Assembly (NCBI GenBank): GCA_903875605.1
Contig: CAIQWT010000097.1
Span: 62,001 to 126,000 of the forward strand
Length of the DNA stretch: 64,000 nucleotides
Direction: 5' to 3'
DNA from: an uncultured Geobacteraceae bacterium
GTDB taxonomy: Bacteria > Desulfobacterota > Desulfuromonadia > Geobacterales > Pseudopelobacteraceae
Both the position numbers and the translations under genes were made by a program. The notes under the pieces were generated by a model. That model was given only the letters and a program-made list of their open reading frames with translations, searched no databases and was not told the origin of the DNA. Shown in pieces: positions 1-64,000 of this stretch; within the stretch, counting starts at the first letter, position 1, and every line of letters begins with the position of its first letter.

Positions 1-350
1 TAAACTTTATTACGGTTGCGTGTCCGCGGTGCTTACTCAATTCGATCCAACAGCGTGGACAATGTATTTATTTTTGTCAAAATGACCATACAACTCCACT
101 AACTCGAAAAGGCCATTGAACGGAATCAAAAGTACACACCAAAACCTTTCTGTGTGCTCGGTTTGCAACAGATTCATGACAACTATGTAACATGTTGATT
201 ACACGACTGATTAGACTTGATTATCACTCTATCTTTCTGTAGAAAATGTCGAAACGATGTCCTTGATAAAAACAAGACCATCCCGACAGCGGAAAAAAAC
301 ATGCAGCTATTAAATTAAAGTGGCGACTGCCACGGAAAGCAGGGGGGAAA
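1..350. other. Intergenic stretch at window edge, no gene seen
   Basis: No open frame with a ribosome binding site or recognisable protein was seen on either strand. The stretch is AT-rich and probably holds upstream sequence for the small SAP-like gene that follows. A short near-palindrome, ATGTAACAT, lies near position 185. Nothing else can be supported. Confidence 0.5.
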
Positions 351-530
351 ATGAAGCTGGATGAAATTAAGGAAATTGCCAGGCAGCATGATATTAAGGT
401 TGGGAAAATGAAGAAGGCAGAATTGATAGCTGCAATCCAGGTTGCAGAAAAAAATGAAGTTTGTTTTGAGACAGGTACAGCGGACAGTTGCGGACAAAAC
501 GACTGTTTGTGGCGGGAAGACTGCGCCTAA
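351..530 (+). CDS. Small SAP/Rho-N-like protein with C-terminal cysteine cluster (59 aa)
   Basis: ATG preceded by a G-rich ribosome binding site (AGGGGGG, 341-347). The first 33 residues form a helix-extended-helix pattern (MKLDEIKEIARQHDI, then MKKAELIAAIQ) typical of SAP/Rho N-terminal-like nucleic-acid-binding domains. The tail holds four cysteines (C38, C47, C52, C58) in the pattern C-x8-C-x4-C-x5-C, which could bind a metal or stay as free thiols. I recall similar small SAP proteins from Geobacter-type genomes, but the role is unknown. It converges on the ParA gene. The start and frame are well supported; the function is inferred from fold only. Confidence 0.7.
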   Translation: MKLDEIKEIARQHDIKVGKMKKAELIAAIQVAEKNEVCFETGTADSCGQNDCLWREDCA

Positions 531-581
531 GGTCCTATCTGCCCCTCGTCAGCAAGGCGGGGGGTGGGTCTTTTTGGATCG

Positions 582-1334
582 TCATCTGCTATTTAGCTGG
601 GCTCGCAACACAACTTCCGTCCAAAGGTCACCAAATATTTCTGCCGCATTACTTTTCGGTGCAAAGGCACCTACCGGCGCTCTTTTTACCCCCATATATT
701 CAATGATCGAGAGATAGGGGATACTCGTTCTCAGCAATCCTTTGATATCTGTTTGACCAGCATCCATGGTTTCAAGATGGAGTTTCTTACGCCTGTCCAC
801 CATCGAAAAAAACGGCATCAACTTAAGGGTGAGTTTCTTATGATCCCCCACGTACTCCAGAATTTGATCGTGAGTCCTTAATGACAGAGTGGTGGGGATA
901 AGTGGCACGAGCATGACATCCGCAGAATTAAAGACGTTTTCCGACACCAGTGAAAAACTGGGTGGGCAATCAAGAAACAGGACGTCATAATCATCTTCGA
1001 AACGGCTCAGGAATTCGCTCATGCGTTTTTTGGGTTTTTTTTCACTGTCCAGAAACAGATCCATGTGCCGGTACGAGAAATCTGCCGGCAGCAGGTCCAG
1101 ATATTCAACATCAGTTTCCTTGACCAGCTTTCCGATCTCTTTAGTTTTGAAGAGTTTTTTTGTTCCTCCCCTCACTTCTGGCTTCACATTAAAGTAATAG
1201 CTGGCAGCCCCTTGAGAGTCCAGATCCCACAGAAGTGTCCTCATCCCGCTCTTTGCACATGAGTACGCCAGGTTTACGCATGCGGCGGTTTTACCGACTC
1301 CGCCTTTGATGTTATAGAGGGCAATAATTTTCAT
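582..1334 (-). CDS. ParA/MinD-family ATPase
   Basis: A 250-aa P-loop ATPase of the ParA family. It has the deviant Walker A KGGVGKT near residues 10-16 and a Walker B-like stretch (DVLFLDCPPSFSL) near residues 115-127. Such ATPases partition DNA or position protein complexes through ATP-dependent dimerisation and surface binding. ATG 1334 is chosen over GTG 1340 because the GGGAG ribosome binding site overlaps that GTG. No parB, parS-like repeat or plasmid gene is adjacent, so this is an orphan ParA whose cargo is unknown; chromosome segregation is not implied. Confidence 0.85.
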   Translation of the reverse strand: MKIIALYNIKGGVGKTAACVNLAYSCAKSGMRTLLWDLDSQGAASYYFNVKPEVRGGTKKLFKTKEIGKLVKETDVEYLDLLPADFSYRHMDLFLDSEKKPKKRMSEFLSRFEDDYDVLFLDCPPSFSLVSENVFNSADVMLVPLIPTTLSLRTHDQILEYVGDHKKLTLKLMPFFSMVDRRKKLHLETMDAGQTDIKGLLRTSIPYLSIIEYMGVKRAPVGAFAPKSNAAEIFGDLWTEVVLRAQLNSR

Positions 1335-1632
1335 GTTCACTCCCGGACAGAATCGAGTAATACCCGTATTGACTTTAAGTGATGTATCAACAGATTACAA
1401 GCCTGCCGTAGCCATATTTTCATTTAGCAAATTGCATAACCCCGTCGCATGCACCTAACCCGATCAGATGGCGAATCATCCCACAATCAGTATGGTATAT
1501 TTTCGGCTGATGACAAGCGTAACAGGATCAGCTATATAGTTACATTCAGGAGGGACCGAAACCACACTACATCAGCAAAAAAGGGCCCGGAAACAAGAAA
1601 TTATAATGGTAATTCAATAAATACCGGGTTAG

Positions 1633-2571
1633 CTATTCCCAAAAGACAAGCCCGCCATGCTCGTCGCGACCGGAGTCCAGATTCCAGTCTGAGAATGATG
1701 GCATATCAGTCGTGCCTACTGCATTGATCGCCTTTTCTACAGACCTCCATACCTCCGCAACATTGTCTGCCGCCTCGTCGAATATATCGTCATAATCAAG
1801 GCAATATGGAATTTCAGTCGGCACTAACTGCTCCACAATATACTGTCGACTAACTTTTTTGTATGCCGGATAAGTCAAACCCGTTTTTGCTGCTATAACA
1901 CCGGCAAGCGGAAAAAGCCGGACTTCTCCGGCTCTGCAATCTATAGCCTTGGCAATAAATTCCCTGTGCCACCTGGTACTATCAGGAGGATATGCAGCAA
2001 ACATCTCAGGGTGGACGTCTTCCAGCATCCCCTCCCAGAGCATTACTATATCGCTGTCCAAACCGATTCTGTCGTCGGGATTACCACAGCGCGCAATAGT
2101 CAATGCAAAATGATCCGACTCCCCTATTTCACCAAGACCCATCCTTTGGTAAATGTAACTATCCTGATTCATTTCACAGATTCGGTGGTGGCGCTCATTT
2201 TCAGCATACCCCCCCACCCTGGCCTGTACTATGGGATGTATTGTTACATCCATTGCCACATGCGCACAATATCCAAGCAGCCATGCCAATTGTTTTTCAC
2301 GAGCGGCTCCGCAGCAGTTTCTAACGCGCAAAATACCGCGCACCATCATCTCACATGCCCTGGTATAATGCATGGCATCGGCCCAGCATGATGCTTGGCT
2401 ATTTCCCCGTGCAAGATTTGGGTAATCCGGACTAACTGCCCCCAAAACACAGTAAGGGAAATATTCTGAAACAATGCCTTCAAAACCTGATGCAGGTGAA
2501 AAAATCTTTTCAAGCCTGCCAGGGCGGACAAGTTCATGCATTAGTGTGATATGGGCATAAGGGCCGGCCAT
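1633..2571 (-). CDS. Zinc-dependent phospholipase C-like protein
   Basis: About 312 aa, matching the zinc-dependent phospholipase C superfamily. It has an N-terminal MAGPYAHI, an early Asp-rich segment (GAVSPDYPN), H-rich helix GYCAHVAMDVTIHPIV and further His/Asp positions expected to bind metal. Known members hydrolyse phospholipid head groups, but many bacterial relatives are uncharacterised. ATG 2571 is selected because a strong GGAGG lies 5 nt upstream; an earlier in-frame ATG (2604) has no such signal. There is no clear signal peptide, so a cytoplasmic or peripheral site is likely. It is last in the minus-strand lipid-type cluster, 45 bp after the DUF2062 gene. Family call good; substrate unknown. 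Confidence 0.7.
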   Translation of the reverse strand: MAGPYAHITLMHELVRPGRLEKIFSPASGFEGIVSEYFPYCVLGAVSPDYPNLARGNSQASCWADAMHYTRACEMMVRGILRVRNCCGAAREKQLAWLLGYCAHVAMDVTIHPIVQARVGGYAENERHHRICEMNQDSYIYQRMGLGEIGESDHFALTIARCGNPDDRIGLDSDIVMLWEGMLEDVHPEMFAAYPPDSTRWHREFIAKAIDCRAGEVRLFPLAGVIAAKTGLTYPAYKKVSRQYIVEQLVPTEIPYCLDYDDIFDEAADNVAEVWRSVEKAINAVGTTDMPSFSDWNLDSGRDEHGGLVFWE

Positions 2572-2616
2572 ACAGCCTCCAGGAGTTACCTTTATCAAGA
2601 CCATGACTGATCTGTT

Positions 2617-3102
2617 TTATGAATCAGAGCTTTTGGCTTTTTTTCTGAAAACGGTGGATATAAGCATACCGTAAGTTAGCAGCACGACAGGAAGAACAGT
2701 TACCACCCAGGCAGCAAGAGAAGTAATAACCATCCAGCCCAGGATATTAAGTGACGATGCAGCGGGACTGTTAATCAGTAAAGACAGAGACTGCTGCGGG
2801 ATCTTCGGCCCCCAGGCAAACAGCCATTCACCAAGCTTGAAAAAAGGGATAAACAGAGCCAACTGAAGCGGATATAGTAGATAATTGACCGATTGCAGTG
2901 CTGCGTGATTAAGCCTGAAAAGATGCGCCAACATAACACCTATAAGCGTTGTACCCCACAGCAGAGGCATTGTCCCCAATGCTGCACCAATGCAGAGCGT
3001 CTGGATAAGTTTCCGTGGCGTCATCCCGGATGTCATTACAGACCGGAATCTTTTTACACCTGAGGAGACAAACCTTACCCATAGACGTTCCTCACGCTGC
3101 AT
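2617..3102 (-). CDS. DUF2062-type integral membrane protein
   Basis: About 161 aa with hydrophobic segments near GAALGTMPLLWGTTLIGVML, YLLYPLQLALFIPFF and a C-terminal span (WVVTVLPVVLLTYGMLI). This fits the small multi-pass DUF2062 family, which is often found near glycosyltransferase and lipid genes and has no agreed function. The start is ATG 3102, just after the stop of the upstream Lgt-like gene; an alternative start at 3153 would overlap that gene by 41 bp. Its place in the cluster suggests a membrane helper in lipid handling, which is inference. Confidence 0.65.
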   Translation of the reverse strand: MQREERLWVRFVSSGVKRFRSVMTSGMTPRKLIQTLCIGAALGTMPLLWGTTLIGVMLAHLFRLNHAALQSVNYLLYPLQLALFIPFFKLGEWLFAWGPKIPQQSLSLLINSPAASSLNILGWMVITSLAAWVVTVLPVVLLTYGMLISTVFRKKAKSSDS

Positions 3103-3112
3103 CTCAGACGCG

Positions 3113-4165
3113 TTAAATCCGGTCACTGTGCACATGAAAGCTGAGCGTTGCACCAGTTACCGTGCTGCGTCCCGTATAGAAAAACAATAACACCCAGATG
3201 CACTGTAGAAACAGAATAAGCGCAGGACTCCAGAGGCTCTTCAGCCCGGCAGCAAGGTCAGGTGTACCGCTCTGTGATCCGGCAAAAAAGAAAGCTGCAG
3301 CAACGGCATACACGGCACCAACAAGCCCCATGATCTGATAGGCAGAAATGGAGCCTTCCCCGCGATAGTCGGCCCGAAGTGTTTCCGAAAAAGATCGCCA
3401 CCCCTGTGTGGTTATGGTCGCCAGCAGGAATGCACCCATTTGATGCGAAAGAAGATACATTGCTGCAGCGGTAAGACCGCAGATGCTGTAGAGTACGGCT
3501 GTAAGAGCCTGAACAGGAATAACCTCTGCGCCTTCCAGACCTCCTGCGTAGGCGATTTTTTTGGTGTTGCCGGTAAAAATAAAAGCTCGGCCGGTAAAAA
3601 TCCGTTTGAGCAGCTCCGAACTGATTGAAAGGGGTTTCCCGTAACAGCAGCCAAAACTTATACAGGCCATCCGCCCCAACCCTTCGCCAATTGCATAGGC
3701 AATGGCAATAGCGGCATACGCCGACATAATTGGAATGTGAAATGCCAGCTGTTCACCCGCGGTGAGATTAATTACTGTTATCACAAAAGGCGTGATCACT
3801 ATTCCGACAAATACCGCCCCGCCAACAGTGAAAGTGTGGTTCTTCTTTTCCACAATCCGGGCAACCAGTCGCGACGCCGGCACACAGCAAAAGAGCATAG
3901 AGGCCGCAAGGATGGCCGTCCCGAGTGGAGGAACCCCAACCGCCCCCATAAGCACCAGCAGAACTGCTACCGCCACCAGGTAGGCGTTGGCAGTGAGAAG
4001 CCCGTACCAGGTAAAGTTAACACCATTCCACTCCCCGCTTCCGGTTCTCGAAACCGGCATTGAAGCGACTATCTGCCACTTCTCGCCTGGCAGGACTTTG
4101 AATCCCCACCAGAAATATGCGGTAAAGACCGTAACGGATAAAATCAGTGCCATAGCAATAATCAT
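3113..4165 (-). CDS. Lgt-like (prolipoprotein diacylglyceryl transferase family) membrane protein
   Basis: 350 aa, polytopic, with the layout of the Lgt family: an early NFTWYGLLTANAY segment and the core EGLGRM...GCCYGKP at 161-178. True Lgt moves diacylglycerol from phosphatidylglycerol to the lipobox Cys and carries a GR-x-GNF-x-N signature; here that Asn-containing signature is replaced by the GCCYGKP variant. It is therefore likely a paralogue with another acceptor. It overlaps the upstream PSD-like gene by 4 bp (4162-4165), which implies translational coupling. The later FSETLRADYRGE resembles the EF-LR-D region of Lgt. Family call firm, activity uncertain. Confidence 0.75.
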   Translation of the reverse strand: MIIAMALILSVTVFTAYFWWGFKVLPGEKWQIVASMPVSRTGSGEWNGVNFTWYGLLTANAYLVAVAVLLVLMGAVGVPPLGTAILAASMLFCCVPASRLVARIVEKKNHTFTVGGAVFVGIVITPFVITVINLTAGEQLAFHIPIMSAYAAIAIAYAIGEGLGRMACISFGCCYGKPLSISSELLKRIFTGRAFIFTGNTKKIAYAGGLEGAEVIPVQALTAVLYSICGLTAAAMYLLSHQMGAFLLATITTQGWRSFSETLRADYRGEGSISAYQIMGLVGAVYAVAAAFFFAGSQSGTPDLAAGLKSLWSPALILFLQCIWVLLFFYTGRSTVTGATLSFHVHSDRI

Positions 4166-5178
4166 TGCGCCCCCCTTGACGCCAAAGTTTTTCGTGCTGT
4201 ACCCAGCAGAGACCTCACCCGAATATCCGTTTCCACAAGGGGCTTTTGAAATCCGTGTGTAAAGCGACTTGAAGCGTCTGCGTGGTTCATGTTGTCCAAA
4301 ATGTCCTTTGCAAAGTCAATGCGTCCTTCCTGGAATATCAGTATGTCAGTACTGCTGCCCGGACGATAGAGACTCTTGGGCTGCCCCTTCAGAAAAAACC
4401 GGCCCTTTTCAACCTGTCGTGGCGAGTCATACTCTTTAGAACTGTAGGCCTGGACGATATCGCCTATCATCAGAGCGACTACCTCGACCATTGCCACCAA
4501 TCCGACACCGGTCCCGCCGGCCACATCAGTATCGATGATCGTTACCACACGTTTGTTTTTGGAATATGGAGTGGCAACGGCAACTACTGCGGAGGGGTTA
4601 CAGGAGTGATACTCTCCGTCAATGGTATAGAAATCGACCAGTTCTCCTGCCACTGGAGTGTGGTTATAATGATATTTATCAGGCGTCAGCCTAAAAACAG
4701 CAAAATCTCCACCGTTAAATGTTTCATGCCAGATACCTTTTTCCGGTCCAAGAAATTCTTCATAAGTGAAAAATTTCCCCTTCAGAAAAATCATGGCGGT
4801 TTCACGGAACGACCCCACCAGAACCCTTGCATCAGCCGGAGAAACTACAGCATCCGTTTCATCCGGCATGGGGCGGCATTCCCAGTAACGGATTTTTCGC
4901 TCGAATATTCTGCGAGGAGTATCAAGCTTTGCAGGCGGGTCGAGGCATTCCGACAGATCAATCCCGCAGTTGGCCAGAAAGGCTCGCTTGGACAACACCG
5001 GGCGATCAAAATTGATCATACTGAGGACGTGGGACGCTCGACTGCTGGTCAACATCCTGAACAGGGCGGTCCTGTTCTCGCGCACGTCATGATAGAGCAG
5101 CTGAACCATCCGGTCCCCGAACAAACGCTCGGTGATGACTTTACCGCTATCGCGCTCGATATACTGGTGCGGCATCAT
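4162..5178 (-). CDS. Phosphatidylserine decarboxylase-family protein
   Basis: 338 aa. PSD converts phosphatidylserine to phosphatidylethanolamine using a pyruvoyl group made by self-cleavage. Visible hallmarks are SPADAR (113-118, matching the usual SP-x-DG), DKYHYNHTPVAGE (168-180, matching YHR-x-HSP) and a cleavage-site-like PGSST (273-277, instead of the usual LGST). The shifted serine motif makes a variant pyruvoyl enzyme plausible. ATG 5178 has GGAGCAAC upstream. The gene overlaps the 816-aa gene upstream by 32 bp and the Lgt-like gene by 4 bp. It may be the housekeeping PSD or, more likely given the divergent motifs and company, a specialised paralogue. Confidence 0.8.
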   Translation of the reverse strand: MMPHQYIERDSGKVITERLFGDRMVQLLYHDVRENRTALFRMLTSSRASHVLSMINFDRPVLSKRAFLANCGIDLSECLDPPAKLDTPRRIFERKIRYWECRPMPDETDAVVSPADARVLVGSFRETAMIFLKGKFFTYEEFLGPEKGIWHETFNGGDFAVFRLTPDKYHYNHTPVAGELVDFYTIDGEYHSCNPSAVVAVATPYSKNKRVVTIIDTDVAGGTGVGLVAMVEVVALMIGDIVQAYSSKEYDSPRQVEKGRFFLKGQPKSLYRPGSSTDILIFQEGRIDFAKDILDNMNHADASSRFTHGFQKPLVETDIRVRSLLGTARKTLASRGAQ

Positions 5179-7597
5179 AAGTGTTGCTCCTTTGAATATC
5201 GTGTTGAGAATCTGGCACGACCTGGTCGTGGTGCACCTTAAACAGGATCAGGTTCATCAGGCGTTGCAGGGTGGCACAGTCAGCCTGTTCGCGAAGAACG
5301 TCATCAGTGGCGGTCTCAACAAAGCGAGCTGCATTCTGCCCTTGAAGAATGACGCGCAGGGCATTGCGCTGTGACTCGTCCAGAGGACACTGCTCACGAT
5401 CATAAATGCTGCAGTCCTGAACTAAAAAGCCCATTGCCTCTTCAAGATGGCGCTTACGGAGGGTCGTGCGGTAGTAGCGTTCGGCCCCGGTATTGAAATC
5501 GCGTGGATTGGCACGCATTGGTGACGATGCGTTTACTTCCTCAAGAATGCCGGACGTCAGGCGCCCGGCTGCGGAATAAATGGCAGGTTCGTTAATTCGT
5601 TTTTCCAGGTCGCTAATGGTTTCGTGAAGTCCCATAAGCTCAATCAAATCAGCTGCGTCCTCACGAATCAACGCAATCAGCGCCCGGCGGTACTCATGAA
5701 TCTGAACCCGCAAATAGCCTGGATAGCGGTGACTTGCTCTAATGCCAGCGGTTTTTTTGAGGATTTTTTCCAGAAAAGCATTGGTGCTGTTCCTGCGCAC
5801 AAAAAATGTGGGGAGGCCGATGGCCGAACCAAAAAATATTTGCCGCCGCTCGCTCTCCACAGATGGAGTATCAGGAATATGGGTATGAGTTGTACCAAGT
5901 GCCATATATTTATAGGCCAGTGCTGTGATCAAAGTTTGCAGATTAGCAGCCTGACCCATGTCATCGCCAAAATTTTCGAAGAGACTGTAATATCTGCCCT
6001 CAAAGCCTGAAAAACCCATGGTAGCGTATTCGCGCTGTTTACATAGCAGGTAGACCGACATCTGTTCATCGAACACGCCCATGTCGGCCAGATCGCTACG
6101 CAAACGCTTACTGTTGCCTACCTGACCATCCAGCCCGGGACTGCGCTCTGTTGAGAGCAGACAAACCAGATAATCAATCAATCGGTAGTCAGGAACAAAA
6201 TCTCCTTTCAACCTGAATATGGAACTCACCAGTTTGTCCAGCTTTTGCGGCCCGAAGGGTGTGACCGGTTGGCCGAAGATGGAAAGGTCCGCCTTTTTTT
6301 TCCAGCGACGCCAGATCATTCGCAGATGGGTATAGTCCAGTTCATGCGGCAGAAACCCTAGTGCCTTTTCGGGGTGGAAATCGGTAAAAGCCATCCTGTA
6401 GGGGGCCGCTGTGTAGGTGCCGACAAAGAGTGGCAGAAAATGTTCCGTGATCTTTATTGCCAGGTCACCGAAATGCTTTTCGTGAACCACGTTAAACCCC
6501 GAACCTCCATCGGCAAGAGCAGCGGTCATTCGTCGACTACCGATACTTATATGAGTTCCGTTGTTGGCAAGGCAGACGTTTGAAAGGTTGGGTAGAGCCA
6601 CCAGGTTGGTGAGTATGACACCGGCGTCGCGCAGCTTGGCAATAGCATTAAGCTGGCTGCGCGACAACACTTGATGGCAGAGTTGCATGTAGCGGAATTT
6701 ATCCTCTCCCTTATCCCAACCGGAAAGACATGGGCTCATGAAGAGGTCGCGGTAGAAGCTGTCTGAAACATGGTCATTCAACTCTTTCTGACGAACGGGC
6801 GGATGGGGGGCAAAATAGGTCATTGCCTGCTGACCGCGCTCGGCAAGACCAAATGCCTGATTGGCGTACATCACCAGCAGCTGTGTCATGAGAAAACGGA
6901 TAGCGGTCTCTTTGGCAATAGCCCGGCCCATGCCGGTGCCTGGCGAGAGGGTGACTACATTGAACGAAAATGTTTCCGGCGAGGTATTGTCATTAAGATA
7001 GTGCTCAAGCAAACGTATGCCCGTCTGACTGATACTCTTCGGGAGTATGTGCTGGGAACCGATCAGGTCCGCCAAAGCAAGCTTTATCAGATAACTGATA
7101 GGCAGTCTCAACATCTCCTCGCCCGAGTTATCACGGTATGTAAAGCGACTTGAATCGGCTCGTGTTCCGGCAGCAGGATTCTTTTTATCAGCCAGAAAAT
7201 CTTTTTCCAGTACATCGTGAGCATAGCGGGAAAGGTTTCGACGTGGGAATCGCACCCAGCTGTTTTCCCAGACACCGGAAGGATTGTCCGCCAGAAAACG
7301 TTCAAGATCTGCGACAGCCTTACGTGGTGTTTCACCCGCAGCTGCCCGCTTCATCATATTGGCGAAGAAATTGGACTGTTCAATCAGCAGCGGCAGATCG
7401 ACATCGTTCTGTGCGCCGCAGACTACGGCCTGAAGTTCGCTTTCCGAACCCGCAGTGACATCATTCAACGAAAAAGGCAGTGTGGCCGCCAACTCATCTC
7501 TGGATGCAAAGGAAACACCCAGTCTGGAGAATACCTTGCGGGCGCTTTCCGGTGTCGCGTCTACCTCCTGATTTACGGGAAAGTGCGCGCCGCTCAT
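5147..7597 (-). CDS. Large uncharacterised protein (816 aa), lipid cluster
   Basis: I do not recognise a domain in this protein. It is soluble-looking and helix-rich with no signal peptide. It has several conserved-looking patches (for example TLSPGTGMGRAIAKETAIRF near 222-241, and FEGRYYSLFENFGDDMGQA in the second half) and many Arg/Lys/His residues. It is the first gene of the minus-strand cluster and its end overlaps the PSD-like gene by 32 bp, so the two are very likely co-translated. A role alongside the decarboxylase-like and Lgt-like proteins is inferred from this coupling only. Confidence 0.7.
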   Translation of the reverse strand: MSGAHFPVNQEVDATPESARKVFSRLGVSFASRDELAATLPFSLNDVTAGSESELQAVVCGAQNDVDLPLLIEQSNFFANMMKRAAAGETPRKAVADLERFLADNPSGVWENSWVRFPRRNLSRYAHDVLEKDFLADKKNPAAGTRADSSRFTYRDNSGEEMLRLPISYLIKLALADLIGSQHILPKSISQTGIRLLEHYLNDNTSPETFSFNVVTLSPGTGMGRAIAKETAIRFLMTQLLVMYANQAFGLAERGQQAMTYFAPHPPVRQKELNDHVSDSFYRDLFMSPCLSGWDKGEDKFRYMQLCHQVLSRSQLNAIAKLRDAGVILTNLVALPNLSNVCLANNGTHISIGSRRMTAALADGGSGFNVVHEKHFGDLAIKITEHFLPLFVGTYTAAPYRMAFTDFHPEKALGFLPHELDYTHLRMIWRRWKKKADLSIFGQPVTPFGPQKLDKLVSSIFRLKGDFVPDYRLIDYLVCLLSTERSPGLDGQVGNSKRLRSDLADMGVFDEQMSVYLLCKQREYATMGFSGFEGRYYSLFENFGDDMGQAANLQTLITALAYKYMALGTTHTHIPDTPSVESERRQIFFGSAIGLPTFFVRRNSTNAFLEKILKKTAGIRASHRYPGYLRVQIHEYRRALIALIREDAADLIELMGLHETISDLEKRINEPAIYSAAGRLTSGILEEVNASSPMRANPRDFNTGAERYYRTTLRKRHLEEAMGFLVQDCSIYDREQCPLDESQRNALRVILQGQNAARFVETATDDVLREQADCATLQRLMNLILFKVHHDQVVPDSQHDIQRSNTYDAAPVYRAR

Positions 7598-7873
7598 AGG
7601 CTCTTACCATAGGCGCTGCAAGCCGGATGCGGCGCAGTGGAATAACCTGCAATGCCCCCTGACGCTTTTCGCATGTATAATACTGTTTTGAAAGCTATCG
7701 ATGAAGGCACAATGAAATGTAATGGGTGGGATGTTTGGTACGCCGGGCAGTATATCGATGCAGTAAAATTATTTTTCATATGTTGCATATCATATATTAA
7801 AATTGTGACGAACGTGTTTTCGCTGTGTAAATGTTGTGTTACTTTTCAAACCTTTTTTGAACAGGGGATGGAA

Positions 7874-8629
7874 CTATATCTCCTTAATCACCGACGTGGC
7901 TTTGACAGAATACGAATTTTTTTCTCCCTTGCCGTCCTGGCGGTACATCACCACTGTGGACCCATCCCATGTGATCCAGCGCCGGGCTTTTTTATTCTGA
8001 TCTGAAAAATCCACGATCCTGCAAGGCATATCCTTGCCCCCGAGTTGGTAAAAAGCATTTTGCACAAGACGGTACTCGCGCTTGACTACGGCAATTTTTT
8101 CAACATCAAGGACTCTCAAGGTAATATGCGTTTTATCCGAAAAATCCAGGCGTGCCTCGGGACATTCCATAGTAGTATAATCATAACTACTTCGTGGAAT
8201 AATGATCGTGCGCGTTGCCCCCTGTTCACGCACATCAAAACGGAAGGAGGAAGCATCAAGCCGCCCTTCAATGTCAATAGCGGTCCCGTTTTCTCTCCCT
8301 TTTCGGGAATAGCTGGCCAGACTTCCCTTTAGAAGCGTTCCTTTCTCAATGGTTTCCTGATGGTATCCCATCCACAAAAAAGATGCCTTAACCGCTGTTT
8401 TTGTTTCAAAAAAAATCCCCGCAGCAGCACCCTCTTCAGCCTGACGCTGAGTGGTAGTGACATCTCCAATATTGAACCCCATTGAGGAAACTTTATAGTG
8501 CGCAACTGTTTTCACAGAATTATCGGCAGAATCGCCCGGAAGCGGAATAAAAAGCAGCGTCAGCACTATAGTCGCAACTATTCTGAAGTTGAAGGGCTTC
8601 CCCGAAGATGAGCGACTGAGCAGGATCAC
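7874..8629 (-). CDS. DUF3108-type exported protein
   Basis: About 251 aa. GTG 8629 is chosen because it overlaps the TGA of the PsiE-like gene (GTGA) and has GGGAAGAGG just upstream; a longer frame to 8728 would run deep into that gene. A signal peptide follows (RIVATIVLTLLFIPLPGDS-AD). The mature part is a beta-rich domain (HYKVSSMGFNIGDV, SFRFDVREQG) typical of DUF3108 periplasmic proteins, which are uncharacterised but often linked to the cell envelope. It is coupled to the upstream PsiE-like gene. Confidence 0.7.
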   Translation of the reverse strand: MILLSRSSSGKPFNFRIVATIVLTLLFIPLPGDSADNSVKTVAHYKVSSMGFNIGDVTTTQRQAEEGAAAGIFFETKTAVKASFLWMGYHQETIEKGTLLKGSLASYSRKGRENGTAIDIEGRLDASSFRFDVREQGATRTIIIPRSSYDYTTMECPEARLDFSDKTHITLRVLDVEKIAVVKREYRLVQNAFYQLGGKDMPCRIVDFSDQNKKARRWITWDGSTVVMYRQDGKGEKNSYSVKATSVIKEI

Positions 8630-9063
8630 GCCTCTTCCCTGAAACGGCGGGGAGAAAACCTGACGGCAATGATCCTGATGCAGGCAAGCGAGAGCACCAG
8701 CAAAATCGTCATAGCGACCTCCTGCCACTCCATCTCCTTGTACCAGAAAGCCATGACTTCTGTTAAAACAGTCACCATTACCGTGTCGATGATATAAGTG
8801 ACCTTGACCCTGCCTTCCGTAAAGTAGGCAAGTGCCGTACGCAAAACCTCCACAATGGCAAGCACTGTCAGGATATCAACCAGAATTATCTTGAAAGCAG
8901 AGTGAAAACTTTGCTGAAGAATGAGTCTCAAGTCGTAAAACGTGCAGCCTATTCCTGCTAAAATTGCCATCAGTATAGCTACAATTAATAGCGAAAGTAC
9001 AACACGAGCAGACATCTCAAAAAAACGACTTACTTTCAGATCGACAACATCTTCTTTCCACAT
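8626..9063 (-). CDS. PsiE-like phosphate-starvation-inducible membrane protein
   Basis: About 145 aa with four predicted membrane helices (VVLSLLIVAILMAILAGIG, AFKIILVDILTVLAIVEVL, VTYIIDTVMVTVLTEVMAF, VAMTILLVLSLACIRIIAV) and the FEMSARVVL...FY-L pattern of the PsiE family. In enterobacteria psiE is induced by phosphate starvation, but its job is unknown. ATG 9063 follows AAGGAG by 10 nt and is preferred to ATG 9093. It is divergent from the PHP-glycosyltransferase/ppk genes, so a shared control region is possible. Confidence 0.7.
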   Translation of the reverse strand: MWKEDVVDLKVSRFFEMSARVVLSLLIVAILMAILAGIGCTFYDLRLILQQSFHSAFKIILVDILTVLAIVEVLRTALAYFTEGRVKVTYIIDTVMVTVLTEVMAFWYKEMEWQEVAMTILLVLSLACIRIIAVRFSPRRFREEA

Positions 9064-9213
9064 GACGCATTCGCTCCTTGTGATCTTTTCCATTACTGTA
9101 GCAGGATAAGATTACGATCACGTTATGGTGTAGTGACGATTGGGAAAAATTGTTGGTTATTTTTGGTTACGGTACTCATTTCTACACAACAATCACACAA
9201 ACTCAACATAACT

Positions 9214-9231
9214 GTAACATTGCTATGTTAC
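9214..9231. promoter_or_regulatory. Inverted repeat upstream of PHP-GT gene
   Basis: GTAACAT-TGCT-ATGTTAC is a perfect 7-bp inverted repeat with a 4-bp spacer, ending 11 bp before the start codon at 9243. It overlaps three weak PhoB-box-like half sites spaced 11 bp apart (9212, 9223, 9234). It could be an operator or an mRNA hairpin near the ribosome binding site. The symmetry is visible; regulation is inference. Confidence 0.4.
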
Positions 9232-9242
9232 TAATGTAAGGC

Positions 9243-11651
9243 ATGAACTCATACAAAGCAGATCTTCACGTCCACTCCAGTCATTCCAATAAGCCGACCT
9301 ATTGGGCTATGCGCAAGTTTAGCGTCCCTGAAAGCTATACCTCACCAAAACATCTGTACCGTATTGCCCGTGAACGGGGCATGGATTTTGTAACCATTAC
9401 CGATCACAACTCCATTAATGGAGCGATGGAGATAGCTCACCTACCGAACACCTTCATTAGTGCCGAGATTACGGCACATTTCCCTGAAAACGGCTGCAAG
9501 GTCCATGTGGTCGTGCTGCACATTTCTGAATCACAGTTTCAGGCTATAATGGAGCTGCGCAAAAATGTGTACGAGATGGTCGCCTATCTTCATGCGGAAA
9601 AAATCAGCCATTTCCTGGCACATCCACTCTACGCACAGAACGGTAAGCTGAATTGCGAGATTATTGAAAAGTCACTGCTTCTTTTTACCACCTTTGAAAT
9701 CAAGAATGGTTGCAGGGCGCATCGTTTCAATGGCTTCACAAAGCGCCTTGTCTCATCTCTCAACGAAAATGTCATTAATCGTTTGGCTGATACACACAAT
9801 CTGCAGCCTTACGGCTGCACACCCTGGATCAAAGGGATGGTCGGCGGCTCTGATGATCACGGAGGGCTGTTCATCGCCCGGGCACACACTACCGTTTATG
9901 ACACGCCAACGGTCGACGGCTTCATTGACGCTATCAAAAATGGCGACAGTTGGGCTGATGGTGACGATGGCGGTCCGCTAACTATGGCCCACAGCCTTTA
10001 TGGTGTTGCTCACAGTTTTTATCGGGAGCGACTGGGACAGCGGCGCAGTGGCGCAACACCGTTTGTAAGCGCCCTGCTGGACAGGTTCTTTAACCTTGGT
10101 GAAGAAAAGGGTTCATTCCTGGACAAGGTACGCCTTTTTATCCTCAAAAATCTCCCCGCCTCGCGTAATCATACTGGAAAAAGTTTTGAAGAAATTCTCG
10201 ATAGTGAGGCTCGATTACTGCTCAGTGACACCGCTTTTTTGGAAGCAATCCGTCATGCTGATAGTAACCGCAAAATATTTGCGGTTACCAGTAGACTTGC
10301 TAATCGTTTGATTTTTCACTATACGAGCCGCCTCATGACATTACCGTACAACGCCGGTTTTTTTGAATACCTCAGCACTGCCGGCACGATAGGCTTAGTT
10401 CATACCCTTATTTCCCCCTACTATCTGGCTTTTCACCACCAGCACAAAGGTAAAGAGCTGATAAGAAACCTCACTATTGCGTTGCCTGAAATGCACCATA
10501 AGGAAGCCGTCGAGAAAACAGCCCTGTTTACCGACACTATTGATGGAATCAACGGCGTTGCCATAACAATAAAACGCCTGATAAGCACCGCTAAGAGCCG
10601 TGGTGTCGAGCTGACGGTCATCACCGCAGGCGATGAGGGGGAAGCAACTGTAGAGGGTGTGAAAAGATTCCCGTCTGTCGGTGACTTTGTGCTACCGGAA
10701 TATCCTGAGTTAAAGCTTAATTTCCCTCCGATCCTGGACGTGATGAACTTCATTGAACGGGAAGGCTTCACCCGCATCCATATCAGCACCCCTGGCACTG
10801 TCGGGCTACTCGGCCTTCTGATTGCGCGCATGATGAACATACCGGTAGCCGGAACCTACCATACCGACATCCCCCAATATGTGCGCAGCCTGACAAATGA
10901 TGAATTCCTCGAGCAGGCAGCCTGGAGTTACATGATCTGGTTTTACAGCCAGATGGAAGAGGTTTTGGTACCATCAGTTGGGACCCGGGAGCAGCTACGC
11001 TCCCGTGGCCTTCCGACTGAACGAATGAAACCTCTCCCCCGCTGGGTTGATACGGAAGTGTATTCTCCGGAAATGCGCAACCCCAGCTTTTGGAAAAGCC
11101 GTGGAGTGGGTCTTGGCAGGATAGTGCTGCTTTATGTGGGGCGGGTTTCCCGCGAAAAGGGACTTGAAATGCTGGTTGCGGCTTTTACTGAACTTGTTGA
11201 CAGCGGAGCGCCAATAGCTCTTGCAATTATCGGCGACGGTCCGTACCGCCAGGAGATGGAAACAAACCTCACTGGATATCCGAACCAGTTCACCGGCTAT
11301 CTGACCGGAGAGCAGCTCCAGCGGGGCTACGCTTCAGCCGACATGTTCGTATTTCCGAGTGCCACCGACACCTTCGGCAATGTGGTCCTCGAAGCACAAG
11401 CCTCCGGCTTACCGGTTATTGTATCAGATGAAGGCGGCCCCCGCGAATTGATGCGTGATGGAGAAACAGGTATCGTATTCCGTGCAGGAAGCGTCAAAGG
11501 ACTCGTCGACGCCGTCAGATTATTGATTACCGACCCGGAGCGAATGTCTCGTATGGGGCAAAATGCCCGCGACTTCACCTTAACCAATGCACCAGACATC
11601 AACGAAACCTATAACACCATACTCCACCTTGATAAGCATAATACGCGGTAA
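9243..11651 (+). CDS. PHP-domain / GT4 glycosyltransferase fusion
   Basis: 802 aa. Residues 1-250 form a PHP-type metal hydrolase domain: ADLHVHSSHS with the HxH motif, TDHNSING, and GSDDHGG. From about residue 410 there is a two-domain retaining glycosyltransferase of the GT4 family: HISTPGTVGLLGLLIA, GTYHTDIPQYV, LYVGRVSREKGLEML, and the donor-binding FPSATDTFGNVVLEAQASG. The GT part resembles bacterial glycolipid/mannosyl transferases. The PHP domain may hydrolyse a phosphoester, so one protein could join hydrolase and transfer steps. It sits 77 bp before ppk on the same strand. Donor and acceptor unknown. Confidence 0.85.
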   Translation: MNSYKADLHVHSSHSNKPTYWAMRKFSVPESYTSPKHLYRIARERGMDFVTITDHNSINGAMEIAHLPNTFISAEITAHFPENGCKVHVVVLHISESQFQAIMELRKNVYEMVAYLHAEKISHFLAHPLYAQNGKLNCEIIEKSLLLFTTFEIKNGCRAHRFNGFTKRLVSSLNENVINRLADTHNLQPYGCTPWIKGMVGGSDDHGGLFIARAHTTVYDTPTVDGFIDAIKNGDSWADGDDGGPLTMAHSLYGVAHSFYRERLGQRRSGATPFVSALLDRFFNLGEEKGSFLDKVRLFILKNLPASRNHTGKSFEEILDSEARLLLSDTAFLEAIRHADSNRKIFAVTSRLANRLIFHYTSRLMTLPYNAGFFEYLSTAGTIGLVHTLISPYYLAFHHQHKGKELIRNLTIALPEMHHKEAVEKTALFTDTIDGINGVAITIKRLISTAKSRGVELTVITAGDEGEATVEGVKRFPSVGDFVLPEYPELKLNFPPILDVMNFIEREGFTRIHISTPGTVGLLGLLIARMMNIPVAGTYHTDIPQYVRSLTNDEFLEQAAWSYMIWFYSQMEEVLVPSVGTREQLRSRGLPTERMKPLPRWVDTEVYSPEMRNPSFWKSRGVGLGRIVLLYVGRVSREKGLEMLVAAFTELVDSGAPIALAIIGDGPYRQEMETNLTGYPNQFTGYLTGEQLQRGYASADMFVFPSATDTFGNVVLEAQASGLPVIVSDEGGPRELMRDGETGIVFRAGSVKGLVDAVRLLITDPERMSRMGQNARDFTLTNAPDINETYNTILHLDKHNTR

Positions 11652-11728
11652 ATACGCCCTCCGCTCAGGCGAGGAGCACTCCTTAAACACAGATAAAAAC
11701 AGACCTTCAGCTCCACTGGAACCAAAAC

Positions 11729-13888
11729 ATGACTGAGACCTTAAAAGCAAAACCGCGAAAAACAAATACTCCTGCAGGAGAAATAAATCTTTCAGACCGC
11801 TGCTGGTACCTTAATCGCGAACTGACCTGGCTCGAGTTTAACCGCCGCGTACTCCACGAGGCCGATGACGAGCGTACTCCGCTTCTTGAGCGCCTCAAGT
11901 TCATTGCAATTGTCAGCGCTAATATGGATGAATTTTTCATGAAGCGCATCGGCGGCCTTAAACAGCAGGCCGGTGCCGGCTTGCGTGAACTAAGCCTTGA
12001 TGGCCTCACTCCGCTCCAGCAGATAGAGGAATGCTACCGGTTAGTTCGGCTTATTGAAGACAGAAAAAGCCAATTACTGCTACACATAATGGAGCTTCTT
12101 AAAGAGGAGGGAATCAGTATTTCTGCAGTGAGTGATTTAAGTGCTCGTGAGCGGAAAGAGCTCCGTAGCCACTTCGCAAAGAATATTTATCCACTGTTAA
12201 CGCCTCAATCCATTGATCCGGCCCATCCGTTTCCATTTATTTCTAATCTGTCGCTCAACCTTCTGCTTACCTTTAATTCTTTTTCGGGGCTCGATATGCA
12301 ACTTGCCCGCGTTAAGGTTCCGGTCGGACATAGCACGTTTCGCTTCATACCGGTACCTGGCAAAAACAACAGATTTGTGAGTATTGAGGACCTGCTCTGT
12401 TGTAATTTTGACATGCTTTTTCCAGGTATGAAGGTGGTGCGTTGCGATCTGTTCAGAGTGACCCGCAATGCCAACACTGAAACGGATGAAGAAGAGGCTG
12501 ACGATCTGGTGGAAATGATTGAAAGCGAGCTAAAGGAACGGCGCTTCGCCCCCATCGTGCGTATGGAGGTAGCGGAAGGAATGCCGATCCTCCAGCGAGG
12601 CAGACTGGCAGCTGAACTCAATATCAACGAGAATGAAGACGTTTTTGAAGTCACTGGCCTGCTGGCCATGCGTGACCTGTTCGAGCTGTCAAGGCTCGAC
12701 TACCCGCATCTGCATGACCCACCACACCACCCTGTTGTACATCCACAATTGCATTCACAACGGAATATTTTCCATATTATCCGCGACGCCGGCTCAATTC
12801 TGCTTCAGCATCCGTATGAATCGTTTTCGACATCAGTAGAACGTTTTCTGCGCGATGCTGCAGATGACCCCAAGGTACATGGCATCAAAATGACACTCTA
12901 CCGCACTTCCAGCCAGAGCCGCATTATTGAAGCACTGTTGATGGCCGCCCAGAACGGCAAACAGGTTGCAGTGGTGGTTGAGTTGAAAGCGCGCTTTGAC
13001 GAGGCCACTAATATCCGTCTGGCCGAACAGATGGAACAGGCGGGTATTCACGTAACCTACGGCGTCGTCGGCTTGAAAACTCATTGCAAGGTCATCATGA
13101 TTGTCCGTCAGGATTTTAATTCCCTGCGACGTTACGTACATATCGGCACAGGCAACTATCACGCCGATACGGCACGCCTCTACAGCGATGTCGGCCTGCT
13201 GAGCTGCAGTGAAAAACTCGGCAAAGATGTTACTGAGCTATTCAATTACCTGACGACCGGATTCAAGCCACGCAGAAAATACAACTGCCTGTTGACGGCC
13301 CCCCGTTTCCTTAAGCAGTCGTTGTTAGCAAAAATTGAACGTGAGATCACTCTGCACCTCGAAAACGGCGGCGGCCTGATTCAGTTCAAGATAAACGCCC
13401 TTGAAGACGGAGAAATTGTTAAGGCTCTTTATCAGGCTTCTCAAGCTGGAGTGATGATCGACCTGATCGTGCGCGACACCTGCCGCCTGCGACCAGGCAT
13501 CGCAGGCCTGTCAGAAAACATCCGCGTTGTTAGTGTTGTGGGCCGCTTTCTAGAACATTCGCGGCTTTACTATTTCAGAAACGGTGGCGAAGAAGAATAT
13601 TTTATCTCATCTGCAGACGCCATGAAGCGGAACCTTGAAGCCCGGGTCGAGGTCCTCTGCCCGATAGAGCCTCCGGCACTTGCTCATGAGCTCAGAAACA
13701 TTTTCGATGTGCATCTGCATGATGTACGTTCAGCATGGGACATGCAACAGGATGGCAGTTATATTCAGAGAACACCTGCAGATGGGGACATGACGGGAGA
13801 CAGCCACAGTCAATTGATAGAGCTTGCGGAGAAGCGGGCTGAACTGTATCGAAAGAGAATGAAGAAAAAGAACCTTTCACAGCCATAA
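11729..13888 (+). CDS. ppk: Polyphosphate kinase 1
   Basis: 719 aa, the usual length for PPK1, which reversibly polymerises ATP gamma-phosphate into polyphosphate. The N-terminal domain starts with NRELTWLEFNRRVL. The catalytic part has KMTLYRTSSQSRI, ELKARFDEATNI, GLKTHCKV (His452, the expected phospho-histidine) and YVHIGTGNYH. It lies in the same direction as the PHP-GT gene and close to minus-strand genes for exopolyphosphatase, CHAD and SixA proteins, placing synthesis and turnover of polyphosphate in one neighbourhood. Very sure of identity. Confidence 0.97.
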   Translation: MTETLKAKPRKTNTPAGEINLSDRCWYLNRELTWLEFNRRVLHEADDERTPLLERLKFIAIVSANMDEFFMKRIGGLKQQAGAGLRELSLDGLTPLQQIEECYRLVRLIEDRKSQLLLHIMELLKEEGISISAVSDLSARERKELRSHFAKNIYPLLTPQSIDPAHPFPFISNLSLNLLLTFNSFSGLDMQLARVKVPVGHSTFRFIPVPGKNNRFVSIEDLLCCNFDMLFPGMKVVRCDLFRVTRNANTETDEEEADDLVEMIESELKERRFAPIVRMEVAEGMPILQRGRLAAELNINENEDVFEVTGLLAMRDLFELSRLDYPHLHDPPHHPVVHPQLHSQRNIFHIIRDAGSILLQHPYESFSTSVERFLRDAADDPKVHGIKMTLYRTSSQSRIIEALLMAAQNGKQVAVVVELKARFDEATNIRLAEQMEQAGIHVTYGVVGLKTHCKVIMIVRQDFNSLRRYVHIGTGNYHADTARLYSDVGLLSCSEKLGKDVTELFNYLTTGFKPRRKYNCLLTAPRFLKQSLLAKIEREITLHLENGGGLIQFKINALEDGEIVKALYQASQAGVMIDLIVRDTCRLRPGIAGLSENIRVVSVVGRFLEHSRLYYFRNGGEEEYFISSADAMKRNLEARVEVLCPIEPPALAHELRNIFDVHLHDVRSAWDMQQDGSYIQRTPADGDMTGDSHSQLIELAEKRAELYRKRMKKKNLSQP

Positions 13889-13949
13889 CCACCTCATAAT
13901 CAATTTCCTGACTTGACGATTCATGCGCTAATCACCAAATCTATCCAGG

Positions 13950-14138
13950 CTATAAGATCACAGTTGATATTTCGACTTTCAATGGGGCCGAATCCCAGAC
14001 AACGTCAGGGAAAAGCGTTTTCTCAAGACGAAGATAGGTGCCGTCAACTCCTGAAGGCGCCCACCAGCATTCGTTGCCTCGGTTAGGCAGTTCTCTAAAA
14101 AGATACAGGTCATTATTTTTGTCTCTGGCAATGTACAT
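13950..14138 (-). CDS. Small conserved-looking protein (62 aa)
   Basis: ATG 14138 (MYIARDKNNDLYLF) is preceded by GAGAGGAAT, 6 nt from the start; an upstream start at 14186 has no such signal. The protein is compact and beta-rich with aromatic residues (ECWWAPS, LFPDVVW). I recall similar MYIARD-type short proteins in many bacteria, with no function assigned. It converges on ppk and lies 79 bp upstream of... no gene on its own strand before it, so it is likely monocistronic. Confidence 0.55.
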   Translation of the reverse strand: MYIARDKNNDLYLFRELPNRGNECWWAPSGVDGTYLRLEKTLFPDVVWDSAPLKVEISTVIL

Positions 14139-14217
14139 TGTGTAATTCCTCTCGTTCTCTTGTGTTTTTTTCCTGGGTTCTCTCATATTGCACTGATCTT
14201 CTACTTATGGGCAAAGT

Positions 14218-16902
14218 TCAATCTTCCTCACTTGTCCTGCGGTTGATTACAACAGACGACCCCGGTAATTTTTTTGCGGCCTTCTTTACTTCGGTGGAGA
14301 TCGAAGCAAGCTGGGCATACGAGGCAACCGGCGTCAAACGGGTATTAACTATGCCGATAGAAATTGAGAGCAATCCGAACGTTTCCTGTTCGCCCTTGCG
14401 GTTCACGGCACTGTAGCAACCGGCTGAAAAATCTTTTTCACCATGAAACAGCGGCAGATAATCTTCAATTGTTTTGATTACCTGTGACGAGATGTACTCT
14501 GCGTGATGTGCCCCGGTAATGATGATAAAGTCATCTCCACCTATATGCCCGCAAAAGCATGACAACCCGGCTCCGGAAGATCTCGCCACAACAGAGATGA
14601 TTTCGCCAATCGCCTTGATGACAACATCACCTTTTTGGAATCCGTAGTAATCGTTATATGGTTTGAAATTATCGATATCGACGTAAGCGATATCGAAGCC
14701 CCCTCCCGCCTGGAGTCGTTCATTGATCTCACGCTGGATGCTCTCATTTCCCGGCAGACCTGTCAGTGGGTTTGCTCCTTTGGCCAGCGTCAGATTGATA
14801 TCGGTAATGGCGCTGATGAAGCGGTTGACATCCACAACTCCGTTATAAAGACCGTTCAAAGTTACGCATATATTATCCACTCGCATATCCATCCCCTGCG
14901 ACTGAATAGACTGGGCAGCATCTCTAATACTGACATTAGCTTCAAGTGCCAGCTTGACCGGAGCCATCAGATCGCGCATTTTTCTTGAGTGATTGATATG
15001 GAAGGCGAAGCCGTTCATGCCGATAACATGATCTTCCAGAAACGTCGAGCGGTTGATAATACCGACAACACGGCCTTCATCAACCACCGGCAGCACCAAC
15101 AGAGTCAGATCACTTTGAAATCGTTTGAGAACAGCGGCAAGGTTATCACCCGGATTTGCAGGGACGACCGGGATGGAAATATCACCGATATACTCCGCAG
15201 TGCCGACGACTACCATTGGGCAATCTCCGGTATCCTGCTGAGATGATTCTTCCATACAGGAAAGAGATTCCAGACAGACGCTTCCAGAAGCAACATCGGG
15301 TGTAGAGACTGACATATCTCCAATCGATACGCTCTGCGCTAAAAAAGCTTCAAATTGCTGGACATCGAGCGGGCGGGCGAAATAGTAACCTTGTGCTTGC
15401 TGGCATTTGCGTTGCTGCAGAAATTCCAGCTGCTCACGTGTTTCTACCCCTTCGGCTATAACATTCAGCTTAAGTGAGTGTGCCATGGCAACAATGGCAT
15501 CAACAATCGCCGCATCGTCAGGGTCATTGACGATATCCCGGACAAACGAACGGTCGACCTTGATCGTGTCGATCGGCAGATGCTTTAGATATGACAGAGA
15601 AGAGTAGCCGGTGCCAAAGTCATCAACAGAGATGCTAATACCGAGCTCTTTCAAGCGAAGCAGTTTGCAGATCGTATCGCTGGAGTCACCCATCAAGGCA
15701 CTTTCGGTCAGTTCCAGTTCAAGATAGCAAGCTTCAAGTCCGGTTTCAGCAAGTATTTGTACAACTAATGGCACGAAGGCATTGTCACGCAGTTGGCGGG
15801 CTGACAGATTCACAGCAACCTTGAGTTTCGGCAGCCCAGCATCCTGCCAGGCTTTATTCTGCCGGCAGGCTTCCCTTAAAACCCACGTGCCAAGCCGTAC
15901 TATCAAGCCATTTTCTTCCGCAATGGTTATAAATTTGTCAGGCGGGACGACTCCATGCCCCGGTCGCTGCCAGCGAACCAGTGCCTCCATACCGTTGATA
16001 TCCGTGCCGTTGATATCCATTTTGGGTTGGTAGCAGATAAAAAATTCACTGTCATCCAGGGCCCTTAACATGCCTGTTTCGATACTGAGGCGCTCGACCG
16101 CCTTCTGATTAAGCGCTTCGGAATAATACTGGAAAGATTCGCCATTCTGGCGGGCCTGATTCATTGCTATATGGGCATTCTGAAGCAGCATCTCACTTTC
16201 CATACCATCCATTGGAAAACAGGCAACGCCAAAGCAGGCCGGAATCATAGTTTCATCTGACCCCAACATAAGCGGCTCAGAAAAAACCGCCTGCAGCTTG
16301 TTTAAAATCATGGCGACATCCCCTTCAAGCACTGTTCCACCCAGTACGAGTACGAATTCATCGCGATGAATGCGTGCAACGGTATCATATTGGCGCAGCG
16401 TAGAAGCGAGGCGTTTTGCAATGCCACGCACCACTTCACATCCTCCGCTATGGCCGCGAACATCAACTACAGCCTTGAAACCGGTCAGGCTGATATAGAT
16501 AACTGCCGTGTTTTTACGCTTGCGAAGGTTGAACGCGATTACCTGATTCAGGCGGTCCAACAACAGATTGTGGTTGGGCAGGCCTGTCTCGCGGTCATAA
16601 TACGCCAGCTTCTTAATCTCTTGTTCCGCCCGATGAAATGTTTCCTGAGACAAACTGATCTGGTGGGCGTAATTGCGGATGAGTAGGTACAAGCAGCCTG
16701 CCGAAGCTAAAATAAACAAAATCCCTTTTATAATGGCAGCATGTTCAAATTGACGCATATCTTTTACAAGCCAGGCAGCAGCGGAATCCGAGCACAATAT
16801 CCACCCGATTCCGACGCACGAATACAACAATACAATTTTAACTGGAGAAAGTTTTTTATCGTCTGCGACAAAGGCATTGTTACTGAGGGGTGATACACAC
16901 AT
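14218..16902 (-). CDS. Membrane GGDEF-EAL-CBS-GGDEF protein (c-di-GMP turnover)
   Basis: 894 aa. Two membrane helices lie near residues 20-40 and 60-82. The first GGDEF domain is degenerate (RIHRDEF instead of GGDEF) but keeps an RxxD-type I-site (RQYD). An EAL domain follows with intact EALVRW, ELELTES, DDFGTGYSSLSYL and IAEGVET motifs, so c-di-GMP hydrolysis is likely. A CBS-pair-like stretch (about 555-700) can bind adenosine ligands, and the C-terminal GGDEF has GHIGGDDF, probably active, preceded by NPLTGLPGN. It may therefore make and break c-di-GMP under nucleotide control. ATG 16902 follows AAGGAG by 10 nt. It lies downstream of ppx on the same strand but 246 bp away. Confidence 0.88.
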   Translation of the reverse strand: MCVSPLSNNAFVADDKKLSPVKIVLLYSCVGIGWILCSDSAAAWLVKDMRQFEHAAIIKGILFILASAGCLYLLIRNYAHQISLSQETFHRAEQEIKKLAYYDRETGLPNHNLLLDRLNQVIAFNLRKRKNTAVIYISLTGFKAVVDVRGHSGGCEVVRGIAKRLASTLRQYDTVARIHRDEFVLVLGGTVLEGDVAMILNKLQAVFSEPLMLGSDETMIPACFGVACFPMDGMESEMLLQNAHIAMNQARQNGESFQYYSEALNQKAVERLSIETGMLRALDDSEFFICYQPKMDINGTDINGMEALVRWQRPGHGVVPPDKFITIAEENGLIVRLGTWVLREACRQNKAWQDAGLPKLKVAVNLSARQLRDNAFVPLVVQILAETGLEACYLELELTESALMGDSSDTICKLLRLKELGISISVDDFGTGYSSLSYLKHLPIDTIKVDRSFVRDIVNDPDDAAIVDAIVAMAHSLKLNVIAEGVETREQLEFLQQRKCQQAQGYYFARPLDVQQFEAFLAQSVSIGDMSVSTPDVASGSVCLESLSCMEESSQQDTGDCPMVVVGTAEYIGDISIPVVPANPGDNLAAVLKRFQSDLTLLVLPVVDEGRVVGIINRSTFLEDHVIGMNGFAFHINHSRKMRDLMAPVKLALEANVSIRDAAQSIQSQGMDMRVDNICVTLNGLYNGVVDVNRFISAITDINLTLAKGANPLTGLPGNESIQREINERLQAGGGFDIAYVDIDNFKPYNDYYGFQKGDVVIKAIGEIISVVARSSGAGLSCFCGHIGGDDFIIITGAHHAEYISSQVIKTIEDYLPLFHGEKDFSAGCYSAVNRKGEQETFGLLSISIGIVNTRLTPVASYAQLASISTEVKKAAKKLPGSSVVINRRTSEED

Positions 16903-17148
16903 ACGGCAGGCTCTCCTTGATCACAACTGCATAAAGCAGATTGATTTTGGAGATTTTACGCTTTTTTAGAGATGGGAGAGGTTACATATTTGCAAAGAGA
17001 CGGTGACAATTTCATGTAAAGATCGTTAGCGTGGGACATTCCACCTAAATATAAAGTTAACCTCAGACTAACGCCAAGACACTCTAACGGAATCGGATGG
17101 AGTTCCACACCACACCCGGCCGACCTCCGCCCTATAAACAAGACTCTG

Positions 17149-18678
17149 TTATGAAGTTACAAAGACAACTGAGCTGCCAAACGCCTTTTCGAACAGATCC
17201 TTCTTGGCGTTGGCGCCAAAAACTTCCACCGAAACGTCTTCAGTTGCGGTCAGGCTGATTGTTATAGTTGTGCCGCCAAACAGACAGGAAACTGACTGCA
17301 CCAGGCCATTTCTGCGACGATCAAGCCCATCAGCCAGACGCAGAATACCACCCAACCGGGCCACAGTGACCTGATCCTTTTCTTTAAGACTCTGAAAAGC
17401 GTCGTGTTTTCGCTTAGGAAGTGATTTTCGGTGGTAACGTGCAATCTGTGCGATAAGCTCTCTTTCACGCGGAGTAAAGCCGAATAGTTCGGCGTGGCGA
17501 ATGAGATGATATGAGTGCTTATGATGACTCCCATAGCTGATAAAATATCCGCTGTCGTGGAGAATAGCAGCAGCTTCCAGGAGTTTTTTCTCCTCAGGCT
17601 TCATACCGAAGGGCAGTTCCAGCGCATTAAAAATAGAAAGGGCCAAGCCTGCAACGTGCGTTGCATGCAACTCGTCAACATGGCAGGAACGGGCAAAGTC
17701 CTTAATGGCATCTTTCCACGTCGGCGGCGCGCCGCTTCCGGCGGCAAGTCCAAGACGCTTCGTTGCCCTGATAAGAAGACCTTCGCGGATGCCGCGTTCA
17801 TTGACCAGTACCCGGTTTGCTTCAAAAAATCGCATCAGTTCGTCTATCACCACCACACCGGCCACGATAATATCGGCCCGATCCTGGTTAAGCCCCGGAA
17901 TTGTACGTCGTCCTTTAAGGTCTTTGTGAATCATCATTGCCAGCAGGTGGACAACCTCTGCATGAAGAACCTCGGAGCCATGTATCGATACGTAGTTATC
18001 CTTGCGCATCTGCATGGCCATACAGCCGATTGCTGTCAGGGTTCCGCCAGAGCCGATAAATGAATCTACAGATATTTTCTTTCCTGTAAAAGTACGCTTG
18101 AGGCTATCCCTGATATGGCGCTGAAGTTTCCGTAGTTCGCCCTCGTCTATCGGATCACTCACTAGAAAACGGTCGGTCATGACAACAGCACCAAGGTCGA
18201 GAGAATAACATTCCTCAACATGATTTCCATACGCCGTAACGATTTCAACACTCCCCCCGCCGATGTCGACCATGGCGTAACGCTTACCATACATATCAAA
18301 GTTGGCCAAGGCGGATGTAGACGTCAGCTCGGCCTCTTCTTCGCCGGAAATGACCCTGATCTCGTGTCCAAGCTCTTTCGAAAGTATTGCTATCAGCTCC
18401 TTACCGTTGGCTGCGGTTCTTACTGCACTGGTGGCAACCGCCTCAACCGCTGCGACATTCATTCCGGTTATCAGTTTATGAAATCGCCTGATGGCTTCAA
18501 GGGCACGAGCTGACGCCTCAGCAGAAATAACACCGGTCATGGCCAGCTTCTCACCAAGTCGTACCGTTGCTTTTTCATCATCCATTATTTTGAAGGCACC
18601 CTCGCTGGAGACTTCGGCAATGATGCAGCGAATGGAGTTAGTGCCGATATCAATAGCGGCAATACGTGATTTTTTCAT
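17149..18678 (-). CDS. ppx: Exopolyphosphatase / GppA-family phosphatase with HD-like tail
   Basis: 509 aa of the ASKHA fold. Motifs are AAIDIGTNSIRCIIAEV, the phosphate loop AVRTAANG, GEEEAELT and VDIGGGSVEIV. The C-terminal HD-like domain shows ILHDSGYFISYGSHHKHSYHL. These enzymes hydrolyse polyphosphate or pppGpp; which substrate dominates cannot be told from the sequence. It starts 9 bp after the CHAD gene and is likely co-transcribed with sixA and CHAD. The position near ppk supports a polyphosphate role. Confidence 0.9.
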   Translation of the reverse strand: MKKSRIAAIDIGTNSIRCIIAEVSSEGAFKIMDDEKATVRLGEKLAMTGVISAEASARALEAIRRFHKLITGMNVAAVEAVATSAVRTAANGKELIAILSKELGHEIRVISGEEEAELTSTSALANFDMYGKRYAMVDIGGGSVEIVTAYGNHVEECYSLDLGAVVMTDRFLVSDPIDEGELRKLQRHIRDSLKRTFTGKKISVDSFIGSGGTLTAIGCMAMQMRKDNYVSIHGSEVLHAEVVHLLAMMIHKDLKGRRTIPGLNQDRADIIVAGVVVIDELMRFFEANRVLVNERGIREGLLIRATKRLGLAAGSGAPPTWKDAIKDFARSCHVDELHATHVAGLALSIFNALELPFGMKPEEKKLLEAAAILHDSGYFISYGSHHKHSYHLIRHAELFGFTPRERELIAQIARYHRKSLPKRKHDAFQSLKEKDQVTVARLGGILRLADGLDRRRNGLVQSVSCLFGGTTITISLTATEDVSVEVFGANAKKDLFEKAFGSSVVFVTS

Positions 18679-18687
18679 GTGACCTCT

Positions 18688-19575
18688 TTATATAAGAAAA
18701 GTGTAGACAAGCGGCTTATGCTCTATCAGCGCGGTGAAGTCCCCAAGCAGGATGGCATCTTCTGCCAAGAGGGTTACTGCGATATGATCGCGCTCATCGG
18801 GAGGTAATTTCAGCTTGCGGAGCAGGTTTTCAAACTCGGCGATATCATTCATTCGACCCAGAAGCGACTGGTAATCTTTAAGCAGCTCGAGGAAAGAAGT
18901 ATACTCCCGATCCAGTATTTGGGAAATAAGTTCAAAGAAGTAGCGCCATTTTTTGATGGCGATACGTAGCGCATGGCGCGACGCTCGCTGTTCTGGTGCG
19001 GTTGAAACAGTGAGTAGATGGTGTATCGGCAGATACTGCCTGATGGAAACGTCAGAAAAATAGGCCAGAAGTGAGATGCTGTTCCGGGAGGTAAAGGAAT
19101 GCTCATTCACACCGGCAACTATTTTCCGGACTATTCGATCAAGAGCACGGTGATCAAACTCCTTGAGCACCTGACTTATAAGTTTTAATTCGCTTGATCG
19201 CTGCCCGGAAAGTCTGTGAAAAAGTTTGTCTCCAGCAGATATGTCTGTTTTCATACGCGCAGCAAAGAAAAGCCGGGCTTCGTCAACATTGCGCAGTCCG
19301 CCCAGTATCCGGGTGAGCATGCGGACACTTTTTCGCAGTTCTGTTTTGGCGCCTTTCGGCACAAATGGATAAAACAGCTCCAGCACAGCCCTGAAACGTC
19401 TTGAAGCAACGCGAAGGTCATGAATATCATCCGGATCGGATGTTATAATTGCGACCTTCCTTAAACGGAGTAATTCTTCCCACTGAGAAAAAAACACTCC
19501 CCTCGAGCGTTCCAGGATCGTCGCCGAATCAGGCCATAATCGGGAAGATTTTGACAACATCAGCTCAGACGACAA
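18688..19575 (-). CDS. CHAD domain protein
   Basis: 295 aa, all-helical. The CHAD signature is visible as DDIHDLRVASRRFRAVLELF near residues 53-72 and a second HALRIAIKKWRYFFEL near 200-215, with conserved His, Arg and Lys residues that bind polyphosphate in studied CHAD proteins. No enzymatic CYTH domain is fused. The gene overlaps sixA by 11 bp (19565-19575) and ends 9 bp before ppx. It probably recruits a partner to polyphosphate granules. Confidence 0.88.
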   Translation of the reverse strand: MSSELMLSKSSRLWPDSATILERSRGVFFSQWEELLRLRKVAIITSDPDDIHDLRVASRRFRAVLELFYPFVPKGAKTELRKSVRMLTRILGGLRNVDEARLFFAARMKTDISAGDKLFHRLSGQRSSELKLISQVLKEFDHRALDRIVRKIVAGVNEHSFTSRNSISLLAYFSDVSIRQYLPIHHLLTVSTAPEQRASRHALRIAIKKWRYFFELISQILDREYTSFLELLKDYQSLLGRMNDIAEFENLLRKLKLPPDERDHIAVTLLAEDAILLGDFTALIEHKPLVYTFLI

Positions 19576-20086
19576 CCGGCGGAAATGCTTTTTTGAACGA
19601 CGAAACCCTTTTCTTGCCCGGGGCTAAATACCAGAGAAAACCTGCCGGTCGTTCATCAGTACCATGGTCAAGCTTCAGAGTAACGCACGCCCCTTTTTTC
19701 AGCGAAATTGTTTCGTCCCCGCGCCCGAGTAAAGCCGTAACCAGTGAACCTAGGTGCGGTTCGTGGCCAACCAGCAGAACCCGCTTGGCATTTTTGCATT
19801 CCTTCAGGTGTGCAATCAACTCACTAACATCAGCCCCCGGAAGAAGTAATCCGCTTGCGACTACCACGTTTTTCCGGCAGGCTTTTTCAGCAGCTATTTC
19901 AGCAGTCTGAACAGAACGTGTAAGCGGACTGGTAAGGGTCAGGCGCGGTTTTGGACCGAACTTGGAAATTGATGCACTCATTTTTTTCGCAACGGACCGG
20001 CCACTTTCAGTCAAATAGCGCCACTCATCCTGTAAAGATTCACTTCCATCCACCGCCTCAGCATGCCGCATTACATATAAAATCAT
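19565..20086 (-). CDS. sixA: Phosphohistidine phosphatase SixA-like
   Basis: About 173 aa of the histidine phosphatase superfamily. The RHG catalytic motif appears as MRHAEAV near the N-terminus, then SPLTRSVQTAEIA and LLVGHEPHLGSLV. SixA removes phosphate from phosphohistidine in signalling or phosphotransfer proteins. ATG 20086 is used because TTGGAGGGCGTC precedes it. It heads the sixA-CHAD-ppx group and overlaps the CHAD gene. A broader phosphoester substrate is also possible. Confidence 0.87.
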   Translation of the reverse strand: MILYVMRHAEAVDGSESLQDEWRYLTESGRSVAKKMSASISKFGPKPRLTLTSPLTRSVQTAEIAAEKACRKNVVVASGLLLPGADVSELIAHLKECKNAKRVLLVGHEPHLGSLVTALLGRGDETISLKKGACVTLKLDHGTDERPAGFLWYLAPGKKRVSSFKKAFPPVVV

Positions 20087-20168
20087 GACGCCCTCCAATT
20101 GTTTGGTAGTAATACCCAAATATTATAGACCTCCTTAACCGCATTGCAACAGCAGTTATAAATGTTCA

Positions 20169-20187
20169 CCTGATTGTAACAATCAGG
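20169..20187. promoter_or_regulatory. Perfect 9-bp inverted repeat between GH3 and sixA
   Basis: CCTGATTGT-A-ACAATCAGG lies about 80 bp upstream of sixA and 94 bp beyond the end of the GH3 gene, both on the minus strand. It has no T tract, so an operator is at least as likely as a terminator. No regulator can be named. Confidence 0.35.
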
Positions 20188-20280
20188 GCCCTTCCACGCA
20201 GAAGTGTCAATTCCCTGAGAAAGGTTATGTAACACAATTATGTGACCTTGACGCATTCAGCTACAGACCGGCATCAGGTT

Positions 20281-21867
20281 CTATTTAAATGCGGGATCTG
20301 CCTGAAAGCCACAGAGACTGGCGATCATTGAAGAATCAGGAGTCGGGTCTATATGCGGAATTTTGCTCTGTCCACCAAGCTTGCCACGTTCCAGTTGTGA
20401 CCATTGATAGATGCCGTCTTCCGGCATCAACATCACAACAGGTGCGTTGATGCGCCCCTGACTCCTGAATGCGGCATAATCGGCATTCAGCTCACACAGG
20501 GTAGCATCAAGTATTCGAGTCGCATCAGCAACATCCACAACATCCTGCACTGCCAGCACCCATTGGTGTCGCCGCGCCGGAATATCTGCCCCGACCATGA
20601 ACTCGCGTACATTCCAGTGATCATTTAGATTGAGATTGGCAACGGCCAGTTCTACCTCAGCCTGAGTGACCTTCTCCTCCAGTTTATCAAGGAATCTGTC
20701 TCGACCGGTGAACTCGATATAGTGAGGAGACGTTGCGGTAAAGCAGATCGTGTCACCGATATGGTAGCGCCACAACCCGGAGCATGTGCTGAGGATGACT
20801 GCATAGCGCTGGCCAGTTTCAACCTCCTCAAGCGGTATTGCATCCGCAAAGGGAGCCGGTTTCCCCTGGCTATCCAGATCTTCAAAGCGGACAAATTCAA
20901 AAAAAGTCCCGTAATACGGGGTCAGGCGCATCTGCTGCTCGCCAAATTGCTGAAACGCCATAAACGCTTCGGATGAAGGGAGCAACTCCAGCAGATGCGG
21001 CAGTCTGCCTTCAAAAAGATTTTCCAGTTCATTCCTGTACGGCTTAATACTGGTGCCGCCATGGATTATCAGTTCAAGATTCGGCAGTAGTTCATGAAGA
21101 GGTTTCCCGCTGATCTCCCCACAGCGTTTCAACAGCAGAATGATCCAGGGAGGCACACCGGAGATAACGCGGATATTGTCATCACGCAGCAACATCTCAG
21201 CCATGGCCTGCAGTTTTTCTTCCCAGGGGAGTGCGGATATTACGGCACCAGGCTCTACAAAGGGAGTGAGATAACAGGGACGAAAACGGAGTGTAAGGGC
21301 ACTCATGTCACCGGACCAGACTCCGCGCCTGACTTTGTTCAGGGTAGTTGATCCGGACATGTAAAGAATTTTGCCGTTCAGTATCTTTGATTCAGGATTT
21401 GCAGTTAGATAACACGCCATCATGTCGAGGGCGGCACGACGGTTTTCGGCGAACATCCGGCTTGAGAAAGGTATGAATTTGCTTGGAGCTGTTGTTCCTG
21501 ACGTTTCACAGAACATCTTGATGCTGCCAGGCCAGGTTATGTTGTCCAGATCAGGAGCTGAATGCCCTAAGGGGTCAGCGGCCTGATTGCCGTAGAAATA
21601 ATCCGTCATAAAATCATGATATGAGCGGATCGGCACATGACTTTTGTAGTAATTATAGGCAACGTCAAAGCGCCTGTTGTTGAGTCCGGCGAAGCTGTTA
21701 TCCCTGCCGAATTTTGTTGCAGACGCAGTCGCAATCAATTCATGAAATATCCGTTGCTGGGCAGCCAACGGGTCCTGTTTATTAAACTGAGTTGCCCGTT
21801 TTACTGCATACGAATGAAGTTGCTTCTGTAGTAAGCGGTTTTTTTGCAACCTTGCAATCATACCCAT
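20281..21867 (-). CDS. GH3 auxin-responsive family protein (acyl-amido synthetase type)
   Basis: 528 aa. Plant GH3 enzymes adenylate carboxylic acids and join them to amino acids. Conserved features here are an ATP-binding loop CETSGTTAPSKFIPFSS near 119-135, ILYMSGSTTL, a YHIGDT motif and the C-terminal hinge FTGRDRFLDKLEEKV. Bacterial members are widespread, with few known substrates. The ATG (21865-21867) follows immediately after the TAG of the upstream alpha/beta hydrolase gene, implying coupling. The acid and amine partners are unknown. Confidence 0.87.
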   Translation of the reverse strand: MGMIARLQKNRLLQKQLHSYAVKRATQFNKQDPLAAQQRIFHELIATASATKFGRDNSFAGLNNRRFDVAYNYYKSHVPIRSYHDFMTDYFYGNQAADPLGHSAPDLDNITWPGSIKMFCETSGTTAPSKFIPFSSRMFAENRRAALDMMACYLTANPESKILNGKILYMSGSTTLNKVRRGVWSGDMSALTLRFRPCYLTPFVEPGAVISALPWEEKLQAMAEMLLRDDNIRVISGVPPWIILLLKRCGEISGKPLHELLPNLELIIHGGTSIKPYRNELENLFEGRLPHLLELLPSSEAFMAFQQFGEQQMRLTPYYGTFFEFVRFEDLDSQGKPAPFADAIPLEEVETGQRYAVILSTCSGLWRYHIGDTICFTATSPHYIEFTGRDRFLDKLEEKVTQAEVELAVANLNLNDHWNVREFMVGADIPARRHQWVLAVQDVVDVADATRILDATLCELNADYAAFRSQGRINAPVVMLMPEDGIYQWSQLERGKLGGQSKIPHIDPTPDSSMIASLCGFQADPAFK

Positions 21868-22944
21868 CTAAACCGCCAACTTTAGACGTGGGTAAAGAAG
21901 TTTGCCGTACCAGCTCTCCAGTAGGGCGTTGTAAGCTTCATGGTGAAAGATGAGTGAAGCGTGGGCAACACCATCGCCTGCAATATGGGATCTCACTGTT
22001 TTTACCAGACAAGAGGGAAATAGTTTTGAATAGAGTGAGGAATCACCGAACATCTTCAGAGTTGGTGAGGATGAGACCAGAATATCCGATTCGTTTTCGG
22101 CAAGGAGCGTTAGTACCGGGCCGGAGAAAAGTGAACTGGACTCTAACGGAAAGATGAAATCCCGCAGTGCTGTAACTCTTTCAAAGCCGCCACGAGCGGT
22201 GGTGTATTCTATTACGTCATTTATTTTTTTTCGAATGGCAAGATGGCGAACGCTGAGAGTGCGGTTTTCAGCTCCGGCATTGAAAAGCGCTTGAAAACAA
22301 CGACGTGAGCGCTCTATCTGCTTACCTATCTCCGTCTCATTGGACGGGTCAGCAGCAACAATTTTTTTGAGATTACTTTCGAGTATTCTCAAACCGGTCT
22401 GTTTTTGATCACTCCGGCGAATAAGATCTTCGGTTGTGATAACCGGACTTACTAAAATCAGGCCACGAATTCTTTCATGCACCTGCTCATCAGCATTTTT
22501 CAGAAAGTTGGCGAGCAGACCGCAGCCAAAGCTGACCGCTAATATCAGAGGCTTTTGACCTTTTAGCGCGAGATCCTCAATCAAATCAGTCATTTGGGCA
22601 CTGAACATCTCCTTACAAAAACCATTACGTGCATAGTTTACATAGTAGATCGAGCCATGCTGGCGCAGTAATTTCCGTTGAAACTCTACCGTTTCAGTCG
22701 CGTCAGGAACAAAACCACCCAACACAATTGTCGGTACTGTTCCGGCGCCTTTTTCCCTGAAGATTTGACAGCGCGATTTGAGGGCCTCTTGCTTCCGCTC
22801 AAGAAGGGCAAACTCGCGGTGACGTAATTTGGGGGCGAAACGCTTGAAAGATATTCCGCGAATGAAACCTGCGGCAGCGGTGAATGCGGAGATCACCTGA
22901 CTATTGCCCTTCACAACCCGAAGTTTTGCCGTTCTGTCGCTCAT
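21868..22944 (-). CDS. Alpha/beta hydrolase-like protein
   Basis: 358 aa. A nucleophile elbow AVSFGCG fits the G-x-S-x-G pattern of alpha/beta hydrolases, preceded by a VLGGFVPDA strand/loop and followed by RGLILVSPVI. A late H-rich segment (SHIAGDGVAHASLIFHHEAY) may carry the catalytic His. ATG 22944 has TGGAGGACGT just upstream, better than ATG 22962. It directly abuts the GH3 gene, suggesting it releases or prepares the GH3 acid or conjugate; that is inference. Confidence 0.75.
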   Translation of the reverse strand: MSDRTAKLRVVKGNSQVISAFTAAAGFIRGISFKRFAPKLRHREFALLERKQEALKSRCQIFREKGAGTVPTIVLGGFVPDATETVEFQRKLLRQHGSIYYVNYARNGFCKEMFSAQMTDLIEDLALKGQKPLILAVSFGCGLLANFLKNADEQVHERIRGLILVSPVITTEDLIRRSDQKQTGLRILESNLKKIVAADPSNETEIGKQIERSRRCFQALFNAGAENRTLSVRHLAIRKKINDVIEYTTARGGFERVTALRDFIFPLESSSLFSGPVLTLLAENESDILVSSSPTLKMFGDSSLYSKLFPSCLVKTVRSHIAGDGVAHASLIFHHEAYNALLESWYGKLLYPRLKLAV

Positions 22945-23224
22945 ACGTCCTCCAGTTGTCATTTGGAGGTGATACTAGCATTGTCAAGTTACATCCATAT
23001 TGCGGGCGTGTGAATGTTTTGAAAATTTATGAGCTACTTTTTATCTACGCGCGCATCCACCCTTCGTTGTCTCTCTACTTCGCTAGAATAACAGCTCTCT
23101 TTGTTTTCTACTTGTCATTCGACAACCGATATGCCTAGATTGCTCCTCCTGAACCGGGTAAATACTTTTTAAAATAATGCGGCTTAAAAGCCGGCTTAAC
23201 CACGCAGTTAGTGGAAGGATTTCA

Positions 23225-24586
23225 ATGAACAAGTCAATGTACGCCTCATTACTTACGGCAGCATTTTTATGTGCGATACCCGTGGGCTGCTTTGCTGTGG
23301 ACAAGCAGCTAACAGCAGAAAAGCCCTTAGCCGAAGCTTTTCGCACCATACTGAATAAGGAAATATCCACACTCAATATACCAATTGAAATGTCGACAGA
23401 CGAACTCGCTAAAGTCCTGAACCTGACCATCCGTAAAGAGCTGTACAAAGGAGCGACCAAGAGCAAATCGGTATCCACTGACGTTATGCGCAACGGGCCG
23501 ATAGTTGTCAGCGCCGCCGATAATTTTTTGTATATCACCCTGCCTGTTGCCATGTCGCTAAGCTACGGTATGTTCGAAACAAAGCCTATTCCACTTAAAT
23601 TAAAATTTAAGGCGACCGCAAGCATCTCTACAGACTGGCGCCTGCAAACTGATATTTTTTATCTGGGAGTGAGCGATCTGCTTGCCGAAGAGGTCGGCAT
23701 CGGGCCACTGTCGTTCAAGCCGCGCAGTATTATTGAGGGGATAACGCAGCCGGTGCAGAAGTTATTATCTGACATGATCGCGCAAAAGATCAAAGATATG
23801 CTCCCCTTGAAAACGCAGGTTTCCAAGGTCTGGAACAGTTCCCAGGTGCCGTTTTTACTCGATAAAAACAATAACACCTGGCTGTTGTTAACTCCGCAGG
23901 AGGTGATGCTCTACCCGCTTTATGCCCAGAATAACCGGGTGAAACTAAGCGTTGGTATCAGTACTCTTGCCGAGCTTGTTGTTGGACCGGAACCGGCATC
24001 ACCTAAACTCCGGCCTTTGCCTAATCTGAAGCTGGTAAATACGTTTGACAAAACCTTCCGCGTCGCACTGAACGCGGACCTTTATTACAAGGATCTGCGT
24101 GCCATTTCAGCGCCATTGCTACTTAACAAACAATTCGACGTAGATGGGAAAAGCATCACTATTAAAGAGTTTGATCTGTATGGAAACGGCGACAAGCTGG
24201 TCGTTAAACTTGAAACTGCCGGTGCACTGGACGGCATCATATATTTAACTGGAAAGCCGGTTTTCAACCTTCAAACCGGTGTCTTTTCCGTAGAAGATGT
24301 GGATTTTGATATGCTGACTCAAAGTCTGTTGATGAAATCGGCTGACTGGTTTCTTCATGGTACTATCAGGAGCATGATTCAGGAAAAACTAAACCTGAAC
24401 CTTACCAGACAGCTGGAGCAATCGCGCCAAATTGCTGCCAAAGCACTTACCCGTGTGCAGTTGATGGATCATCTCTTTCTAAAATGCGATATCAAAAATT
24501 TGAAGTTTAACGAAGTGATTGTACAGCAGGATAAAATAGCCATAAAGATATACACGGAGGGCGAATCAGCCATTCTGTTTCAGTAA
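23225..24586 (+). CDS. DUF4403-family exported protein
   Basis: 453 aa with a signal peptide (SMYASLLTAAFLCAIPVGCFA). The mature part follows the DUF4403 layout: STLNIPIEMSTDELAKVLN, LYKG, then long beta-strand-rich stretches (TASISTDWRL, VDFDMLTQSLL) and a C-terminal amphipathic region. DUF4403 proteins are envelope proteins of unknown function with a lipid-binding-like fold suspected. ATG 23225 has GGAAGG upstream; a longer frame from 23177 lacks a signal. Confidence 0.8.
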   Translation: MNKSMYASLLTAAFLCAIPVGCFAVDKQLTAEKPLAEAFRTILNKEISTLNIPIEMSTDELAKVLNLTIRKELYKGATKSKSVSTDVMRNGPIVVSAADNFLYITLPVAMSLSYGMFETKPIPLKLKFKATASISTDWRLQTDIFYLGVSDLLAEEVGIGPLSFKPRSIIEGITQPVQKLLSDMIAQKIKDMLPLKTQVSKVWNSSQVPFLLDKNNNTWLLLTPQEVMLYPLYAQNNRVKLSVGISTLAELVVGPEPASPKLRPLPNLKLVNTFDKTFRVALNADLYYKDLRAISAPLLLNKQFDVDGKSITIKEFDLYGNGDKLVVKLETAGALDGIIYLTGKPVFNLQTGVFSVEDVDFDMLTQSLLMKSADWFLHGTIRSMIQEKLNLNLTRQLEQSRQIAAKALTRVQLMDHLFLKCDIKNLKFNEVIVQQDKIAIKIYTEGESAILFQ

Positions 24587-24662
24587 CCAATCATTCCCGG
24601 AGCGGGTGTCAGGGGCATTCAGGACTGCAAACGGAGCCACTCTGCTATTGCAACCTCTGAAT

Positions 24663-24881
24663 TTATTGCGCCTGTTTTTTGGAGTCCTGCCGATATTTAT
24701 CATAATTATCATAACTCATATTAGCCCTGTCCAGGCACTGCTGTATCTGTGTCTGGATGGGATTGTCATAACACTTCCTACGCTGTTCCTCCTGAAAACC
24801 AGTATACCAGGCACGATAAGTACATCCCTGCAACGATATGCCAATACAGACTGAAATTAAAGGGATCAGAATCCGAATCAT
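24663..24881 (-). CDS. Small lipoprotein (72 aa)
   Basis: A short signal sequence (RILIPLISVCIGIS) ends in a lipobox LQGC with the lipid-attachment Cys at residue 19. The mature part is charged with CYDNP...QCLDRANMSYDNY, a Cys/Tyr-Asp pattern that recurs in small uncharacterised proteobacterial lipoproteins. It converges with the DUF4403 gene. Function unknown. Confidence 0.7.
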   Translation of the reverse strand: MIRILIPLISVCIGISLQGCTYRAWYTGFQEEQRRKCYDNPIQTQIQQCLDRANMSYDNYDKYRQDSKKQAQ

Positions 24882-25001
24882 ACTAACTCCATTTCTACGT
24901 CAAAAACTTTATCAAGGCGGTGAGGATCGAGTAAACGGGGCGTACACTTCTTACTCTGAATAATCGATGACTATCCAGCGAAGATGTTTTTTCGCCAAAG
25001 A

Positions 25002-25658
25002 TTACACCTGCACAATACATGCAGCACTATCGAAACGAGGGATATTTACCAGATCCGGGACAGGGTGGGCATACATTAATTCGGCAGGGTAGGACTGATA
25101 TAGTTTCTCCAGTTCATGCGGATCATGCATATTTCTGCTCAGCCAGCGACTATAGTCCTCTGGCTTTAGAATTACCGGCATCCGATCGTGGATAGGTTTT
25201 ACGATATCGTTCGCTTCTGTGGTCAAAATGCAACACGTATTCAACTCACTCCCATCCCCTGACTTCCGTGTTTCCCACAATCCGGCGAATCCCATCACCG
25301 AACTATTCAACAGACGAATATAATAAGGTTGCTTACGGTCACCTTGAGGCATCCATTCATAAAAGCCTGATGCAGGTATAATACACCTGTTATATTTAAT
25401 TGCATGGCGAAAGGTCGGTTTCTCACTAACGGTTTCCGATCTGGCATTGATAGGAGCGTGAGTAACATCTTCGAACCAGTTTGGAAGTAAGCCCCATTTC
25501 AGGTTGTCTAACTGATTATGTTCACCAATGTGTCGGACTGTCGCTACGGCTTGACTTGGAGCGATATTGAATCGTGGTTCGATCTGTGGGACTTCCTGTA
25601 AGTCAAAGATTTTCGCCAGTACTTCTTGACTAACATTTAGAGTAAATCTACCGCACAT
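25002..25658 (-). CDS. SRAP (HMCES/YedK) abasic-site protein
   Basis: 218 aa. The protein begins MCGRF, whose Cys2 forms a stable link to abasic sites in single-stranded DNA after Met removal. Other family features are RFNIAPSQ, LKWGLLPNWF, NARSETV, RCIIPASGFYEW and the late HDRMPVIL (catalytic His). ATG 25658 places Cys at position 2 and has AGAGGTGATACTC ahead of it; the longer frame to 25688 would not. It protects replication forks at abasic sites. Single gene, no operon seen. Confidence 0.93.
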   Translation of the reverse strand: MCGRFTLNVSQEVLAKIFDLQEVPQIEPRFNIAPSQAVATVRHIGEHNQLDNLKWGLLPNWFEDVTHAPINARSETVSEKPTFRHAIKYNRCIIPASGFYEWMPQGDRKQPYYIRLLNSSVMGFAGLWETRKSGDGSELNTCCILTTEANDIVKPIHDRMPVILKPEDYSRWLSRNMHDPHELEKLYQSYPAELMYAHPVPDLVNIPRFDSAACIVQV

Positions 25659-25788
25659 GAGTATCACCTCTTTGATATTGTAGTCCATTGTAGCTAGAAG
25701 AATTCATCTTTGCAACTCATCTGGTCTCAGTTCAATTCATCAGCGTATCCTTTTTCCCGTTTTATGTGGTGCCTCTGGAAACAGTATC

Positions 25789-26130
25789 ATGATTAGTCAG
25801 ATTGCAAGCGACTCATCTCAAGTTGTTACAGCTGTAGTCCAGCTTAACGCCATTGCTGAACAGATTGCTACCGGTGCTGAAGAAGTTGCAGCCCAAGCTG
25901 GTACGGTTGCTACAGCTGGAGAGAAAATGTCAGCTACAGGGCAGAGGTTTTGCGTTGGTTGCAGATGAAGTTCGCGCCTTGAAAGAGCGTACAACACGTG
26001 CGACCCGTGAAATTGTCGAAATGATTAAAGCCATCAGAAGGAAACCAAAAATGCCGTTACCGCTATGGAAATGGGAGTTCATCAGGTAGATGAGGGGACA
26101 GGAGAAGCGGCCAGAGCTGAGGATATTTAA
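25789..26130 (+). pseudogene. Decayed methyl-accepting chemotaxis protein fragment
   Basis: Two frames carry pieces of a chemoreceptor signalling domain. From 25789 the frame gives residues such as VVQLNAIAEQIATGAEEVAAQ, typical of a chemoreceptor coiled coil. After 25938 another frame gives GFALVADEVRALKERTTRATREI, matching the conserved region after the hairpin tip, and a third frame gives VHQVDEGTGEA. An internal part is missing between the first two pieces and frames shift at least twice. The 5' receptor part is absent. No function is expected. Confidence 0.75.
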
Positions 26131-27107
26131 GGTCTGTTCCGAATTGAAACCAATCTGTTTGGCGCAACATTTTCGCGGGCACACCAGAATTCTTCCAGTT
26201 CTTCAACAAGCAACCGGTCCAGTCCGGAATCCCTGATGAATTCTTCTCTTAATCCGGCATCACTCTGCGAAACAATTATGGGAAGCAACGTGTTCATGTA
26301 CATCAGGGAACTCTTTGCGAGCCGCAGACCGACGTCGAAAAGGCTGTCCGGGATATCCCCGTTGAGGAGCCGTTTGTGCCGCAACTCTATTGATACAATC
26401 CGCTTGATTGTATCCCGCTCCCCGTCGCCGGCCAACCACCCGTAACTGCTCCCGATTGCCTCCTGTAAGCTGGTCACAACACTAACTAGGATCTGTTCTT
26501 CCCGCTCTATCCGCTCCAAACGCTGTTGAATGTCATGTATGGTTCCCGTGTTCTGTGAAAGACATTCAAGGCCATCCAGAAGATTGGTTAAACGTTTCCG
26601 TCCCATCCTGCCCGGCAGGTCGCTGGCAATGAGATCATCAAGCAGCAATTCTCTGAAAAGCCCCGGCTTGATTGCGTTCAGCTCGTTCCAGCTGGCTGAA
26701 AGAACATTCAACGTTTCACTATCAGGAATACCGCGGGCAAAAAATACCATTTTATTGATGCGCCGGGATGCTTCCTCCATCCGGTGAAGTATATCCACCA
26801 AACGGTGAAAGTTCTTCCGTCCGGTTTTACCGGAAGCATTGGTATCATCAAGACGTTCATCGCAATAAGTACCGACATCGAGCATGAGTCGTTCAAAGCG
26901 CTGATCGTTCTGCTTAATTGCTTCTTTCTTCGCCAGAAGAATCGACAGGATAACAGAATCCGGGAGATCACTCCCGGCCGCAGTGGAAAACATGAAATAG
27001 GTCGCGAGCGACTGACGGGTCTGTTCAAGTGATGTCATGGCCATGATTTGAACCGGTATATATGATTCTGTTGGTAACGCATGAAGATTCATCGTCGGGA
27101 CAGCCAT
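26127..27107 (-). CDS. Uncharacterised helical protein (326 aa) downstream of pseudokinase gene
   Basis: I recognise no domain. The protein is mostly helical and charged, with repeated Leu/Arg-rich segments such as DILHRMEEASRRINKMVFF and LERIEREEQILVSVV. No signal peptide or membrane span is seen. ATG 27107 follows AGGG by 7 nt. The start overlaps the end of the kinase-PstS-OmpA gene by 19 bp, so co-translation is likely and a shared pathway is plausible. Its stop lies against the chemoreceptor remnant. Confidence 0.65.
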   Translation of the reverse strand: MAVPTMNLHALPTESYIPVQIMAMTSLEQTRQSLATYFMFSTAAGSDLPDSVILSILLAKKEAIKQNDQRFERLMLDVGTYCDERLDDTNASGKTGRKNFHRLVDILHRMEEASRRINKMVFFARGIPDSETLNVLSASWNELNAIKPGLFRELLLDDLIASDLPGRMGRKRLTNLLDGLECLSQNTGTIHDIQQRLERIEREEQILVSVVTSLQEAIGSSYGWLAGDGERDTIKRIVSIELRHKRLLNGDIPDSLFDVGLRLAKSSLMYMNTLLPIIVSQSDAGLREEFIRDSGLDRLLVEELEEFWCARENVAPNRLVSIRNRP

Positions 27108-29305
27108 ACTTCAACCCTGTTGTTGCGGATTTTTCCGTTCATGGAGCCGCCTTCCACAAGCTGCATGACCGAGCCCATACCCATTGCTACCGAGGGTTTT
27201 ACGCCTCGTGATGTCAATTCACCGCCCACCAGTTTTGCCCACTGTTCGCTAGTTTCTTTTGATTTTTTACCTTCGCTCGAATCGCTGAAGCCGAACAGCA
27301 TAACCTTGCGACCCTGCAGATCCTTACGCTCAAGGGAGTGGATCAGGCGATCGAAATCTCGACGGGAGCGGTTATCGAAGCTAATTGTATCGGGACGAAA
27401 CCTGATAGATAGCGAAAGGCGTTCCGCACCATCCACCATGTTTTTAAATTCCTGTGGTGTATTGTCAGGCAGTATTGGCGTTTCAGCACGTACCGCAAGA
27501 GAAACGAAACTGTTCTTTTCCACTATCTCCTGCCCGTCGTCTGAGAGGACAAACTCCATAAATTCTCTGGCCAGCGGGTTGGCTGTTTTGGGTGGGACAT
27601 ACATATAGAGACGGCGTGAAAGCGGATACTCTTCCCGCGCTACTGTAAAAGCATTCGGATAAATAGCCCCTCCGGACTCACCTGCTGCAATTGCCAGCGC
27701 TTTGCTGCTTTTTATATACGGCAGCCCTATAAAACCGATGCCATTGGGATCACCGGCTACATCGGAGGATAGCCGACTGCTGTCCTCGTATCGTTTGGCT
27801 CCTGAACCCAAACTCTTCTTGTCCAGAACCAGACTTTTAAAAGTGTCGAATGTTCCGGACTTGTCATCGCGGGCATACAGTTCTATCGGCTTGTCACTGC
27901 CACCGATATCTTTCCAGGAGCTGATTTCGCCGGCAAATATACGTGCAATAGTTTCCTTGCTTGCCGCAGCGAGCGGATTAGCAACGTTCACAACCACCGC
28001 CAGTCCGTCCAAACCAATAACATGCTCGCTCCCATAGCTGGTAAAATCTCCCTGAGCAGAGAGCTTGTCGCACTCCTCTTTCTTGATCGGGCGTGAGGAC
28101 ATGCCGATGTCACAGAGTGATTTTTCAAGGCCCTCATAGGCGGTACCGGACCCATGGGACTTAATTTCTACTGCCCAGGCTTTTGTTCCACCCATACTGC
28201 CGACGATTCTGATTTCTTCTTCTTTTGCGCCAGGTTCACGGCGGGTTTTGTGGGCTCCTTTACGCTTCAGAAACTCTTCAACCAGGGCCGGGGCCAGCTT
28301 GGCACCGATAGTATTGGAACCCTGCAGCCTGAGAACCGTTTCAATCCGCTCTGCAAAAAAGAAGTACCAGCCTCCCCAGGACAGAAGCATCAGCGTGGCG
28401 AAAGCGGAAACTCCGCGAAGTACAAATTTACGCAGGCGCCGTCTGCCTTCAGCAGCCTTGTGCTCTGCCTCGCGTGCAAGTTTATCACGATGTTGACAAC
28501 GTTCCAGAGCAGCAGAAAATTCGTCGCTACTCTGAAAACGATGGTCAGGCGATCTTGAAAGGGCGCGATGAATGATGCCAGCCAGCTCCTGATCAAGTTC
28601 GGGAAGCTTTTCGCGAATGTCGGAGATATCTTCCTCCATTTGCCGCATCAACTGGATAATGGTAGAACCTGCTTCTCGTGGTGGTTCACCGGTCAGCATC
28701 TGGTACATCAGCATACCGACAGAATATATATCGGAGCGATTATCAATTGCCTTGGGATTCACAATCTGCTCGGGACTCATATAGCCTGCAGCGGCAAAAA
28801 AGTTGGCGCTGCTTCCCGCTTCTGTGGGCATATGACTGGATGCGCCGAAGCCATCAAGCTTGACTAGACCGTTTTTTGCCACAAAAACGTTTGTGGCACT
28901 GACTCCCCTATGAATAATCCCGCGGCTGTGTGCAAACGAGAGCGCCTTCAACAGCTGCTTGATGACATGCAGTGTCGGCAGTTCCTTGCTGCCGCCGTGA
29001 TGATTGATAATCTCATCTAGACGGTACGCACCAAAGTGCTCCTGAACCAGATAAAAGACTCCCTCCTCCTCGAAAAAATCGATGGTTTGGAGAATATTTG
29101 TATGGTTCAAATGGGCAAGTTTTTTTGCTTCGGCATAAAAGCTGTCCCGTAGCTTAGCCGCATCGCCATTCTGTCCCCCCTTGAACGCCTTGATAAAATA
29201 TGAAACTCCTTTGGAAATGTCCTCAGCGAGGTAGAGCACCGTGCCATTTTCAAAAGTGGATATTTCTTGTTTCAGCATATATTTGTTCACAATCAGGCTA
29301 TTCAT
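27089..29305 (-). CDS. Pseudokinase - TM - PstS-like - OmpA fusion
   Basis: 738 aa. Residues 1-270 have a Ser/Thr protein kinase fold (lysine-like K39, GYMSPEQ at 174-180, SDIYSVGMLMYQMLTGEPP at 191-209). The catalytic loop reads HRG (132-134) instead of HRD, and the metal-binding DFG reads GFG (152-154); Asn139 is kept. A membrane span lies near 293-317. Residues about 323-590 form a PstS-like phosphate-binding domain (LQGSNTIGAKLAPALVEEF; ARDDKSGTFDTF). Residues about 615-738 form an OmpA peptidoglycan-binding domain ending NNRVEVW. The kinase part would be cytoplasmic and the rest periplasmic. Loss of both aspartates predicts no phosphotransfer. Confidence 0.88.
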   Translation of the reverse strand: MNSLIVNKYMLKQEISTFENGTVLYLAEDISKGVSYFIKAFKGGQNGDAAKLRDSFYAEAKKLAHLNHTNILQTIDFFEEEGVFYLVQEHFGAYRLDEIINHHGGSKELPTLHVIKQLLKALSFAHSRGIIHRGVSATNVFVAKNGLVKLDGFGASSHMPTEAGSSANFFAAAGYMSPEQIVNPKAIDNRSDIYSVGMLMYQMLTGEPPREAGSTIIQLMRQMEEDISDIREKLPELDQELAGIIHRALSRSPDHRFQSSDEFSAALERCQHRDKLAREAEHKAAEGRRRLRKFVLRGVSAFATLMLLSWGGWYFFFAERIETVLRLQGSNTIGAKLAPALVEEFLKRKGAHKTRREPGAKEEEIRIVGSMGGTKAWAVEIKSHGSGTAYEGLEKSLCDIGMSSRPIKKEECDKLSAQGDFTSYGSEHVIGLDGLAVVVNVANPLAAASKETIARIFAGEISSWKDIGGSDKPIELYARDDKSGTFDTFKSLVLDKKSLGSGAKRYEDSSRLSSDVAGDPNGIGFIGLPYIKSSKALAIAAGESGGAIYPNAFTVAREEYPLSRRLYMYVPPKTANPLAREFMEFVLSDDGQEIVEKNSFVSLAVRAETPILPDNTPQEFKNMVDGAERLSLSIRFRPDTISFDNRSRRDFDRLIHSLERKDLQGRKVMLFGFSDSSEGKKSKETSEQWAKLVGGELTSRGVKPSVAMGMGSVMQLVEGGSMNGKIRNNRVEVWLSRR

Positions 29306-29666
29306 AGTTTAGTCCTTGCTGAGTATACGTATTGGATGCAGGATGTTTCCGAAGTGGAAACATAGCAAAAGCAAGGTTACATCGGGGTGTCAAGTTGGTT
29401 AAATGTTATTTAACGTCTACAGAGGGAGAATTGCAGGAGCAATCCACATATATTCCTGTATCAGGCTTTTTGGCATACATGGGGTGGGAATCTAGATCAA
29501 GCCGTGAACCCAAGGCAGGGCTCCCGGTTTTTTGTCAGAGTTTTTCATAGAATATCATCAGAGATTGGAAGCACAGCAAAGCAAATCGAGGTTGCACTGG
29601 AGGTTGTAAATTCGAATTTAAACAAAAATAAGGGCTGCGATATAAGCCGTAACCCCTTGAATTTTA
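29306..29666. other. Upstream region of pseudokinase gene, no gene seen
   Basis: About 360 bp between the pseudokinase start (minus strand) and the tRNA-Pro 3' end. No coding frame with a ribosome binding site was seen. It should contain the pseudokinase promoter, but no clear -35/-10 pair could be chosen. Confidence 0.4.
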
Positions 29667-29743
29667 TGGTCGGGATGACAAGAATTGAACTTGCGACCCC
29701 CTGCTCCCGAAGCAGGTGCGCTACCAGGCTGCGCTACATCCCG
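29667..29743 (-). tRNA. tRNA-Pro (CGG)
   Basis: A 77-nt cloverleaf with encoded CCA. The acceptor stem pairs CGGGATG with CATCCCG. The D arm has AGCGCAGCCTGGTAGCGC, the anticodon arm CCTGC-TTCGGGA-GCAGG gives anticodon CGG, and the T arm has GTTCAATTC. It reads Pro CCG codons. Confidence 0.95.
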
Positions 29744-29929
29744 AAGAGGTTTTTTTCTAGCACCGGCAAGGGGATTGTGTCAAGGGGAAAGACAGTGATG
29801 GCAGGCGGGGAGTAGAGCGCGGGGGACCGGAGGTGGGATCAGAAAATACAAAAGCGTTCCTATAAATGACAACATACACCAAATTTATCCAATTGCCATA
29901 AAAGGAGGTACCATAAACTTGGCATGTTA

Positions 29930-30547
29930 CTAATAAAAAAACTGCCAATTAGTTGATATCTCGTTGAACGTAGAGCTATTGTTGACTCGTTCGATCTTCC
30001 CAGAAACTGCAACAGAATGATTCCTGTAAATCTGCCAACCGGATGTAATTTCAGCTTTCTTAATTAGTTTGCTGTCGCCATTTGCGAGATATGACATAGC
30101 TCCAATAATATTTACATAATAACCATTACTAAATGATTTTAACAACCCGGACTCGACACCTGGGCCTACTGCAACGGTATTACTAAAGGCATCTCCAGCA
30201 AAGATTGAGCCAGTGACCATAAAGTATGTTTTGCCCAACATGCCACTTTCCACCGCCTTACCACTCCCAGCAATAGCCTGAAACGACATCGGAAAAGTAT
30301 CATTTCCAATATAGTTCCGATTACCACCTAAATAGAAAGACCAAGACCATGGTGAGATGAATGAATTAGACGTAGTGATAGATTTCGTACTGATAACATC
30401 AAATCGCTCAAAATAAACTTTGAGATCCGACATATTAATGCGTCCAGCTATTTCAAGTAAACGTAACTCTGAAGCAGCAGGATAGCCAATTGGTGGTTCA
30501 TTCAATCCGTAATATGCGGGTCGGATATGTAAATTTAAATTATGTAC
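29930..30547 (-). pseudogene. 5'-truncated DUF4105 (Lnb-like) gene remnant
   Basis: The frame carries only the C-terminal half of a DUF4105-type outer-membrane protein: RPAYYGLNEPPIGYPAASEL, then KVYFERFDVIS and SPWSWSFYLGG, which I recall from the C-terminal barrel region of that family. The homology-like frame runs past the only candidate start (TTG at 30505) to about 30547 and then meets unrelated sequence and a stop; the N-terminal catalytic part is absent. A short start-to-stop product is possible, but the gene as a whole looks broken. Confidence 0.65.
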
Positions 30548-30576
30548 ATTTAATTTACATTTAATTGGGGGGGCGA

Positions 30577-30978
30577 GTGATTAAAAAAATAATATTAATG
30601 TTTTTGGTTTTTGCTTTAGCGGTACCGGTAAATGCATTTTGTGCTGAGGAAATAGAAGATATCAAGCCTATAACGAGTACCAGCAGCAGTTCCGGAAATG
30701 TTTATTTGGGAATTGGTGCTGGCTGTGTGCTTGTTGGAGCTCTTACAATACTTTTAGCCAGTAACTATGAATCTTCATATAATGACCCACGTACGTATGA
30801 TCAGGATTCAGTTAAAAAAGATGCTAATGCAATAAGAGCTGTGGGCATTGTAGAAATTGGGGTAGGTGCTGTACTCGCTTTAGTTGGCCTAAATAAACTA
30901 TCTGTTAGCAAATCTACTTCAGTTAGTATTGACTCTGTTGGAGGGACCCAGATGATCGTTGCTAAACATACATTTTAG
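30577..30978 (+). CDS. Small exported membrane protein (133 aa)
   Basis: GTG 30577 follows GGGGGGG; a TTG at 30565 is an alternative. A signal peptide (ILMFLVFALAVPVNAFCA) is followed by a Ser-rich linker and two hydrophobic segments (YLGIGAGCVLVGALTILLA, AVGIVEIGVGAVLALVGL) with Gly-rich spacing. Short two-helix envelope proteins of this kind are common and uncharacterised. It occupies the place where the 5' part of the DUF4105 gene would lie. Confidence 0.65.
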   Translation: MIKKIILMFLVFALAVPVNAFCAEEIEDIKPITSTSSSSGNVYLGIGAGCVLVGALTILLASNYESSYNDPRTYDQDSVKKDANAIRAVGIVEIGVGAVLALVGLNKLSVSKSTSVSIDSVGGTQMIVAKHTF

Positions 30979-31034
30979 CATGTCTCTAATGAATACGAGC
31001 ACCGACGGCTGCCAAGTCAACGACTCCCCCTCAA

Positions 31035-31067
31035 GCCCCGTGGCCACTCGCTGCGGGGTTTTCTTTT
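31035..31067 (+). terminator. Rho-independent terminator
   Basis: GCCCCG pairs with CGGGGT around a 13-nt loop, followed by a run of T (TTTTCTTTT). It lies about 57 bp after the small exported protein gene. Confidence 0.65.
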
Positions 31068-31105
31068 ACCCAAAAGCCACCACCAACATAATCCCACATC
31101 ACACA

Positions 31106-31135
31106 GGCTGCCCCCAAAGGGTGGCCATTTTTTTT
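31106..31135 (+). terminator. Second possible terminator
   Basis: GGC-TG-CCC pairs imperfectly with GGG-TG-GCC across a CCAAA loop, followed by eight T. It could back up the previous terminator. Confidence 0.4.
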
Positions 31136-31151
31136 GCCCAAGGAGACCAAT

Positions 31152-31211
31152 ATGCAACCTATCTGGTTCACAACGATGTTGGAGAAGCTTCCACCAGCAG
31201 GATATTATTAA
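31152..31211 (+). CDS. Very short ORF, probably truncated (19 aa)
   Basis: ATG 31152 has a good AAGGAG site and encodes MQPIWFTTMLEKLPPAGYY before TAA. The sequence then meets the IS21-like end repeats 18 bp later, so this may be the start of a gene cut by an insertion. No function can be given. Confidence 0.3.
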   Translation: MQPIWFTTMLEKLPPAGYY

Positions 31212-31229
31212 ACTGCCTATTTATAGTGC

Positions 31230-31295
31230 CGTGTGAATCGGCATGCAATATTGACCCCCCTTTAGCTTAAATCGGCGTCCAAAATTGACCCATCT
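31230..31295. mobile_element. IS21-like end repeats (insertion sequence scar)
   Basis: Two close copies of an AATCGGC-x3-C-AA-x-ATTGACCC motif (31236-31256 and 31270-31291), 34 bp apart, resemble the multiple terminal repeats of IS21-family elements. No transposase gene is present nearby. This looks like one remaining end after deletion of an insertion sequence. Confidence 0.5.
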
Positions 31296-31446
31296 CAGCA
31301 ATAAGGCCGTAAATGTACCTTTGCATGAAGCTGATTTACTTCAAAGGGAGAATTCATTCCGTAAATTAATTTGAAACCTCTTGGTCAAAATCCCTTCCAT
31401 CACCTATTACAGTTGTGGGCAGAGAAGGGACCTGTCAAAAAAACGG

Positions 31447-34400
31447 TTAAAATGACTTTTCGGTGTAACTGCGAATTAGTTTACTGTCCAGCACTTCACG
31501 CACCATGGTCGCCATATTCGGCAACGAGAACGGCTTCTGAATGAAATGCACACCTTCATCAAGCACGCCGTGTTGTGCGATGATATCGGCAGTGTAACCG
31601 GACATATAGAGACACTTGAGTTGCGGGTTTAGTGACTGAAGTTTGTTAGCCAAATCCTTGCCATTCATTTTCGGCATTATCACGTCAGTTATGAGTAGAT
31701 TGATCTCTCCAGCGTGTTCATGTGCCAGGCGTATGGCTTCGTCGGGCGTTCCAGCAGTCAGCAGGGTATAGCCCTGCATTCCGAGTAATAGAGAGGTTAT
31801 TTGCAATATACCCGGCTCGTCTTCCACTAACAGGATTGTCTCCTGACCTTTTGGTAGTGGTGCGGCCTTTGCTTCAGTCTGAGATTTTTGGCTCTTCTCC
31901 TCTAGCCGTGGGAGATGGATTGTAAAGGTTGTCCCCATTCCAGGTTCGCTGTAGATGTTGATGAACCCGTCGTTCTGTTTGACAATACCGTACACAGTGG
32001 CCAACCCGAGTCCAGTACCTTCACCGACTCCTTTAGTTGTGAAAAATGGCTCAAATACACGGGCCATTGTTTCCTTGTCCATACCGCTACCGTCGTCACT
32101 GACACTCAAATGCACGTAATCACCGGGAACCGCTTCCGGGTTTTCTTCACAATAGCTCGAATCAACGGTATTATTCCGGGTCTCAATGGTGATGCGCCCG
32201 GTGCCGTTGATGGCATCTCTGCCATTGACGCAGAGATTGGCAAGAATCTGGTCTATCTGGCTTGGATCCGCTTTTATACGCCACAGGTCTGGAGCAGGTT
32301 GCCACGTTAGTTGAATAGACTCTCCTATCAATCGCCGCAGCATCTTAAGCATGCCATTGATGACTTCATTCAGGTCTATGTTTTTCGGTGCAATCGCCTG
32401 CTTTCTGGCAAATGCCAGTAGTTGCCTGGTAAGATCGGCAGAACGTTCTGCCGTCTTCATAATTTCTGTAAGATGCTCACATACGGGGTGATTTATATCC
32501 GACTCCATGAGGCCAAGCTGAACGTGTCCCATAATAACCGTCAGCATGTTGTTGAAGTCATGAGCCACACCACCGGCCAGGCTCCCGATCGACTCCATTT
32601 TCTGAACTTGATGTAACTGCTGTTCAGCCTTGTGTTGTTCTGTTATGTCAAGTGCAATGGAAAGAAGTCTTTGCTGCCCGGTTACCGATATAACCTCACC
32701 CCAGTATTTACAGAGCTTTGTCAGCCCTGCTTTAGTGTGCAGAGATAATTCCTGACCTTGTATTTTCCCCTGTTGCTGGATGCTTTCTTTCAGTCGCATC
32801 CTGTCAGCTTCTGAAATCCAGCCAAGCTCAACGGATGTCTTACCGATAACCTCTTCCCGACTGAATCCGGAAATATTCTGGAATTGCTGATTGGCATCCA
32901 GATATGTGCCGTCCTCAATGCTGCTGATGGTGATCATAATCGGCGCACTGTTGAATGCTGTGATGAACAGCTCGTTGCTTTCGGATAATGAGTCCTGCAT
33001 TTGTTTCCGCTCAGCAATATCCCAGGCTAGGTCTGCAAAGCGATAGGCAATAAGCACATCCTCTTCACTGTATTCTGAGGCTTTGTTGCCAATGCCTAAG
33101 ATCCCTACAATTTTGTCGGAGCGCAAGATCGGTACGGCCAGTTCACGGGTCACGGTGGCGTGACCCGGTGGCATCCCCTTGCGGTGGGGCAGTGAGGCAT
33201 AATCGTTGTGGATGACCGGTTGTCGCTGGTGGATGCAGTCAACCCATACTCCGGCCTTATCAATGTCATAATGGCTGCCTGCACCTTCTGCTTTGCAGAA
33301 ATCTCTGGCGGTCCGGGTGGACCAGGCATGCAGCGTCAGGGTGCGCTGATCTTCTTGTAGCAGATGGAAGTACCCGATCTGGCTGCCGGTCAACTCTTCT
33401 ATCTGATCAAGTGTTGCGGTGAGTAGTTCATTCAGGGTGTGTGACAAAGAGTATTCGACAAGGTAAAGTCTGGCAGCAGCCAACCGCTCTTCTTTCTTTT
33501 GGCGGGTGATATCCTTAATCATCGCTATAAAATGTTTGGGCGAGCCATCCTCGTTTCGTACGCACTTGACAGAGAGATCTGTATGTATAATCCCGCCTTC
33601 ATTCCGTATGAATCGCTTCTCAATCTGGTAACCATCGATCTCTCCATGAAGCACTAACTGGAATTGTGCCTCATCTGCAGCGAGATCATCGGGATGCGTC
33701 AACTCCGCCCAGCTTTTGTTTGAGAGCTCTTCTTGAGTGTAGCCCAGCATTGAGCACAAACAGTCGTTGCACTGAACCCATCCCTTCTCTAGGGACGTAA
33801 TTGCCATTCCGATGAGGCCGAGTTCGTAATAGCTTCTGAAAAGTGCCTCGCTCTCGTGCAGCGCTTCATCAGCCAGTTGCCGCTCCAGCTCACCGGCGGC
33901 ACGTTGAGCAATGTACTGTAGCACCGTTTCCACCAACTGCTGGTTTAGAAAAGGTTTTTCTCCGATCAGTGCAATTAGGCCGATCGGCTCTTCGTTTTTC
34001 CCATACAGAGTGATACCAGCGTAGCTTTCGGCTTTGATCTCCCGCAACACCGGATCGTTGGGGAACAGATTGGCGACATCGCGCGGGAAACAGCAGATGG
34101 TCTTCCCCACCACGTCACCGCACGGTGTGTCTTTCAGGGCATAGTCAACATTGTCCTCAAACCTGCCGTTGTGATAGACCGCCACAGTGTGCGCCATAAG
34201 TCCGTCGCCGGTCAGGCGGTCGATGCAGGCAAACTCCATCGACAGAGTCTCAGACAGAAAGCGCGCCAGCGCCGGGAAGAACTCTTCTTCCCATAAGCAC
34301 CAACCACGTTCAGAAATGAACGACTGGACACTCTCGATGGTTTTCCGGTTGGTGATGTCTTCCACGCTTGACCATATATATTTTTCGCCTTTACGTTCTA

Positions 34401-35688
34401 TCAGCAAACCCTGCAGTCGGACAGGTACAAGATGTCCATCCTTATGGATATATTCTTTTTCATACGGACCGTACTCACCCGCCGCCTTAAGCGCCGTCAA
34501 CTGTTCCTGTTCCTGTAAAGCATATTTTTCAGGTGTTATATCCCAGTAAGTCAGATTAAACGCTTCATCAACAGTTCTGCCAATAATATCGGCATACGCC
34601 TGATTTACATCTACCAATTTGCCGTCTATTTGAGTAAGCGCAAGACCGATCGGTGATTGGTCGAAGAGCATCCGGTTATATGCTTCACTTTCTCGCAGAG
34701 CTTCCTGTTCTTCTTTAAGTTCAATGGTGCGAAGTTCGACCTGCCTGTGCAGCAATTTGTTCCAGAGGAAACTTCCGATTAACAACGAACAGATAACAAA
34801 AAGCGCGCTGCCAACTACAGCCCTAAAACGCCAGTCAGTAAAAATATCCTTTTGAGCCGATTGAATCCATCTGTCTTGAATTCTATGCCGCTCGGTCTCA
34901 GTGAAAGAAGTAAGAGTCTTCTGAAGGATTTTGTGCAGCGTAGTTTTTGATCGAGGAACCGCAATCGAAAGCTGTATGTTCTGGGACGCTTCACCCGCTA
35001 CCCGCAGATTTGTAATTCCTTTCTGAGACAATAGATAGGATGCCGTTGCAAGATCAATAACAGCAGCATCTGATTGTCCGAAAGAAACATTCAGGATAGC
35101 TGTAAGATCGTTTGGAACTATATCAGCCACTATGCCGGTTTCTGTTTTTGAAAGGTGCTCAGTGATGGCATAGCTTTTAACAAGTGACACTTTCAGTCCA
35201 GCAAGATCTTTCTCAAGCATATTGCCTGATCGATCATTACGCACAATAATCACGTTCGGTACGGTGATGAACGGTTCTGTAAACGAGAGAAATTCCGATC
35301 TGGATGGTGTTTTTGTTATCGCGTTGACAATTAGGACTTCACCACTGCGAACTTTAGAGAAGATTTCATCTAGAGTTGAGAATTGTTTCCGTGAGAAGTT
35401 GACTCCCAACTTTGATTCAAGCTGGAGCAGATAATCGTGGGCGAGGCCTGATGGGTTGCCTTTTGAATCGAGGAATGCGAAAGGAGGATAACCGGTTTCG
35501 ACGGCTAGGACTATACCGGACTTGTTTTCATTGAGCCAGATTTGTTCTTCAGGGGTTAAAAGGTTATTGCCACCACAATGCGCAGCAGTCGAAATAATTA
35601 TAATCAAAAGGACTGATGACAGAAGATAGCGGCATGTTTTTGTGAAGATACCGCCTGATATTAAAGGAGCTATGATTAGTGCGTTCAA
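31447..35688 (-). CDS. Large hybrid histidine kinase: SBP_bac_3 / PAS / GAF / HK / receiver
   Basis: About 1413 aa. The order is: a hydrophobic N-terminus, a periplasmic SBP_bac_3-type binding domain (ETGYPPFAFLDSKGNPSGLA), a membrane span near 297-320, PAS, GAF, PAS, GAF, PAS, then a HisKA/HATPase core with SLAGGVAHDFNN (His1043) and GVGEGTGLGLATV, and a receiver domain with LLITDVIMPKMNG (Asp1335). It should autophosphorylate and pass phosphate to its own receiver. TTG 35688 is chosen because AGGAG lies 5 nt upstream; an ATG in the longer frame has no signal. It stands alone, so the final regulator is elsewhere. Confidence 0.88.
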   Translation of the reverse strand: MNALIIAPLISGGIFTKTCRYLLSSVLLIIIISTAAHCGGNNLLTPEEQIWLNENKSGIVLAVETGYPPFAFLDSKGNPSGLAHDYLLQLESKLGVNFSRKQFSTLDEIFSKVRSGEVLIVNAITKTPSRSEFLSFTEPFITVPNVIIVRNDRSGNMLEKDLAGLKVSLVKSYAITEHLSKTETGIVADIVPNDLTAILNVSFGQSDAAVIDLATASYLLSQKGITNLRVAGEASQNIQLSIAVPRSKTTLHKILQKTLTSFTETERHRIQDRWIQSAQKDIFTDWRFRAVVGSALFVICSLLIGSFLWNKLLHRQVELRTIELKEEQEALRESEAYNRMLFDQSPIGLALTQIDGKLVDVNQAYADIIGRTVDEAFNLTYWDITPEKYALQEQEQLTALKAAGEYGPYEKEYIHKDGHLVPVRLQGLLIERKGEKYIWSSVEDITNRKTIESVQSFISERGWCLWEEEFFPALARFLSETLSMEFACIDRLTGDGLMAHTVAVYHNGRFEDNVDYALKDTPCGDVVGKTICCFPRDVANLFPNDPVLREIKAESYAGITLYGKNEEPIGLIALIGEKPFLNQQLVETVLQYIAQRAAGELERQLADEALHESEALFRSYYELGLIGMAITSLEKGWVQCNDCLCSMLGYTQEELSNKSWAELTHPDDLAADEAQFQLVLHGEIDGYQIEKRFIRNEGGIIHTDLSVKCVRNEDGSPKHFIAMIKDITRQKKEERLAAARLYLVEYSLSHTLNELLTATLDQIEELTGSQIGYFHLLQEDQRTLTLHAWSTRTARDFCKAEGAGSHYDIDKAGVWVDCIHQRQPVIHNDYASLPHRKGMPPGHATVTRELAVPILRSDKIVGILGIGNKASEYSEEDVLIAYRFADLAWDIAERKQMQDSLSESNELFITAFNSAPIMITISSIEDGTYLDANQQFQNISGFSREEVIGKTSVELGWISEADRMRLKESIQQQGKIQGQELSLHTKAGLTKLCKYWGEVISVTGQQRLLSIALDITEQHKAEQQLHQVQKMESIGSLAGGVAHDFNNMLTVIMGHVQLGLMESDINHPVCEHLTEIMKTAERSADLTRQLLAFARKQAIAPKNIDLNEVINGMLKMLRRLIGESIQLTWQPAPDLWRIKADPSQIDQILANLCVNGRDAINGTGRITIETRNNTVDSSYCEENPEAVPGDYVHLSVSDDGSGMDKETMARVFEPFFTTKGVGEGTGLGLATVYGIVKQNDGFINIYSEPGMGTTFTIHLPRLEEKSQKSQTEAKAAPLPKGQETILLVEDEPGILQITSLLLGMQGYTLLTAGTPDEAIRLAHEHAGEINLLITDVIMPKMNGKDLANKLQSLNPQLKCLYMSGYTADIIAQHGVLDEGVHFIQKPFSLPNMATMVREVLDSKLIRSYTEKSF

Positions 35689-36588
35689 GGTATCTCCTAA
35701 TAAAATACGCGCGCTGAAAAGCGAATGACGCCGCTTTGTATGGGCACTAATCAGAATAATAGCCGCCAGTGATACTGTCTGCATGATATTGCTTTGTCTG
35801 CCGGTGTATGTCGTTTTACTACCAGACACAGTTTTGAAACAGGATTTTGAAATTTAATTATATCTTTATTCCAATGGATTACAATCCGAAAAGCCGAAAC
35901 AATTTGCTGGAAATCACCGGTAAACTGAATATTCAGAACCATTGATCCATAAGGGTATCGATTTTATTTTGGCTGCAGCTTCATACCTGGCCACCCGAAA
36001 CTGAGAATACAGAGAAATGGGGACATTATAATGATACATACGTAGAACTCCCAGCATCACCCGTCAGAGTGCCTTTTTGCATTTCCGGCCAACAGATCTG
36101 ATCCATCGGAGAAATCAGACACAACGCACGCTACAGAAAGGAGGTGACCCCACATGAACCACGCCGCAATAGTCCGCCATTTATCCGGCCTCACCGATCC
36201 CACCGCAGTTCTCTACTCCGTCATCTTGTAACCAATAATTCAATAGTAAGAAGTTCGTCTGCCTTCTTGGTCAATAGCGATCCTGAAGGCATTTTTTTGG
36301 CGACTGATCCGGTCAATCGAAGAAACCGGACAATACGTAAGCCGCTTACTGGCGGTGTCCCTCAAGGTCGTAATCGGATTCATAGTATTTTGGGTCTGCT
36401 CATGCTCTGGATTCAGAACCGTAAACCGTAACCTGCTAACAACATGCATCCATCACATTCCATTTGTCATCCATATAGAGGCATCTGTAATTCACACAAA
36501 TCTGACCCTGTGAAAATAACAGAAATTGCACCTACTAATAAGGTCATATGCTGTTTATATTCAATTCATCGGGCAAGGGGAGGTTTTC
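35689..36588. other. Long intergenic region, one micro-ORF
   Basis: 900 bp between the hybrid kinase start and the MocR stop. Apart from the 25-codon micro-ORF at 36154-36231, listed separately, no frame has both a start signal and a recognisable protein. A minus-strand frame at 36240-36449 was judged chance. The region could include degraded sequence or a non-coding RNA, but nothing specific is seen. Confidence 0.4.
36154..36231 (+). CDS. Micro-ORF with a perfect ribosome binding site (25 aa)
   Basis: AAAGGAGGTGA, a full match to the anti-Shine-Dalgarno end of 16S rRNA, lies 9 nt before ATG 36154. The peptide MNHAAIVRHLSGLTDPTAVL plus five residues ends at TAA. It resembles nothing I can name. 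It could be a leader peptide, a small protein, or the start of a gene broken soon after. Confidence 0.35.
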   Translation: MNHAAIVRHLSGLTDPTAVLYSVIL

Positions 36589-37980
36589 TCAGCATACTTG
36601 AGAGAGGACAGCAATACCTCGCTCTATATCGCTGCTACTCATCCCGCCGAAGCCAAGCAGCAATGTCGTAGCTTCGGGTTTGCCGGTGACGTGGAAGTCA
36701 GAAAACGGGAAGAGACGAATACCTTTTTGTTGTGCTCTACCTAAAATTTCTGTTTCACTGTGCGAGGTCTCAGGCAACATCAGAACAACATGAAGACCTG
36801 CCCCCTGACCGACAACTACAGCCCGTTTGCCAAAATGAGTTTCAACCGATTGCAGAAGGATATCATGTTTCTTTTTGTAGATCATGCGCATCCGCCGTAT
36901 GTGTCGCTCCCAGTGTCCCTGCTCCATAAATGCTGTCATAGTTCTCTGTTCAAGAAGCGATACTGAGGGGAAATAATCCCGGTAAATTTGGCGGTAAACT
37001 GCTAGCAATGAGTAGGGTAGCACCATGTAGCTCAAACGTAGTGCCGGGGAAAGTAACTTAGAGAATGTTCCCGAATAGATAATGTTTCCGGTCGGACGCA
37101 ACCCCTGTAACGATGGTATGGGCTTCCCGTGGTAACGGAGTTCGCTGTCATAATCATCTTCGATGACGTATTTGTCACCGGATTCTGCCCATTCAATCAA
37201 TGCAAGCCGGTTTGCAACGGGCATTACGTAACCCAACGGCAACTGGTGTGATGGGGTCACGTAGACGATTGTGCTATTACTGGCCTTGAGATGTTTTATG
37301 TTAATTCCACCCGGTTCGACAGGGACTGGAACGATAGAATATGAATGGCTTTGAAAAACGGATCGTGGCAGATGGTAACCCGGGTTCTCGACAGCTACTA
37401 CGGAATGATTTGTCTTTAGAATATTCGAGACAATTTCGAGGCTTTGCTGAAGTCCCGCACAGATGACAATCTGATCCGGGTCGCAGAGTACGCCTCGTGA
37501 GCGTTCCAGGTAACTTTGAATAGAACAGCGCAATCCCCAGTCCCCCTGAGTATCACCATACTGGACAAGCTGCTTACCGTTTCGGCGAATGCTTTCAACA
37601 AAACATTTTCGCCAGAGTTCCGTTGGAAAACTTTCCGGGTCGAGTCGGGCAGGATGAAAATCATATGTGAAGTTAGATGGCGGCCCTGGGAGGTAGTCAT
37701 TTTTGCCAGGCTTAACGGATACAACTTCCGGAGCGACATCCTGGTCAAGAGCCGACACAAAATAGCCGCTACGTGGTTTACTGTACAGGTATCCTTCGGC
37801 GTAAAGCTCCTGGTAGGCCCCATCAACGGTGTTGCGACTGGCTGAAAGTTCAGTGGCCATATTCCTGACAGAGGGGAGTCTGGTATCAGCAGGCAGCTTG
37901 CCTGACAGGATGTGCTCCTTGATCTGATTATAGAGTTGTTTGTATAACGGGACTGGATTACTATTATTCAGAATGAACAT
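36589..37980 (-). CDS. MocR-type regulator (GntR HTH + aminotransferase domain)
   Basis: 463 aa. Residues 5-75 form a GntR winged helix (PLYKQLYNQIKEHIL, RLPSVRNMATELSASRNTV). The rest is a class I/II aminotransferase fold with the PLP-lysine motif YSGTFSKLLSPALRLSYM and VIEDDYDSELRY. MocR proteins use PLP as an effector, and many control vitamin B6 or amino-acid genes. ATG 37980 follows CAGGAGCTAC. It is divergent from a PNPOx-like flavin protein gene (38150), a typical target arrangement. Confidence 0.9.
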   Translation of the reverse strand: MFILNNSNPVPLYKQLYNQIKEHILSGKLPADTRLPSVRNMATELSASRNTVDGAYQELYAEGYLYSKPRSGYFVSALDQDVAPEVVSVKPGKNDYLPGPPSNFTYDFHPARLDPESFPTELWRKCFVESIRRNGKQLVQYGDTQGDWGLRCSIQSYLERSRGVLCDPDQIVICAGLQQSLEIVSNILKTNHSVVAVENPGYHLPRSVFQSHSYSIVPVPVEPGGINIKHLKASNSTIVYVTPSHQLPLGYVMPVANRLALIEWAESGDKYVIEDDYDSELRYHGKPIPSLQGLRPTGNIIYSGTFSKLLSPALRLSYMVLPYSLLAVYRQIYRDYFPSVSLLEQRTMTAFMEQGHWERHIRRMRMIYKKKHDILLQSVETHFGKRAVVVGQGAGLHVVLMLPETSHSETEILGRAQQKGIRLFPFSDFHVTGKPEATTLLLGFGGMSSSDIERGIAVLSQVC

Positions 37981-38149
37981 GTAGCTCCTGACCATCTCAA
38001 GGTTTTTTATCAAAGGGAGTTTAGGGCTACCGTGACACCGATGTCAAAAGAAAACTGCCCCCATTAAGTATTGATATTACAGCCACTAACAATGGTGGCA
38101 ATGGGGCAAACCAAGCTGTCTTACACCACAAATAAAGGAGACAATTACT

Positions 38150-38521
38150 GTGATTCATGAAAAATTGTTGGAAATTATGAAACAGGATGGAGTGGTTGCA
38201 ATCGCAACTCTGGGAGAGGATGGGCCGCATATGGTCAACACCTGGAATAGTTATCTGAGAACCACCGAAGATGGCCGTCTGTTGATTCCTGCCGGTTATA
38301 TGCACCATACAGAAGCGAACATCGCTTTCAATCCGGAGGTTTTAATAACCTTAGGGAGCAGCAAGATCAGTGGTTTGTATGGACCAGGCGCAGGCTTTCT
38401 GATCAAAGGGAAGGCTGTATTTGTAACATCTGGTCCGGATTTCGACGTTCTAAAGGCAAAATTTGAATGGCTGCGTGCAACAATAGCCGTTACCATCGAG
38501 TCTGCCACCCAGACGTGGTAA
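38150..38521 (+). CDS. Pyridoxamine 5'-phosphate oxidase-like flavin protein
   Basis: 123 aa split-barrel protein, one domain of the PNPOx-like family: MKQDGVVAIATLGEDGPHMVNTW, LLIPAGYMHHTEANIA, and GAGFLIKGKAVF. It is too short for classic PdxH, so FMN or F420-type binding by a dimer is more likely. GTG 38150 follows AGGAG by 9 nt. It is divergent from the MocR gene and 57 bp upstream of the winged-helix miniprotein, probably one transcript. Confidence 0.8.
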   Translation: MIHEKLLEIMKQDGVVAIATLGEDGPHMVNTWNSYLRTTEDGRLLIPAGYMHHTEANIAFNPEVLITLGSSKISGLYGPGAGFLIKGKAVFVTSGPDFDVLKAKFEWLRATIAVTIESATQTW

Positions 38522-38578
38522 CTTCTTGACTACAGCGAAAAAGGATATTTAACAGTCCAAAAAAACAAGGAGTTTGCA

Positions 38579-38755
38579 ATGGATATCGCAGAAAAAGTAT
38601 TGGAAGTTATGCGGGCTGAAGGCGAACCTCTAAACGCCGGAAAAATTGCTGAACTTGGTGGTCTTGACCGTAAAGAGGTCGATAAGGCAATGACGAAACT
38701 AAAAAAAGAAGAAAAGATTGTTTCGCCGATACGCTGTTATTGGGTACCGGCGTAA
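38579..38755 (+). CDS. Winged-helix miniprotein (58 aa)
   Basis: ATG 38579 follows AAGGAG (38567-38572) by 6 nt. The protein, [19 protein letters not shown] then [19 protein letters not shown] and IRCYWVPA, has the helix-helix-wing pattern of a small winged-helix DNA-binding domain. It follows the PNPOx-like gene and ends before a strong terminator. Its partner and target are unknown. Confidence 0.7.
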
Positions 38756-39139
38756 TCTGGCACGTTTGTATATTAATTAACCACTAGATCAAACAGTCGG
38801 GCCAATTGTGAATCGGTCTAATATAATTGTTTCACACTCAACCCCCGAGGCCATCAGCAGCGGGGGTTCTTTTGTCTAAATTTACCGTAAAGAATGAGCA
38901 TACATATGAACAATCTGCTCTTCTAAGTATAAACCAGTGACTTCAAAGCCATATTCCTCCCCTTCGAAAAAAACAGACTTTACCGTTATTAGGTGGGGAG
39001 TTTTTCAAGGGAAGGGTCTGGAGTAAAGCACCGGAGACATACAGGACACTATGCGTTTATTATAAATATTTTACAAACATCCTTGTGATATTTATTATTT
39101 TACTGTAATGTCTCGGACATTTATTAGCAAATTGATTAG
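38756..39139. other. Intergenic region with terminator, upstream of PstS-like gene
   Basis: 384 bp. A terminator sits at 38840-38874. The remainder is AT-rich and should hold the promoter of the PstS-like/GGDEF-EAL pair. No riboswitch or coding frame could be supported. Confidence 0.4.
38840..38874 (+). terminator. Rho-independent terminator
   Basis: AACCCCCG (38840-38847) pairs with CGGGGGTT (38861-38868), followed by a T-rich CTTTTG. It ends the PNPOx/winged-helix transcript. Confidence 0.8.
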
Positions 39140-40006
39140 ATGGGTATGGAGAATTTTGATATGTGTACGATTAACCGGTTGGCATCATATGTGTATGGCT
39201 TGACATTTATAGTTCTTGCATTACCCGGAATCTGCCTGGCTACCGACACGATTAACATTAATGGCTCCGGCAGTGCTCTCGACATGATGAAGCCGATGAT
39301 CGCGGCATATCAGAAATCAAATAAAAATGTGCACATCAACATGGATAAGCCCCTGGGTAGCTCCGGAGCTGTTAAAGCGTTGCTTGCCGGCGCCCTTGAT
39401 ATAGTCCTCAGCAGTAAGCCACTCAAGCCGGAAGAGATTGCCAAAGGCGCCCAACTCCAGGTATACGGCAAAACTCCTCTCGTCATCATTACTGAAAAAC
39501 ACGTCCGCAAGGCAAACATTACGACAGCAGAGCTTGAAGATATTTACTTTGGGAAAACCTACACCTGGGCAGGTGGAGAAACGATCCGACTGGTTATGCG
39601 ACCCAGTGAAGATGTGGACAGCAAAATCATCGGCACACTCTCCCCCGGAATGACAACCGCAATACGTGCGGCCCAAACACGCCCCGGCATGCTTGTAGCG
39701 GTGACCGACCCGGAGGCGTATACCGCCATATCAAAAACCCCCGGTGCCATTGGAGCAACCGGCCTAACCAGCATAATTACCGAGAAGCTGGCGGTTGCAT
39801 CTTTGGCTCTCAATGGCGTCATTGCATCAACTCAGGCACTGGCAAAAGGCTCTTACCCGCTTTCAAAAGAAATCAGCATTGTCACTACGCCAAAGACATC
39901 ACCTGCCACTCAAAAGCTGATCAACTTCATGCTCTCTTCACAAGGTCGCAGCATTGCCGACAAGGCCGGATTACTTGTCACCATCGGGCAAACAACACAT
40001 AAATGA
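39140..40006 (+). CDS. PstS-like periplasmic binding protein
   Basis: 288 aa with an N-terminal signal sequence (YVYGLTFIVLALPGICLA). The mature part follows the phosphate-binding PBP fold: ININGSGSALDMMKPMIAAY, MDKPLGSSGAVKALLAGALD, EDIYFGKTYTW and MLSSQGRSIADKAGLL. It overlaps the next gene, a GGDEF-EAL protein, by 4 bp (ATGA), so it is probably a sensor subunit rather than part of a transporter; no pstCAB genes are near. The start could also be ATG 39146 or 39161. Confidence 0.8.
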   Translation: MGMENFDMCTINRLASYVYGLTFIVLALPGICLATDTININGSGSALDMMKPMIAAYQKSNKNVHINMDKPLGSSGAVKALLAGALDIVLSSKPLKPEEIAKGAQLQVYGKTPLVIITEKHVRKANITTAELEDIYFGKTYTWAGGETIRLVMRPSEDVDSKIIGTLSPGMTTAIRAAQTRPGMLVAVTDPEAYTAISKTPGAIGATGLTSIITEKLAVASLALNGVIASTQALAKGSYPLSKEISIVTTPKTSPATQKLINFMLSSQGRSIADKAGLLVTIGQTTHK

Positions 40007-42204
40007 CTCAGTCAGACTACTCCCTCCAGCAACTGACCCTTGCCCTTGCTCTGGGTATATCATCACTGATCGCACTGTTGATCCCGTCGAGCTATTTCCT
40101 ACTTTCATATCAAGGTCTACAGGCAACACTTGAATCCCAAACGGAACTCACTGCCAACTCCGTGAACAGCATTATTCGCTCCAGTCAGAAAATGTGGCGT
40201 TTTGAAGAGGTACGGCTCTCGGAAGTGCTTGAAAGGATGCCGCATGACGAAACACCACAATTTTTGCGGATTGTTAGTGAAGATGGTGAAGTAGTTGCCA
40301 AAAACAATTTAATCATTCCGACGCCTGTAGCAATGCACACCCTCAATATTTACGATGCCGGCACTGTTGTCGGCCGTATCGAAGCGTCACGATCTATGCG
40401 CCCGCTGCTGCAAAAGACCACCATGATTGCCTTCTGCTCCATCCTTGGAGGGGTAATCATTTTTATCCTTTTCCGCAGACTGCCGTTGAATGCCATTAAA
40501 AAGGCATTTCAGACACTTGCTGAGAGTGAAAAAAAGTACCGGTCACTGTACCAGACCATGAAAGAAGGCATGGCTCTACACCGGGTGAATCTGGATGAAA
40601 ATGGAGCCATTTCCTCCTTCACCGTGATAGATGCCAACCCCAGTTGTGCGGCTATGTTCGACGGCAATCTGGACAATATTATCGGCCGCGACAGCTTTGC
40701 ACTGTTTGGTGACACCTTCCGCAATTTTTTTTTGGAAAGGCTCGAGGTCTTTGAACATGGCGGTTCCCTTTCGTTTGAAATGTCCCTGCCGGACAAGGAC
40801 TATTTCTACAATGTGCAAATATTTTCTCCCGATCACGGCCTGATTGCAACCCTGTTCGAAGACATAACTGAAAGCAGAAAAGCAGAGCAGCAGATACAAC
40901 AGATGGCCTATTTTGACACTCTGACCAAGCTTCCGAACCGCGCTCTCTTCCATGACCGTATCAACCAGGCCTTAGCCCAGGCCAAGCGTGACAATACCAG
41001 TATGGCTGTCCTTTTTCTCGACCTTGATCACTTTAAAAACGTCAACGACACCCTTGGGCATTCTGCCGGAGACCAATTATTGATTGAAGCTTCCCACCGC
41101 CTGAGTAGCCACATCCGCTCAAGCGACACTCTAGCCCGCATGGGTGGAGACGAGTTTGTCGTTGTCATCACGCATCTTGGTGAACAGCTGAACGCGACCT
41201 ATGTTGCCCAGAAGCTGATAGATTCGATACAAGCTCCGTTCCAGATCAAAGGAAACGAGTTGTATGTTTCTGCCAGCATCGGTATTGCACTGTTTCCTGA
41301 TGACGGCACCAATGCAGAAACGCTTATCAAACATGCCGATATGGCGATGTACTTCTCTAAAGAGTCCGGGCGCAACACATATAATTTCTTTTCCCCTGTT
41401 ATGAACCAGAAAGCTCTCATGCGCATGGAAAACGAGGCCGGACTGCGCCTTGCGTTGCAGCGGGGCGAGTTTTTTCTCGAATTCCAGCCGATCATGAGCG
41501 CCAGCAATCGTACCATTGTTGCTGCCGAAGCGCTTGTCAGGTGGAATCACCCCACTCGCGGCAGGATTCCACCGATCGAATTCATAACCCTGGCGGAGGA
41601 AACCGGCCTGATTCTTCCCCTGGGTGAATGGGTACTACGCACAACTTGCAAAACCATGAAAGCCTTTAATGATGCAGGTCTACCACCGGTAAGATATTGC
41701 GTAAACGTGTCGAGCAAACAGATCGAACAGCAGAACTTTCCCGAGGTGGTCCGTACTGTCCTTTGTGAGACCGGCGCTAAAGCCGAGCAGCTTGAGATTG
41801 AGCTGACTGAAAGCTGCCTGGTCACCGGCACCGACACAAACATCTCGGATGTGTTCGGGATGAGGGATTGGGGAATCACCATTGCAATCGACGATTTCGG
41901 TACCGGCTATTCATCGCTGAGCTATATAAAAACCCTCCCGATCGATCACATTAAGATTGACCGGGCATTTGTCGTTGATATCTGTACAAATGTCCAGGAT
42001 CAGGCGATAGTGGAAGCCATCATTACCATGTCGCAGAGACTTGGTATTAATAACATTGCCGAAGGGGTGGAAACGCAGGATCAGTTGGAGTTTTTGCATA
42101 GTCAGGGGTGTAATGAGATTCAGGGGTATTATTTTCATCGTCCTCTCCCTGTCGATGCCTTTGAATCACTTTTGAGGTCTCACGGAAAAACAGAGACAAT
42201 TTAA
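40003..42204 (+). CDS. Membrane PAS-GGDEF-EAL protein coupled to PstS-like sensor
   Basis: 733 aa. Membrane helices near 12-35 and 146-165 flank a periplasmic domain, followed by PAS (about 185-295), GGDEF (ARMGGDEFVVVI, with an RSSD I-site five residues before it) and EAL (EALVRWNHP, ELELTES, DDFGTGYSSLSYI, IAEGVET). Both catalytic motifs are intact, so both c-di-GMP synthesis and hydrolysis are possible, with a product-inhibited GGDEF. The 4-bp overlap with the PstS-like gene suggests a periplasmic signal is passed to c-di-GMP level. Confidence 0.9.
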   Translation: MTQSDYSLQQLTLALALGISSLIALLIPSSYFLLSYQGLQATLESQTELTANSVNSIIRSSQKMWRFEEVRLSEVLERMPHDETPQFLRIVSEDGEVVAKNNLIIPTPVAMHTLNIYDAGTVVGRIEASRSMRPLLQKTTMIAFCSILGGVIIFILFRRLPLNAIKKAFQTLAESEKKYRSLYQTMKEGMALHRVNLDENGAISSFTVIDANPSCAAMFDGNLDNIIGRDSFALFGDTFRNFFLERLEVFEHGGSLSFEMSLPDKDYFYNVQIFSPDHGLIATLFEDITESRKAEQQIQQMAYFDTLTKLPNRALFHDRINQALAQAKRDNTSMAVLFLDLDHFKNVNDTLGHSAGDQLLIEASHRLSSHIRSSDTLARMGGDEFVVVITHLGEQLNATYVAQKLIDSIQAPFQIKGNELYVSASIGIALFPDDGTNAETLIKHADMAMYFSKESGRNTYNFFSPVMNQKALMRMENEAGLRLALQRGEFFLEFQPIMSASNRTIVAAEALVRWNHPTRGRIPPIEFITLAEETGLILPLGEWVLRTTCKTMKAFNDAGLPPVRYCVNVSSKQIEQQNFPEVVRTVLCETGAKAEQLEIELTESCLVTGTDTNISDVFGMRDWGITIAIDDFGTGYSSLSYIKTLPIDHIKIDRAFVVDICTNVQDQAIVEAIITMSQRLGINNIAEGVETQDQLEFLHSQGCNEIQGYYFHRPLPVDAFESLLRSHGKTETI

Positions 42205-42600
42205 TTTGCGTCCACTGTAAAGATTCCCCATACATAAACCACGCAGAAAGAGTTAACCATCTATCCCGCATCACCCACCTCTCAGAAGTTGTATTTCCAG
42301 AGTCAGCAGCCCCATTCTGAATATTCGCACATGCAGGCGTGGATTCGAAGGTCTTTAGGTTAGGTTATAACCTTTTAACTATCGAACGTAACTAGCAGAA
42401 GAGCCCGTGACTATTTTTGGGGGTTGGGGTGGCAGTGAAGGTGAAGAATATTCTGCACACCCTGTAGGATATTCTCTGCTATTGAACCGCATTACAAAGA
42501 TAAATACCGTAATAACGGATATTTGCGAGCTGGCATGGCTAATGCTAAACATAAAAACATATTCAAAGATTTAGACCAACTTCCAGGAGGATGACAACAA
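42205..42600. other. Intergenic region, no gene seen
   Basis: 396 bp between the GGDEF-EAL gene and a small periplasmic protein gene. Only a good ribosome binding site (AGGAGG) at its end is clear. No RNA structure or frame could be supported. Confidence 0.4.
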
Positions 42601-42936
42601 ATGAAAAAGACAATGGTAATACTGATGGCCTTGGGACTCTTTAGTGCAATGCCTGCACTGGCTGAGCATAAGAAAGAAGCATTAGCAGCGGGGCAAGAAA
42701 CTGTCGCCACCCATAACCACAACCATCAAGACGAAGATTGTGCCAAAGAATGCGAAATGCTGCTTAAAGATTGCGCTATGCAGGTGGATAGCATCCAGCA
42801 ACGAGTCGAAAAAATCCAGTCTGCTATAAAAGCAAATGGTGCAAAGCCTGATCACTTGGATGAACTCAAAGTTCTCAACAAAAAACTTAAAGAGATTAAT
42901 GAAACAATACGGGCTCTATCAAAACCAGGGCACTGA
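42601..42936 (+). CDS. Small His-rich periplasmic protein (111 aa)
   Basis: ATG 42601 follows CAGGAGGATGACAACAA. A signal peptide (TMVILMALGLFSAMPALA) precedes a His/Asp/Cys-rich stretch (HNHNHQDEDC and ECEMLLKDC), then a coiled-coil-like C-terminus (SIQQRVEKIQSAI; ELKVLNKKLKEINETI). The His/Cys run could bind metal. No known family can be named. Confidence 0.7.
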   Translation: MKKTMVILMALGLFSAMPALAEHKKEALAAGQETVATHNHNHQDEDCAKECEMLLKDCAMQVDSIQQRVEKIQSAIKANGAKPDHLDELKVLNKKLKEINETIRALSKPGH

Positions 42937-43082
42937 TTAAGTGTCTAACAATCAACCAACCAAGGCGGGTGAAGTGTTACGCTTTAAAATCTGAGGTAAT
43001 TGAATGAAAGGGCTGTGATTCTATGTGTACTGACAAAGCATCTATTTGCTTACAAGGTGACTGCCGGTAATGACATACTCCC

Positions 43083-43113
43083 CCCCCACCTGGCGACAGG
43101 CAGGGGGTTTTTT
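43083..43113 (+). terminator. Rho-independent terminator
   Basis: A C-rich arm ending in CCTG pairs with CAGG and a following G run across a GCGA loop, followed by TTTTTT. It ends the transcript before the nadA promoter. Confidence 0.75.
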
Positions 43114-43167
43114 ACTTATTCCTGAGACATCCCGAAGAGTTGTTTTTATATATTTTTTGTGGCACAG

Positions 43168-43196
43168 TTGTCAAAAATTATGACCCTGTTTATGAT
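43168..43196 (+). promoter_or_regulatory. Sigma-70-type promoter of nadA
   Basis: TTGTCA (43168-43173) and TATGAT (43191-43196) are separated by exactly 17 bp, and the nadA start codon lies 36 bp after the -10 box. A near-consensus match makes this the likely nadA promoter. Confidence 0.75.
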
Positions 43197-43231
43197 AGAC
43201 ATAATTCGTACATCTGTGAGGAGACACCTGA

Positions 43232-44146
43232 ATGAGTGAAATAATAAAGCAGCAGATAAAAGACCTTCTCAAAGAGCACAATGCTGTGCTGCTAGCCCAC
43301 AATTACATGCGTGATGAGGTACAGGAGATCGCTGACATCACCGGAGACTCTTTGGCGTTGTCCATTGAGGCTTCCAGAACTGATGCCGATGTTATTGTTT
43401 TTTGCGGCGTACATTTTATGGCTGAGTCTGTAGCGATATTGTCACCAGACAAGAAGGTACTGCTCCCACGCCCGGACGCCGGCTGCCCCATGGCCGACAT
43501 GGTTTCGGCAGAAGACCTTGAGTTGCTGAAGGCCCGCCACCCGGGAGTCCCTGTAGTAACCTATGTCAATTCATCGGCAGCGGTAAAAGCTCATTCCGAC
43601 ATCTGCTGTACATCAGCCAATGCTCTTAAGGTTGTAAGATCACTTGAAGAGAATGAACTGATCTTTGTGCCTGACCGAAATCTGGGACGCTGGATTGCCC
43701 AGTTCGTTCCGGAGAAAAAGTTTATTTTCTGGGAAGGATTCTGCCCGACTCATGAGCGGATGACTGTAGCAGCGGTACTGCAAAAGAAAGAGGAACATCC
43801 GGATGCACTCTTTATCTGTCACCCGGAAAGTGCTCTGGAAGTTTCAGCATTAGCCGATCATGTCTGCTCCACGAGCGGAATGTATGATTACTGCCGCACC
43901 AGCCAGGCTAAGAAATTTATCGTCGGCACGGAAGCCGGCATTCTCTACAAACTACGCATGGACAGCCCTGACAAAGAATTTATACTGGCCTCACCGGCAC
44001 TCTTCTGCCCCAACATGAAGTTGACCTCACTGGAAGATGTACTTATTTCACTCCAGACTCTGGCGCCGGTCATCAGCGTACCGGAAGATATCAGGCTTAA
44101 GGCCAAGACGGCACTTGATCGTATGCTGGCAGTGCCTAGGGATTAG
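43232..44146 (+). CDS. nadA: Quinolinate synthase
   Basis: 304 aa. NadA condenses iminoaspartate with dihydroxyacetone phosphate to quinolinate in de novo NAD synthesis. The three cluster cysteines are visible (C85 in [10 protein letters not shown]171 in FCPTHE, C259 in FCPNMK), with the active-site pieces [16 protein letters not shown] and [17 protein letters not shown] precedes the start. No nadB or nadC lies nearby; the gene is probably monocistronic between its promoter and a strong hairpin. Confidence 0.96.
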
Positions 44147-44248
44147 TATGATTTAGTTACAGTAATCCAGACAGATGCAGCCACATGTTCATTCTGGTCT
44201 CTTTTGACAAACTATTACGTCTGTAACCTATGAAGAGCTGTACTAAGG

Positions 44249-44275
44249 CGCCCCTGACTGAAGTAGTCAGGGGCG
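44249..44275. terminator. Strong hairpin between convergent genes
   Basis: CGCCCCTGACT (44249-44259) pairs fully with AGTCAGGGGCG (44265-44275) across GAAGT. No long T tract is seen on either side, so its terminator role is likely but not certain. It lies between nadA and the glycine-zipper gene. Confidence 0.55.
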
Positions 44276-44312
44276 TAATGCGTACTGACTATTTGTTGAA
44301 TAAAAACAGCTG

Positions 44313-44780
44313 CTAATCGATTGTAGAACGAACCCTTATTCTGTCACCGACATGATAGCGGGTTTTTGTACGGAACTCCTCACCGTTTTCTACCGTGACA
44401 ATGTAGCCGTCAATCACTTCTTTTTCACGCTCGGTATAGCTAACGCGGTCCCTCGGATAACATTTCGTCCCACGCGTCATGTTCTGACCGGTCACCACAC
44501 CCGCGACAGCACCGAGGGCGGTCATGGCGGCATTTCCTGACCCTTTGCCGAATTGGTTTCCAATCAGCCCGCCCGCCACGCCCCCCAGAATCGCACCACC
44601 AACGCCCTGATCGTCCTCACAAATTTCCTCCCTTGATGTGATCGGCTCACGGATAGTGATGATTCTGAAAATTTCACGTACATGGGTGACTGTCGCCATC
44701 GTTACCGACTGCCCCTCAGCATAAACGTATGTGCTCGAGAAAAAAATCACTGCAGCTAATAGAATTGTTATTGTCTTCAT
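44313..44780 (-). CDS. Glycine-zipper outer-membrane/periplasmic protein
   Basis: 155 aa with a signal peptide (TITILLAAVIFFSSTYVYA). The centre has the glycine-zipper two-helix motif GGAILGGVAGGLIGNQFGKGSG...ALGAVAGVVTGQ, as in SlyB/17-kDa antigen family proteins. The flanks carry CEDD and KCYPRD cysteines. Such proteins sit in the envelope with unclear roles. It starts in a lone gene facing nadA. Confidence 0.75.
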   Translation of the reverse strand: MKTITILLAAVIFFSSTYVYAEGQSVTMATVTHVREIFRIITIREPITSREEICEDDQGVGGAILGGVAGGLIGNQFGKGSGNAAMTALGAVAGVVTGQNMTRGTKCYPRDRVSYTEREKEVIDGYIVTVENGEEFRTKTRYHVGDRIRVRSTID

Positions 44781-45078
44781 AGCAGGCCTCCGGTTTAAAG
44801 TGGTTTTTAAGTGCGTCTTAGTGTAAATGCGTTAGTCGCATCACCTGGTACATCCATGCGACAATTATATACAAAACAGCGCAGACATTCAAATCCAGAC
44901 TGTTAACACCTTTACAGACCGTCGCCCCAACCGCAGATGCGTAACGACAGAATCGGCTGCATCCTTGCGCTATTCGGGCGTTTTGACTATAGTATCGGCT
45001 CTCGCCGGACCTTCGGTCGAAATAAATCTCCATGCGCTCTCCGCTCAATTGTGCGGGGTTATTCAGGAATATACCTCT

Positions 45079-45948
45079 ATGCACGATATTTTAAACATCG
45101 CCATTGGCACATTCACTTTACGGCCCTACGTCTTCGCTTTTTTCGGAGCATTTCTTCTGGTCTGTGTGCCGCATATCGGGCTGAAACGAACAGTGACATT
45201 TACCGGCGCGGGTTATCTGATCGCCTTTAGCTCAGAATGGCTATCAATCAACACCGGTTTTCCCTACGGTTGGTACTATTACATCGACACCACAAGCAAC
45301 CGCGAGCTCTGGGTCGCCGGTGTCCCTTTTTTCGACTCTCTCTCTTATGTTTTTCTGGCTTACTGCAGCTACTCTACAGCACTTTTAATTCTCTCACCGC
45401 TCAAATCATGGCGCTGGAACATTGTCACCCTGGAGACCCGGCGCATCCGAAGATCCTTTTCGGCGCTGCTGCTGGGATCCTTTCTGCAAACCTGCCTTGA
45501 CATTATTATTGATCCGGTCGCGCTTCAGGGAAATAGATGGTTTCTCGGACAGATTTACGGCTATCGCGAGCAGGGGATTCATTTCGGTGTACCGCTCTCC
45601 AACTATGCCGGCTGGCTTCTGACCAGCCTGTTGCTGATTGCGGCACTGCAGCTGATAGATGCCAGGCGTCTCAGCGAAAAAACTGCCGGGATCGTCAACA
45701 TTCCCTGCCATTCCCTATTGGGCCCGCTGCTTTATCTGTCAGTTTTGATATTCAATATTGCAATGACTCTTCACATTGGTGAGAGATTTATGGCGCTCAG
45801 CGGGGTGCTCATGTATACCCTGCCGATTATAATAGTTATTGTGCTGGCTCTAAGGCGGGTAAATACTTTTTCAAAAGACCAGCTCGGCGAGCATCTGCGA
45901 GACTACCCATGGTCCTCTGCGGGAAGCATTTTAAAGGGTGGGAAATAA
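45079..45948 (+). CDS. CruF-like carotenoid biosynthesis membrane protein
   Basis: About 289 aa, polytopic. Conserved pieces of the family (PF04240-type) are SSEWLSINTGFPYGWYYY, GVPFFDSLSYVFLAY, CLDIIIDPVALQGNRW and FGVPLSNYAGWLL. CruF is a carotenoid 1',2'-hydratase, but many relatives lack proof of that step. The longer frame from 44965 enters a promoter-like region; ATG 45079 fits the family start. Its end overlaps the convergent nucleosidase gene by 18 bp. Confidence 0.75.
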   Translation: MHDILNIAIGTFTLRPYVFAFFGAFLLVCVPHIGLKRTVTFTGAGYLIAFSSEWLSINTGFPYGWYYYIDTTSNRELWVAGVPFFDSLSYVFLAYCSYSTALLILSPLKSWRWNIVTLETRRIRRSFSALLLGSFLQTCLDIIIDPVALQGNRWFLGQIYGYREQGIHFGVPLSNYAGWLLTSLLLIAALQLIDARRLSEKTAGIVNIPCHSLLGPLLYLSVLIFNIAMTLHIGERFMALSGVLMYTLPIIIVIVLALRRVNTFSKDQLGEHLRDYPWSSAGSILKGGK

Positions 45949-46668
45949 GCTGGTCAGCGCATTTGTCAAATTTTCTGCGGCGATGCGGGAACTGCGGGAA
46001 AGGCGCATCAACTGCGGAATTATGTATGGCTTTCGTAAAACAGTCAGTAGTACTTTATGTAGACGGATACGGCGCATATCCCGATCGCATAATTCATCTA
46101 ATGAAAAGCTTAGTTCCTCCAGAGAACTATCACTTACTGTGCGGATGGCAAGTAGCGGGATGTTGTGTTCTGCAGCGACTTTACCAATGGAGCCACTCTC
46201 CATTTCCACTACAGGAAAATGGTAGCGGTTCGGCAGTACTCCTGCCAGCTCTCTTTTAGACATCAGAACAGCTGTGCTGACAAACGTCCCTCCATAAGTC
46301 CGCTTCCCGATATCAGCCTGACGCACAACAAATGTGCGACCCGAAACGGAGAGTGGAAAGAATATCTCCTCAAAGCCGTTTATATCGGCAACAATAATTT
46401 TACTGGCAACAACAACATCCCCGACCTGTAGCTCCGGAGCGATCCCCCCGCAGAATCCTGCTGAAACAATAAGATCCGGAGGAACCGCATCGAGAAGCAG
46501 TGCCTCTGTAGCCTTTGCAGCGTTATCAGGCCCCATCCCTGATTCTACAAGCACGAACTCGTGACCGGCAAAAACAAAGTACCCGGTACGAGAGGCCAAA
46601 ACCGTGCCGAAGCAGGCGATAACAGCCCGGTATTCCTCAGGCATGGCGGTAATTACAGCTATTTTCAT
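45931..46668 (-). CDS. MTA/SAH-type nucleosidase family protein
   Basis: About 245 aa of the purine-nucleoside phosphorylase superfamily: AVITAMPEEYRAVIA at the N-terminus, VESGMGPDNAAKATE, GFCGGIAPELQVGDVVVAS, VEMESGSIGKVA and RTVSDSSLEE. It may cleave 5'-methylthioadenosine, S-adenosylhomocysteine, or, given the terpenoid-type neighbour, an adenosyl-hopane-like substrate. GGAG precedes ATG 46668. Convergent with the CruF-like gene with an 18-bp overlap. Confidence 0.8.
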   Translation of the reverse strand: MKIAVITAMPEEYRAVIACFGTVLASRTGYFVFAGHEFVLVESGMGPDNAAKATEALLLDAVPPDLIVSAGFCGGIAPELQVGDVVVASKIIVADINGFEEIFFPLSVSGRTFVVRQADIGKRTYGGTFVSTAVLMSKRELAGVLPNRYHFPVVEMESGSIGKVAAEHNIPLLAIRTVSDSSLEELSFSLDELCDRDMRRIRLHKVLLTVLRKPYIIPQLMRLSRSSRIAAENLTNALTSLFPTL

Positions 46669-46734
46669 TTGCGAGCTCCGTTCTCTCTGAATGTACAATT
46701 TGCATGACTGTTTTCAAAGCATATTATGAAATGC

Positions 46735-46763
46735 TGGACAAAAATAAAATCTTAGACTATATT
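46735..46763 (+). promoter_or_regulatory. Promoter of tRNA-Ser
   Basis: TGGACA (46735-46740) and TATATT (46758-46763) are 17 bp apart, and the tRNA starts 15 bp later. A good sigma-70 match directly before the tRNA. Confidence 0.7.
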
Positions 46764-46778
46764 CCGCTTTCATTTTGT

Positions 46779-46869
46779 GGAGAGATGTCCGAGCGGTTGA
46801 AGGAGCACGCCTGGAAAGCGTGTGTACGTTAATAGCGTACCCAGGGTTCGAATCCCTGTCTCTCCGCCA
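46779..46869 (+). tRNA. tRNA-Ser (GGA)
   Basis: A 91-nt cloverleaf with encoded CCA and the long variable arm of serine tRNAs. The acceptor stem pairs GGAGAGA with TCTCTCC. The anticodon arm CACGC-CTGGAAA-GCGTG gives anticodon GGA. The T arm holds GGTTCGAATCC. An integrase gene begins 177 bp after it, so the 3' end is a likely integration target. Confidence 0.96.
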
Positions 46870-46900
46870 CTAAATAATCCGGCAACGTCCGGCAAAGACC

Positions 46901-46934
46901 AAAAGCCCCTGATAAATCAAGGGCTTTTTCTTTT
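46901..46934 (+). terminator. Terminator after tRNA-Ser
   Basis: AAAAGCCC pairs with GGGCTTTT across a short loop, followed by CTTTTTC. It resembles another terminator near the right end of the element (51576-51605). Confidence 0.7.
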
Positions 46935-46979
46935 TCATTGTCCGGCCAAATCGTTTTTGATATACTGAAATCCGGTTAC

Positions 46980-47030
46980 TTTGGGTATACATATTGGCTC
47001 AGATATACCCAAACCAAAAACAGTATACCC
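46980..47030. repeat. Three TTTGGGTATAC-type repeats before the integrase
   Basis: TTTGGGTATAC at 46980 is followed by inverted copies ATATACCCAAA near 47003 and GTATACCCAAAA near 47023. Related sites (GGGTATAT, GGTATACT) recur at 51475-51495 near the other end. They may be integrase arm sites or repressor operators. Confidence 0.5.
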
Positions 47031-47046
47031 AAAAGGAGAACCCGGC

Positions 47047-48297
47047 ATGCCTAAAAGAATTTTGCCCTTATCTGATAAGCAAGTCATCAATGCAAAGGCC
47101 ACTGTGTTTGATGGAGGCGGGCTTTACCTACTTGTCACCCCTAAAGGCAGCAAGCTATGGCGCTTCAAGTATCGTTATGCAGGAAAAGGAAAACTTTTAG
47201 CTTTTGGCAGTTACCCTGAAGTATCCCTTGCCGATGCAAGACAACGCCGCGAAGATGCCCGCAAACTCCTTGCCAAAGACAAAAGCATTGACCCTGGAGA
47301 AGTGAGAAAGGCTGAAAAAGCCTCTCTTGTTGCCAATACTGAAAATGCCTTTGAAGTCGTCGCCCGTGAATGGCACAATAAATTTTCTCCTACTTGGTCT
47401 GAATCACATGCTTATTGGGTATTGCGGCGGCTAGAGCAATATGTATTCCCCGCCATAGGTTCAAGACCGATTGCTGACTTGAGAGGACAGGACGTTCTGA
47501 AGGTACTACTCCGGATTGAAGAAGTCGCACCTGAAACAGCTCACCGGGTTAAATTTGTTATTGGTCAAGTATTCAGATATGCAGTTGGCTCTGGAAGGGC
47601 CGAGCGTGACTGGACTGCTGACCTAAAGGGCCAGCTTCAGCCACGGAGTCAGAAACATCATCCAGCTATTACAGACCCTGATGATGTTGCTGGCTTGATA
47701 AGAGCAATCGACGCTTTCAATGGCACTTATACTGTAAAATGCGCTTTGAAACTTTCACCTCTTGTTTTCCTAAGGCCGGGGGAGTTGAGAAAAGCTGAAT
47801 GGTCTGAATTTGACCTTGATGCGGCAGAATGGAATATTCCCATTGAGAGAATGAAATTGAAAAAGAGGATTAAAGAAGAACGAAAAGGCGAAAAACATCT
47901 GGTTCCATTGGCAAAGCAAGCAGTAGCTATACTAACTGAATTACAAGCTCTAACTGGCAGCGGCAAATTTGTTTTTCCTGGTGCTCGTACTACCCAAAAA
48001 CCAATGAGTAACATGGCTATCAACGCCGCCCTTGCCCGTATGGGATACAAAGGGGAAATGACAGCGCATGGCTTTAGAGCCACGGCACGAACAGTACTTG
48101 ATGATGTTGAGGAGCTTAGTTTTTCACCTGACATTATTGAACATCAGCTTGCACATGCCGTAAGAGATGTAAATGGCCGAGCTTATAACAGGACGACCAA
48201 ACTCCCTCAGCGCAGAAAGATGATGCAGCGTTGGGCTGATTACTTGGATGAATTAAAAACTGATGCTAAGGCGACTCCCTTATTAAAAGCTGCATAA
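47047..48297 (+). CDS. int: Tyrosine recombinase / P4-type integrase
   Basis: 416 aa. The N-terminus (LSDKQVINAKATVFDGGGLYLLV) is the DUF4102 arm-binding domain of P4-type integrases, and the C-terminus is a phage integrase catalytic domain with FLRPGELR (first Arg), HGFRATART (His-x-x-Arg) and the nucleophile Tyr in RAYNRTTK. ATG 47047 follows AGGAG by 8 nt. It sits 177 bp after tRNA-Ser, the usual place for integrases targeting tRNA 3' ends. Confidence 0.95.
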   Translation: MPKRILPLSDKQVINAKATVFDGGGLYLLVTPKGSKLWRFKYRYAGKGKLLAFGSYPEVSLADARQRREDARKLLAKDKSIDPGEVRKAEKASLVANTENAFEVVAREWHNKFSPTWSESHAYWVLRRLEQYVFPAIGSRPIADLRGQDVLKVLLRIEEVAPETAHRVKFVIGQVFRYAVGSGRAERDWTADLKGQLQPRSQKHHPAITDPDDVAGLIRAIDAFNGTYTVKCALKLSPLVFLRPGELRKAEWSEFDLDAAEWNIPIERMKLKKRIKEERKGEKHLVPLAKQAVAILTELQALTGSGKFVFPGARTTQKPMSNMAINAALARMGYKGEMTAHGFRATARTVLDDVEELSFSPDIIEHQLAHAVRDVNGRAYNRTTKLPQRRKMMQRWADYLDELKTDAKATPLLKAA

Positions 48298-48517
48298 TTT
48301 GATTTTACGAAACCATTAAACGCAAATATTCATAATATTATCAGTTAGTTGTTGACAATACTACAATAGCTGATAGACTCCAGACTGCTTCAAAAAACAA
48401 TCAAGGCTCAAACCCCACGGATGGAATGAAAGGTACTCTACGGAATACATTTCAACTGGTGGAAGTTTGGGCCTTTTCATTTCCCACCATACAAAATGGT
48501 TGACCCTGGAGGGTAAA

Positions 48518-48685
48518 GTGAAACTATTACGAATCAAGCAGGTTCTGGAAATTATCTCTGTAAGCAAAAGTACGATATGGCAATGGGTGAAAGACGGAAA
48601 ATTCCCTGCACCAATTAAAAGGGGAAGATGCACCTTCTGGAGAGCTGAAGATATCCAGAAATTTATTGATGGTGGCAAACCATAG
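48518..48685 (+). CDS. AlpA-like excisionase/regulator
   Basis: 55 aa, MerR/AlpA-type helix-turn-helix: LLRIKQVLEIISVSKSTIWQ then GKFPAPIKRGRCTFWRAEDI. In related elements such proteins activate integrase or direct excision. GTG 48518 has GGAGG exactly upstream; a longer frame starting at 48467 has no such signal. It lies downstream of int on the same strand. Confidence 0.85.
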   Translation: MKLLRIKQVLEIISVSKSTIWQWVKDGKFPAPIKRGRCTFWRAEDIQKFIDGGKP

Positions 48686-48749
48686 AACATATCGGCGGGT
48701 TTTCTGACTGCATCAAGTAATGTAAAGAAATGTTATGGAGAAATGAATT

Positions 48750-49172
48750 ATGTCCACCATACATTCTAAAAAGGATCAAGCGGCTCTGTTACTGTCAACG
48801 GGTTCATCAAGCATGAATGTTGCTGAACTCGTTGGAGTAACGCCAAAGACCATAAGTTGCTGGAAGTCGGAACTTGAATTCCAAGCGAGAGTAAATGAAT
48901 TCCAGTTCGAGCGGGTAAACGAAGCGAGGGAACTTCTCAGAGAGTCAGCAAAAAGGGCTGTCAAAACAATAGACAGCCTCCTTGATAGCAAGAACGAGGG
49001 AACACGGTTAAAAGCCGCCACAGCCCTCCTGAAGCTGTCAAACATTGATGTTCCGCAAAGACTCTTTAATGGTATCGGATCAACCGACTCTTTAGAGTTA
49101 CTGGAGGAACTAAAAATGCGGGTTGAACAAACCAAGTACATATTCCCAGATAAATACAATTTCCTGAAATAA
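48750..49172 (+). CDS. Phage-type HTH protein (140 aa)
   Basis: Near residues 22-45 the protein has an HTH typical of phage terminase-small-subunit or phBC6A51-like proteins (NVAELVGVTPKTISCWKS), followed by a long helical part with QFERVNEARELLRESAKRA. Without a large terminase or packaging gene, a DNA-binding regulatory or replication role is more likely. Confidence 0.6.
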   Translation: MSTIHSKKDQAALLLSTGSSSMNVAELVGVTPKTISCWKSELEFQARVNEFQFERVNEARELLRESAKRAVKTIDSLLDSKNEGTRLKAATALLKLSNIDVPQRLFNGIGSTDSLELLEELKMRVEQTKYIFPDKYNFLK

Positions 49173-49337
49173 CACACACAACACCCTGTTATCATTAGTT
49201 TTTCAGGCTTTCTTAACCAACTCTTTTATATAAAAACACATCAAGCTAGTGTGTATTCATCCAAAATTTTGAATCAATAAATAGTGTCATTGCACTTAAG
49301 TGCAAATAATGTGATATGAAGAATGGCGGCGGTGGTC

Positions 49338-49538
49338 ATGGCTAAACAGGTAATTAGTTTCAGAGGTAGCATGGCTGATGACATTGCAAAACTGATGTTA
49401 TTGCCAGGAGTAAATCGGCGGGATACCCTGCTCAACTTCATAAAATCAAATTCAGCAGACATCCTATCCTACGTAGAAAGCGACATGCTTGTAATCGGTA
49501 GACAATGCGAACGTGGGAAATTCCCCCCAGATTGGTAA
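49338..49538 (+). CDS. Small unknown protein (66 aa) in the element
   Basis: ATG 49338 follows GGTGG; an earlier ATG at 49323 is possible. The sequence (AKQVISFRGSMADDIAKLML, RRDTLLNFIKSNSADIL) shows no family I recognise. It lies 40 bp before the Rep-like gene on the same strand. Confidence 0.5.
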   Translation: MAKQVISFRGSMADDIAKLMLLPGVNRRDTLLNFIKSNSADILSYVESDMLVIGRQCERGKFPPDW

Positions 49539-49578
49539 ACCCTCCTACTAATAGAGGGTTCATGGAGAGAGTAGATAA

Positions 49579-50601
49579 ATGATTCAGATAAAAAAGGGCG
49601 GACATGCTTGCTATAGTAATGGGTGCTTAGTTCCAGTTTTAGGTATACCGTTTATCGATAAGTTGTATATCACCGTAGAATTCCTACCAGAGCACCATAC
49701 CCAAATAATCAGCAATTTTGCAGAACTCATTGAGAGCGGGTACGGATTAAAATCAAATAAGACCGCATACGGCCATAACCTCAAAATATCGGGTAACTTT
49801 CCTAACTATGATGGAGAGGCCTTACTTCAGTGTTCGCCACATAAATCTAAATATAATTTTTTTCGGCTGGAAATGACACCCGCGCGGATCGACATGGACA
49901 ATCTTAAAACAGTCCTCGATAAAACATTACCCGGAGGTTATGCGGGGGTTCTCAAGAATGGCCGGGTAAATCGCATGGACTTGAGCGTGGAGATAGCAAA
50001 TGTATCAGTGGCGGAGATAATTGCGAGATACCCAAAGATGAGGGTGGAGAGGCATTACGGCATGGGGATCAAGAATCAGACCAAAATCCTTGGTTCTCCT
50101 ACAGGTAAAAAATCATTTACCCTCTACGATAAGAAAAAACAGATGCAGACCTTCAAAGCAAAGCACCCTGGCACTACAACCGCTTTGCCCGTAGGCAAGT
50201 TAACCAGGCTGGAAATGAGCATTAAAAAGACTAACAAGACCTTAGATAATATCCTCGTATTACCGAACCCGTTAAAACATTTAACACTTGTGGCCTACCC
50301 TGGCAGCATGACCTCAAAAAACTATGCCCCATCTTGGTCACTGTTTTTGAGCGTATGTGAGGATCGTGGAGTTAAAGCCGCACTTGATCACTTCAACCCC
50401 ATTGACAAGGGGGTGTATGCCCTAAGATTGAAGCAAGAAGGTAAGAGCGAATGGTGGCAGCCTGAGATTGTTTGGCAGGGATTACAAGAAGCAATAGAGG
50501 AGCTAAAGGTCGTAAAGGGCAACACACCATGTTCTCAGGACATAATAGGCAACGAACCGGGTATAGCTGACTATGGCCTTGATGGTTCAAGCCCTCCCTA
50601 G
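49579..50601 (+). CDS. Rep-like replication initiation protein
   Basis: 340 aa. Pieces match the Rep_trans / phage replication-initiator style: NRMDLSVEI near 131-139, SFTLYDKKKQ near 179-188 and TRLEMSIKK near 209-217. In rolling-circle initiators such motifs surround the DNA-nicking tyrosine. The C-terminal part has SLFLSVCEDRGVKAALDHF. It is the element's only replication gene and suggests autonomous, perhaps rolling-circle, copying after excision. Family call moderate. Confidence 0.65.
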   Translation: MIQIKKGGHACYSNGCLVPVLGIPFIDKLYITVEFLPEHHTQIISNFAELIESGYGLKSNKTAYGHNLKISGNFPNYDGEALLQCSPHKSKYNFFRLEMTPARIDMDNLKTVLDKTLPGGYAGVLKNGRVNRMDLSVEIANVSVAEIIARYPKMRVERHYGMGIKNQTKILGSPTGKKSFTLYDKKKQMQTFKAKHPGTTTALPVGKLTRLEMSIKKTNKTLDNILVLPNPLKHLTLVAYPGSMTSKNYAPSWSLFLSVCEDRGVKAALDHFNPIDKGVYALRLKQEGKSEWWQPEIVWQGLQEAIEELKVVKGNTPCSQDIIGNEPGIADYGLDGSSPP

Positions 50602-50668
50602 AGGCTCTCAGGAGGTCGCGATATGCACTACATCGATAATGAGTCAGCAAATCAACTGACAACGCATT

Positions 50669-50998
50669 TTAGGACTTACCAATTCGCTCCACAATATGTA
50701 TCAAGCTATTCTGTGACACTTCATCTTTGATTTCTCTGAATGACTTCAACAGCGTCATTTCCTTTGCGGATAGGTCGTAAGCCTTGAATTGCGAATCCTC
50801 AAAGAATGAGGAAGTTGGAACTCTAAATATTTCTGCCAGTTGCTGTAATCGATCTAAGTTAACCTTTGTAATACCCCGCTCGTACTTCTGAACCTGCTGA
50901 AAAGTGATTCCAAGAAAAGCAGCAAGACCCTCTTGAGTCAGCCCCGCCTTGATACGATGTTCACGAATTTTCATTCCAATGTCTACACTGTTGAACAT
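50669..50998 (-). CDS. XRE-family repressor-like protein
   Basis: 109 aa. An N-terminal helix-turn-helix (GMKIREHRIKAGLTQEGLAAFLGITFQQVQKYE) is followed by a short linker and a C-terminal tail (SAKEMTLLKSF). ATG 50998 follows AAGGG. It is the only minus-strand gene in the element, an arrangement typical of a lysogeny-like repressor. Confidence 0.8.
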   Translation of the reverse strand: MFNSVDIGMKIREHRIKAGLTQEGLAAFLGITFQQVQKYERGITKVNLDRLQQLAEIFRVPTSSFFEDSQFKAYDLSAKEMTLLKSFREIKDEVSQNSLIHIVERIGKS

Positions 50999-51138
50999 GC
51001 CGTATCCCTTTCTCATGGAGGATACAGACAAGGACAGGTGTTCACCACTGCAAGTAATTAGATTATTTTGTTGTTACTACAGCCGCTAGGGTGTATTTTG
51101 CATCCAAATTATTTTGACTATTGAGGGGCATGGATTAC

Positions 51139-51414
51139 ATGAGTACAATAAATAAAAAAATACTGCGAAGTGAGCCATCAAAAGAAAGGATCACTATTAT
51201 TGATGTTCTAGAAACAATGTCATTCCTGTCTCTGATTGGCGGTATTTTTATGGCTTTTGTCATCGTACCAGAAAAAGGATTGCCTGGTTTTCAGTCCCTT
51301 ACTTGGGCCATTGCTGGAATAATCCTTTGTGTTATCTTTGTTGCCTCTGCTAAAAAAATTGCAGTACTCACAAAGATTGAATTAAATACCCGAAAAGACA
51401 GCACAATTCAATAA
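51139..51414 (+). CDS. Small two-helix membrane protein (91 aa)
   Basis: Two hydrophobic segments (FLSLIGGIFMAFVIVP; LTWAIAGIILCVIFVASA) with short charged ends. ATG 51139 follows AGGGG by 10 nt; ATG 51130 is possible. Position at the element's right end suggests a cargo or immunity role, but nothing supports a specific function. Confidence 0.5.
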   Translation: MSTINKKILRSEPSKERITIIDVLETMSFLSLIGGIFMAFVIVPEKGLPGFQSLTWAIAGIILCVIFVASAKKIAVLTKIELNTRKDSTIQ

Positions 51415-51474
51415 TATGATTTATCGCCCCATCACTGTCTCAGAGAAAATCAAATACATTACACAAAAATTTAT

Positions 51475-51495
51475 GGGTATATCTAATGGTATACT
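51475..51495. repeat. GGGTATA-type sites at right end of the element
   Basis: GGGTATAT (51475) and GGTATACT (51488) match the core of the TTTGGGTATAC repeats before the integrase. They may mark integrase-binding sites near the right end. Confidence 0.4.
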
Positions 51496-51575
51496 AACCA
51501 ACAGCTCTCACAACATAACAAATAAAAACAGTATGTTACAAGCCGATTAGACCGACTACCTCCCATAAAAAACCC

Positions 51576-51605
51576 AAAGTCCCTGAGCAATCAGGGGCTT
51601 TTTTC
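51576..51605 (+). terminator. Rho-independent terminator
   Basis: AAAG-x-CCCTGA pairs with TCAGGG-x-CTTT across GCAA, then T6. It looks like a diverged copy of the tRNA-Ser terminator and may be the tRNA's original terminator displaced by the element. Confidence 0.65.
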
Positions 51606-51782
51606 TATTTATAAGGGCCGTGGTTCTGGCTATTTGCCGGTGAGAAAGATATTTGAGCATGATTTTGTTGCTGACAAGCACGTGTTTAAACTTCCGTAAT
51701 TGTGCTTGCCCAACAACCCATCATTATGGTATTCAGGTCATTCGATTGTGTGGCAGCAGGTTTGTTACTTTTATTGTTTATT

Positions 51783-51916
51783 GTTTGCAGATGGATATGA
51801 TAGCCGGGCCTCGCGCAACGGCACGCCGTGAACTCCGCCAGGTCCGGAAGGAAGCAACGGCAGCGGCTTCTGCTGTGTGCCGCGGGTAAACCCGGCTATC
51901 ATATGCGTCTGCAAAC
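51783..51916 (+). ncRNA. ffs: Signal recognition particle RNA (4.5S type)
   Basis: The conserved core CCGCCAGGTCCGGAAGGAAGCAACGG-like loop is present in a long hairpin whose outer stem pairs GTTTGCAGA and TATGATAGCCGGG with CCCGGCTATCATATG and TCTGCAAAC. Ffh binds this loop for co-translational targeting. A T-rich end follows. Confidence 0.9.
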
Positions 51917-52002
51917 TTCTTTTTCCTGCCGAATTCCCCTGAACTAAATGCCCCTCCCCGTTTTTAATCGGGAGAGTCAGACGACCTGCGAGGTTAATAC
52001 TC

Positions 52003-53703
52003 TTGTCCAACGGTACGCGCTATGATGGCTTGGCAAGGAAATACCGCCCCCAAACTTTCTCTGAACTTGTAGGCCAGGAACATGTAAGCCGAACTTTGCA
52101 AAATGCGATCGATTCGGGACGTGTCGCCCACGCCTTTCTTTTTACCGGTGCCCGGGGTGTCGGAAAGACCAGTACAGCCCGCATCATGGCCAAGACCCTT
52201 AATTGCGAGCGCGGCGTAACTCATGAGCCCTGCAATGTATGCCCATTATGCATTGAAATCACTAAGGGAACCTCTACCGACGTTTTCGAGATTGACGGCG
52301 CTTCCAATAACGGTGTCGACGATGTCCGCGACCTGCGTGACAACATCAAATATCTCCCTTCCCATAGCCGTTACCGGATCATTATCATTGACGAAGTCCA
52401 CATGCTCTCCACCAGCGCCTTCAACGCACTGCTGAAGACCCTGGAGGAACCGCCCGAACACGTCAAGTTCATCTTTGCCACGACTGAACCGCATAAACTT
52501 CCTGTAACAATTCTTTCACGCTGCCAGCGCTTTGATTTCAAACGGGTTACACTGACTAAAATCATAGGACGCCTGCGGGATATTGCCGGACAGGAGAACG
52601 TCACCATCACCGACTCCTCACTGACTCTGATTGCCCGCAAAGGCGACGGCAGTATGCGCGATTCATTAACCGCGTTCGATCAGGTACTTGCTTTCTGCGG
52701 GAACACCGTCAGCGATGACGACGTCGGCACCCTGCTGGGCACAATAGACCGGCGACTGCTGGCGGAAATTTCGGCAGCAATTTTCAGTAGCGATGCACAG
52801 GCTGTGCTTGCCGGAATCAAAAAAGTTGATCTGGTCGGGTATAACATGCGCCAGTTCTGCCAGGAACTGATTGAGCATTTCCGTAATCTGCTCATTATTC
52901 GCTCGGTGAAAAAGCCTGAAGAGATCCTTGATATGACAACAGCAGAGCTGGACGAACTGTGCAAACAGTCACTCCACGTCACGGCATTGGACATCCAACG
53001 CCGTTTGACTCTGTTTATAAAAGCTGATTCTGAAATGGCTTATGCCAGCTTTCCACGACTGATTGTGGAGATGGCACTTTTAAAAGCGGCACTGCTGGCA
53101 CCTCTGGTACCGATACAAGAGCTGATTGAAAAAATAAAGGCGCTGGAAACGGCCGCTGCCCATACACCGTCACTGCCCTGGGAAGCCACCAAGGTATCCT
53201 CCGCACCGCCTCCATCTTATGCTGAGCCGACCGGCGCAGCCCCGGCAAGGTCACCGCACCATCCTACTGAAAACAAGGTCTCCGCTTCGCTACAGGGCCC
53301 AATGTCCGGTCATACTGACTGGGGCCGTTTTGTGACGTTTGCAAATGAAAAGGACCGGCAACTTGGATCGGTACTTGAACATGGCAGTCCACTCAAACAG
53401 GAAGCCGGCCTTATTGAAATAGGCTTCCCAGCCGGCAGTTATTTTTTGACTGCAGCTCAGGATGCCGAATTTATAGCTGAAGTACAGGTTTTAGCTTCAA
53501 CCTTTGCCGGAAAGAATACCGTCATTCGGGTAAAGCCAATCGAGGCAGGGCTGGCCGATGCACCCTTGTCACTGGCTGAAAAAAAAAAGAATGACGCCGA
53601 GCAGCACCTGGAAGGACTGAAACGAGAGGTAGAAAGCCACCCGGTCATCAAAGAAGCAGAGCGGGTGTTTGGTTGCAGCATTACCGATGTAAAAGAATTT
53701 TAG
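52003..53703 (+). CDS. dnaX: DNA polymerase III subunit gamma/tau
   Basis: 566 aa, the clamp-loader ATPase. Hallmarks: LARKYRPQTFSELVGQ, Walker A GARGVGKTSTA, zinc site CERGVTHEPCNVCPLC, IIDEVHMLS and SRCQRF. The C-terminal third is Pro/Ala-rich with a small final domain. TTG 52003 follows GAGGT by 9 nt. Codons 526-529 contain ten consecutive A (53579-53588), where slippage could yield shorter forms. It precedes ybaB and recR, a classical order. Confidence 0.96.
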   Translation: MSNGTRYDGLARKYRPQTFSELVGQEHVSRTLQNAIDSGRVAHAFLFTGARGVGKTSTARIMAKTLNCERGVTHEPCNVCPLCIEITKGTSTDVFEIDGASNNGVDDVRDLRDNIKYLPSHSRYRIIIIDEVHMLSTSAFNALLKTLEEPPEHVKFIFATTEPHKLPVTILSRCQRFDFKRVTLTKIIGRLRDIAGQENVTITDSSLTLIARKGDGSMRDSLTAFDQVLAFCGNTVSDDDVGTLLGTIDRRLLAEISAAIFSSDAQAVLAGIKKVDLVGYNMRQFCQELIEHFRNLLIIRSVKKPEEILDMTTAELDELCKQSLHVTALDIQRRLTLFIKADSEMAYASFPRLIVEMALLKAALLAPLVPIQELIEKIKALETAAAHTPSLPWEATKVSSAPPPSYAEPTGAAPARSPHHPTENKVSASLQGPMSGHTDWGRFVTFANEKDRQLGSVLEHGSPLKQEAGLIEIGFPAGSYFLTAAQDAEFIAEVQVLASTFAGKNTVIRVKPIEAGLADAPLSLAEKKKNDAEQHLEGLKREVESHPVIKEAERVFGCSITDVKEF

Positions 53704-53837
53704 CGCTTCCATCTTTCCAATTCAAAGCAGCAAATGGAATCCATTCAGCAATGTTCGAGGCGGCCAGCAGTGCGCCTTGATCCGGAATTGTAACTAGATC
53801 TAATTTAAGACAGTATTACGAAAAAAAGGGGGATACG

Positions 53838-54152
53838 ATGTCCAAGGGATTAGCAAATATCATGAAGCAGGCACAGATGATTCAGCAGAAGATGGCCAAA
53901 CTACAGGAAGAGGCCAGCTTAAAAACAGCCGAGGCAACTTCGGGTGGTGGAGCGGTAACAATTATGGTAAACGGCAAAAATGAAATTATTTCATTGACAA
54001 TAAAAAAGGAAGCCGTTGACCCTGACGATGTTGAAATGCTGCAAGACCTTGTAATAACTGCAGCTAACGAGGCTTTAAAGAAAGTCCATGCCGAAATGGG
54101 TGATGAGATGTCCAAGATTACCGGTGGCATGAGCATACCAGGTCTTTTTTAG
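53838..54152 (+). CDS. ybaB: YbaB/EbfC nucleoid-associated protein
   Basis: 104 aa: GLANIMKQAQMIQQKMAKLQ, GGGAVTIMVNGKNEIISLTI and EALKKVHAEMGDEM. A dimeric DNA-binding protein of the nucleoid. It lies between dnaX and recR, as in most bacteria. Confidence 0.95.
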   Translation: MSKGLANIMKQAQMIQQKMAKLQEEASLKTAEATSGGGAVTIMVNGKNEIISLTIKKEAVDPDDVEMLQDLVITAANEALKKVHAEMGDEMSKITGGMSIPGLF

Positions 54153-54328
54153 TTATCCCGTACAGTTAGATCTCTTAACCACATTTTAATGTCAAAATTT
54201 ATTTTAGTTTGACTAATTGTTTTAGTTCGGCTAATAGTGACGTTTATAGCTGAGCCATTTTTAACTGAATGGTTTCAGTGTAAAATCCCGTTTTTAATGC
54301 TCTCCCATGCTTTTCGGTCGTTAGTTTG

Positions 54329-54355
54329 CCCGCTCCGAGCGGGAGAGTTCTTTTT
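54329..54355 (+). terminator. Terminator between ybaB and recR
   Basis: CCCGCT pairs with AGCGGG across CCG, followed by a T-rich stretch. It implies recR can be separately transcribed. Confidence 0.65.
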
Positions 54356-54401
54356 AACCACGCTATAACACTAAAAAAATGTTTTATTTGTGCCGGAATT
54401 T

Positions 54402-54995
54402 ATGTTAACAAAATCACCTTCACTGATGCGATTGGTAGGAGAATTGAAGAAACTTCCGGGAGTCGGAGAACGCACCGCTCTCCGTCTGGCGTTTCATCTT
54501 CTCAAATCTCCGCGCAATATGACAACTTTATCCGAATCGCTTTGTGGCGTTAGAGACCTGGTTCACCCCTGCTCAACCTGCTTTGCAATTACGGAGAGTG
54601 ACCCGTGCTTCATCTGCTCCGGAAACCGGGATTCAAGCATTATCTGCGTAGTGGAAAATTCGCAGGATTTGATGGCTCTTGAACGCAGCAATGCTTATCA
54701 GGGAGTGTATCATGTCCTGGAAGGGGCCATCTCGCCTCTGTCTGGTATAGGACCTGGCAATCTCAGGATTCGGGAATTGGTGGAACGTACCGCCGCTGAC
54801 TCGGTACTTGAAGTGGTGATTGCCACCAATTTCACTGTAGAGGGCGAAGCAACGGCGCTCTATCTGACTAAAATATTGAAGCCGACCGGTGTAAAAATAA
54901 CACGTCTGGCGCATGGCATCCCGCTCGGGAGCGATATTGAATTTGTTGATGCGGCCACAGTACAATGGGCACTTCAGGGTCGTAACGAATTGTAA
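54402..54995 (+). CDS. recR: Recombination protein RecR
   Basis: 197 aa. The protein has an HhH-like start (LVGELKKLPGVGERTALRLA), a C4 zinc site (CSTCFAITESDPCFIC) and a Toprim domain (ICVVENSQDLMALERS, GAISPLSGIGPGNLRI). It acts with RecF/RecO in gap repair. ATG 54402 is preferred to GTG 54390, since homologues begin M-L-x. Confidence 0.95.
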   Translation: MLTKSPSLMRLVGELKKLPGVGERTALRLAFHLLKSPRNMTTLSESLCGVRDLVHPCSTCFAITESDPCFICSGNRDSSIICVVENSQDLMALERSNAYQGVYHVLEGAISPLSGIGPGNLRIRELVERTAADSVLEVVIATNFTVEGEATALYLTKILKPTGVKITRLAHGIPLGSDIEFVDAATVQWALQGRNEL

Positions 54996-55129
54996 TGGTT
55001 TTGCAGGGATTATTTTTGTGAAGAGCCTGTCATCAGGCCACGCCTGACAACAGAAGAACGCAAGTCCGATCTCTACAATAGAAGAATTTTTTTTACATAG
55101 CCACATACACCCAACAGAGGAGGCAGTTC

Positions 55130-58100
55130 ATGAGCAGAAAAATGGTAACCATCGACGGCAATACCGCCGCCGCACACGTGGCCCACGCCACTAATGAAGT
55201 CATCGCCATTTACCCGATTACCCCGTCATCAGTGATGGGTGAAATCTCGGACGCCAAAAGCGCCGCTGGTGAAAAAAACATCTGGGGCACAATCCCGCTG
55301 GTATCCGAGTTACAGTCGGAAGGTGGTGCTGCCGGGACAGTTCACGGCGCCCTGCAGTCCGGCGCTCTGACGACAACATTCACCGCCAGCCAGGGTCTTT
55401 TGCTGATGATCCCCAACATGTACAAGATTGCCGGTGAGTTAACTTCCACGGTTTTCCATGTTTCAGCCCGTGCAATCTCTGCCGCCGCCCTCAACATCTT
55501 CGGCGACCATTCAGACGTCATGTCCTGCCGCTCCACCGGCTGGGCTATGCTTTGTTCAAACAATGTCCAGGAAGTCATGGACTTTGCCCTGATCTCCCAG
55601 GCCGCGACCTTAAGCTCACGGATCCCGTTCCTGCACTTCTTTGACGGCTTCCGCACTTCACACGAAGTCCAGAAAGTTGAAGAACTGACCTTTGATGATA
55701 TGCGCGCCATGATGAGTGATGAACTTGTCAACGCCCACCGTCTGCGTGGCCTCTCTCCAGACCGCCCGGTTATGCGCGGTACCGCCCAGAACCCGGATGT
55801 ATACTTTCAGGGCCGCGAAACCGTTAACCAGTATTACGCACCATGCATCAAAATCGTTCAGGCAGAAATGGATAAGTTCGCCAAACTCACCGGTCGCAAA
55901 TACAAACTGGTTGACTACGCCGGAGCCAAAGATGCTGAAAGAATTGTTGTTATCATGGGTTCCGGAGCTGATACCGTTCAGGAAACCGTTAACACACTGG
56001 TCAAAAAAGGGGAAAAAGTCGGCGTAGTAAAAATCCATCTCTACCGGCCATTCCCACTGGACGCCTTCATCAAGGCCCTGCCCAAGACTGTAACAAGCAT
56101 TGCTGTCCTTGATCGTACCAAAGAGCCCGGTTCACTGGGCGAGCCACTCTATCTTGACGTACGTACCGCCATCGGCGAAGCTATGGCTGATGGCAAGTTC
56201 AGCTTCAAAGGCTACCCGAAAATTGTTGGCGGGCGCTACGGTCTCGGCTCCAAAGAATTCACCCCGGCCATGGCTAAAGCCGTACTGGACAACCTCAAAA
56301 AAGCCAAGCCAAAAAACCACTACGTTGTCGGTATCAAAGAAGACGTAACCAACTGCAGCCTGGACTACAACCCGGACTTCCGTACAGCAATGGACGGTAC
56401 TTACGAGGCAATGTTCTACGGTCTCGGCTCGGACGGTACAGTCGGTGCTAACAAAAACACTATCAAGATCATCGGCGAAACCACTAAAAACTTCGCTCAG
56501 GCATACTTTGTTTACGACTCCAAGAAAGCCGGCACAATTACCATTTCGCATCTGCGCTTTGGTAAAAAGACCATCAACGCTCCTTACCTGATTGATAATG
56601 CTGACTTCATAGCCTGCCACAACTTCTCATTCCTGGAGAAGTACGACATGGTCAGCAAAGCCAAGCCGGGCGCGACCTTCCTGCTCTGCTCACCCTTTGA
56701 GCATGGTGAAGTATGGGACAAAATGCCTAAAGAAGTTCAGCAGCAGGTTATCGACAAAAAGCTGAAGTTTTTCGTAATCAACGCTATTAAACTGGGCGAG
56801 GAACTTGGCCTTGGTGCCCGCATCAACGTTATTATGCAGACAGCTTTCTTCAAAATTTCCAACATCATCCCGCTTGATCAGGCCATTGCTGAAATCAAGG
56901 GTGCCATCAAGAAAAGTTACGGCAAGTCTGGCGACAAGGTTGTTGCCATGAACAATGCCGCCGTAGACGAAGCCCTCAAAAACATCCACGAAGTTAAAGT
57001 ACCGGCTAAAGCCACAAGCAAGCTCAAAATGCCGCCGGCCGTTGCCAAGACAGCTCCGAAGTTCGTTCAGGACGTTACCGGCCGAATCATTGCCGGCTAC
57101 GGCGACGACCTGCCTGTTTCCCTCATTCCGGTAGACGGCACATTCCCGACAGCCACTTCGCAGTATGAGAAACGCAATATTGCCGTCGACATCCCTGTCT
57201 GGGACGAAACCCTTTGTATCCAGTGCGCAATCTGCTCATTTGTCTGCCCGCATGCCACAATTCGCATGAAGGCATACGATGGTAAGCTTCTGAAAAACGC
57301 ACCAAAGACCTTCAAGTCCACCGACTGCAAACTGCCCGAGTTCAAGGGTATGAAATACACCATTCAGGTTGCACCGGAAGATTGCACCGGGTGCGGCGCC
57401 TGTGTTCATAACTGCCCTGCCAAGAGCAAGGAAGACCCGACTCACAAGGCCATTAATATGAAGTTCCAGGCACCGCTGCGCGCCACGGAAGCTGCCAACT
57501 TCGACTTCTTCCTGTCGCTTCCTGACGTAGATCCTGCCCAGGTCAAACTGGACACCCTGCGCGGCAGTCAGCTGGTACGCCCGATTTTTGAATTTTCCGG
57601 TGCCTGTGCCGGTTGTGGTGAGACACCATACCTCAAGCTTCTATCACAGTTGTTCGGTGACCGTGCGATGATCGCCAACGCCACCGGCTGTACTTCTATC
57701 TACGGCGGCAACCTGCCGACAACTCCTTGGGCAAAACGTGCCGACGGCCGCGGCCCAGCCTGGTCTAACTCCCTGTTCGAAGACAACGCCGAATTCGGCT
57801 TTGGTATGCGACTGGCAGTAGACAAGTTCGCCGAGTCTGCTCGTGAGCTGCTGACAGAACTCTTAACCTGCGGTTGTAAATCCTGTAAACCAGCTCTGCC
57901 GGTTATGAAAGAAATTCTTGCTGCCGACCAGTCAAGTCAGGCCGGCATTGAGGACCAGCGTGGGCGTATTGAAAAACTGAAGAAAGCCCTGAAAGGCTGC
58001 AAGGAGCGTGCTGCTGTACAACTGCTGCCACTTGCTGACTACCTGGTGAAAAAATCAGTCTGGTGCGTCGGCGGCGACGGCTGGGCATACGACATAGGTT

Positions 58101-58705
58101 ATGGCGGACTTGACCATGTTATCGCTTCCGGCAAAAATGTTAACATCCTGGTTCTGGATACCGAAGTGTACTCCAACACCGGCGGACAGGCGTCCAAGTC
58201 GACTCCAACCGGCGCAGTTGCACAGTTTGCTGCCGGTGGTAAAGCAATGGCTAAAAAAGACCTCGGCATGATGGCCATGGCTTACGGCAATGTCTACGTT
58301 GCCAACGTGGCGCTGTCGAATCCTGCACAGGTGGTTAAAGCTTTCATCGAAGCTGAAGCTTATGATGGACCTTCGCTTATCGTTGCATACTCGCACTGTA
58401 TCGCTCACGGCATTGACATGACCAAAGGCGTGGATGAGAACAAGAAAGCGGTTTCTTCCGGTTACTGGCCGCTTTATCGTTACAATCCAGCTCTTACTGC
58501 CGAAGGCAAAAACCCTCTGCAGCTTGACAGCAAATCCCCGACAACTTCGTTCGAGGACTATGCCTACGGCGAGAACCGCTACAAAGTTCTGCAGAAATCC
58601 AATCCAGAAGCAGCTGCAATACTGATGAAGAAGGCAACAGCCTGGACAGCAAGTCGTTTTGAGTACTATCAGAAGCTTGCAGCGTTAACGTACGAGAAAA
58701 AGTAG
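55130..58705 (+). CDS. nifJ: Pyruvate:ferredoxin (flavodoxin) oxidoreductase
   Basis: 1191 aa single-chain enzyme that decarboxylates pyruvate to acetyl-CoA with electrons to ferredoxin, or runs in reverse. Features include NEVIAIYPITPSSVMGE, two 4Fe-4S motifs (CIQCAICSFVCPH, CTGCGACVHNCPA), CAGCGETPYLKL, the TPP region CVGGDGWAYDIGYGGLDH and SNTGGQASKSTPTGA. AGGAGG lies just upstream. It is a single gene ended by a strong terminator. Confidence 0.97.
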   Translation: MSRKMVTIDGNTAAAHVAHATNEVIAIYPITPSSVMGEISDAKSAAGEKNIWGTIPLVSELQSEGGAAGTVHGALQSGALTTTFTASQGLLLMIPNMYKIAGELTSTVFHVSARAISAAALNIFGDHSDVMSCRSTGWAMLCSNNVQEVMDFALISQAATLSSRIPFLHFFDGFRTSHEVQKVEELTFDDMRAMMSDELVNAHRLRGLSPDRPVMRGTAQNPDVYFQGRETVNQYYAPCIKIVQAEMDKFAKLTGRKYKLVDYAGAKDAERIVVIMGSGADTVQETVNTLVKKGEKVGVVKIHLYRPFPLDAFIKALPKTVTSIAVLDRTKEPGSLGEPLYLDVRTAIGEAMADGKFSFKGYPKIVGGRYGLGSKEFTPAMAKAVLDNLKKAKPKNHYVVGIKEDVTNCSLDYNPDFRTAMDGTYEAMFYGLGSDGTVGANKNTIKIIGETTKNFAQAYFVYDSKKAGTITISHLRFGKKTINAPYLIDNADFIACHNFSFLEKYDMVSKAKPGATFLLCSPFEHGEVWDKMPKEVQQQVIDKKLKFFVINAIKLGEELGLGARINVIMQTAFFKISNIIPLDQAIAEIKGAIKKSYGKSGDKVVAMNNAAVDEALKNIHEVKVPAKATSKLKMPPAVAKTAPKFVQDVTGRIIAGYGDDLPVSLIPVDGTFPTATSQYEKRNIAVDIPVWDETLCIQCAICSFVCPHATIRMKAYDGKLLKNAPKTFKSTDCKLPEFKGMKYTIQVAPEDCTGCGACVHNCPAKSKEDPTHKAINMKFQAPLRATEAANFDFFLSLPDVDPAQVKLDTLRGSQLVRPIFEFSGACAGCGETPYLKLLSQLFGDRAMIANATGCTSIYGGNLPTTPWAKRADGRGPAWSNSLFEDNAEFGFGMRLAVDKFAESARELLTELLTCGCKSCKPALPVMKEILAADQSSQAGIEDQRGRIEKLKKALKGCKERAAVQLLPLADYLVKKSVWCVGGDGWAYDIGYGGLDHVIASGKNVNILVLDTEVYSNTGGQASKSTPTGAVAQFAAGGKAMAKKDLGMMAMAYGNVYVANVALSNPAQVVKAFIEAEAYDGPSLIVAYSHCIAHGIDMTKGVDENKKAVSSGYWPLYRYNPALTAEGKNPLQLDSKSPTTSFEDYAYGENRYKVLQKSNPEAAAILMKKATAWTASRFEYYQKLAALTYEKK

Positions 58706-58735
58706 TCTCCTGCAGTAAGTAATGGTAATATCCGG

Positions 58736-58763
58736 CCCCGCAGAGCGATCTGCGGGGTTTTTT
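58736..58763 (+). terminator. Strong terminator after nifJ
   Basis: CCCCGCAG (58736-58743) pairs perfectly with CTGCGGGG (58750-58757), followed by T6. Confidence 0.9.
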
Positions 58764-58787
58764 AACTTTATATTTCAGGAGAAAGAC

Positions 58788-59057
58788 ATGCTTGATAACA
58801 ACAACAACGATCTTGGCGCGGCACTATTTAAAACATGGACAGAGAAACAGCGCTGTGACGAAATTGAAAAACTTGTTCAGGGATACCGCAACGGAGTTCC
58901 TGTCGGTATTCTCTGCAAGATGGTGGAAACAATTGCCGGAAGCAAAAAATCGGCTAAGAAATATATCAAACAATTTATGACTACTGAAGAGCGCAATTCA
59001 GCCATCGCAGCCGAAACAGGGGCAATGCAGCCGCTCGTAAAATCTTTTTTTTCATAG
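58788..59057 (+). CDS. Small conserved-looking protein (89 aa)
   Basis: ATG 58788 follows AGGAGAAAGAC; a longer frame would cross the nifJ terminator. The sequence (LGAALFKTWTEKQRCDEIEKL, LCKMVETIAGSKKSAKKYI) is helical and charged with no known family. It lies 1 bp before the SDR gene on the same strand. Confidence 0.65.
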   Translation: MLDNNNNDLGAALFKTWTEKQRCDEIEKLVQGYRNGVPVGILCKMVETIAGSKKSAKKYIKQFMTTEERNSAIAAETGAMQPLVKSFFS

Positions 59058-59058
59058 G

Positions 59059-59967
59059 ATGGTTACTATTTTGACCCAAAAGGTATTCATAGCGGGATGT
59101 GGTTACATCGGTGAACGGCTGGCTTGCTCATATAAAGAATCAGGGGCTGATCTCACATGTATAGTCCGCTCTTCTGAACACGCTGCCAGGCTCGAATCCA
59201 TCGGTTTGCACACCGTTGTTACGGCCCTTGATGATCTTGACACCATTCCGCTCATCACCCCCGGCAACAGCATACTTTTCTACCTCGTACCGCCACCGGG
59301 AGGGGGTGTTGTGGACAGTCGCGCCAGGAATTTCATAGCGCAGATGTCCGCAGCTGAAGCGCCGTCAAAAATTGTCTATATGAGTGCAACGTCGGTCTAC
59401 AGCAATGCTGACGGAGACGTGGTAACAGAGGAATCCACGGCAACCCCAGACACTGCGATGGGAAAACGCCGGCTTGATGCCGAGTCGGCTTTTCTTGACT
59501 ATGGTGCCACCAGAAATGTGCCGGTCGTAATTCTGCGGGTAAGCGGCATCTATGGTCCGGGGCGTCTGCCGTTAATGCAGATCAGTCAGGGACATCCGTT
59601 ACTCAATGAACAGGAGTCCGGACCAAGTAATCGTATTCATGCCGATGATCTGACTTCAATCTGTATCGCTGCTGCTCAAAAGGGGGCCGGGGGTGATATA
59701 TTTAATATAAGCGACGGTCAACCATCGAGCATGACCTCTTATTTCAATGCCTGTGCGGAGGCTCTTGGCTTTCCGTACCAGTTGCAAATATCAATGGCTG
59801 AGGCCCGTCAGGTCATGTCACCACTAATGTTTTCATACGTCAGCCAGTCAAGGGTTATCGACAGCAGTAAGATGCGTGAAATTCTTCAAGTGCCTTTGCG
59901 CTATGCCAACCTGACCGAGGGCATTGCGGCCTCCGTCCTGCTCACAACTAATATCCTACTAAAGTAG
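59059..59967 (+). CDS. NAD(P)-dependent epimerase/dehydratase-like (SDR)
   Basis: 302 aa. The Rossmann nucleotide site is VFIAGCGYIGERLA, followed by KIVYMSATSVYSN, GKRRLDAES and VVILRVSGIYGPGR. Extended SDR proteins of this YeeZ-like group lack a firm substrate; the usual YxxxK motif is altered here (MGKRRL), so catalysis may differ. It is co-directional with the 89-aa gene. Confidence 0.8.
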   Translation: MVTILTQKVFIAGCGYIGERLACSYKESGADLTCIVRSSEHAARLESIGLHTVVTALDDLDTIPLITPGNSILFYLVPPPGGGVVDSRARNFIAQMSAAEAPSKIVYMSATSVYSNADGDVVTEESTATPDTAMGKRRLDAESAFLDYGATRNVPVVILRVSGIYGPGRLPLMQISQGHPLLNEQESGPSNRIHADDLTSICIAAAQKGAGGDIFNISDGQPSSMTSYFNACAEALGFPYQLQISMAEARQVMSPLMFSYVSQSRVIDSSKMREILQVPLRYANLTEGIAASVLLTTNILLK

Positions 59968-60052
59968 TAAAGTATTTCTTGCCAACATGTATGAATAAGA
60001 ATATAGTCAACTTAACGAAAAGATTGCGAGGGCTCTTACGGGCTCTCATTTG

Positions 60053-60092
60053 CCCTGACAACTTCCCTCCTAGTTGTCAGGGTGTTTTTTTT
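60053..60092 (+). terminator. Strong terminator
   Basis: CCCTGACAACT (60053-60063) pairs with AGTTGTCAGGG (60072-60082), then a T-rich tail (TGTTTTTTTT). It ends the SDR transcript. Confidence 0.9.
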
Positions 60093-60148
60093 GCTATGCT
60101 TTGGGGGTTACGGTTGACGCACCGTAACCGTTATGCTTTAATCGCGCC

Positions 60149-60655
60149 GTGGAAATTGAGGCTTACATAGCGATGGGATCAAATCTCGGGGATCGTGAGC
60201 TAAACCTGTTGCGGGGCGTTGCTGAAGTAGCCAGGCTTCCGGGCTGCAGAGTTACAGGACTCTCCTCGTTTTACATAACATCCCCGGTCGGTGCCGTTGT
60301 GCAGGATTCTTTCTACAATGCGGTACTCAGACTTTCTACAACACTTGACGCACGCTCTCTGCTGACCCATCTGCTGCGCATTGAGGATGACACCTTCAAG
60401 CGAGTAAGAACAACCCATCAGGGGCCGCGCAGTATGGACCTTGATCTCCTGCTCTACAGTGATCAGAGTATTAACGAAGAGAACCTCGTTGTTCCTCATC
60501 CACGCATGACAGAGCGGCGCTTCGTTCTTCAGCCGCTCTGTGAAATAGCACCGGATGTGCGACACCCACTGACCGGAACGACAATTCAATCGTTACTGGC
60601 CGCATTGGAGTCTGAGGAGACTGTCGCAAAGTTACAGCCGGAGGAACGCGTGTGA
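60149..60655 (+). CDS. folK: 2-amino-4-hydroxy-6-hydroxymethyldihydropteridine diphosphokinase
   Basis: 168 aa: AYIAMGSNLGDRELNL, SSFYITSPVG, HQGPRSMDLDLLLY and VVPHPRMTERRFVLQPL. It pyrophosphorylates 6-hydroxymethyl-dihydropterin in folate synthesis. A GTG start at 60149 without a clear binding site is used. It overlaps the next gene by 4 bp. Confidence 0.93.
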   Translation: MEIEAYIAMGSNLGDRELNLLRGVAEVARLPGCRVTGLSSFYITSPVGAVVQDSFYNAVLRLSTTLDARSLLTHLLRIEDDTFKRVRTTHQGPRSMDLDLLLYSDQSINEENLVVPHPRMTERRFVLQPLCEIAPDVRHPLTGTTIQSLLAALESEETVAKLQPEERV

Positions 60656-60915
60656 TTAGATTACTTATATGGGGCCTGCTACTATATTTCGGCTACCGCA
60701 TTATACTTTCGCTCACGTCTGCTAAAAAACCTTCGAAGAAATCTGCCGGCAAACACGACGCGGGCGAAGAGACTTATCGTGATCCGGTCTGCGGTATATA
60801 CGTATCAGAAGAAAATGCCGTCATAGGCAGACATGACGGCCAGCGGCATTATTTTTGTTCTATGAATTGCCTTGAAAAATATCGGGAACAGCTCGACCAC
60901 TCTTCACCATCATAA
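60652..60915 (+). CDS. YHS/TRASH-like small membrane protein
   Basis: 87 aa. A membrane anchor (LLIWGLLLYFGYRIIL) is followed by a linker and a metal-binding-type domain, RDPVCGIYVSEENAVI and HYFCSMNCLEKY. Cysteines in DPVCG and CSMNC suggest metal or thiol chemistry. It overlaps folK by 4 bp and lies 12 bp before transaldolase. Confidence 0.75.
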   Translation: MIRLLIWGLLLYFGYRIILSLTSAKKPSKKSAGKHDAGEETYRDPVCGIYVSEENAVIGRHDGQRHYFCSMNCLEKYREQLDHSSPS

Positions 60916-60927
60916 ACCGGAGGAATC

Positions 60928-61572
60928 ATGAAATTTTTTATCGACACAGCAGATGTAAAGGAAATTCGGGAAGCACACGCACTTGGCCTGGTAGACGGCG
61001 TCACAACCAACCCCTCACTGATTGCCAAATCAGGGCGCAAATTCAAGGATGTCATCAAGGAGATTGTCTCTATTGTCGACGGTCCGATTTCAGCTGAAGT
61101 TATAGCGCTGGATGCACCCGGCATGATCAAGGAAGGCAAGGAACTTGCCAAAATCCACAAGAACATCGTAGTTAAACTGCCTATGACACCGGAAGGGCTA
61201 AAGGCTTGCAAGGCACTCTCCGACAAAGGCATCAAAACCAACGTAACCCTTATCTTCACCGCCATGCAGGCGCTTTTGGCAGCCAAAGCCGGAGCCACCT
61301 ATGTGTCTCCATTTGTTGGACGACTTGACGATATTTCACAGGACGGCATGGGAATAATCGAAGAAATCCGCACCATATTTGACAACTATGGCTACATGGC
61401 CGAAATTATCGTAGCCAGTGTGCGCAACCCGATTCATGTCCTTAATTCAGCATTAATCGGTGCTGACGTGGCAACGATCCCTTACTCCGTCATGATACAA
61501 CTTGCCAAGCACCCGTTAACCGATGCCGGCATTGAGAAGTTTTTGAAAGATTGGGAAAGCGTACCGAAATAA
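60928..61572 (+). CDS. tal: Transaldolase (short, FSA/TalC-type)
   Basis: 214 aa: [29 protein letters not shown], the Schiff-base Lys83 in [10 protein letters not shown], and [19 protein letters not shown]. It exchanges dihydroxyacetone units in the pentose phosphate pathway. CCGGAGGAATC precedes ATG. It is probably co-transcribed with folK and the YHS-like gene. Confidence 0.94.
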
Positions 61573-61602
61573 CGTAATAATAGCTACTTCAGCTTGTGTG
61601 TC

Positions 61603-61650
61603 AAAAAGAACCGCTGCCACCTGTATATTGGTCAGAGGTTCTTTTTGTTT
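61603..61650 (+). terminator. Rho-independent terminator
   Basis: AAAAAGAACC (61603-61612) pairs with GGTTCTTTTT (61637-61646) around a 24-nt loop, with T-rich ends on both strands. Confidence 0.75.
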
Positions 61651-61757
61651 GGAGCGGACTGTTAGTCATGCGGATCATCCAGAAATGTCGTTTCGATTAC
61701 CGGTATTAACCTGCGGCACTCATTGTAAGCGTTTATGAACATCAAGGAGAAACATCA

Positions 61758-63422
61758 GTGACAGAACATCAGCTTGATCTGAAAGTATCTGCAGATCTGG
61801 AGACTCTTGCACCGGAGGATATGCGCCGTGTAATCCGTGATTTGCGTTTAAACTGCCTGGAGCTGAAGCGGCAAAATGAGGCGTGTCTCCTGACAATTGA
61901 AGATGTGAAAAGAAGCGAGAATACACTGCGCTTATTTTTGGAAAACTCCTATGACGTGCTGTTTAACCTTGATGCCGAAGGACGCTTTGTCTTTGCTTCC
62001 ACTGCCTGGGAACGATATTTCGGCTATCCGGTCAGTGACATAATCGGACAAAGCTTTGCTCTCTTTGTACACCCCGATGACGTAGCTCCATTATCTGAAT
62101 ATCTGCAACTGCTGTTGAGTAGTAATTACGCAAAAACAAGTCCGCCTTACCGGGTAAAACATGCCAATGGCTCATGGATATGGTTTGAGGCAAATGGAAT
62201 GCCGTATGTTACGGCAAATGGAGACATACAGTTCACCGGAGCCGGGCGGGACACTACAGAACGCAGAAAACTTAAAGAACAATTGATTCAGTCCCAGAAG
62301 ATGGAGGCCATCGGACAACTGGCCGGAGGCCTGGCACACGATTTCAATAATGTGCTAAGTATTATCAATGGCTATTGCAGCTTACTGCATATGGAGGCTG
62401 AACATACAGTTGAGCAGAAAGATTATCTGGCCCGGATTATGGGCGCATCCAGCCGGGCAGCCGAATTGACCCACAGTATGCTTGCATTCAGCCGCACTCA
62501 GGTTATGACTCCGCAGAACCTTAATTTGAATATGATCGTTTCCTCCGTGGGTACTTTTGTAAAAAGGCTTATCGGCGAAGACATTCACTTTCAGACCGTC
62601 ATTAAAGACGCCTTCCTACCGGTAAACGTCGACAGCGGACAAATCGAACAGCTTCTGCTCAATCTCGCTACCAATGCCCGCGATGCCATGCCTGATGGCG
62701 GAGAAATGACTATCACTACCGATCGCTTTAACATGAATAACCAGTTCATCGCGAGACATGGTTTTGGTGAACCGGGGGAATACGGAGTCATTACATTTTC
62801 CGACTCCGGGACAGGCATGGACGAGGCCACCAGAGAGAAGCTTTTTGAACCTTTTTTTACTACGAAGGAAATCGGCAAGGGCACAGGGCTCGGCCTGGCA
62901 ATGGTCTATGGAATCACAAAGCAGCACAACGGATTTGTAGATGTTTCGAGTGAACCGGGACAGGGCGCCACATTCAGGGTATATCTGCCGATTGTCCTAT
63001 CAGAAAGCGGCTCCAAAGAAGCCGGTATTACTGAGATAGAAGTTGTATTGCCTGGAAGCGAGGTAATTCTTATCGTGGAAGACGATGCGGATTTGCTGGA
63101 ATTTATGATTAGGATGCTGACCAAACGTGGCTACCGCGTGATTTCTGCAGCAAATGGCGAGGAGGCCGTGGAAAAGTTCAAAAATAACTCTGAAAAAATA
63201 CAGCTGATCATCATGGACATGGTAATGCCAGGCATGAGCGGCAAAGAAGCCTACGACGAGATCAAAAAGATACAGCCACAGGCTTTGGCACTGTTCAGCA
63301 GTGGCTACAGCGCAAAAATAATAAAAGAAAAAGGGGAGCTTGGTAAATATGCCGAATTCATCTCAAAACCGCTCCAGTCGGCCCTGTTCCTGAAAAAAGT
63401 CCGTGAAATGCTGGACAGATAA
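61758..63422 (+). CDS. PAS histidine kinase with C-terminal receiver
   Basis: 554 aa, no membrane span. It has a PAS domain (about 50-175; [21 protein letters not shown]), a HisKA domain with [13 protein letters not shown] (His194), an HATPase with [13 protein letters not shown], and a receiver domain with [13 protein letters not shown] (Asp487). Cytoplasmic hybrid kinase; partner unknown. GTG 61758 follows AAGGAG by 10 nt. Confidence 0.9.
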
Positions 63423-63538
63423 AAGTGGTAGATTACCATTGGATTTTAATCGGGCTGCCTGCTATACTGATTCACATAAAGACACGCTTTTCGAAGCTGT
63501 GTACTCCGTAAAAGCTAAAAGCATAGAAAGTATATCAC

Positions 63539-64000
63539 ATGCCAACTGCAACCAGTTTCCCCCTCCAGAGCAAGACTGCCCCAGGTAGCACATCAAAATC
63601 GTCCCGGATGAAACATCAGCAACCGCTCTCCATCCTCTTTACTGCATCTGAAGCAGCGCCTTTTGCCAAAGAGGGAGGACTCGGCGACGTTGTCGGCGCT
63701 CTACCCAAATATCTGGCCCGCATGGGGCACGATGTACGGGTCGTATTACCACGCTATTACAGCGTGAAACCGGAAGAATACGGCTTGAAACTATTGCCGG
63801 GAACCCTAGTCGTACCGATGGGAATCATTGGTCATCAGTATTGCGGAGTCTGGGAGGGACGTCTGCCGGGCAGTGACGTACCTGTATATTTATTGGAGCA
63901 CGAGGCCTATTATGGCCGCTCCGGTCTTTACCAGCAGGGGGGCGAGGGGTATCTTGACAATGATAACCGCTTTGTTTTCCTTTCAAAAGCGTCACTGGAA
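63539..64000 (+). CDS. glgA: Glycogen synthase (partial, runs off window)
   Basis: The frame from 63539 (or 63608) to the window end contains ILFTASEAAPFAKEGGLGDV, the KxGGL ADP-glucose-binding motif of bacterial glycogen synthases, and GALPKYLARMGHDVRVVLPR. Only about 154 residues are seen. The gene probably continues beyond the window. Confidence 0.9.
   Translation, partial: MPTATSFPLQSKTAPGSTSKSSRMKHQQPLSILFTASEAAPFAKEGGLGDVVGALPKYLARMGHDVRVVLPRYYSVKPEEYGLKLLPGTLVVPMGIIGHQYCGVWEGRLPGSDVPVYLLEHEAYYGRSGLYQQGGEGYLDNDNRFVFLSKASLE

Follow-up and report, generated by a model that had tools for sequence, protein, structure and literature searches.

A three-gene unit in the genome of an uncultured Geobacteraceae bacterium probably acts as a PhoB-controlled membrane-lipid remodelling operon that makes a phosphorus-free diacylglycerol aminolipid by a new route (we place the probability of this reading at roughly 0.6). 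The unit lies on the minus strand of the 64-kb stretch of DNA that we analysed (64,000 nucleotides, referred to hereafter as the window) and comprises ORF816 (816 aa, 5147..7597), a predicted ATP-dependent carboxylate-amine ligase; a PSD-like pyruvoyl decarboxylase (4162..5178; PF02666, 1.4e-38) that is a paralog of housekeeping Psd; and LgtL (3113..4165; PF01790, a weak match at 6e-9), an Lgt-like polytopic membrane transferase with a changed acceptor side. Two accessory genes follow on the same strand, for a DUF2062 membrane protein (2617..3153; PF09835, 1.7e-7) and a Zn-dependent phospholipase C family protein (Zn-PLC, 1633..2604; PF00882, Zn_dep_PLPC, 4e-17). Reading the ORF coordinates from the window confirmed all five tightly packed genes of the preliminary description, with overlaps of, in order, 32, 4 and ~41 bp and then a 12-bp gap before the Zn-PLC ORF; Pfam backs the four family names that had been proposed. 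That description had allowed that these might be the only psd and lgt genes of the genome (3.58 Mb, 99% complete, with Geobacteraceae MAGs as closest named relatives). A genome search located a separate housekeeping Lgt (GRIGNFINGELYG, 262 bits) and a short-type housekeeping Psd (143 bits) elsewhere, and a housekeeping role for the cluster is therefore ruled out.

Only part of the cluster is inherited as a block. Among 141 Geobacterales genomes, ORF816, the PSD-like gene and LgtL are present in 57, 58 and 57, respectively, and two incomplete genomes (G049 and G136) account for every difference among the three presence lists; this patchy but all-or-none inheritance argues for one pathway requiring all three genes. 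The "orphan" label given to the 816-aa protein holds insofar as it matches no family library (Pfam, NCBIfam), but relatives (~50% or more identical for those examined, and mostly from Desulfobacterota) are encoded at no fewer than 269 loci among species genomes, with ORF816 covered over most of its length in ~44 of 395 genomes of the phylum. Most of 80 loci preserve the gene order, and PSD and LgtL come after ORF816 almost wherever the flanking sequence is long enough, across Desulfobacterota and in a handful of MAGs assigned to other phyla; relatives of ORF816 stand on single MAG contigs with the labels Acidobacteria, Nitrospinae and Brocadia, for which binning error is possible. Named isolates with the trio are Trichlorobacter thiogenes, Citrifermentans bremense and Geomonas silvestris. 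The expectation of conserved gene order thus holds for an obligate three-gene unit, which we regard as well supported, and the five-gene functional unit first envisaged is ruled out by co-conservation limited to three genes: DUF2062 and Zn-PLC adjoin the trio only in close relatives of the window's lineage and are late accessories, the latter of which could free phosphate from phospholipids. Many Syntrophales-type loci (L109, L118, L119, L122 and similar) encode a small DksA/TraR-like zinc-finger protein between PSD and LgtL, with 10 such loci counted.

The predicted function of ORF816, which has no membrane segment, comes from structural modeling. An AlphaFold (AF2) model built from 87 orthologs reached a pLDDT of 90.6 and a pTM of 0.92, and the fold search described here rests on this model (an earlier AF2 run with 29 sequences had given a poor model and a meaningless fold search). 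The best four Foldseek matches in the PDB (GshA of E. coli, 1v4g; GshA of F. tularensis, 3nzt; and two PafA chains, including 4bjr) all belong to one superfamily, that of glutamine synthetase, and yeast GCL ranked eighth; top matches had probabilities of 0.92, 0.91 and 0.80 but weak E values of 0.1–0.5 and TM scores of 0.43–0.47 (for the best, E 0.1 and TM 0.47 by target). Residues G50xE52xE54, D203..E208, H349, R401 and E533xR535, invariant in 86–87 of 87 orthologs, are the counterparts, in the same order, of E. coli GshA G25xE27xE29, D60..E67, H150, R235 and E328xR330, which we take to serve in metal/ATP and substrate binding. Fold matches within one superfamily, combined with invariant motifs in conserved order, make it quite probable that ORF816 is an ATP-dependent carboxylate-amine ligase. 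It differs from GshA and PafA in its length (816 aa against ~500), in its location within a lipid operon and in having no detectable sequence similarity to them: hhalign gave no signal against either E. coli GshA or the GCS2 profile. A search of 148 genomes of the phylum returned no GshA-family gene (PF04262), and a sequence search of the PDB found no relatives of ORF816 or LgtL, the PSD-like protein alone of the three giving matches.

LgtL exceeds the PF01790 cut-off (36 bits against 24.9) and, as the preliminary description recognized, is without the usual Lgt signature, carrying GRMACISFGCCYG where Lgt has GRxGNFxNxExxG / GRxGNFxNGExxG. Alignment with E. coli Lgt demonstrates an asymmetric pattern of retention: Y54, G55, R165, G176, R257, E261 and R264 of LgtL correspond to Y26, G27, R143, G154, R239, E243 and R246, whereas the His103 position is occupied by V, A, I, T, L or G in 63 of 63 LgtL orthologs, and signature residues N146 and E151 become C168 and C173. 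The cysteines C168, C173 and C174 are invariant in the same 63 orthologs, and the protein (350 aa, ~eight hydrophobic segments) is longer than Lgt. In E. coli Lgt, the residues kept in LgtL hold and activate phosphatidylglycerol (PG), and the essential His103 sits at the presumed binding place of the lipobox peptide (PMC4728403). LgtL is thus like Lgt in its family match and PG-site residues and unlike it in its signature and His103, and does not qualify as an Lgt proper; the loss of acceptor-side residues beside an intact donor side suggests the same donor, PG, and a different acceptor. Having neither H103 nor E151, both essential in E. coli Lgt, LgtL may alternatively transfer no diacylglycerol at all.

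The PSD-like protein shares with phosphatidylserine decarboxylase (PRK00723-type) its Pfam family, the catalytic Asp/His residues and the Gly-Ser-Ser-Thr processing site, all invariant or nearly so (D116, H170, H173 and S275/S276 of PGSST in 56 of 56 sequences), and retention of these features makes it likely to be an active pyruvoyl enzyme, whose substrate may even be true phosphatidylserine. It departs from that enzyme in being only ~26% identical to E. coli Psd, in scoring under every NCBIfam equivalog cut-off and in having HYNH for HRVH. We considered the HRxH to HYNH replacement as a substrate switch and dropped it, as the short housekeeping Psd of the same genome is also without that arginine. 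The PDB relatives found with this sequence include weak matches to PSD-family enzymes with soluble amino-acid substrates.

The trio is preceded by a Pho-box array (7799..7842, minus strand) of four in-register 11-nt units, GTAACACAACA TTTACACAGCG AAAACACGTTC GTCACAATTTT. Direct repeats at 11-bp spacing number 166 in ORF816 promoters against 55 in shuffled sequence, and recur at 22 and 33 bp. A motif derived de novo from ORF816 promoters alone, TTCACC-N5-GTAACA (logL 220, compared with at most 69 in shuffles), performed on a held-out half with p=6e-8 and agrees with GTAACA-N5-GTAACA, obtained from 30 pstS promoters alone. The pstS-trained motif placed 28 of 75 ORF816 promoters over the 90th percentile of upstream controls (p=3e-11), also outside Geobacterales, and scored the promoters higher than dinucleotide shuffles (p=8e-11); against strictly intergenic controls of the same islands, which are themselves enriched, the excess is weaker (p=4e-5). 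Clear Pho sites are present in only about half of ORF816 promoters (39/75 at p<=0.1). In the window, the ORF816 array is the second-best match of a position weight matrix (PWM) for which it was one of ~75 training sites, and ranks seventh (9.6 bits) with the independent PWM trained on pstS promoters. The E. coli-type CTGTCAT Pho box scored hardly above shuffled sequence and was rejected in favor of the phylum motif, GTAACA-N5-GTAACA. Since the 11-bp repeats match the motif of pstS promoters, and Pst, PhoU, PPK, Ppx and PsiE genes surround the cluster, we consider its membership of the phosphate-starvation (Pho) regulon well supported, with control by PhoB predicted. Neither this regulon context and promoter nor the ligase-like fold of ORF816 had figured in the preliminary description.

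Frequent neighbors of the trio (names assigned by reading cluster representatives) are PstS, PstA/C, PstB, PhoU, PhoB/PhoR-like proteins, PPK, Ppx and PsiE. PstS, PstA/C or PhoU occurs in 19 of 80 trio loci of mean length ~16 kb, 16 of the 19 being outside Geobacterales; we estimate that <1% of random 16–20 kb segments would reach into a pst operon. In the source genome pstS lies 16 kb from ORF816, and of the 11 genomes with the trio that are common to our ORF816 and pstS surveys, 5 have pstS within 25 kb. The top five PWM sites in the window precede ORF816 (the only one of them in the training set), a PHP-GT4 gene, a SixA-CHAD-Ppx group, a kinase-PstS fusion and a hydrolase-GH3 operon, and the region is a Pho island. 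The PHP-GT4 gene (9243..11651, plus strand; a PHP domain and a GT4 glycosyltransferase by Pfam, under cut-off in NCBIfam) recurs beside the trio in 16 loci and follows the best window match of the pstS-trained PWM (9198..9219, plus strand, 19.3 bits); a PHP phosphoesterase-like domain fused to GT4 behind so strong a Pho box could be a Pho-controlled glycolipid synthase. It is flanked by a gene of the phosphate-starvation-inducible PsiE family (8626..9093, minus strand; PF06146, 4e-13) and one for a polyphosphate kinase-like protein (11729..13888, plus strand; assigned from reading the sequence, and a recurrent trio neighbor). Near the latter, Ppx/GppA, CHAD and SixA-like histidine-phosphatase genes (17149..20119, minus strand; Pfam), with a Pho box at 20160 found by both PWMs, give the appearance of a polyphosphate island. 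A GH3-family adenylating enzyme of the amino-acid conjugating type is encoded with an alpha/beta hydrolase (20281..22962, minus strand; Pho-box-like site at 22998), and GH3 genes turn up close to the trio in 8 loci. The fusion of a eukaryotic-type Ser/Thr kinase, a PstS-like phosphate-binding domain and OmpA (27089..29305, minus strand; Pfam; Pho box at 29386) is a candidate phosphate-sensing kinase.

We propose that phosphate shortage would lead PhoB to turn on ORF816-PSD-LgtL. LgtL would take diacylglyceryl from phosphatidylglycerol as Lgt does, freeing glycerol phosphate for re-use, and would pass it to a small amino-acid-derived molecule rather than to a lipoprotein cysteine; ORF816 would spend ATP on an amide bond within the head group, and the PSD-like enzyme would strip the alpha-carboxylate of that head group. 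The resulting phosphorus-free diacylglycerol aminolipid could then substitute for phosphatidylethanolamine, and the Zn-PLC accessory and the Pho-boxed PHP-GT4 neighbor would be consistent with the breakdown of phospholipids and the synthesis of glycolipids. Given that cysteine is used by GCL as substrate and by Lgt as acceptor, and that PSD decarboxylates a serine-type head group, one guess at the product is S-diacylglyceryl-(gamma-glutamyl)cysteamine or something closely related to it, though this identity is rather unlikely to be exact and esters, ethers and other amino acids are also possible. The suggestion of head-group or diacylglycerol-transfer chemistry outside the standard pathways thereby stands as the best reading of the gene order and the separate psd and lgt genes, narrowed to three genes and with a chemistry that we infer.

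Three other explanations need to be weighed against an aminolipid operon. A modified phospholipid, in which the PSD-like enzyme acts on phosphatidylserine to give an altered phosphatidylethanolamine head group and Pho control is a sign of membrane stress and not a means to save phosphorus, would suit the true-PSD architecture and catalytic residues that this protein retains; we think it unlikely, as the genome already has a housekeeping Psd, the co-inherited Lgt-like enzyme keeps its PG-site residues, and phospholipid synthesis would be counterproductive in a phosphate-starved cell. It is also quite improbable that the trio lipidates or otherwise modifies a protein or peptide, with ORF816 as a PafA-like or other peptide amidoligase and LgtL as a second lipoprotein transferase with a dedicated substrate: the lipobox-side His103 is missing from every one of the 63 LgtL orthologs, no small conserved substrate gene recurs among the trio's neighbors, and the PSD partner and Pho control favor lipids, even if the top fold matches of ORF816 include PafA and LGT is a lipoprotein-modifying family.

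The ~eight hydrophobic segments and retained PG-site residues of LgtL, and the absence of any recurring transporter within the trio core, weigh against an amide metabolite that is soluble or secreted, such as a phosphate- or metal-scavenger, for which LgtL and PSD would act on non-lipid substrates in the manner of PsiD-type tryptophan decarboxylases. Such a product would accord with the lack of a membrane segment in ORF816 and with the existence of weakly matching PSD-family enzymes for soluble amino acids, yet we judge it very unlikely. A phosphorus-free aminolipid remains our preferred product.

Replacing phospholipids when phosphate runs low is a major adaptation, and each known route covers only some bacteria. 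If our reading is true, an all-or-none three-gene route in Desulfobacterota adds a new lipid class, puts three old enzyme families to a new use, and offers a gene marker and possible lipid biomarker for anoxic sediments and aquifers that are limited in phosphate. More tentatively, and with some doubt, the trio may define a new class of membrane lipids that are free of phosphorus and widespread in anaerobic Desulfobacterota, wherein an Lgt-type ether or thioether link joins diacylglycerol to an amino-acid head group that is decarboxylated and amide-linked. In the papers that we searched we found no description of this gene combination. The known remodelling enzymes, OlsBA/OlsF/GlsB (ornithine and glutamine lipids), BtaAB (betaine lipid) and PlcP-Agt (glycolipids), are all absent from the trio, and to our knowledge none of their routes uses Lgt-type transfer from PG together with an amide ligase and a pyruvoyl decarboxylase. 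In phosphate-limited Desulfovibrio alaskensis G20, >80% of lipids become phosphorus-free through homologs of Agt and OlsF (PMC5193443), and related anaerobes thus have this need but serve it with other enzymes. The trio shares a PhoB-type promoter, a Pho neighborhood and a set of lipid enzymes with such Pho-regulated remodelling, a known physiological response of sulfate reducers as well as of other bacteria (PMC5193443, PMC6298996).

Follow-up and report, generated by a model that had tools for sequence, protein, structure and literature searches.

A 738-amino-acid receptor encoded on the reverse strand at positions 27089..29305 of the window (the whole stretch of 64,000 nucleotides analysed here; ATG at 29305) joins a kinase-fold domain that has lost catalytic residues to a probable transmembrane segment, a PstS-like domain and an OmpA-like domain. 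The lost residues, the phosphate-starvation neighbours and a conserved partner gene together suggest that the receptor probably reports phosphate status by docking and not by phosphorylating. The full reading, a Pho-regulon-linked phosphate receptor that is induced by PhoB and signals by docking to a TIGR04442 protein, is given an even chance of being correct.

All parts of the receptor lie on the reverse strand. The kinase-like domain (residues about 8-270; 28496..29284) matches Pfam Pkinase over residues 19-258 (124.6 bits, cut-off 31.7), and PknB structures match it at an E-value of about 1e-29 in a structure-sequence search; PADLOC matches were taken as generic kinase-domain matches. It is followed by an Arg/Lys-rich stretch and a single hydrophobic stretch, the probable transmembrane segment (residues 299-317; 28355..28411). 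The topology is inferred from hydropathy and this flank, since, of all 19-mers in the chain, the one starting at residue 429, within the PstS part, is the most hydrophobic. The PstS-like, presumably periplasmic binding domain (residues 323-606; 27488..28339) matches PBP_like_2 over residues 379-589 (115.9 bits, cut-off 27), and the OmpA-like domain (residues 636-728; 27122..27400) scores 27.1 bits against Pfam OmpA, just below the cut-off of 27.2. The fusion of kinase-fold, PstS-like and OmpA-like domains in one chain, as claimed in the original prediction, is borne out, and no publication on this combination was found among the literature matches listed. An AlphaFold model of the receptor, built from a two-row alignment, was useless (pLDDT 34).

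A bacterial pseudokinase is defined in the available part of PMC12599244 as a kinase fold that lacks one or more of the Lys, the HRD Asp and the DFG Asp, and by its sequence the window domain qualifies as one. Alignment with PknB structures and with homologues places residue G134 at the HRD Asp (HRG, residues 132-134; 28904..28912) and residue G152 at the DFG Asp (GFG, residues 152-154; 28844..28852), which confirms the predicted loss of both catalytic aspartates. The alignment to PknB also confirms that K39, N139 and the SPE motif are kept, as is E59, and it reveals that the catalytic-loop Lys has been lost as well, its position being occupied by S136. The codons concerned are AAG for K39, GGA for G134 and GGC for G152. 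A base-calling error at the HRG and GFG codons is excluded in practice, because both motifs recur in an 80%-identical homologue (L005, on the same contig as L034) that comes from an independent genome. HRD and DFG fared differently in the search for close homologues with intact motifs: the HRD Asp is replaced by Gly in all nine receptors found, window included, whereas the DFG Asp is Gly only in the window and G006 and intact in the other seven. Loss of the HRD Asp is therefore a family trait, and GFG a later, clade-specific loss. The beta-3 Lys and the C-helix Glu are present in 9/9 receptors, and the Asn is replaced by Ile in six of the nine, so that only Lys and Glu are kept family-wide among the tabulated catalytic residues. 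The result is a graded series, from the G129 receptor with HRG and all remaining tabulated motif residues intact to the window receptor with HRG and GFG. HxD and DFG are kept in all 31 other distinct kinase domains of the loci compared.

The nine receptor homologues found, including the window, form a single clade in the tree (support 100/99). The genomes were sampled from one phylum, and per genome seven candidates (order), three (class) or two (phylum sample) were fully scored, so that further members may exist. When GTDB contigs were scanned with the window protein, a method that reaches close relatives only, the G006 copy was the only receptor found. Comparison of these two copies gave dN/dS values of 0.054 for the kinase domain (85% identity), 0.058 for the PstS part, 0.107 for the linker plus OmpA and 0.264 for the juxtamembrane and membrane segment. 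The receptor is thus under purifying selection, with similar constraint on the kinase and PstS parts, and the dN/dS values disfavour a pseudogene. The homologue in G001 was dropped as independent support; its 5.8-kb contig is 97% identical at the DNA level to a region of G125 over 5767 bases and is likely a contaminant or the product of a very recent transfer. This row is still counted in the nine-row motif table and the trees, and as a receptor without partner in the co-occurrence count given below.

PstS proteins carry the phosphate-site motif R-x-D-x-S-G-T with an upstream Ser and Asp, and the corresponding residues of the window receptor are R479, D481, S483-T485, S386 and D399. Ten pocket-type positions are invariant in 17/17 aligned ectodomains, and the domain reaches 173.6 bits against TIGR02136, below the family cut-off of 206.6. 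The position that corresponds to E. coli PstS Asp137 is Asp in all seven pseudokinase rows and Glu, Asn, His or Ser in the other ten ectodomains. This counts against the phosphate-receptor reading, and the ligand may differ among the relatives. In OmpA domains, an Asp and an Arg bind diaminopimelate, and the Arg is usually needed for peptidoglycan binding. The window domain keeps the Asp (Asp675); however, the usual Arg is replaced by Trp both in the window (W689; 27239-27241) and in the relative closest to it, whereas the other 15 of the 17 ectodomains have Arg. The term "peptidoglycan-binding" in the original prediction was therefore an overstatement. The same PstS-OmpA ectodomain is also joined to roadblock-like, zinc-ribbon-like and receiver plus DUF4388 parts, N-terminal domains that are apparently non-catalytic.

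The gene next to the receptor gene overlaps it by 19 bases in the window and encodes a short TIGR04442 protein of 326 amino acids (26127..27107, reverse strand; 182.2 bits, NCBIfam cut-off 150), which corresponds to the C-terminal half of the family. To judge from its genomic distribution, this protein is the probable partner of the receptor: it is found in 8/9 receptor genomes and in 1 of the 132 other genomes of the order (Fisher p about 2.5e-11, uncorrected for kinship). Two observations count against the partnership: beyond the window and G006, the gene is nearby yet non-adjacent or lies on another contig, and the genome G134 contains the locus and the short TIGR04442 gene while the receptor gene is absent. 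A predicted model of the TIGR04442 protein is all-helical and poor (pLDDT 59), and none of its 95 PDB matches had an E-value of 0.001 or better.

Several linked genes point to phosphate starvation. PhoU, PstA, PstC and PstS genes, each above its cut-off, are located upstream on the window's contig, together with a PhoR/WalK-like histidine kinase and a PhoB-like regulator that are both below their cut-offs. Within the window, the reverse strand encodes a GH3-like enzyme (20281..21867), whose best match is the lyso-ornithine lipid synthetase OlsH (326 bits against an equivalog cut-off of 620), and an alpha/beta-hydrolase-like protein (21868..22962), which is OlsI-like by position only, has a weak Ser_hydrolase match below the Pfam cut-off and gave no NCBIfam match. 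Homologues of the hydrolase, 53-55% identical, are close to the receptor in L073 and L074. Both the Pst system and ornithine lipids, which an OlsF homologue makes in that organism, are described in the available part of PMC5193443 as important for Desulfovibrio under phosphate limitation. The distance between receptor and PstB genes is 13.8, 13.9, 22.1 and 42.7 kb in the four receptor genomes with both on one contig. In G174 and G175, where the N-terminal part is roadblock-like, and in G176, the PstS-OmpA gene has a second PstB gene at a distance of 10-12 kb. In G230, a six-contig assembly, the PstS-OmpA gene and PstB are on separate contigs, which counts against the linkage. At 14-43 kb, the receptor and pst genes are loosely linked, and this arrangement may reflect synteny that was inherited, which counts against the Pho reading.

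The E. coli PHO-box consensus yielded no clear match at the receptor gene. A matrix specific to this lineage, built from pstS promoters and picked after this result and the upstream sequences were known, detected a weak site that lies 88 bases ahead of the receptor's start codon (29376..29393, reverse strand), in a block conserved in G006. It scores 10.27 bits compared to a mean of 22.7 for 17 pstS sites and ranks seventh of 127,966 window positions, with a chance expectation of 0.021 in the 300 bases scanned. A second site precedes the hydrolase/GH3 pair by 43 bases (22988..23005, reverse strand); it scores 12.26 and ranks third of 127,966. Six positions in the window outscore the receptor's site, which counts against Pho control; two of them, strong matches at 43428 and 52502, are inside open reading frames, presumably NadA-like and DnaX-like, and were taken as chance. 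The site in G006 is stronger than that of the window, and PHO-box-like sites were found in all six receptor-operon promoters scanned, of nine receptors. In the four sister-genus operons, the site is upstream of the first gene of the inferred operon; the matrix found nothing directly upstream of the receptor, which also counts against Pho control. The G138 promoter scored 0.62 with the upstream start codon and 17.71 once its start was placed as in the aligned homologue. In G174, the pstS matrix gave no site in the promoter of the roadblock-like gene pair.

In the mechanism proposed here, PhoB would induce the receptor gene alongside the pst operon and the synthesis of phosphate-free lipids. On the periplasmic side, the PstS-like ectodomain would bind phosphate or a closely similar ligand, and binding would shift the state of the cytoplasmic kinase-fold domain across one membrane helix. 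This domain, presumably incapable of the usual phosphorylation mechanism, would then dock or release a cytoplasmic protein dedicated to it; the likeliest candidate is the short TIGR04442 protein from the overlapping next gene.

The kinase fold could do more than docking and retain an unusual chemistry such as Mg-independent phosphotransfer, AMP transfer or glutamylation. CASK, with GFG, is a Mg-independent kinase, and the window domain keeps K39, E59 and N139; SelO and SidJ are named in the available part of PMC12599244 as kinase folds with other chemistries. However, the family-wide loss of the HRD Asp (9/9), the Ile at the Asn position (6/9) and, in the window, the Ser in place of the catalytic-loop Lys make this unlikely. 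It is even less probable that the domain serves an active kinase as an allosteric partner or decoy, in the manner of HER3-type pseudokinases, with the TIGR04442 neighbour being incidental. PknB-like kinases dimerise via the N-lobe, and the genome contains one more Pkinase match, a 1821-amino-acid open frame with HKD and DFG; however, this match, the only other one found, sits on another contig, and the conserved neighbour of the receptor is the TIGR04442 gene and no kinase.

It is also improbable that the receptor mainly traps phosphate in the periplasm or acts as an envelope anchor, with the cytoplasmic part as a passive, non-signalling plug. The invariant pocket and the exchange of N-terminal parts between lineages would fit such a role, but a kinase domain with a dN/dS of about 0.05 and 85% identity is as constrained as the PstS part, and the loss of the OmpA Arg makes anchoring doubtful in the window clade. 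Decay of the window copy, suggested by the co-occurrence of HRG, GFG and Trp-for-Arg in the window and G006, is very improbable, as the frame is intact in both, dN/dS is 0.05-0.11 outside the membrane segment and the promoter block is conserved.

The proposed docking receptor resembles the PknB-type Ser/Thr receptor kinases in its N-terminal kinase domain, single transmembrane segment and extracytoplasmic sensor, and the top structure-sequence matches of its kinase domain include PknB and related kinases. It differs in that the catalytic Asp and further residues are missing and a PstS-OmpA part takes the place of PASTA domains, and it scores 177 bits against NCBIfam PknB_PASTA (cut-off 450). 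EssB/YukC, as described in the available part of PMC12599244, is likewise a membrane-bound dead kinase domain with a scaffolding role, but belongs to type VII secretion and has other motifs, and no PstS-OmpA part is named in that text. The bacterial pseudokinase families described by O'Boyle et al. in 2025 (ActPs1-3, GLW, CP1, DYD, DLHK), compared here by their descriptions in the available text, have also lost canonical motifs, and the P. aeruginosa DLHK protein shares GFG; in the receptor family, by contrast, the HRD Asp is missing and the beta-3 Lys is retained. That text as available makes no mention of PstS, OmpA or Geobacter. PstS-OmpA proteins near FtsZl1/Tubulin_2 genes have the same PstS-OmpA module but a Cys-rich N-terminus; OmpA-family proteins in FtsZl1 operons are described in the available text of PMC2875224, which does not name PstS. 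With PstSCAB-PhoU-PhoR sensing, the receptor shares a PstS-type binding domain and the Pho setting, but it joins ligand domain and cytoplasmic output in one chain without transporter or histidine kinase.

More tentatively, and with somewhat less than even confidence, the receptor may represent one-chain phosphate sensing beside PhoR/PstSCAB, in which a constant PstS-OmpA head carries swapped non-catalytic adaptors (pseudokinase, roadblock-like, zinc-ribbon-like, receiver-DUF4388) that act with partners encoded nearby (the short form of TIGR04442, a DUF4388 protein, Tubulin_2). A former receptor kinase would have given up catalysis stepwise, HRD first and then Asn or DFG, to become a phosphate-gated docking platform. 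The roles of bacterial pseudokinases are mostly unknown; here, a likely ligand, regulon and partner as well as graded relatives are at hand, so that it becomes possible to test what role a dead bacterial kinase plays. The exchange of cytoplasmic domains on a shared ectodomain would also point to phosphate receptors that form a general class separate from the PhoR pathway.

The receptor gene (29305 to 27089, minus strand) encodes 738 amino acids, in which Pfam recognizes a Pkinase domain (residues 19-258), a PBP_like_2 domain (residues 379-589) and an OmpA match (residues 636-728) that lies 0.1 bit under the cut-off; the best NCBIfam PstS model scores 173.6 bits, below its cut-off of 206.6. The solved structures nearest by sequence are PknB-type kinases for the kinase part (E 2e-30 to 2.5e-28) and phosphate-binding PstS proteins for the ectodomain, i.e., the PstS-like and OmpA-like part (best E 6.7e-24). 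The full kinase-PstS-OmpA architecture is present in 9 of the 141 genomes of the order: three of the 39 in the window's genus (the window genome G000, G006 and G001) and six of the 15 in one sister genus (G125, G129, G130, G133, G137 and G138), with the copies of G133 and G137 interrupted by contig ends. No additional protein of this architecture was found in the class (277 genomes including the order, three candidates per genome scored) or in a phylum sample (395 genomes, two candidates per genome scored). The G001 copy is suspect because its 5.8 kb contig (locus L078, G001:C49) matches the G125 region, from the other genus, at 97% DNA identity; it is probably an assembly contamination or a very recent transfer.

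Alignment of the window receptor to PknB places G134 on the HRD aspartate, S136 on the catalytic-loop lysine, N139 on the asparagine and G152 on the DFG aspartate. The original prediction that both catalytic aspartates are missing holds for the window receptor (HRG, GFG), but it does not describe the family: the HRD aspartate is replaced by glycine in all nine receptors, whereas GFG occurs only in the window and G006, and DFG is intact in the others. Three receptors (window, G006 and G129) retain the asparagine, which is replaced by isoleucine in the remaining six; in the G129 receptor (HRGLKPSN...DFG), the aspartate is the only tabulated residue that is gone. HxD and DFG are kept in all 31 other distinct kinase domains of the examined loci, which represent part of all kinase matches listed (65 table rows, 40 distinct domains). 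In a tree of these 40 domains, the nine receptors group together with support of 100/99, and their stem is 0.97 changes per column long. Since all nine carry glycine and form one clade, the HRD aspartate was most simply lost once, ahead of the split between the copies of the two genera, with later losses varying by branch. The kinase fold is predicted to be unable to transfer phosphate by the usual mechanism; residual or new chemistry is a less likely alternative. Judged by a codon comparison of the window and G006 copies, the receptor is still subject to selection. The dN/dS values are 0.054 in the kinase domain, 0.058 in the PstS part, 0.107 in the linker together with OmpA and 0.264 across the juxtamembrane region and membrane segment; these ratios are rough because dS is near saturation.

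The next gene (26127-27107) shares 19 bases with the receptor gene and encodes a candidate partner, whose match to TIGR04442 covers the C-terminal half of that family (182 bits, cut-off 150). TIGR04442 is matched in 123 of the 141 genomes of the order, mostly as one full-length gene; 14 control genomes gave no match. The short form is found in G000, G006, G125, G129, G130, G133, G137, G138 and G134, excluding split full-length gene pieces (G022, G058, G086, G110) and a 128-aa fragment (G102). It accompanies the receptor in eight of nine genomes, the exception being the doubtful G001, versus one of the 132 others of the order (Fisher p 2.5e-11 with and 3e-12 without G001, uncorrected for kinship). 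The short gene and the receptor gene are direct neighbours in the window and G006, lie about 0.6 kb (G129), 2.5 kb (G138) and 3.5 kb (G125) apart, and are on separate contigs in G130 and G133; in G137, the short gene is about 7 kb from the C-terminal fragment of the receptor. At the G134 locus (L112, G134:C120), gene order by ORF starts is as in receptor genomes, the short form is kept and the receptor gene is absent, an apparent clean loss.

Ahead of the window, its contig encodes PhoU, PstB, PstA, PstC and PstS, all above cut-offs; a histidine kinase resembling PhoR/WalK and a regulator resembling PhoB also lie there, with scores below cut-offs. PstB and the receptor are separated by 42.7 kb in the window genome and by 13.8 kb (G125), 13.9 kb (G138) and 22.1 kb (G129) in three others, and sit on separate contigs in G006, G130, G133 and G137. 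Promoters of the receptors or their inferred operons in six of the nine genomes (window, G006, G125, G129, G130 and G138) were scanned with a matrix built from 17 pstS promoter sites (three from the sister genus; 21 promoters examined; inclusion at ≥11/14 matches to CTGTAAC-N4-CTGTAAC). PHO-box-like sites precede the receptors of the window (10.27 at -88, chance expectation within the scanned region 0.021) and G006 (15.39 at -82, 0.006), which also share an AACTTG-A/T-CACCCC-G/C-ATGTAAC block within a diverged region. In the sister genus, the region examined was 5' of the first gene (chemoreceptor or GGDEF-EAL) of operons inferred from close spacing and same strand, and sites were found in G125 (14.8 at -68, 0.019), G129 (10.79 at -85, 0.017), G130 (11.11 at -61, 0.016) and G138 (17.71 at -69); directly 5' of the receptor, the best matrix scores ranged from -2.1 to 4.8. 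The sites are suggestive, though no proof, of PhoB control. L112 of G134 retains a PHO-box-like operon promoter.

At 20281-22962 (minus strand) of the window, a GH3-like gene adjoins an alpha/beta-hydrolase-like gene. This pair also occurs close to the receptor, as seen by BLAST for G138 and G130 and by ORF starts for G125 and G129; it is located on the stretch from pst to the receptor in the window, G125, G129 and G138. PHO-box-like sites precede the pair at -43 in the window (score 12.26) and at -59 in G129 (11.23); the sole good site of G125 and of G138 is shared with a divergent operon, distant from the hydrolase gene. The best match of the window GH3 protein is OlsH (326 bits, cut-off 620). 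Ornithine lipid synthesis by OlsH together with the hydrolase OlsI is described for a planctomycete, with the remark that OlsH homologues from other organisms may act on different amino acids (PMC12493201); in Desulfovibrio alaskensis, ornithine lipids produced via an OlsF homologue are reported to increase under phosphate limitation (PMC5193443). The two genes may form a pair for making ornithine (or other amino) lipids under phosphate control. The window further encodes a hybrid histidine kinase of 1460 aa (31447-35829, minus strand) with SBP_bac_3 sensor, PAS, GAF and receiver domains, and a TTG-started ORF of 191 aa (29930-30505, minus strand), which matches DUF7840 without the first 38 model positions and is possibly truncated.

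Proteins from other classes of the phylum carry the PstS-OmpA module (~414 aa, E 1e-130 to 1e-155) behind different N-termini. Twelve non-kinase proteins were collected, eight from the class search and four from the phylum sample, plus one 241-aa fragment, and the N-termini of ten were read (G171 and G176 left out); they could be assigned to a type except in G213. Roadblock-like N-termini scored 16.9 and 18.6 bits against Robl_LC7 in two tested proteins, below the Pfam cut-off of 23, and were assigned by eye in the others; Cys-rich, zinc-ribbon-like N-termini were seen by eye in G352, G317 and G427, without a Pfam match in two tested proteins. G602 has a receiver (25.3 bits, below cut-off) and a DUF4388 domain (32.9 bits, above cut-off). 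By sequence, the ectodomain is the constant part and the N-terminal domains vary by lineage. Gene neighbours vary with the N-terminal type: a DUF4388 protein gene is directly 5' of two roadblock-like PstS-OmpA genes (L100 and L101, in G174 and G230), and a Tubulin_2 gene is one ORF from two zinc-ribbon-like ones (G352, G427). Beyond the PstS-OmpA gene of L100 follow an HD-domain protein, a CheW/dCache protein and a PstS-like gene. Tubulin-like genes are near Cys-rich PstS-OmpA genes at L102 and L104 (Tubulin_2 by Pfam) and L107 (by eye); OmpA-family proteins within FtsZl1 operons are already described (PMC2875224). G174, G175 and G176 each have a second PstB gene at a distance of 10-12 kb from the one for PstS-OmpA; PstB and PstS-OmpA genes are on different contigs in G230 (six contigs), G167, G171, G213, G225, G317, G352, G427 and G602. 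The seven pseudokinase rows group together (99/98) in the tree built from 17 ectodomains. Positions 330-332, 386, 399, 479, 480 and 483-485 are identical in all 17, position 481 is Asp in all seven rows with a pseudokinase and one of E, N, H and S in the ten others, OmpA Asp675 is invariant, and the usual OmpA Arg is Trp in the window and G006 only; residues at these positions usually have a role in binding.

Among the matches listed for pseudokinase + PstS, pseudokinase + Geobacter and PstS-OmpA-kinase, no paper on the kinase-PstS-OmpA architecture was found, and TIGR04442 was not named in the literature searched, most subscription journals being outside the scope of both. A membrane pseudokinase acting by scaffolding is EssB/YukC, as stated in PMC12599244, in whose text PstS, OmpA and Geobacter are absent; the receptor is likewise a predicted membrane pseudokinase, and a docking role is proposed for it on this precedent. 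In the simplest reading of the receptor, the ectodomain would bind a phosphate-type ligand outside, a single helix would join it to the kinase fold inside, and this fold would dock a dedicated partner according to the ligand state, a reading which is supported by the fact that other lineages place apparently non-catalytic domains at the same position.
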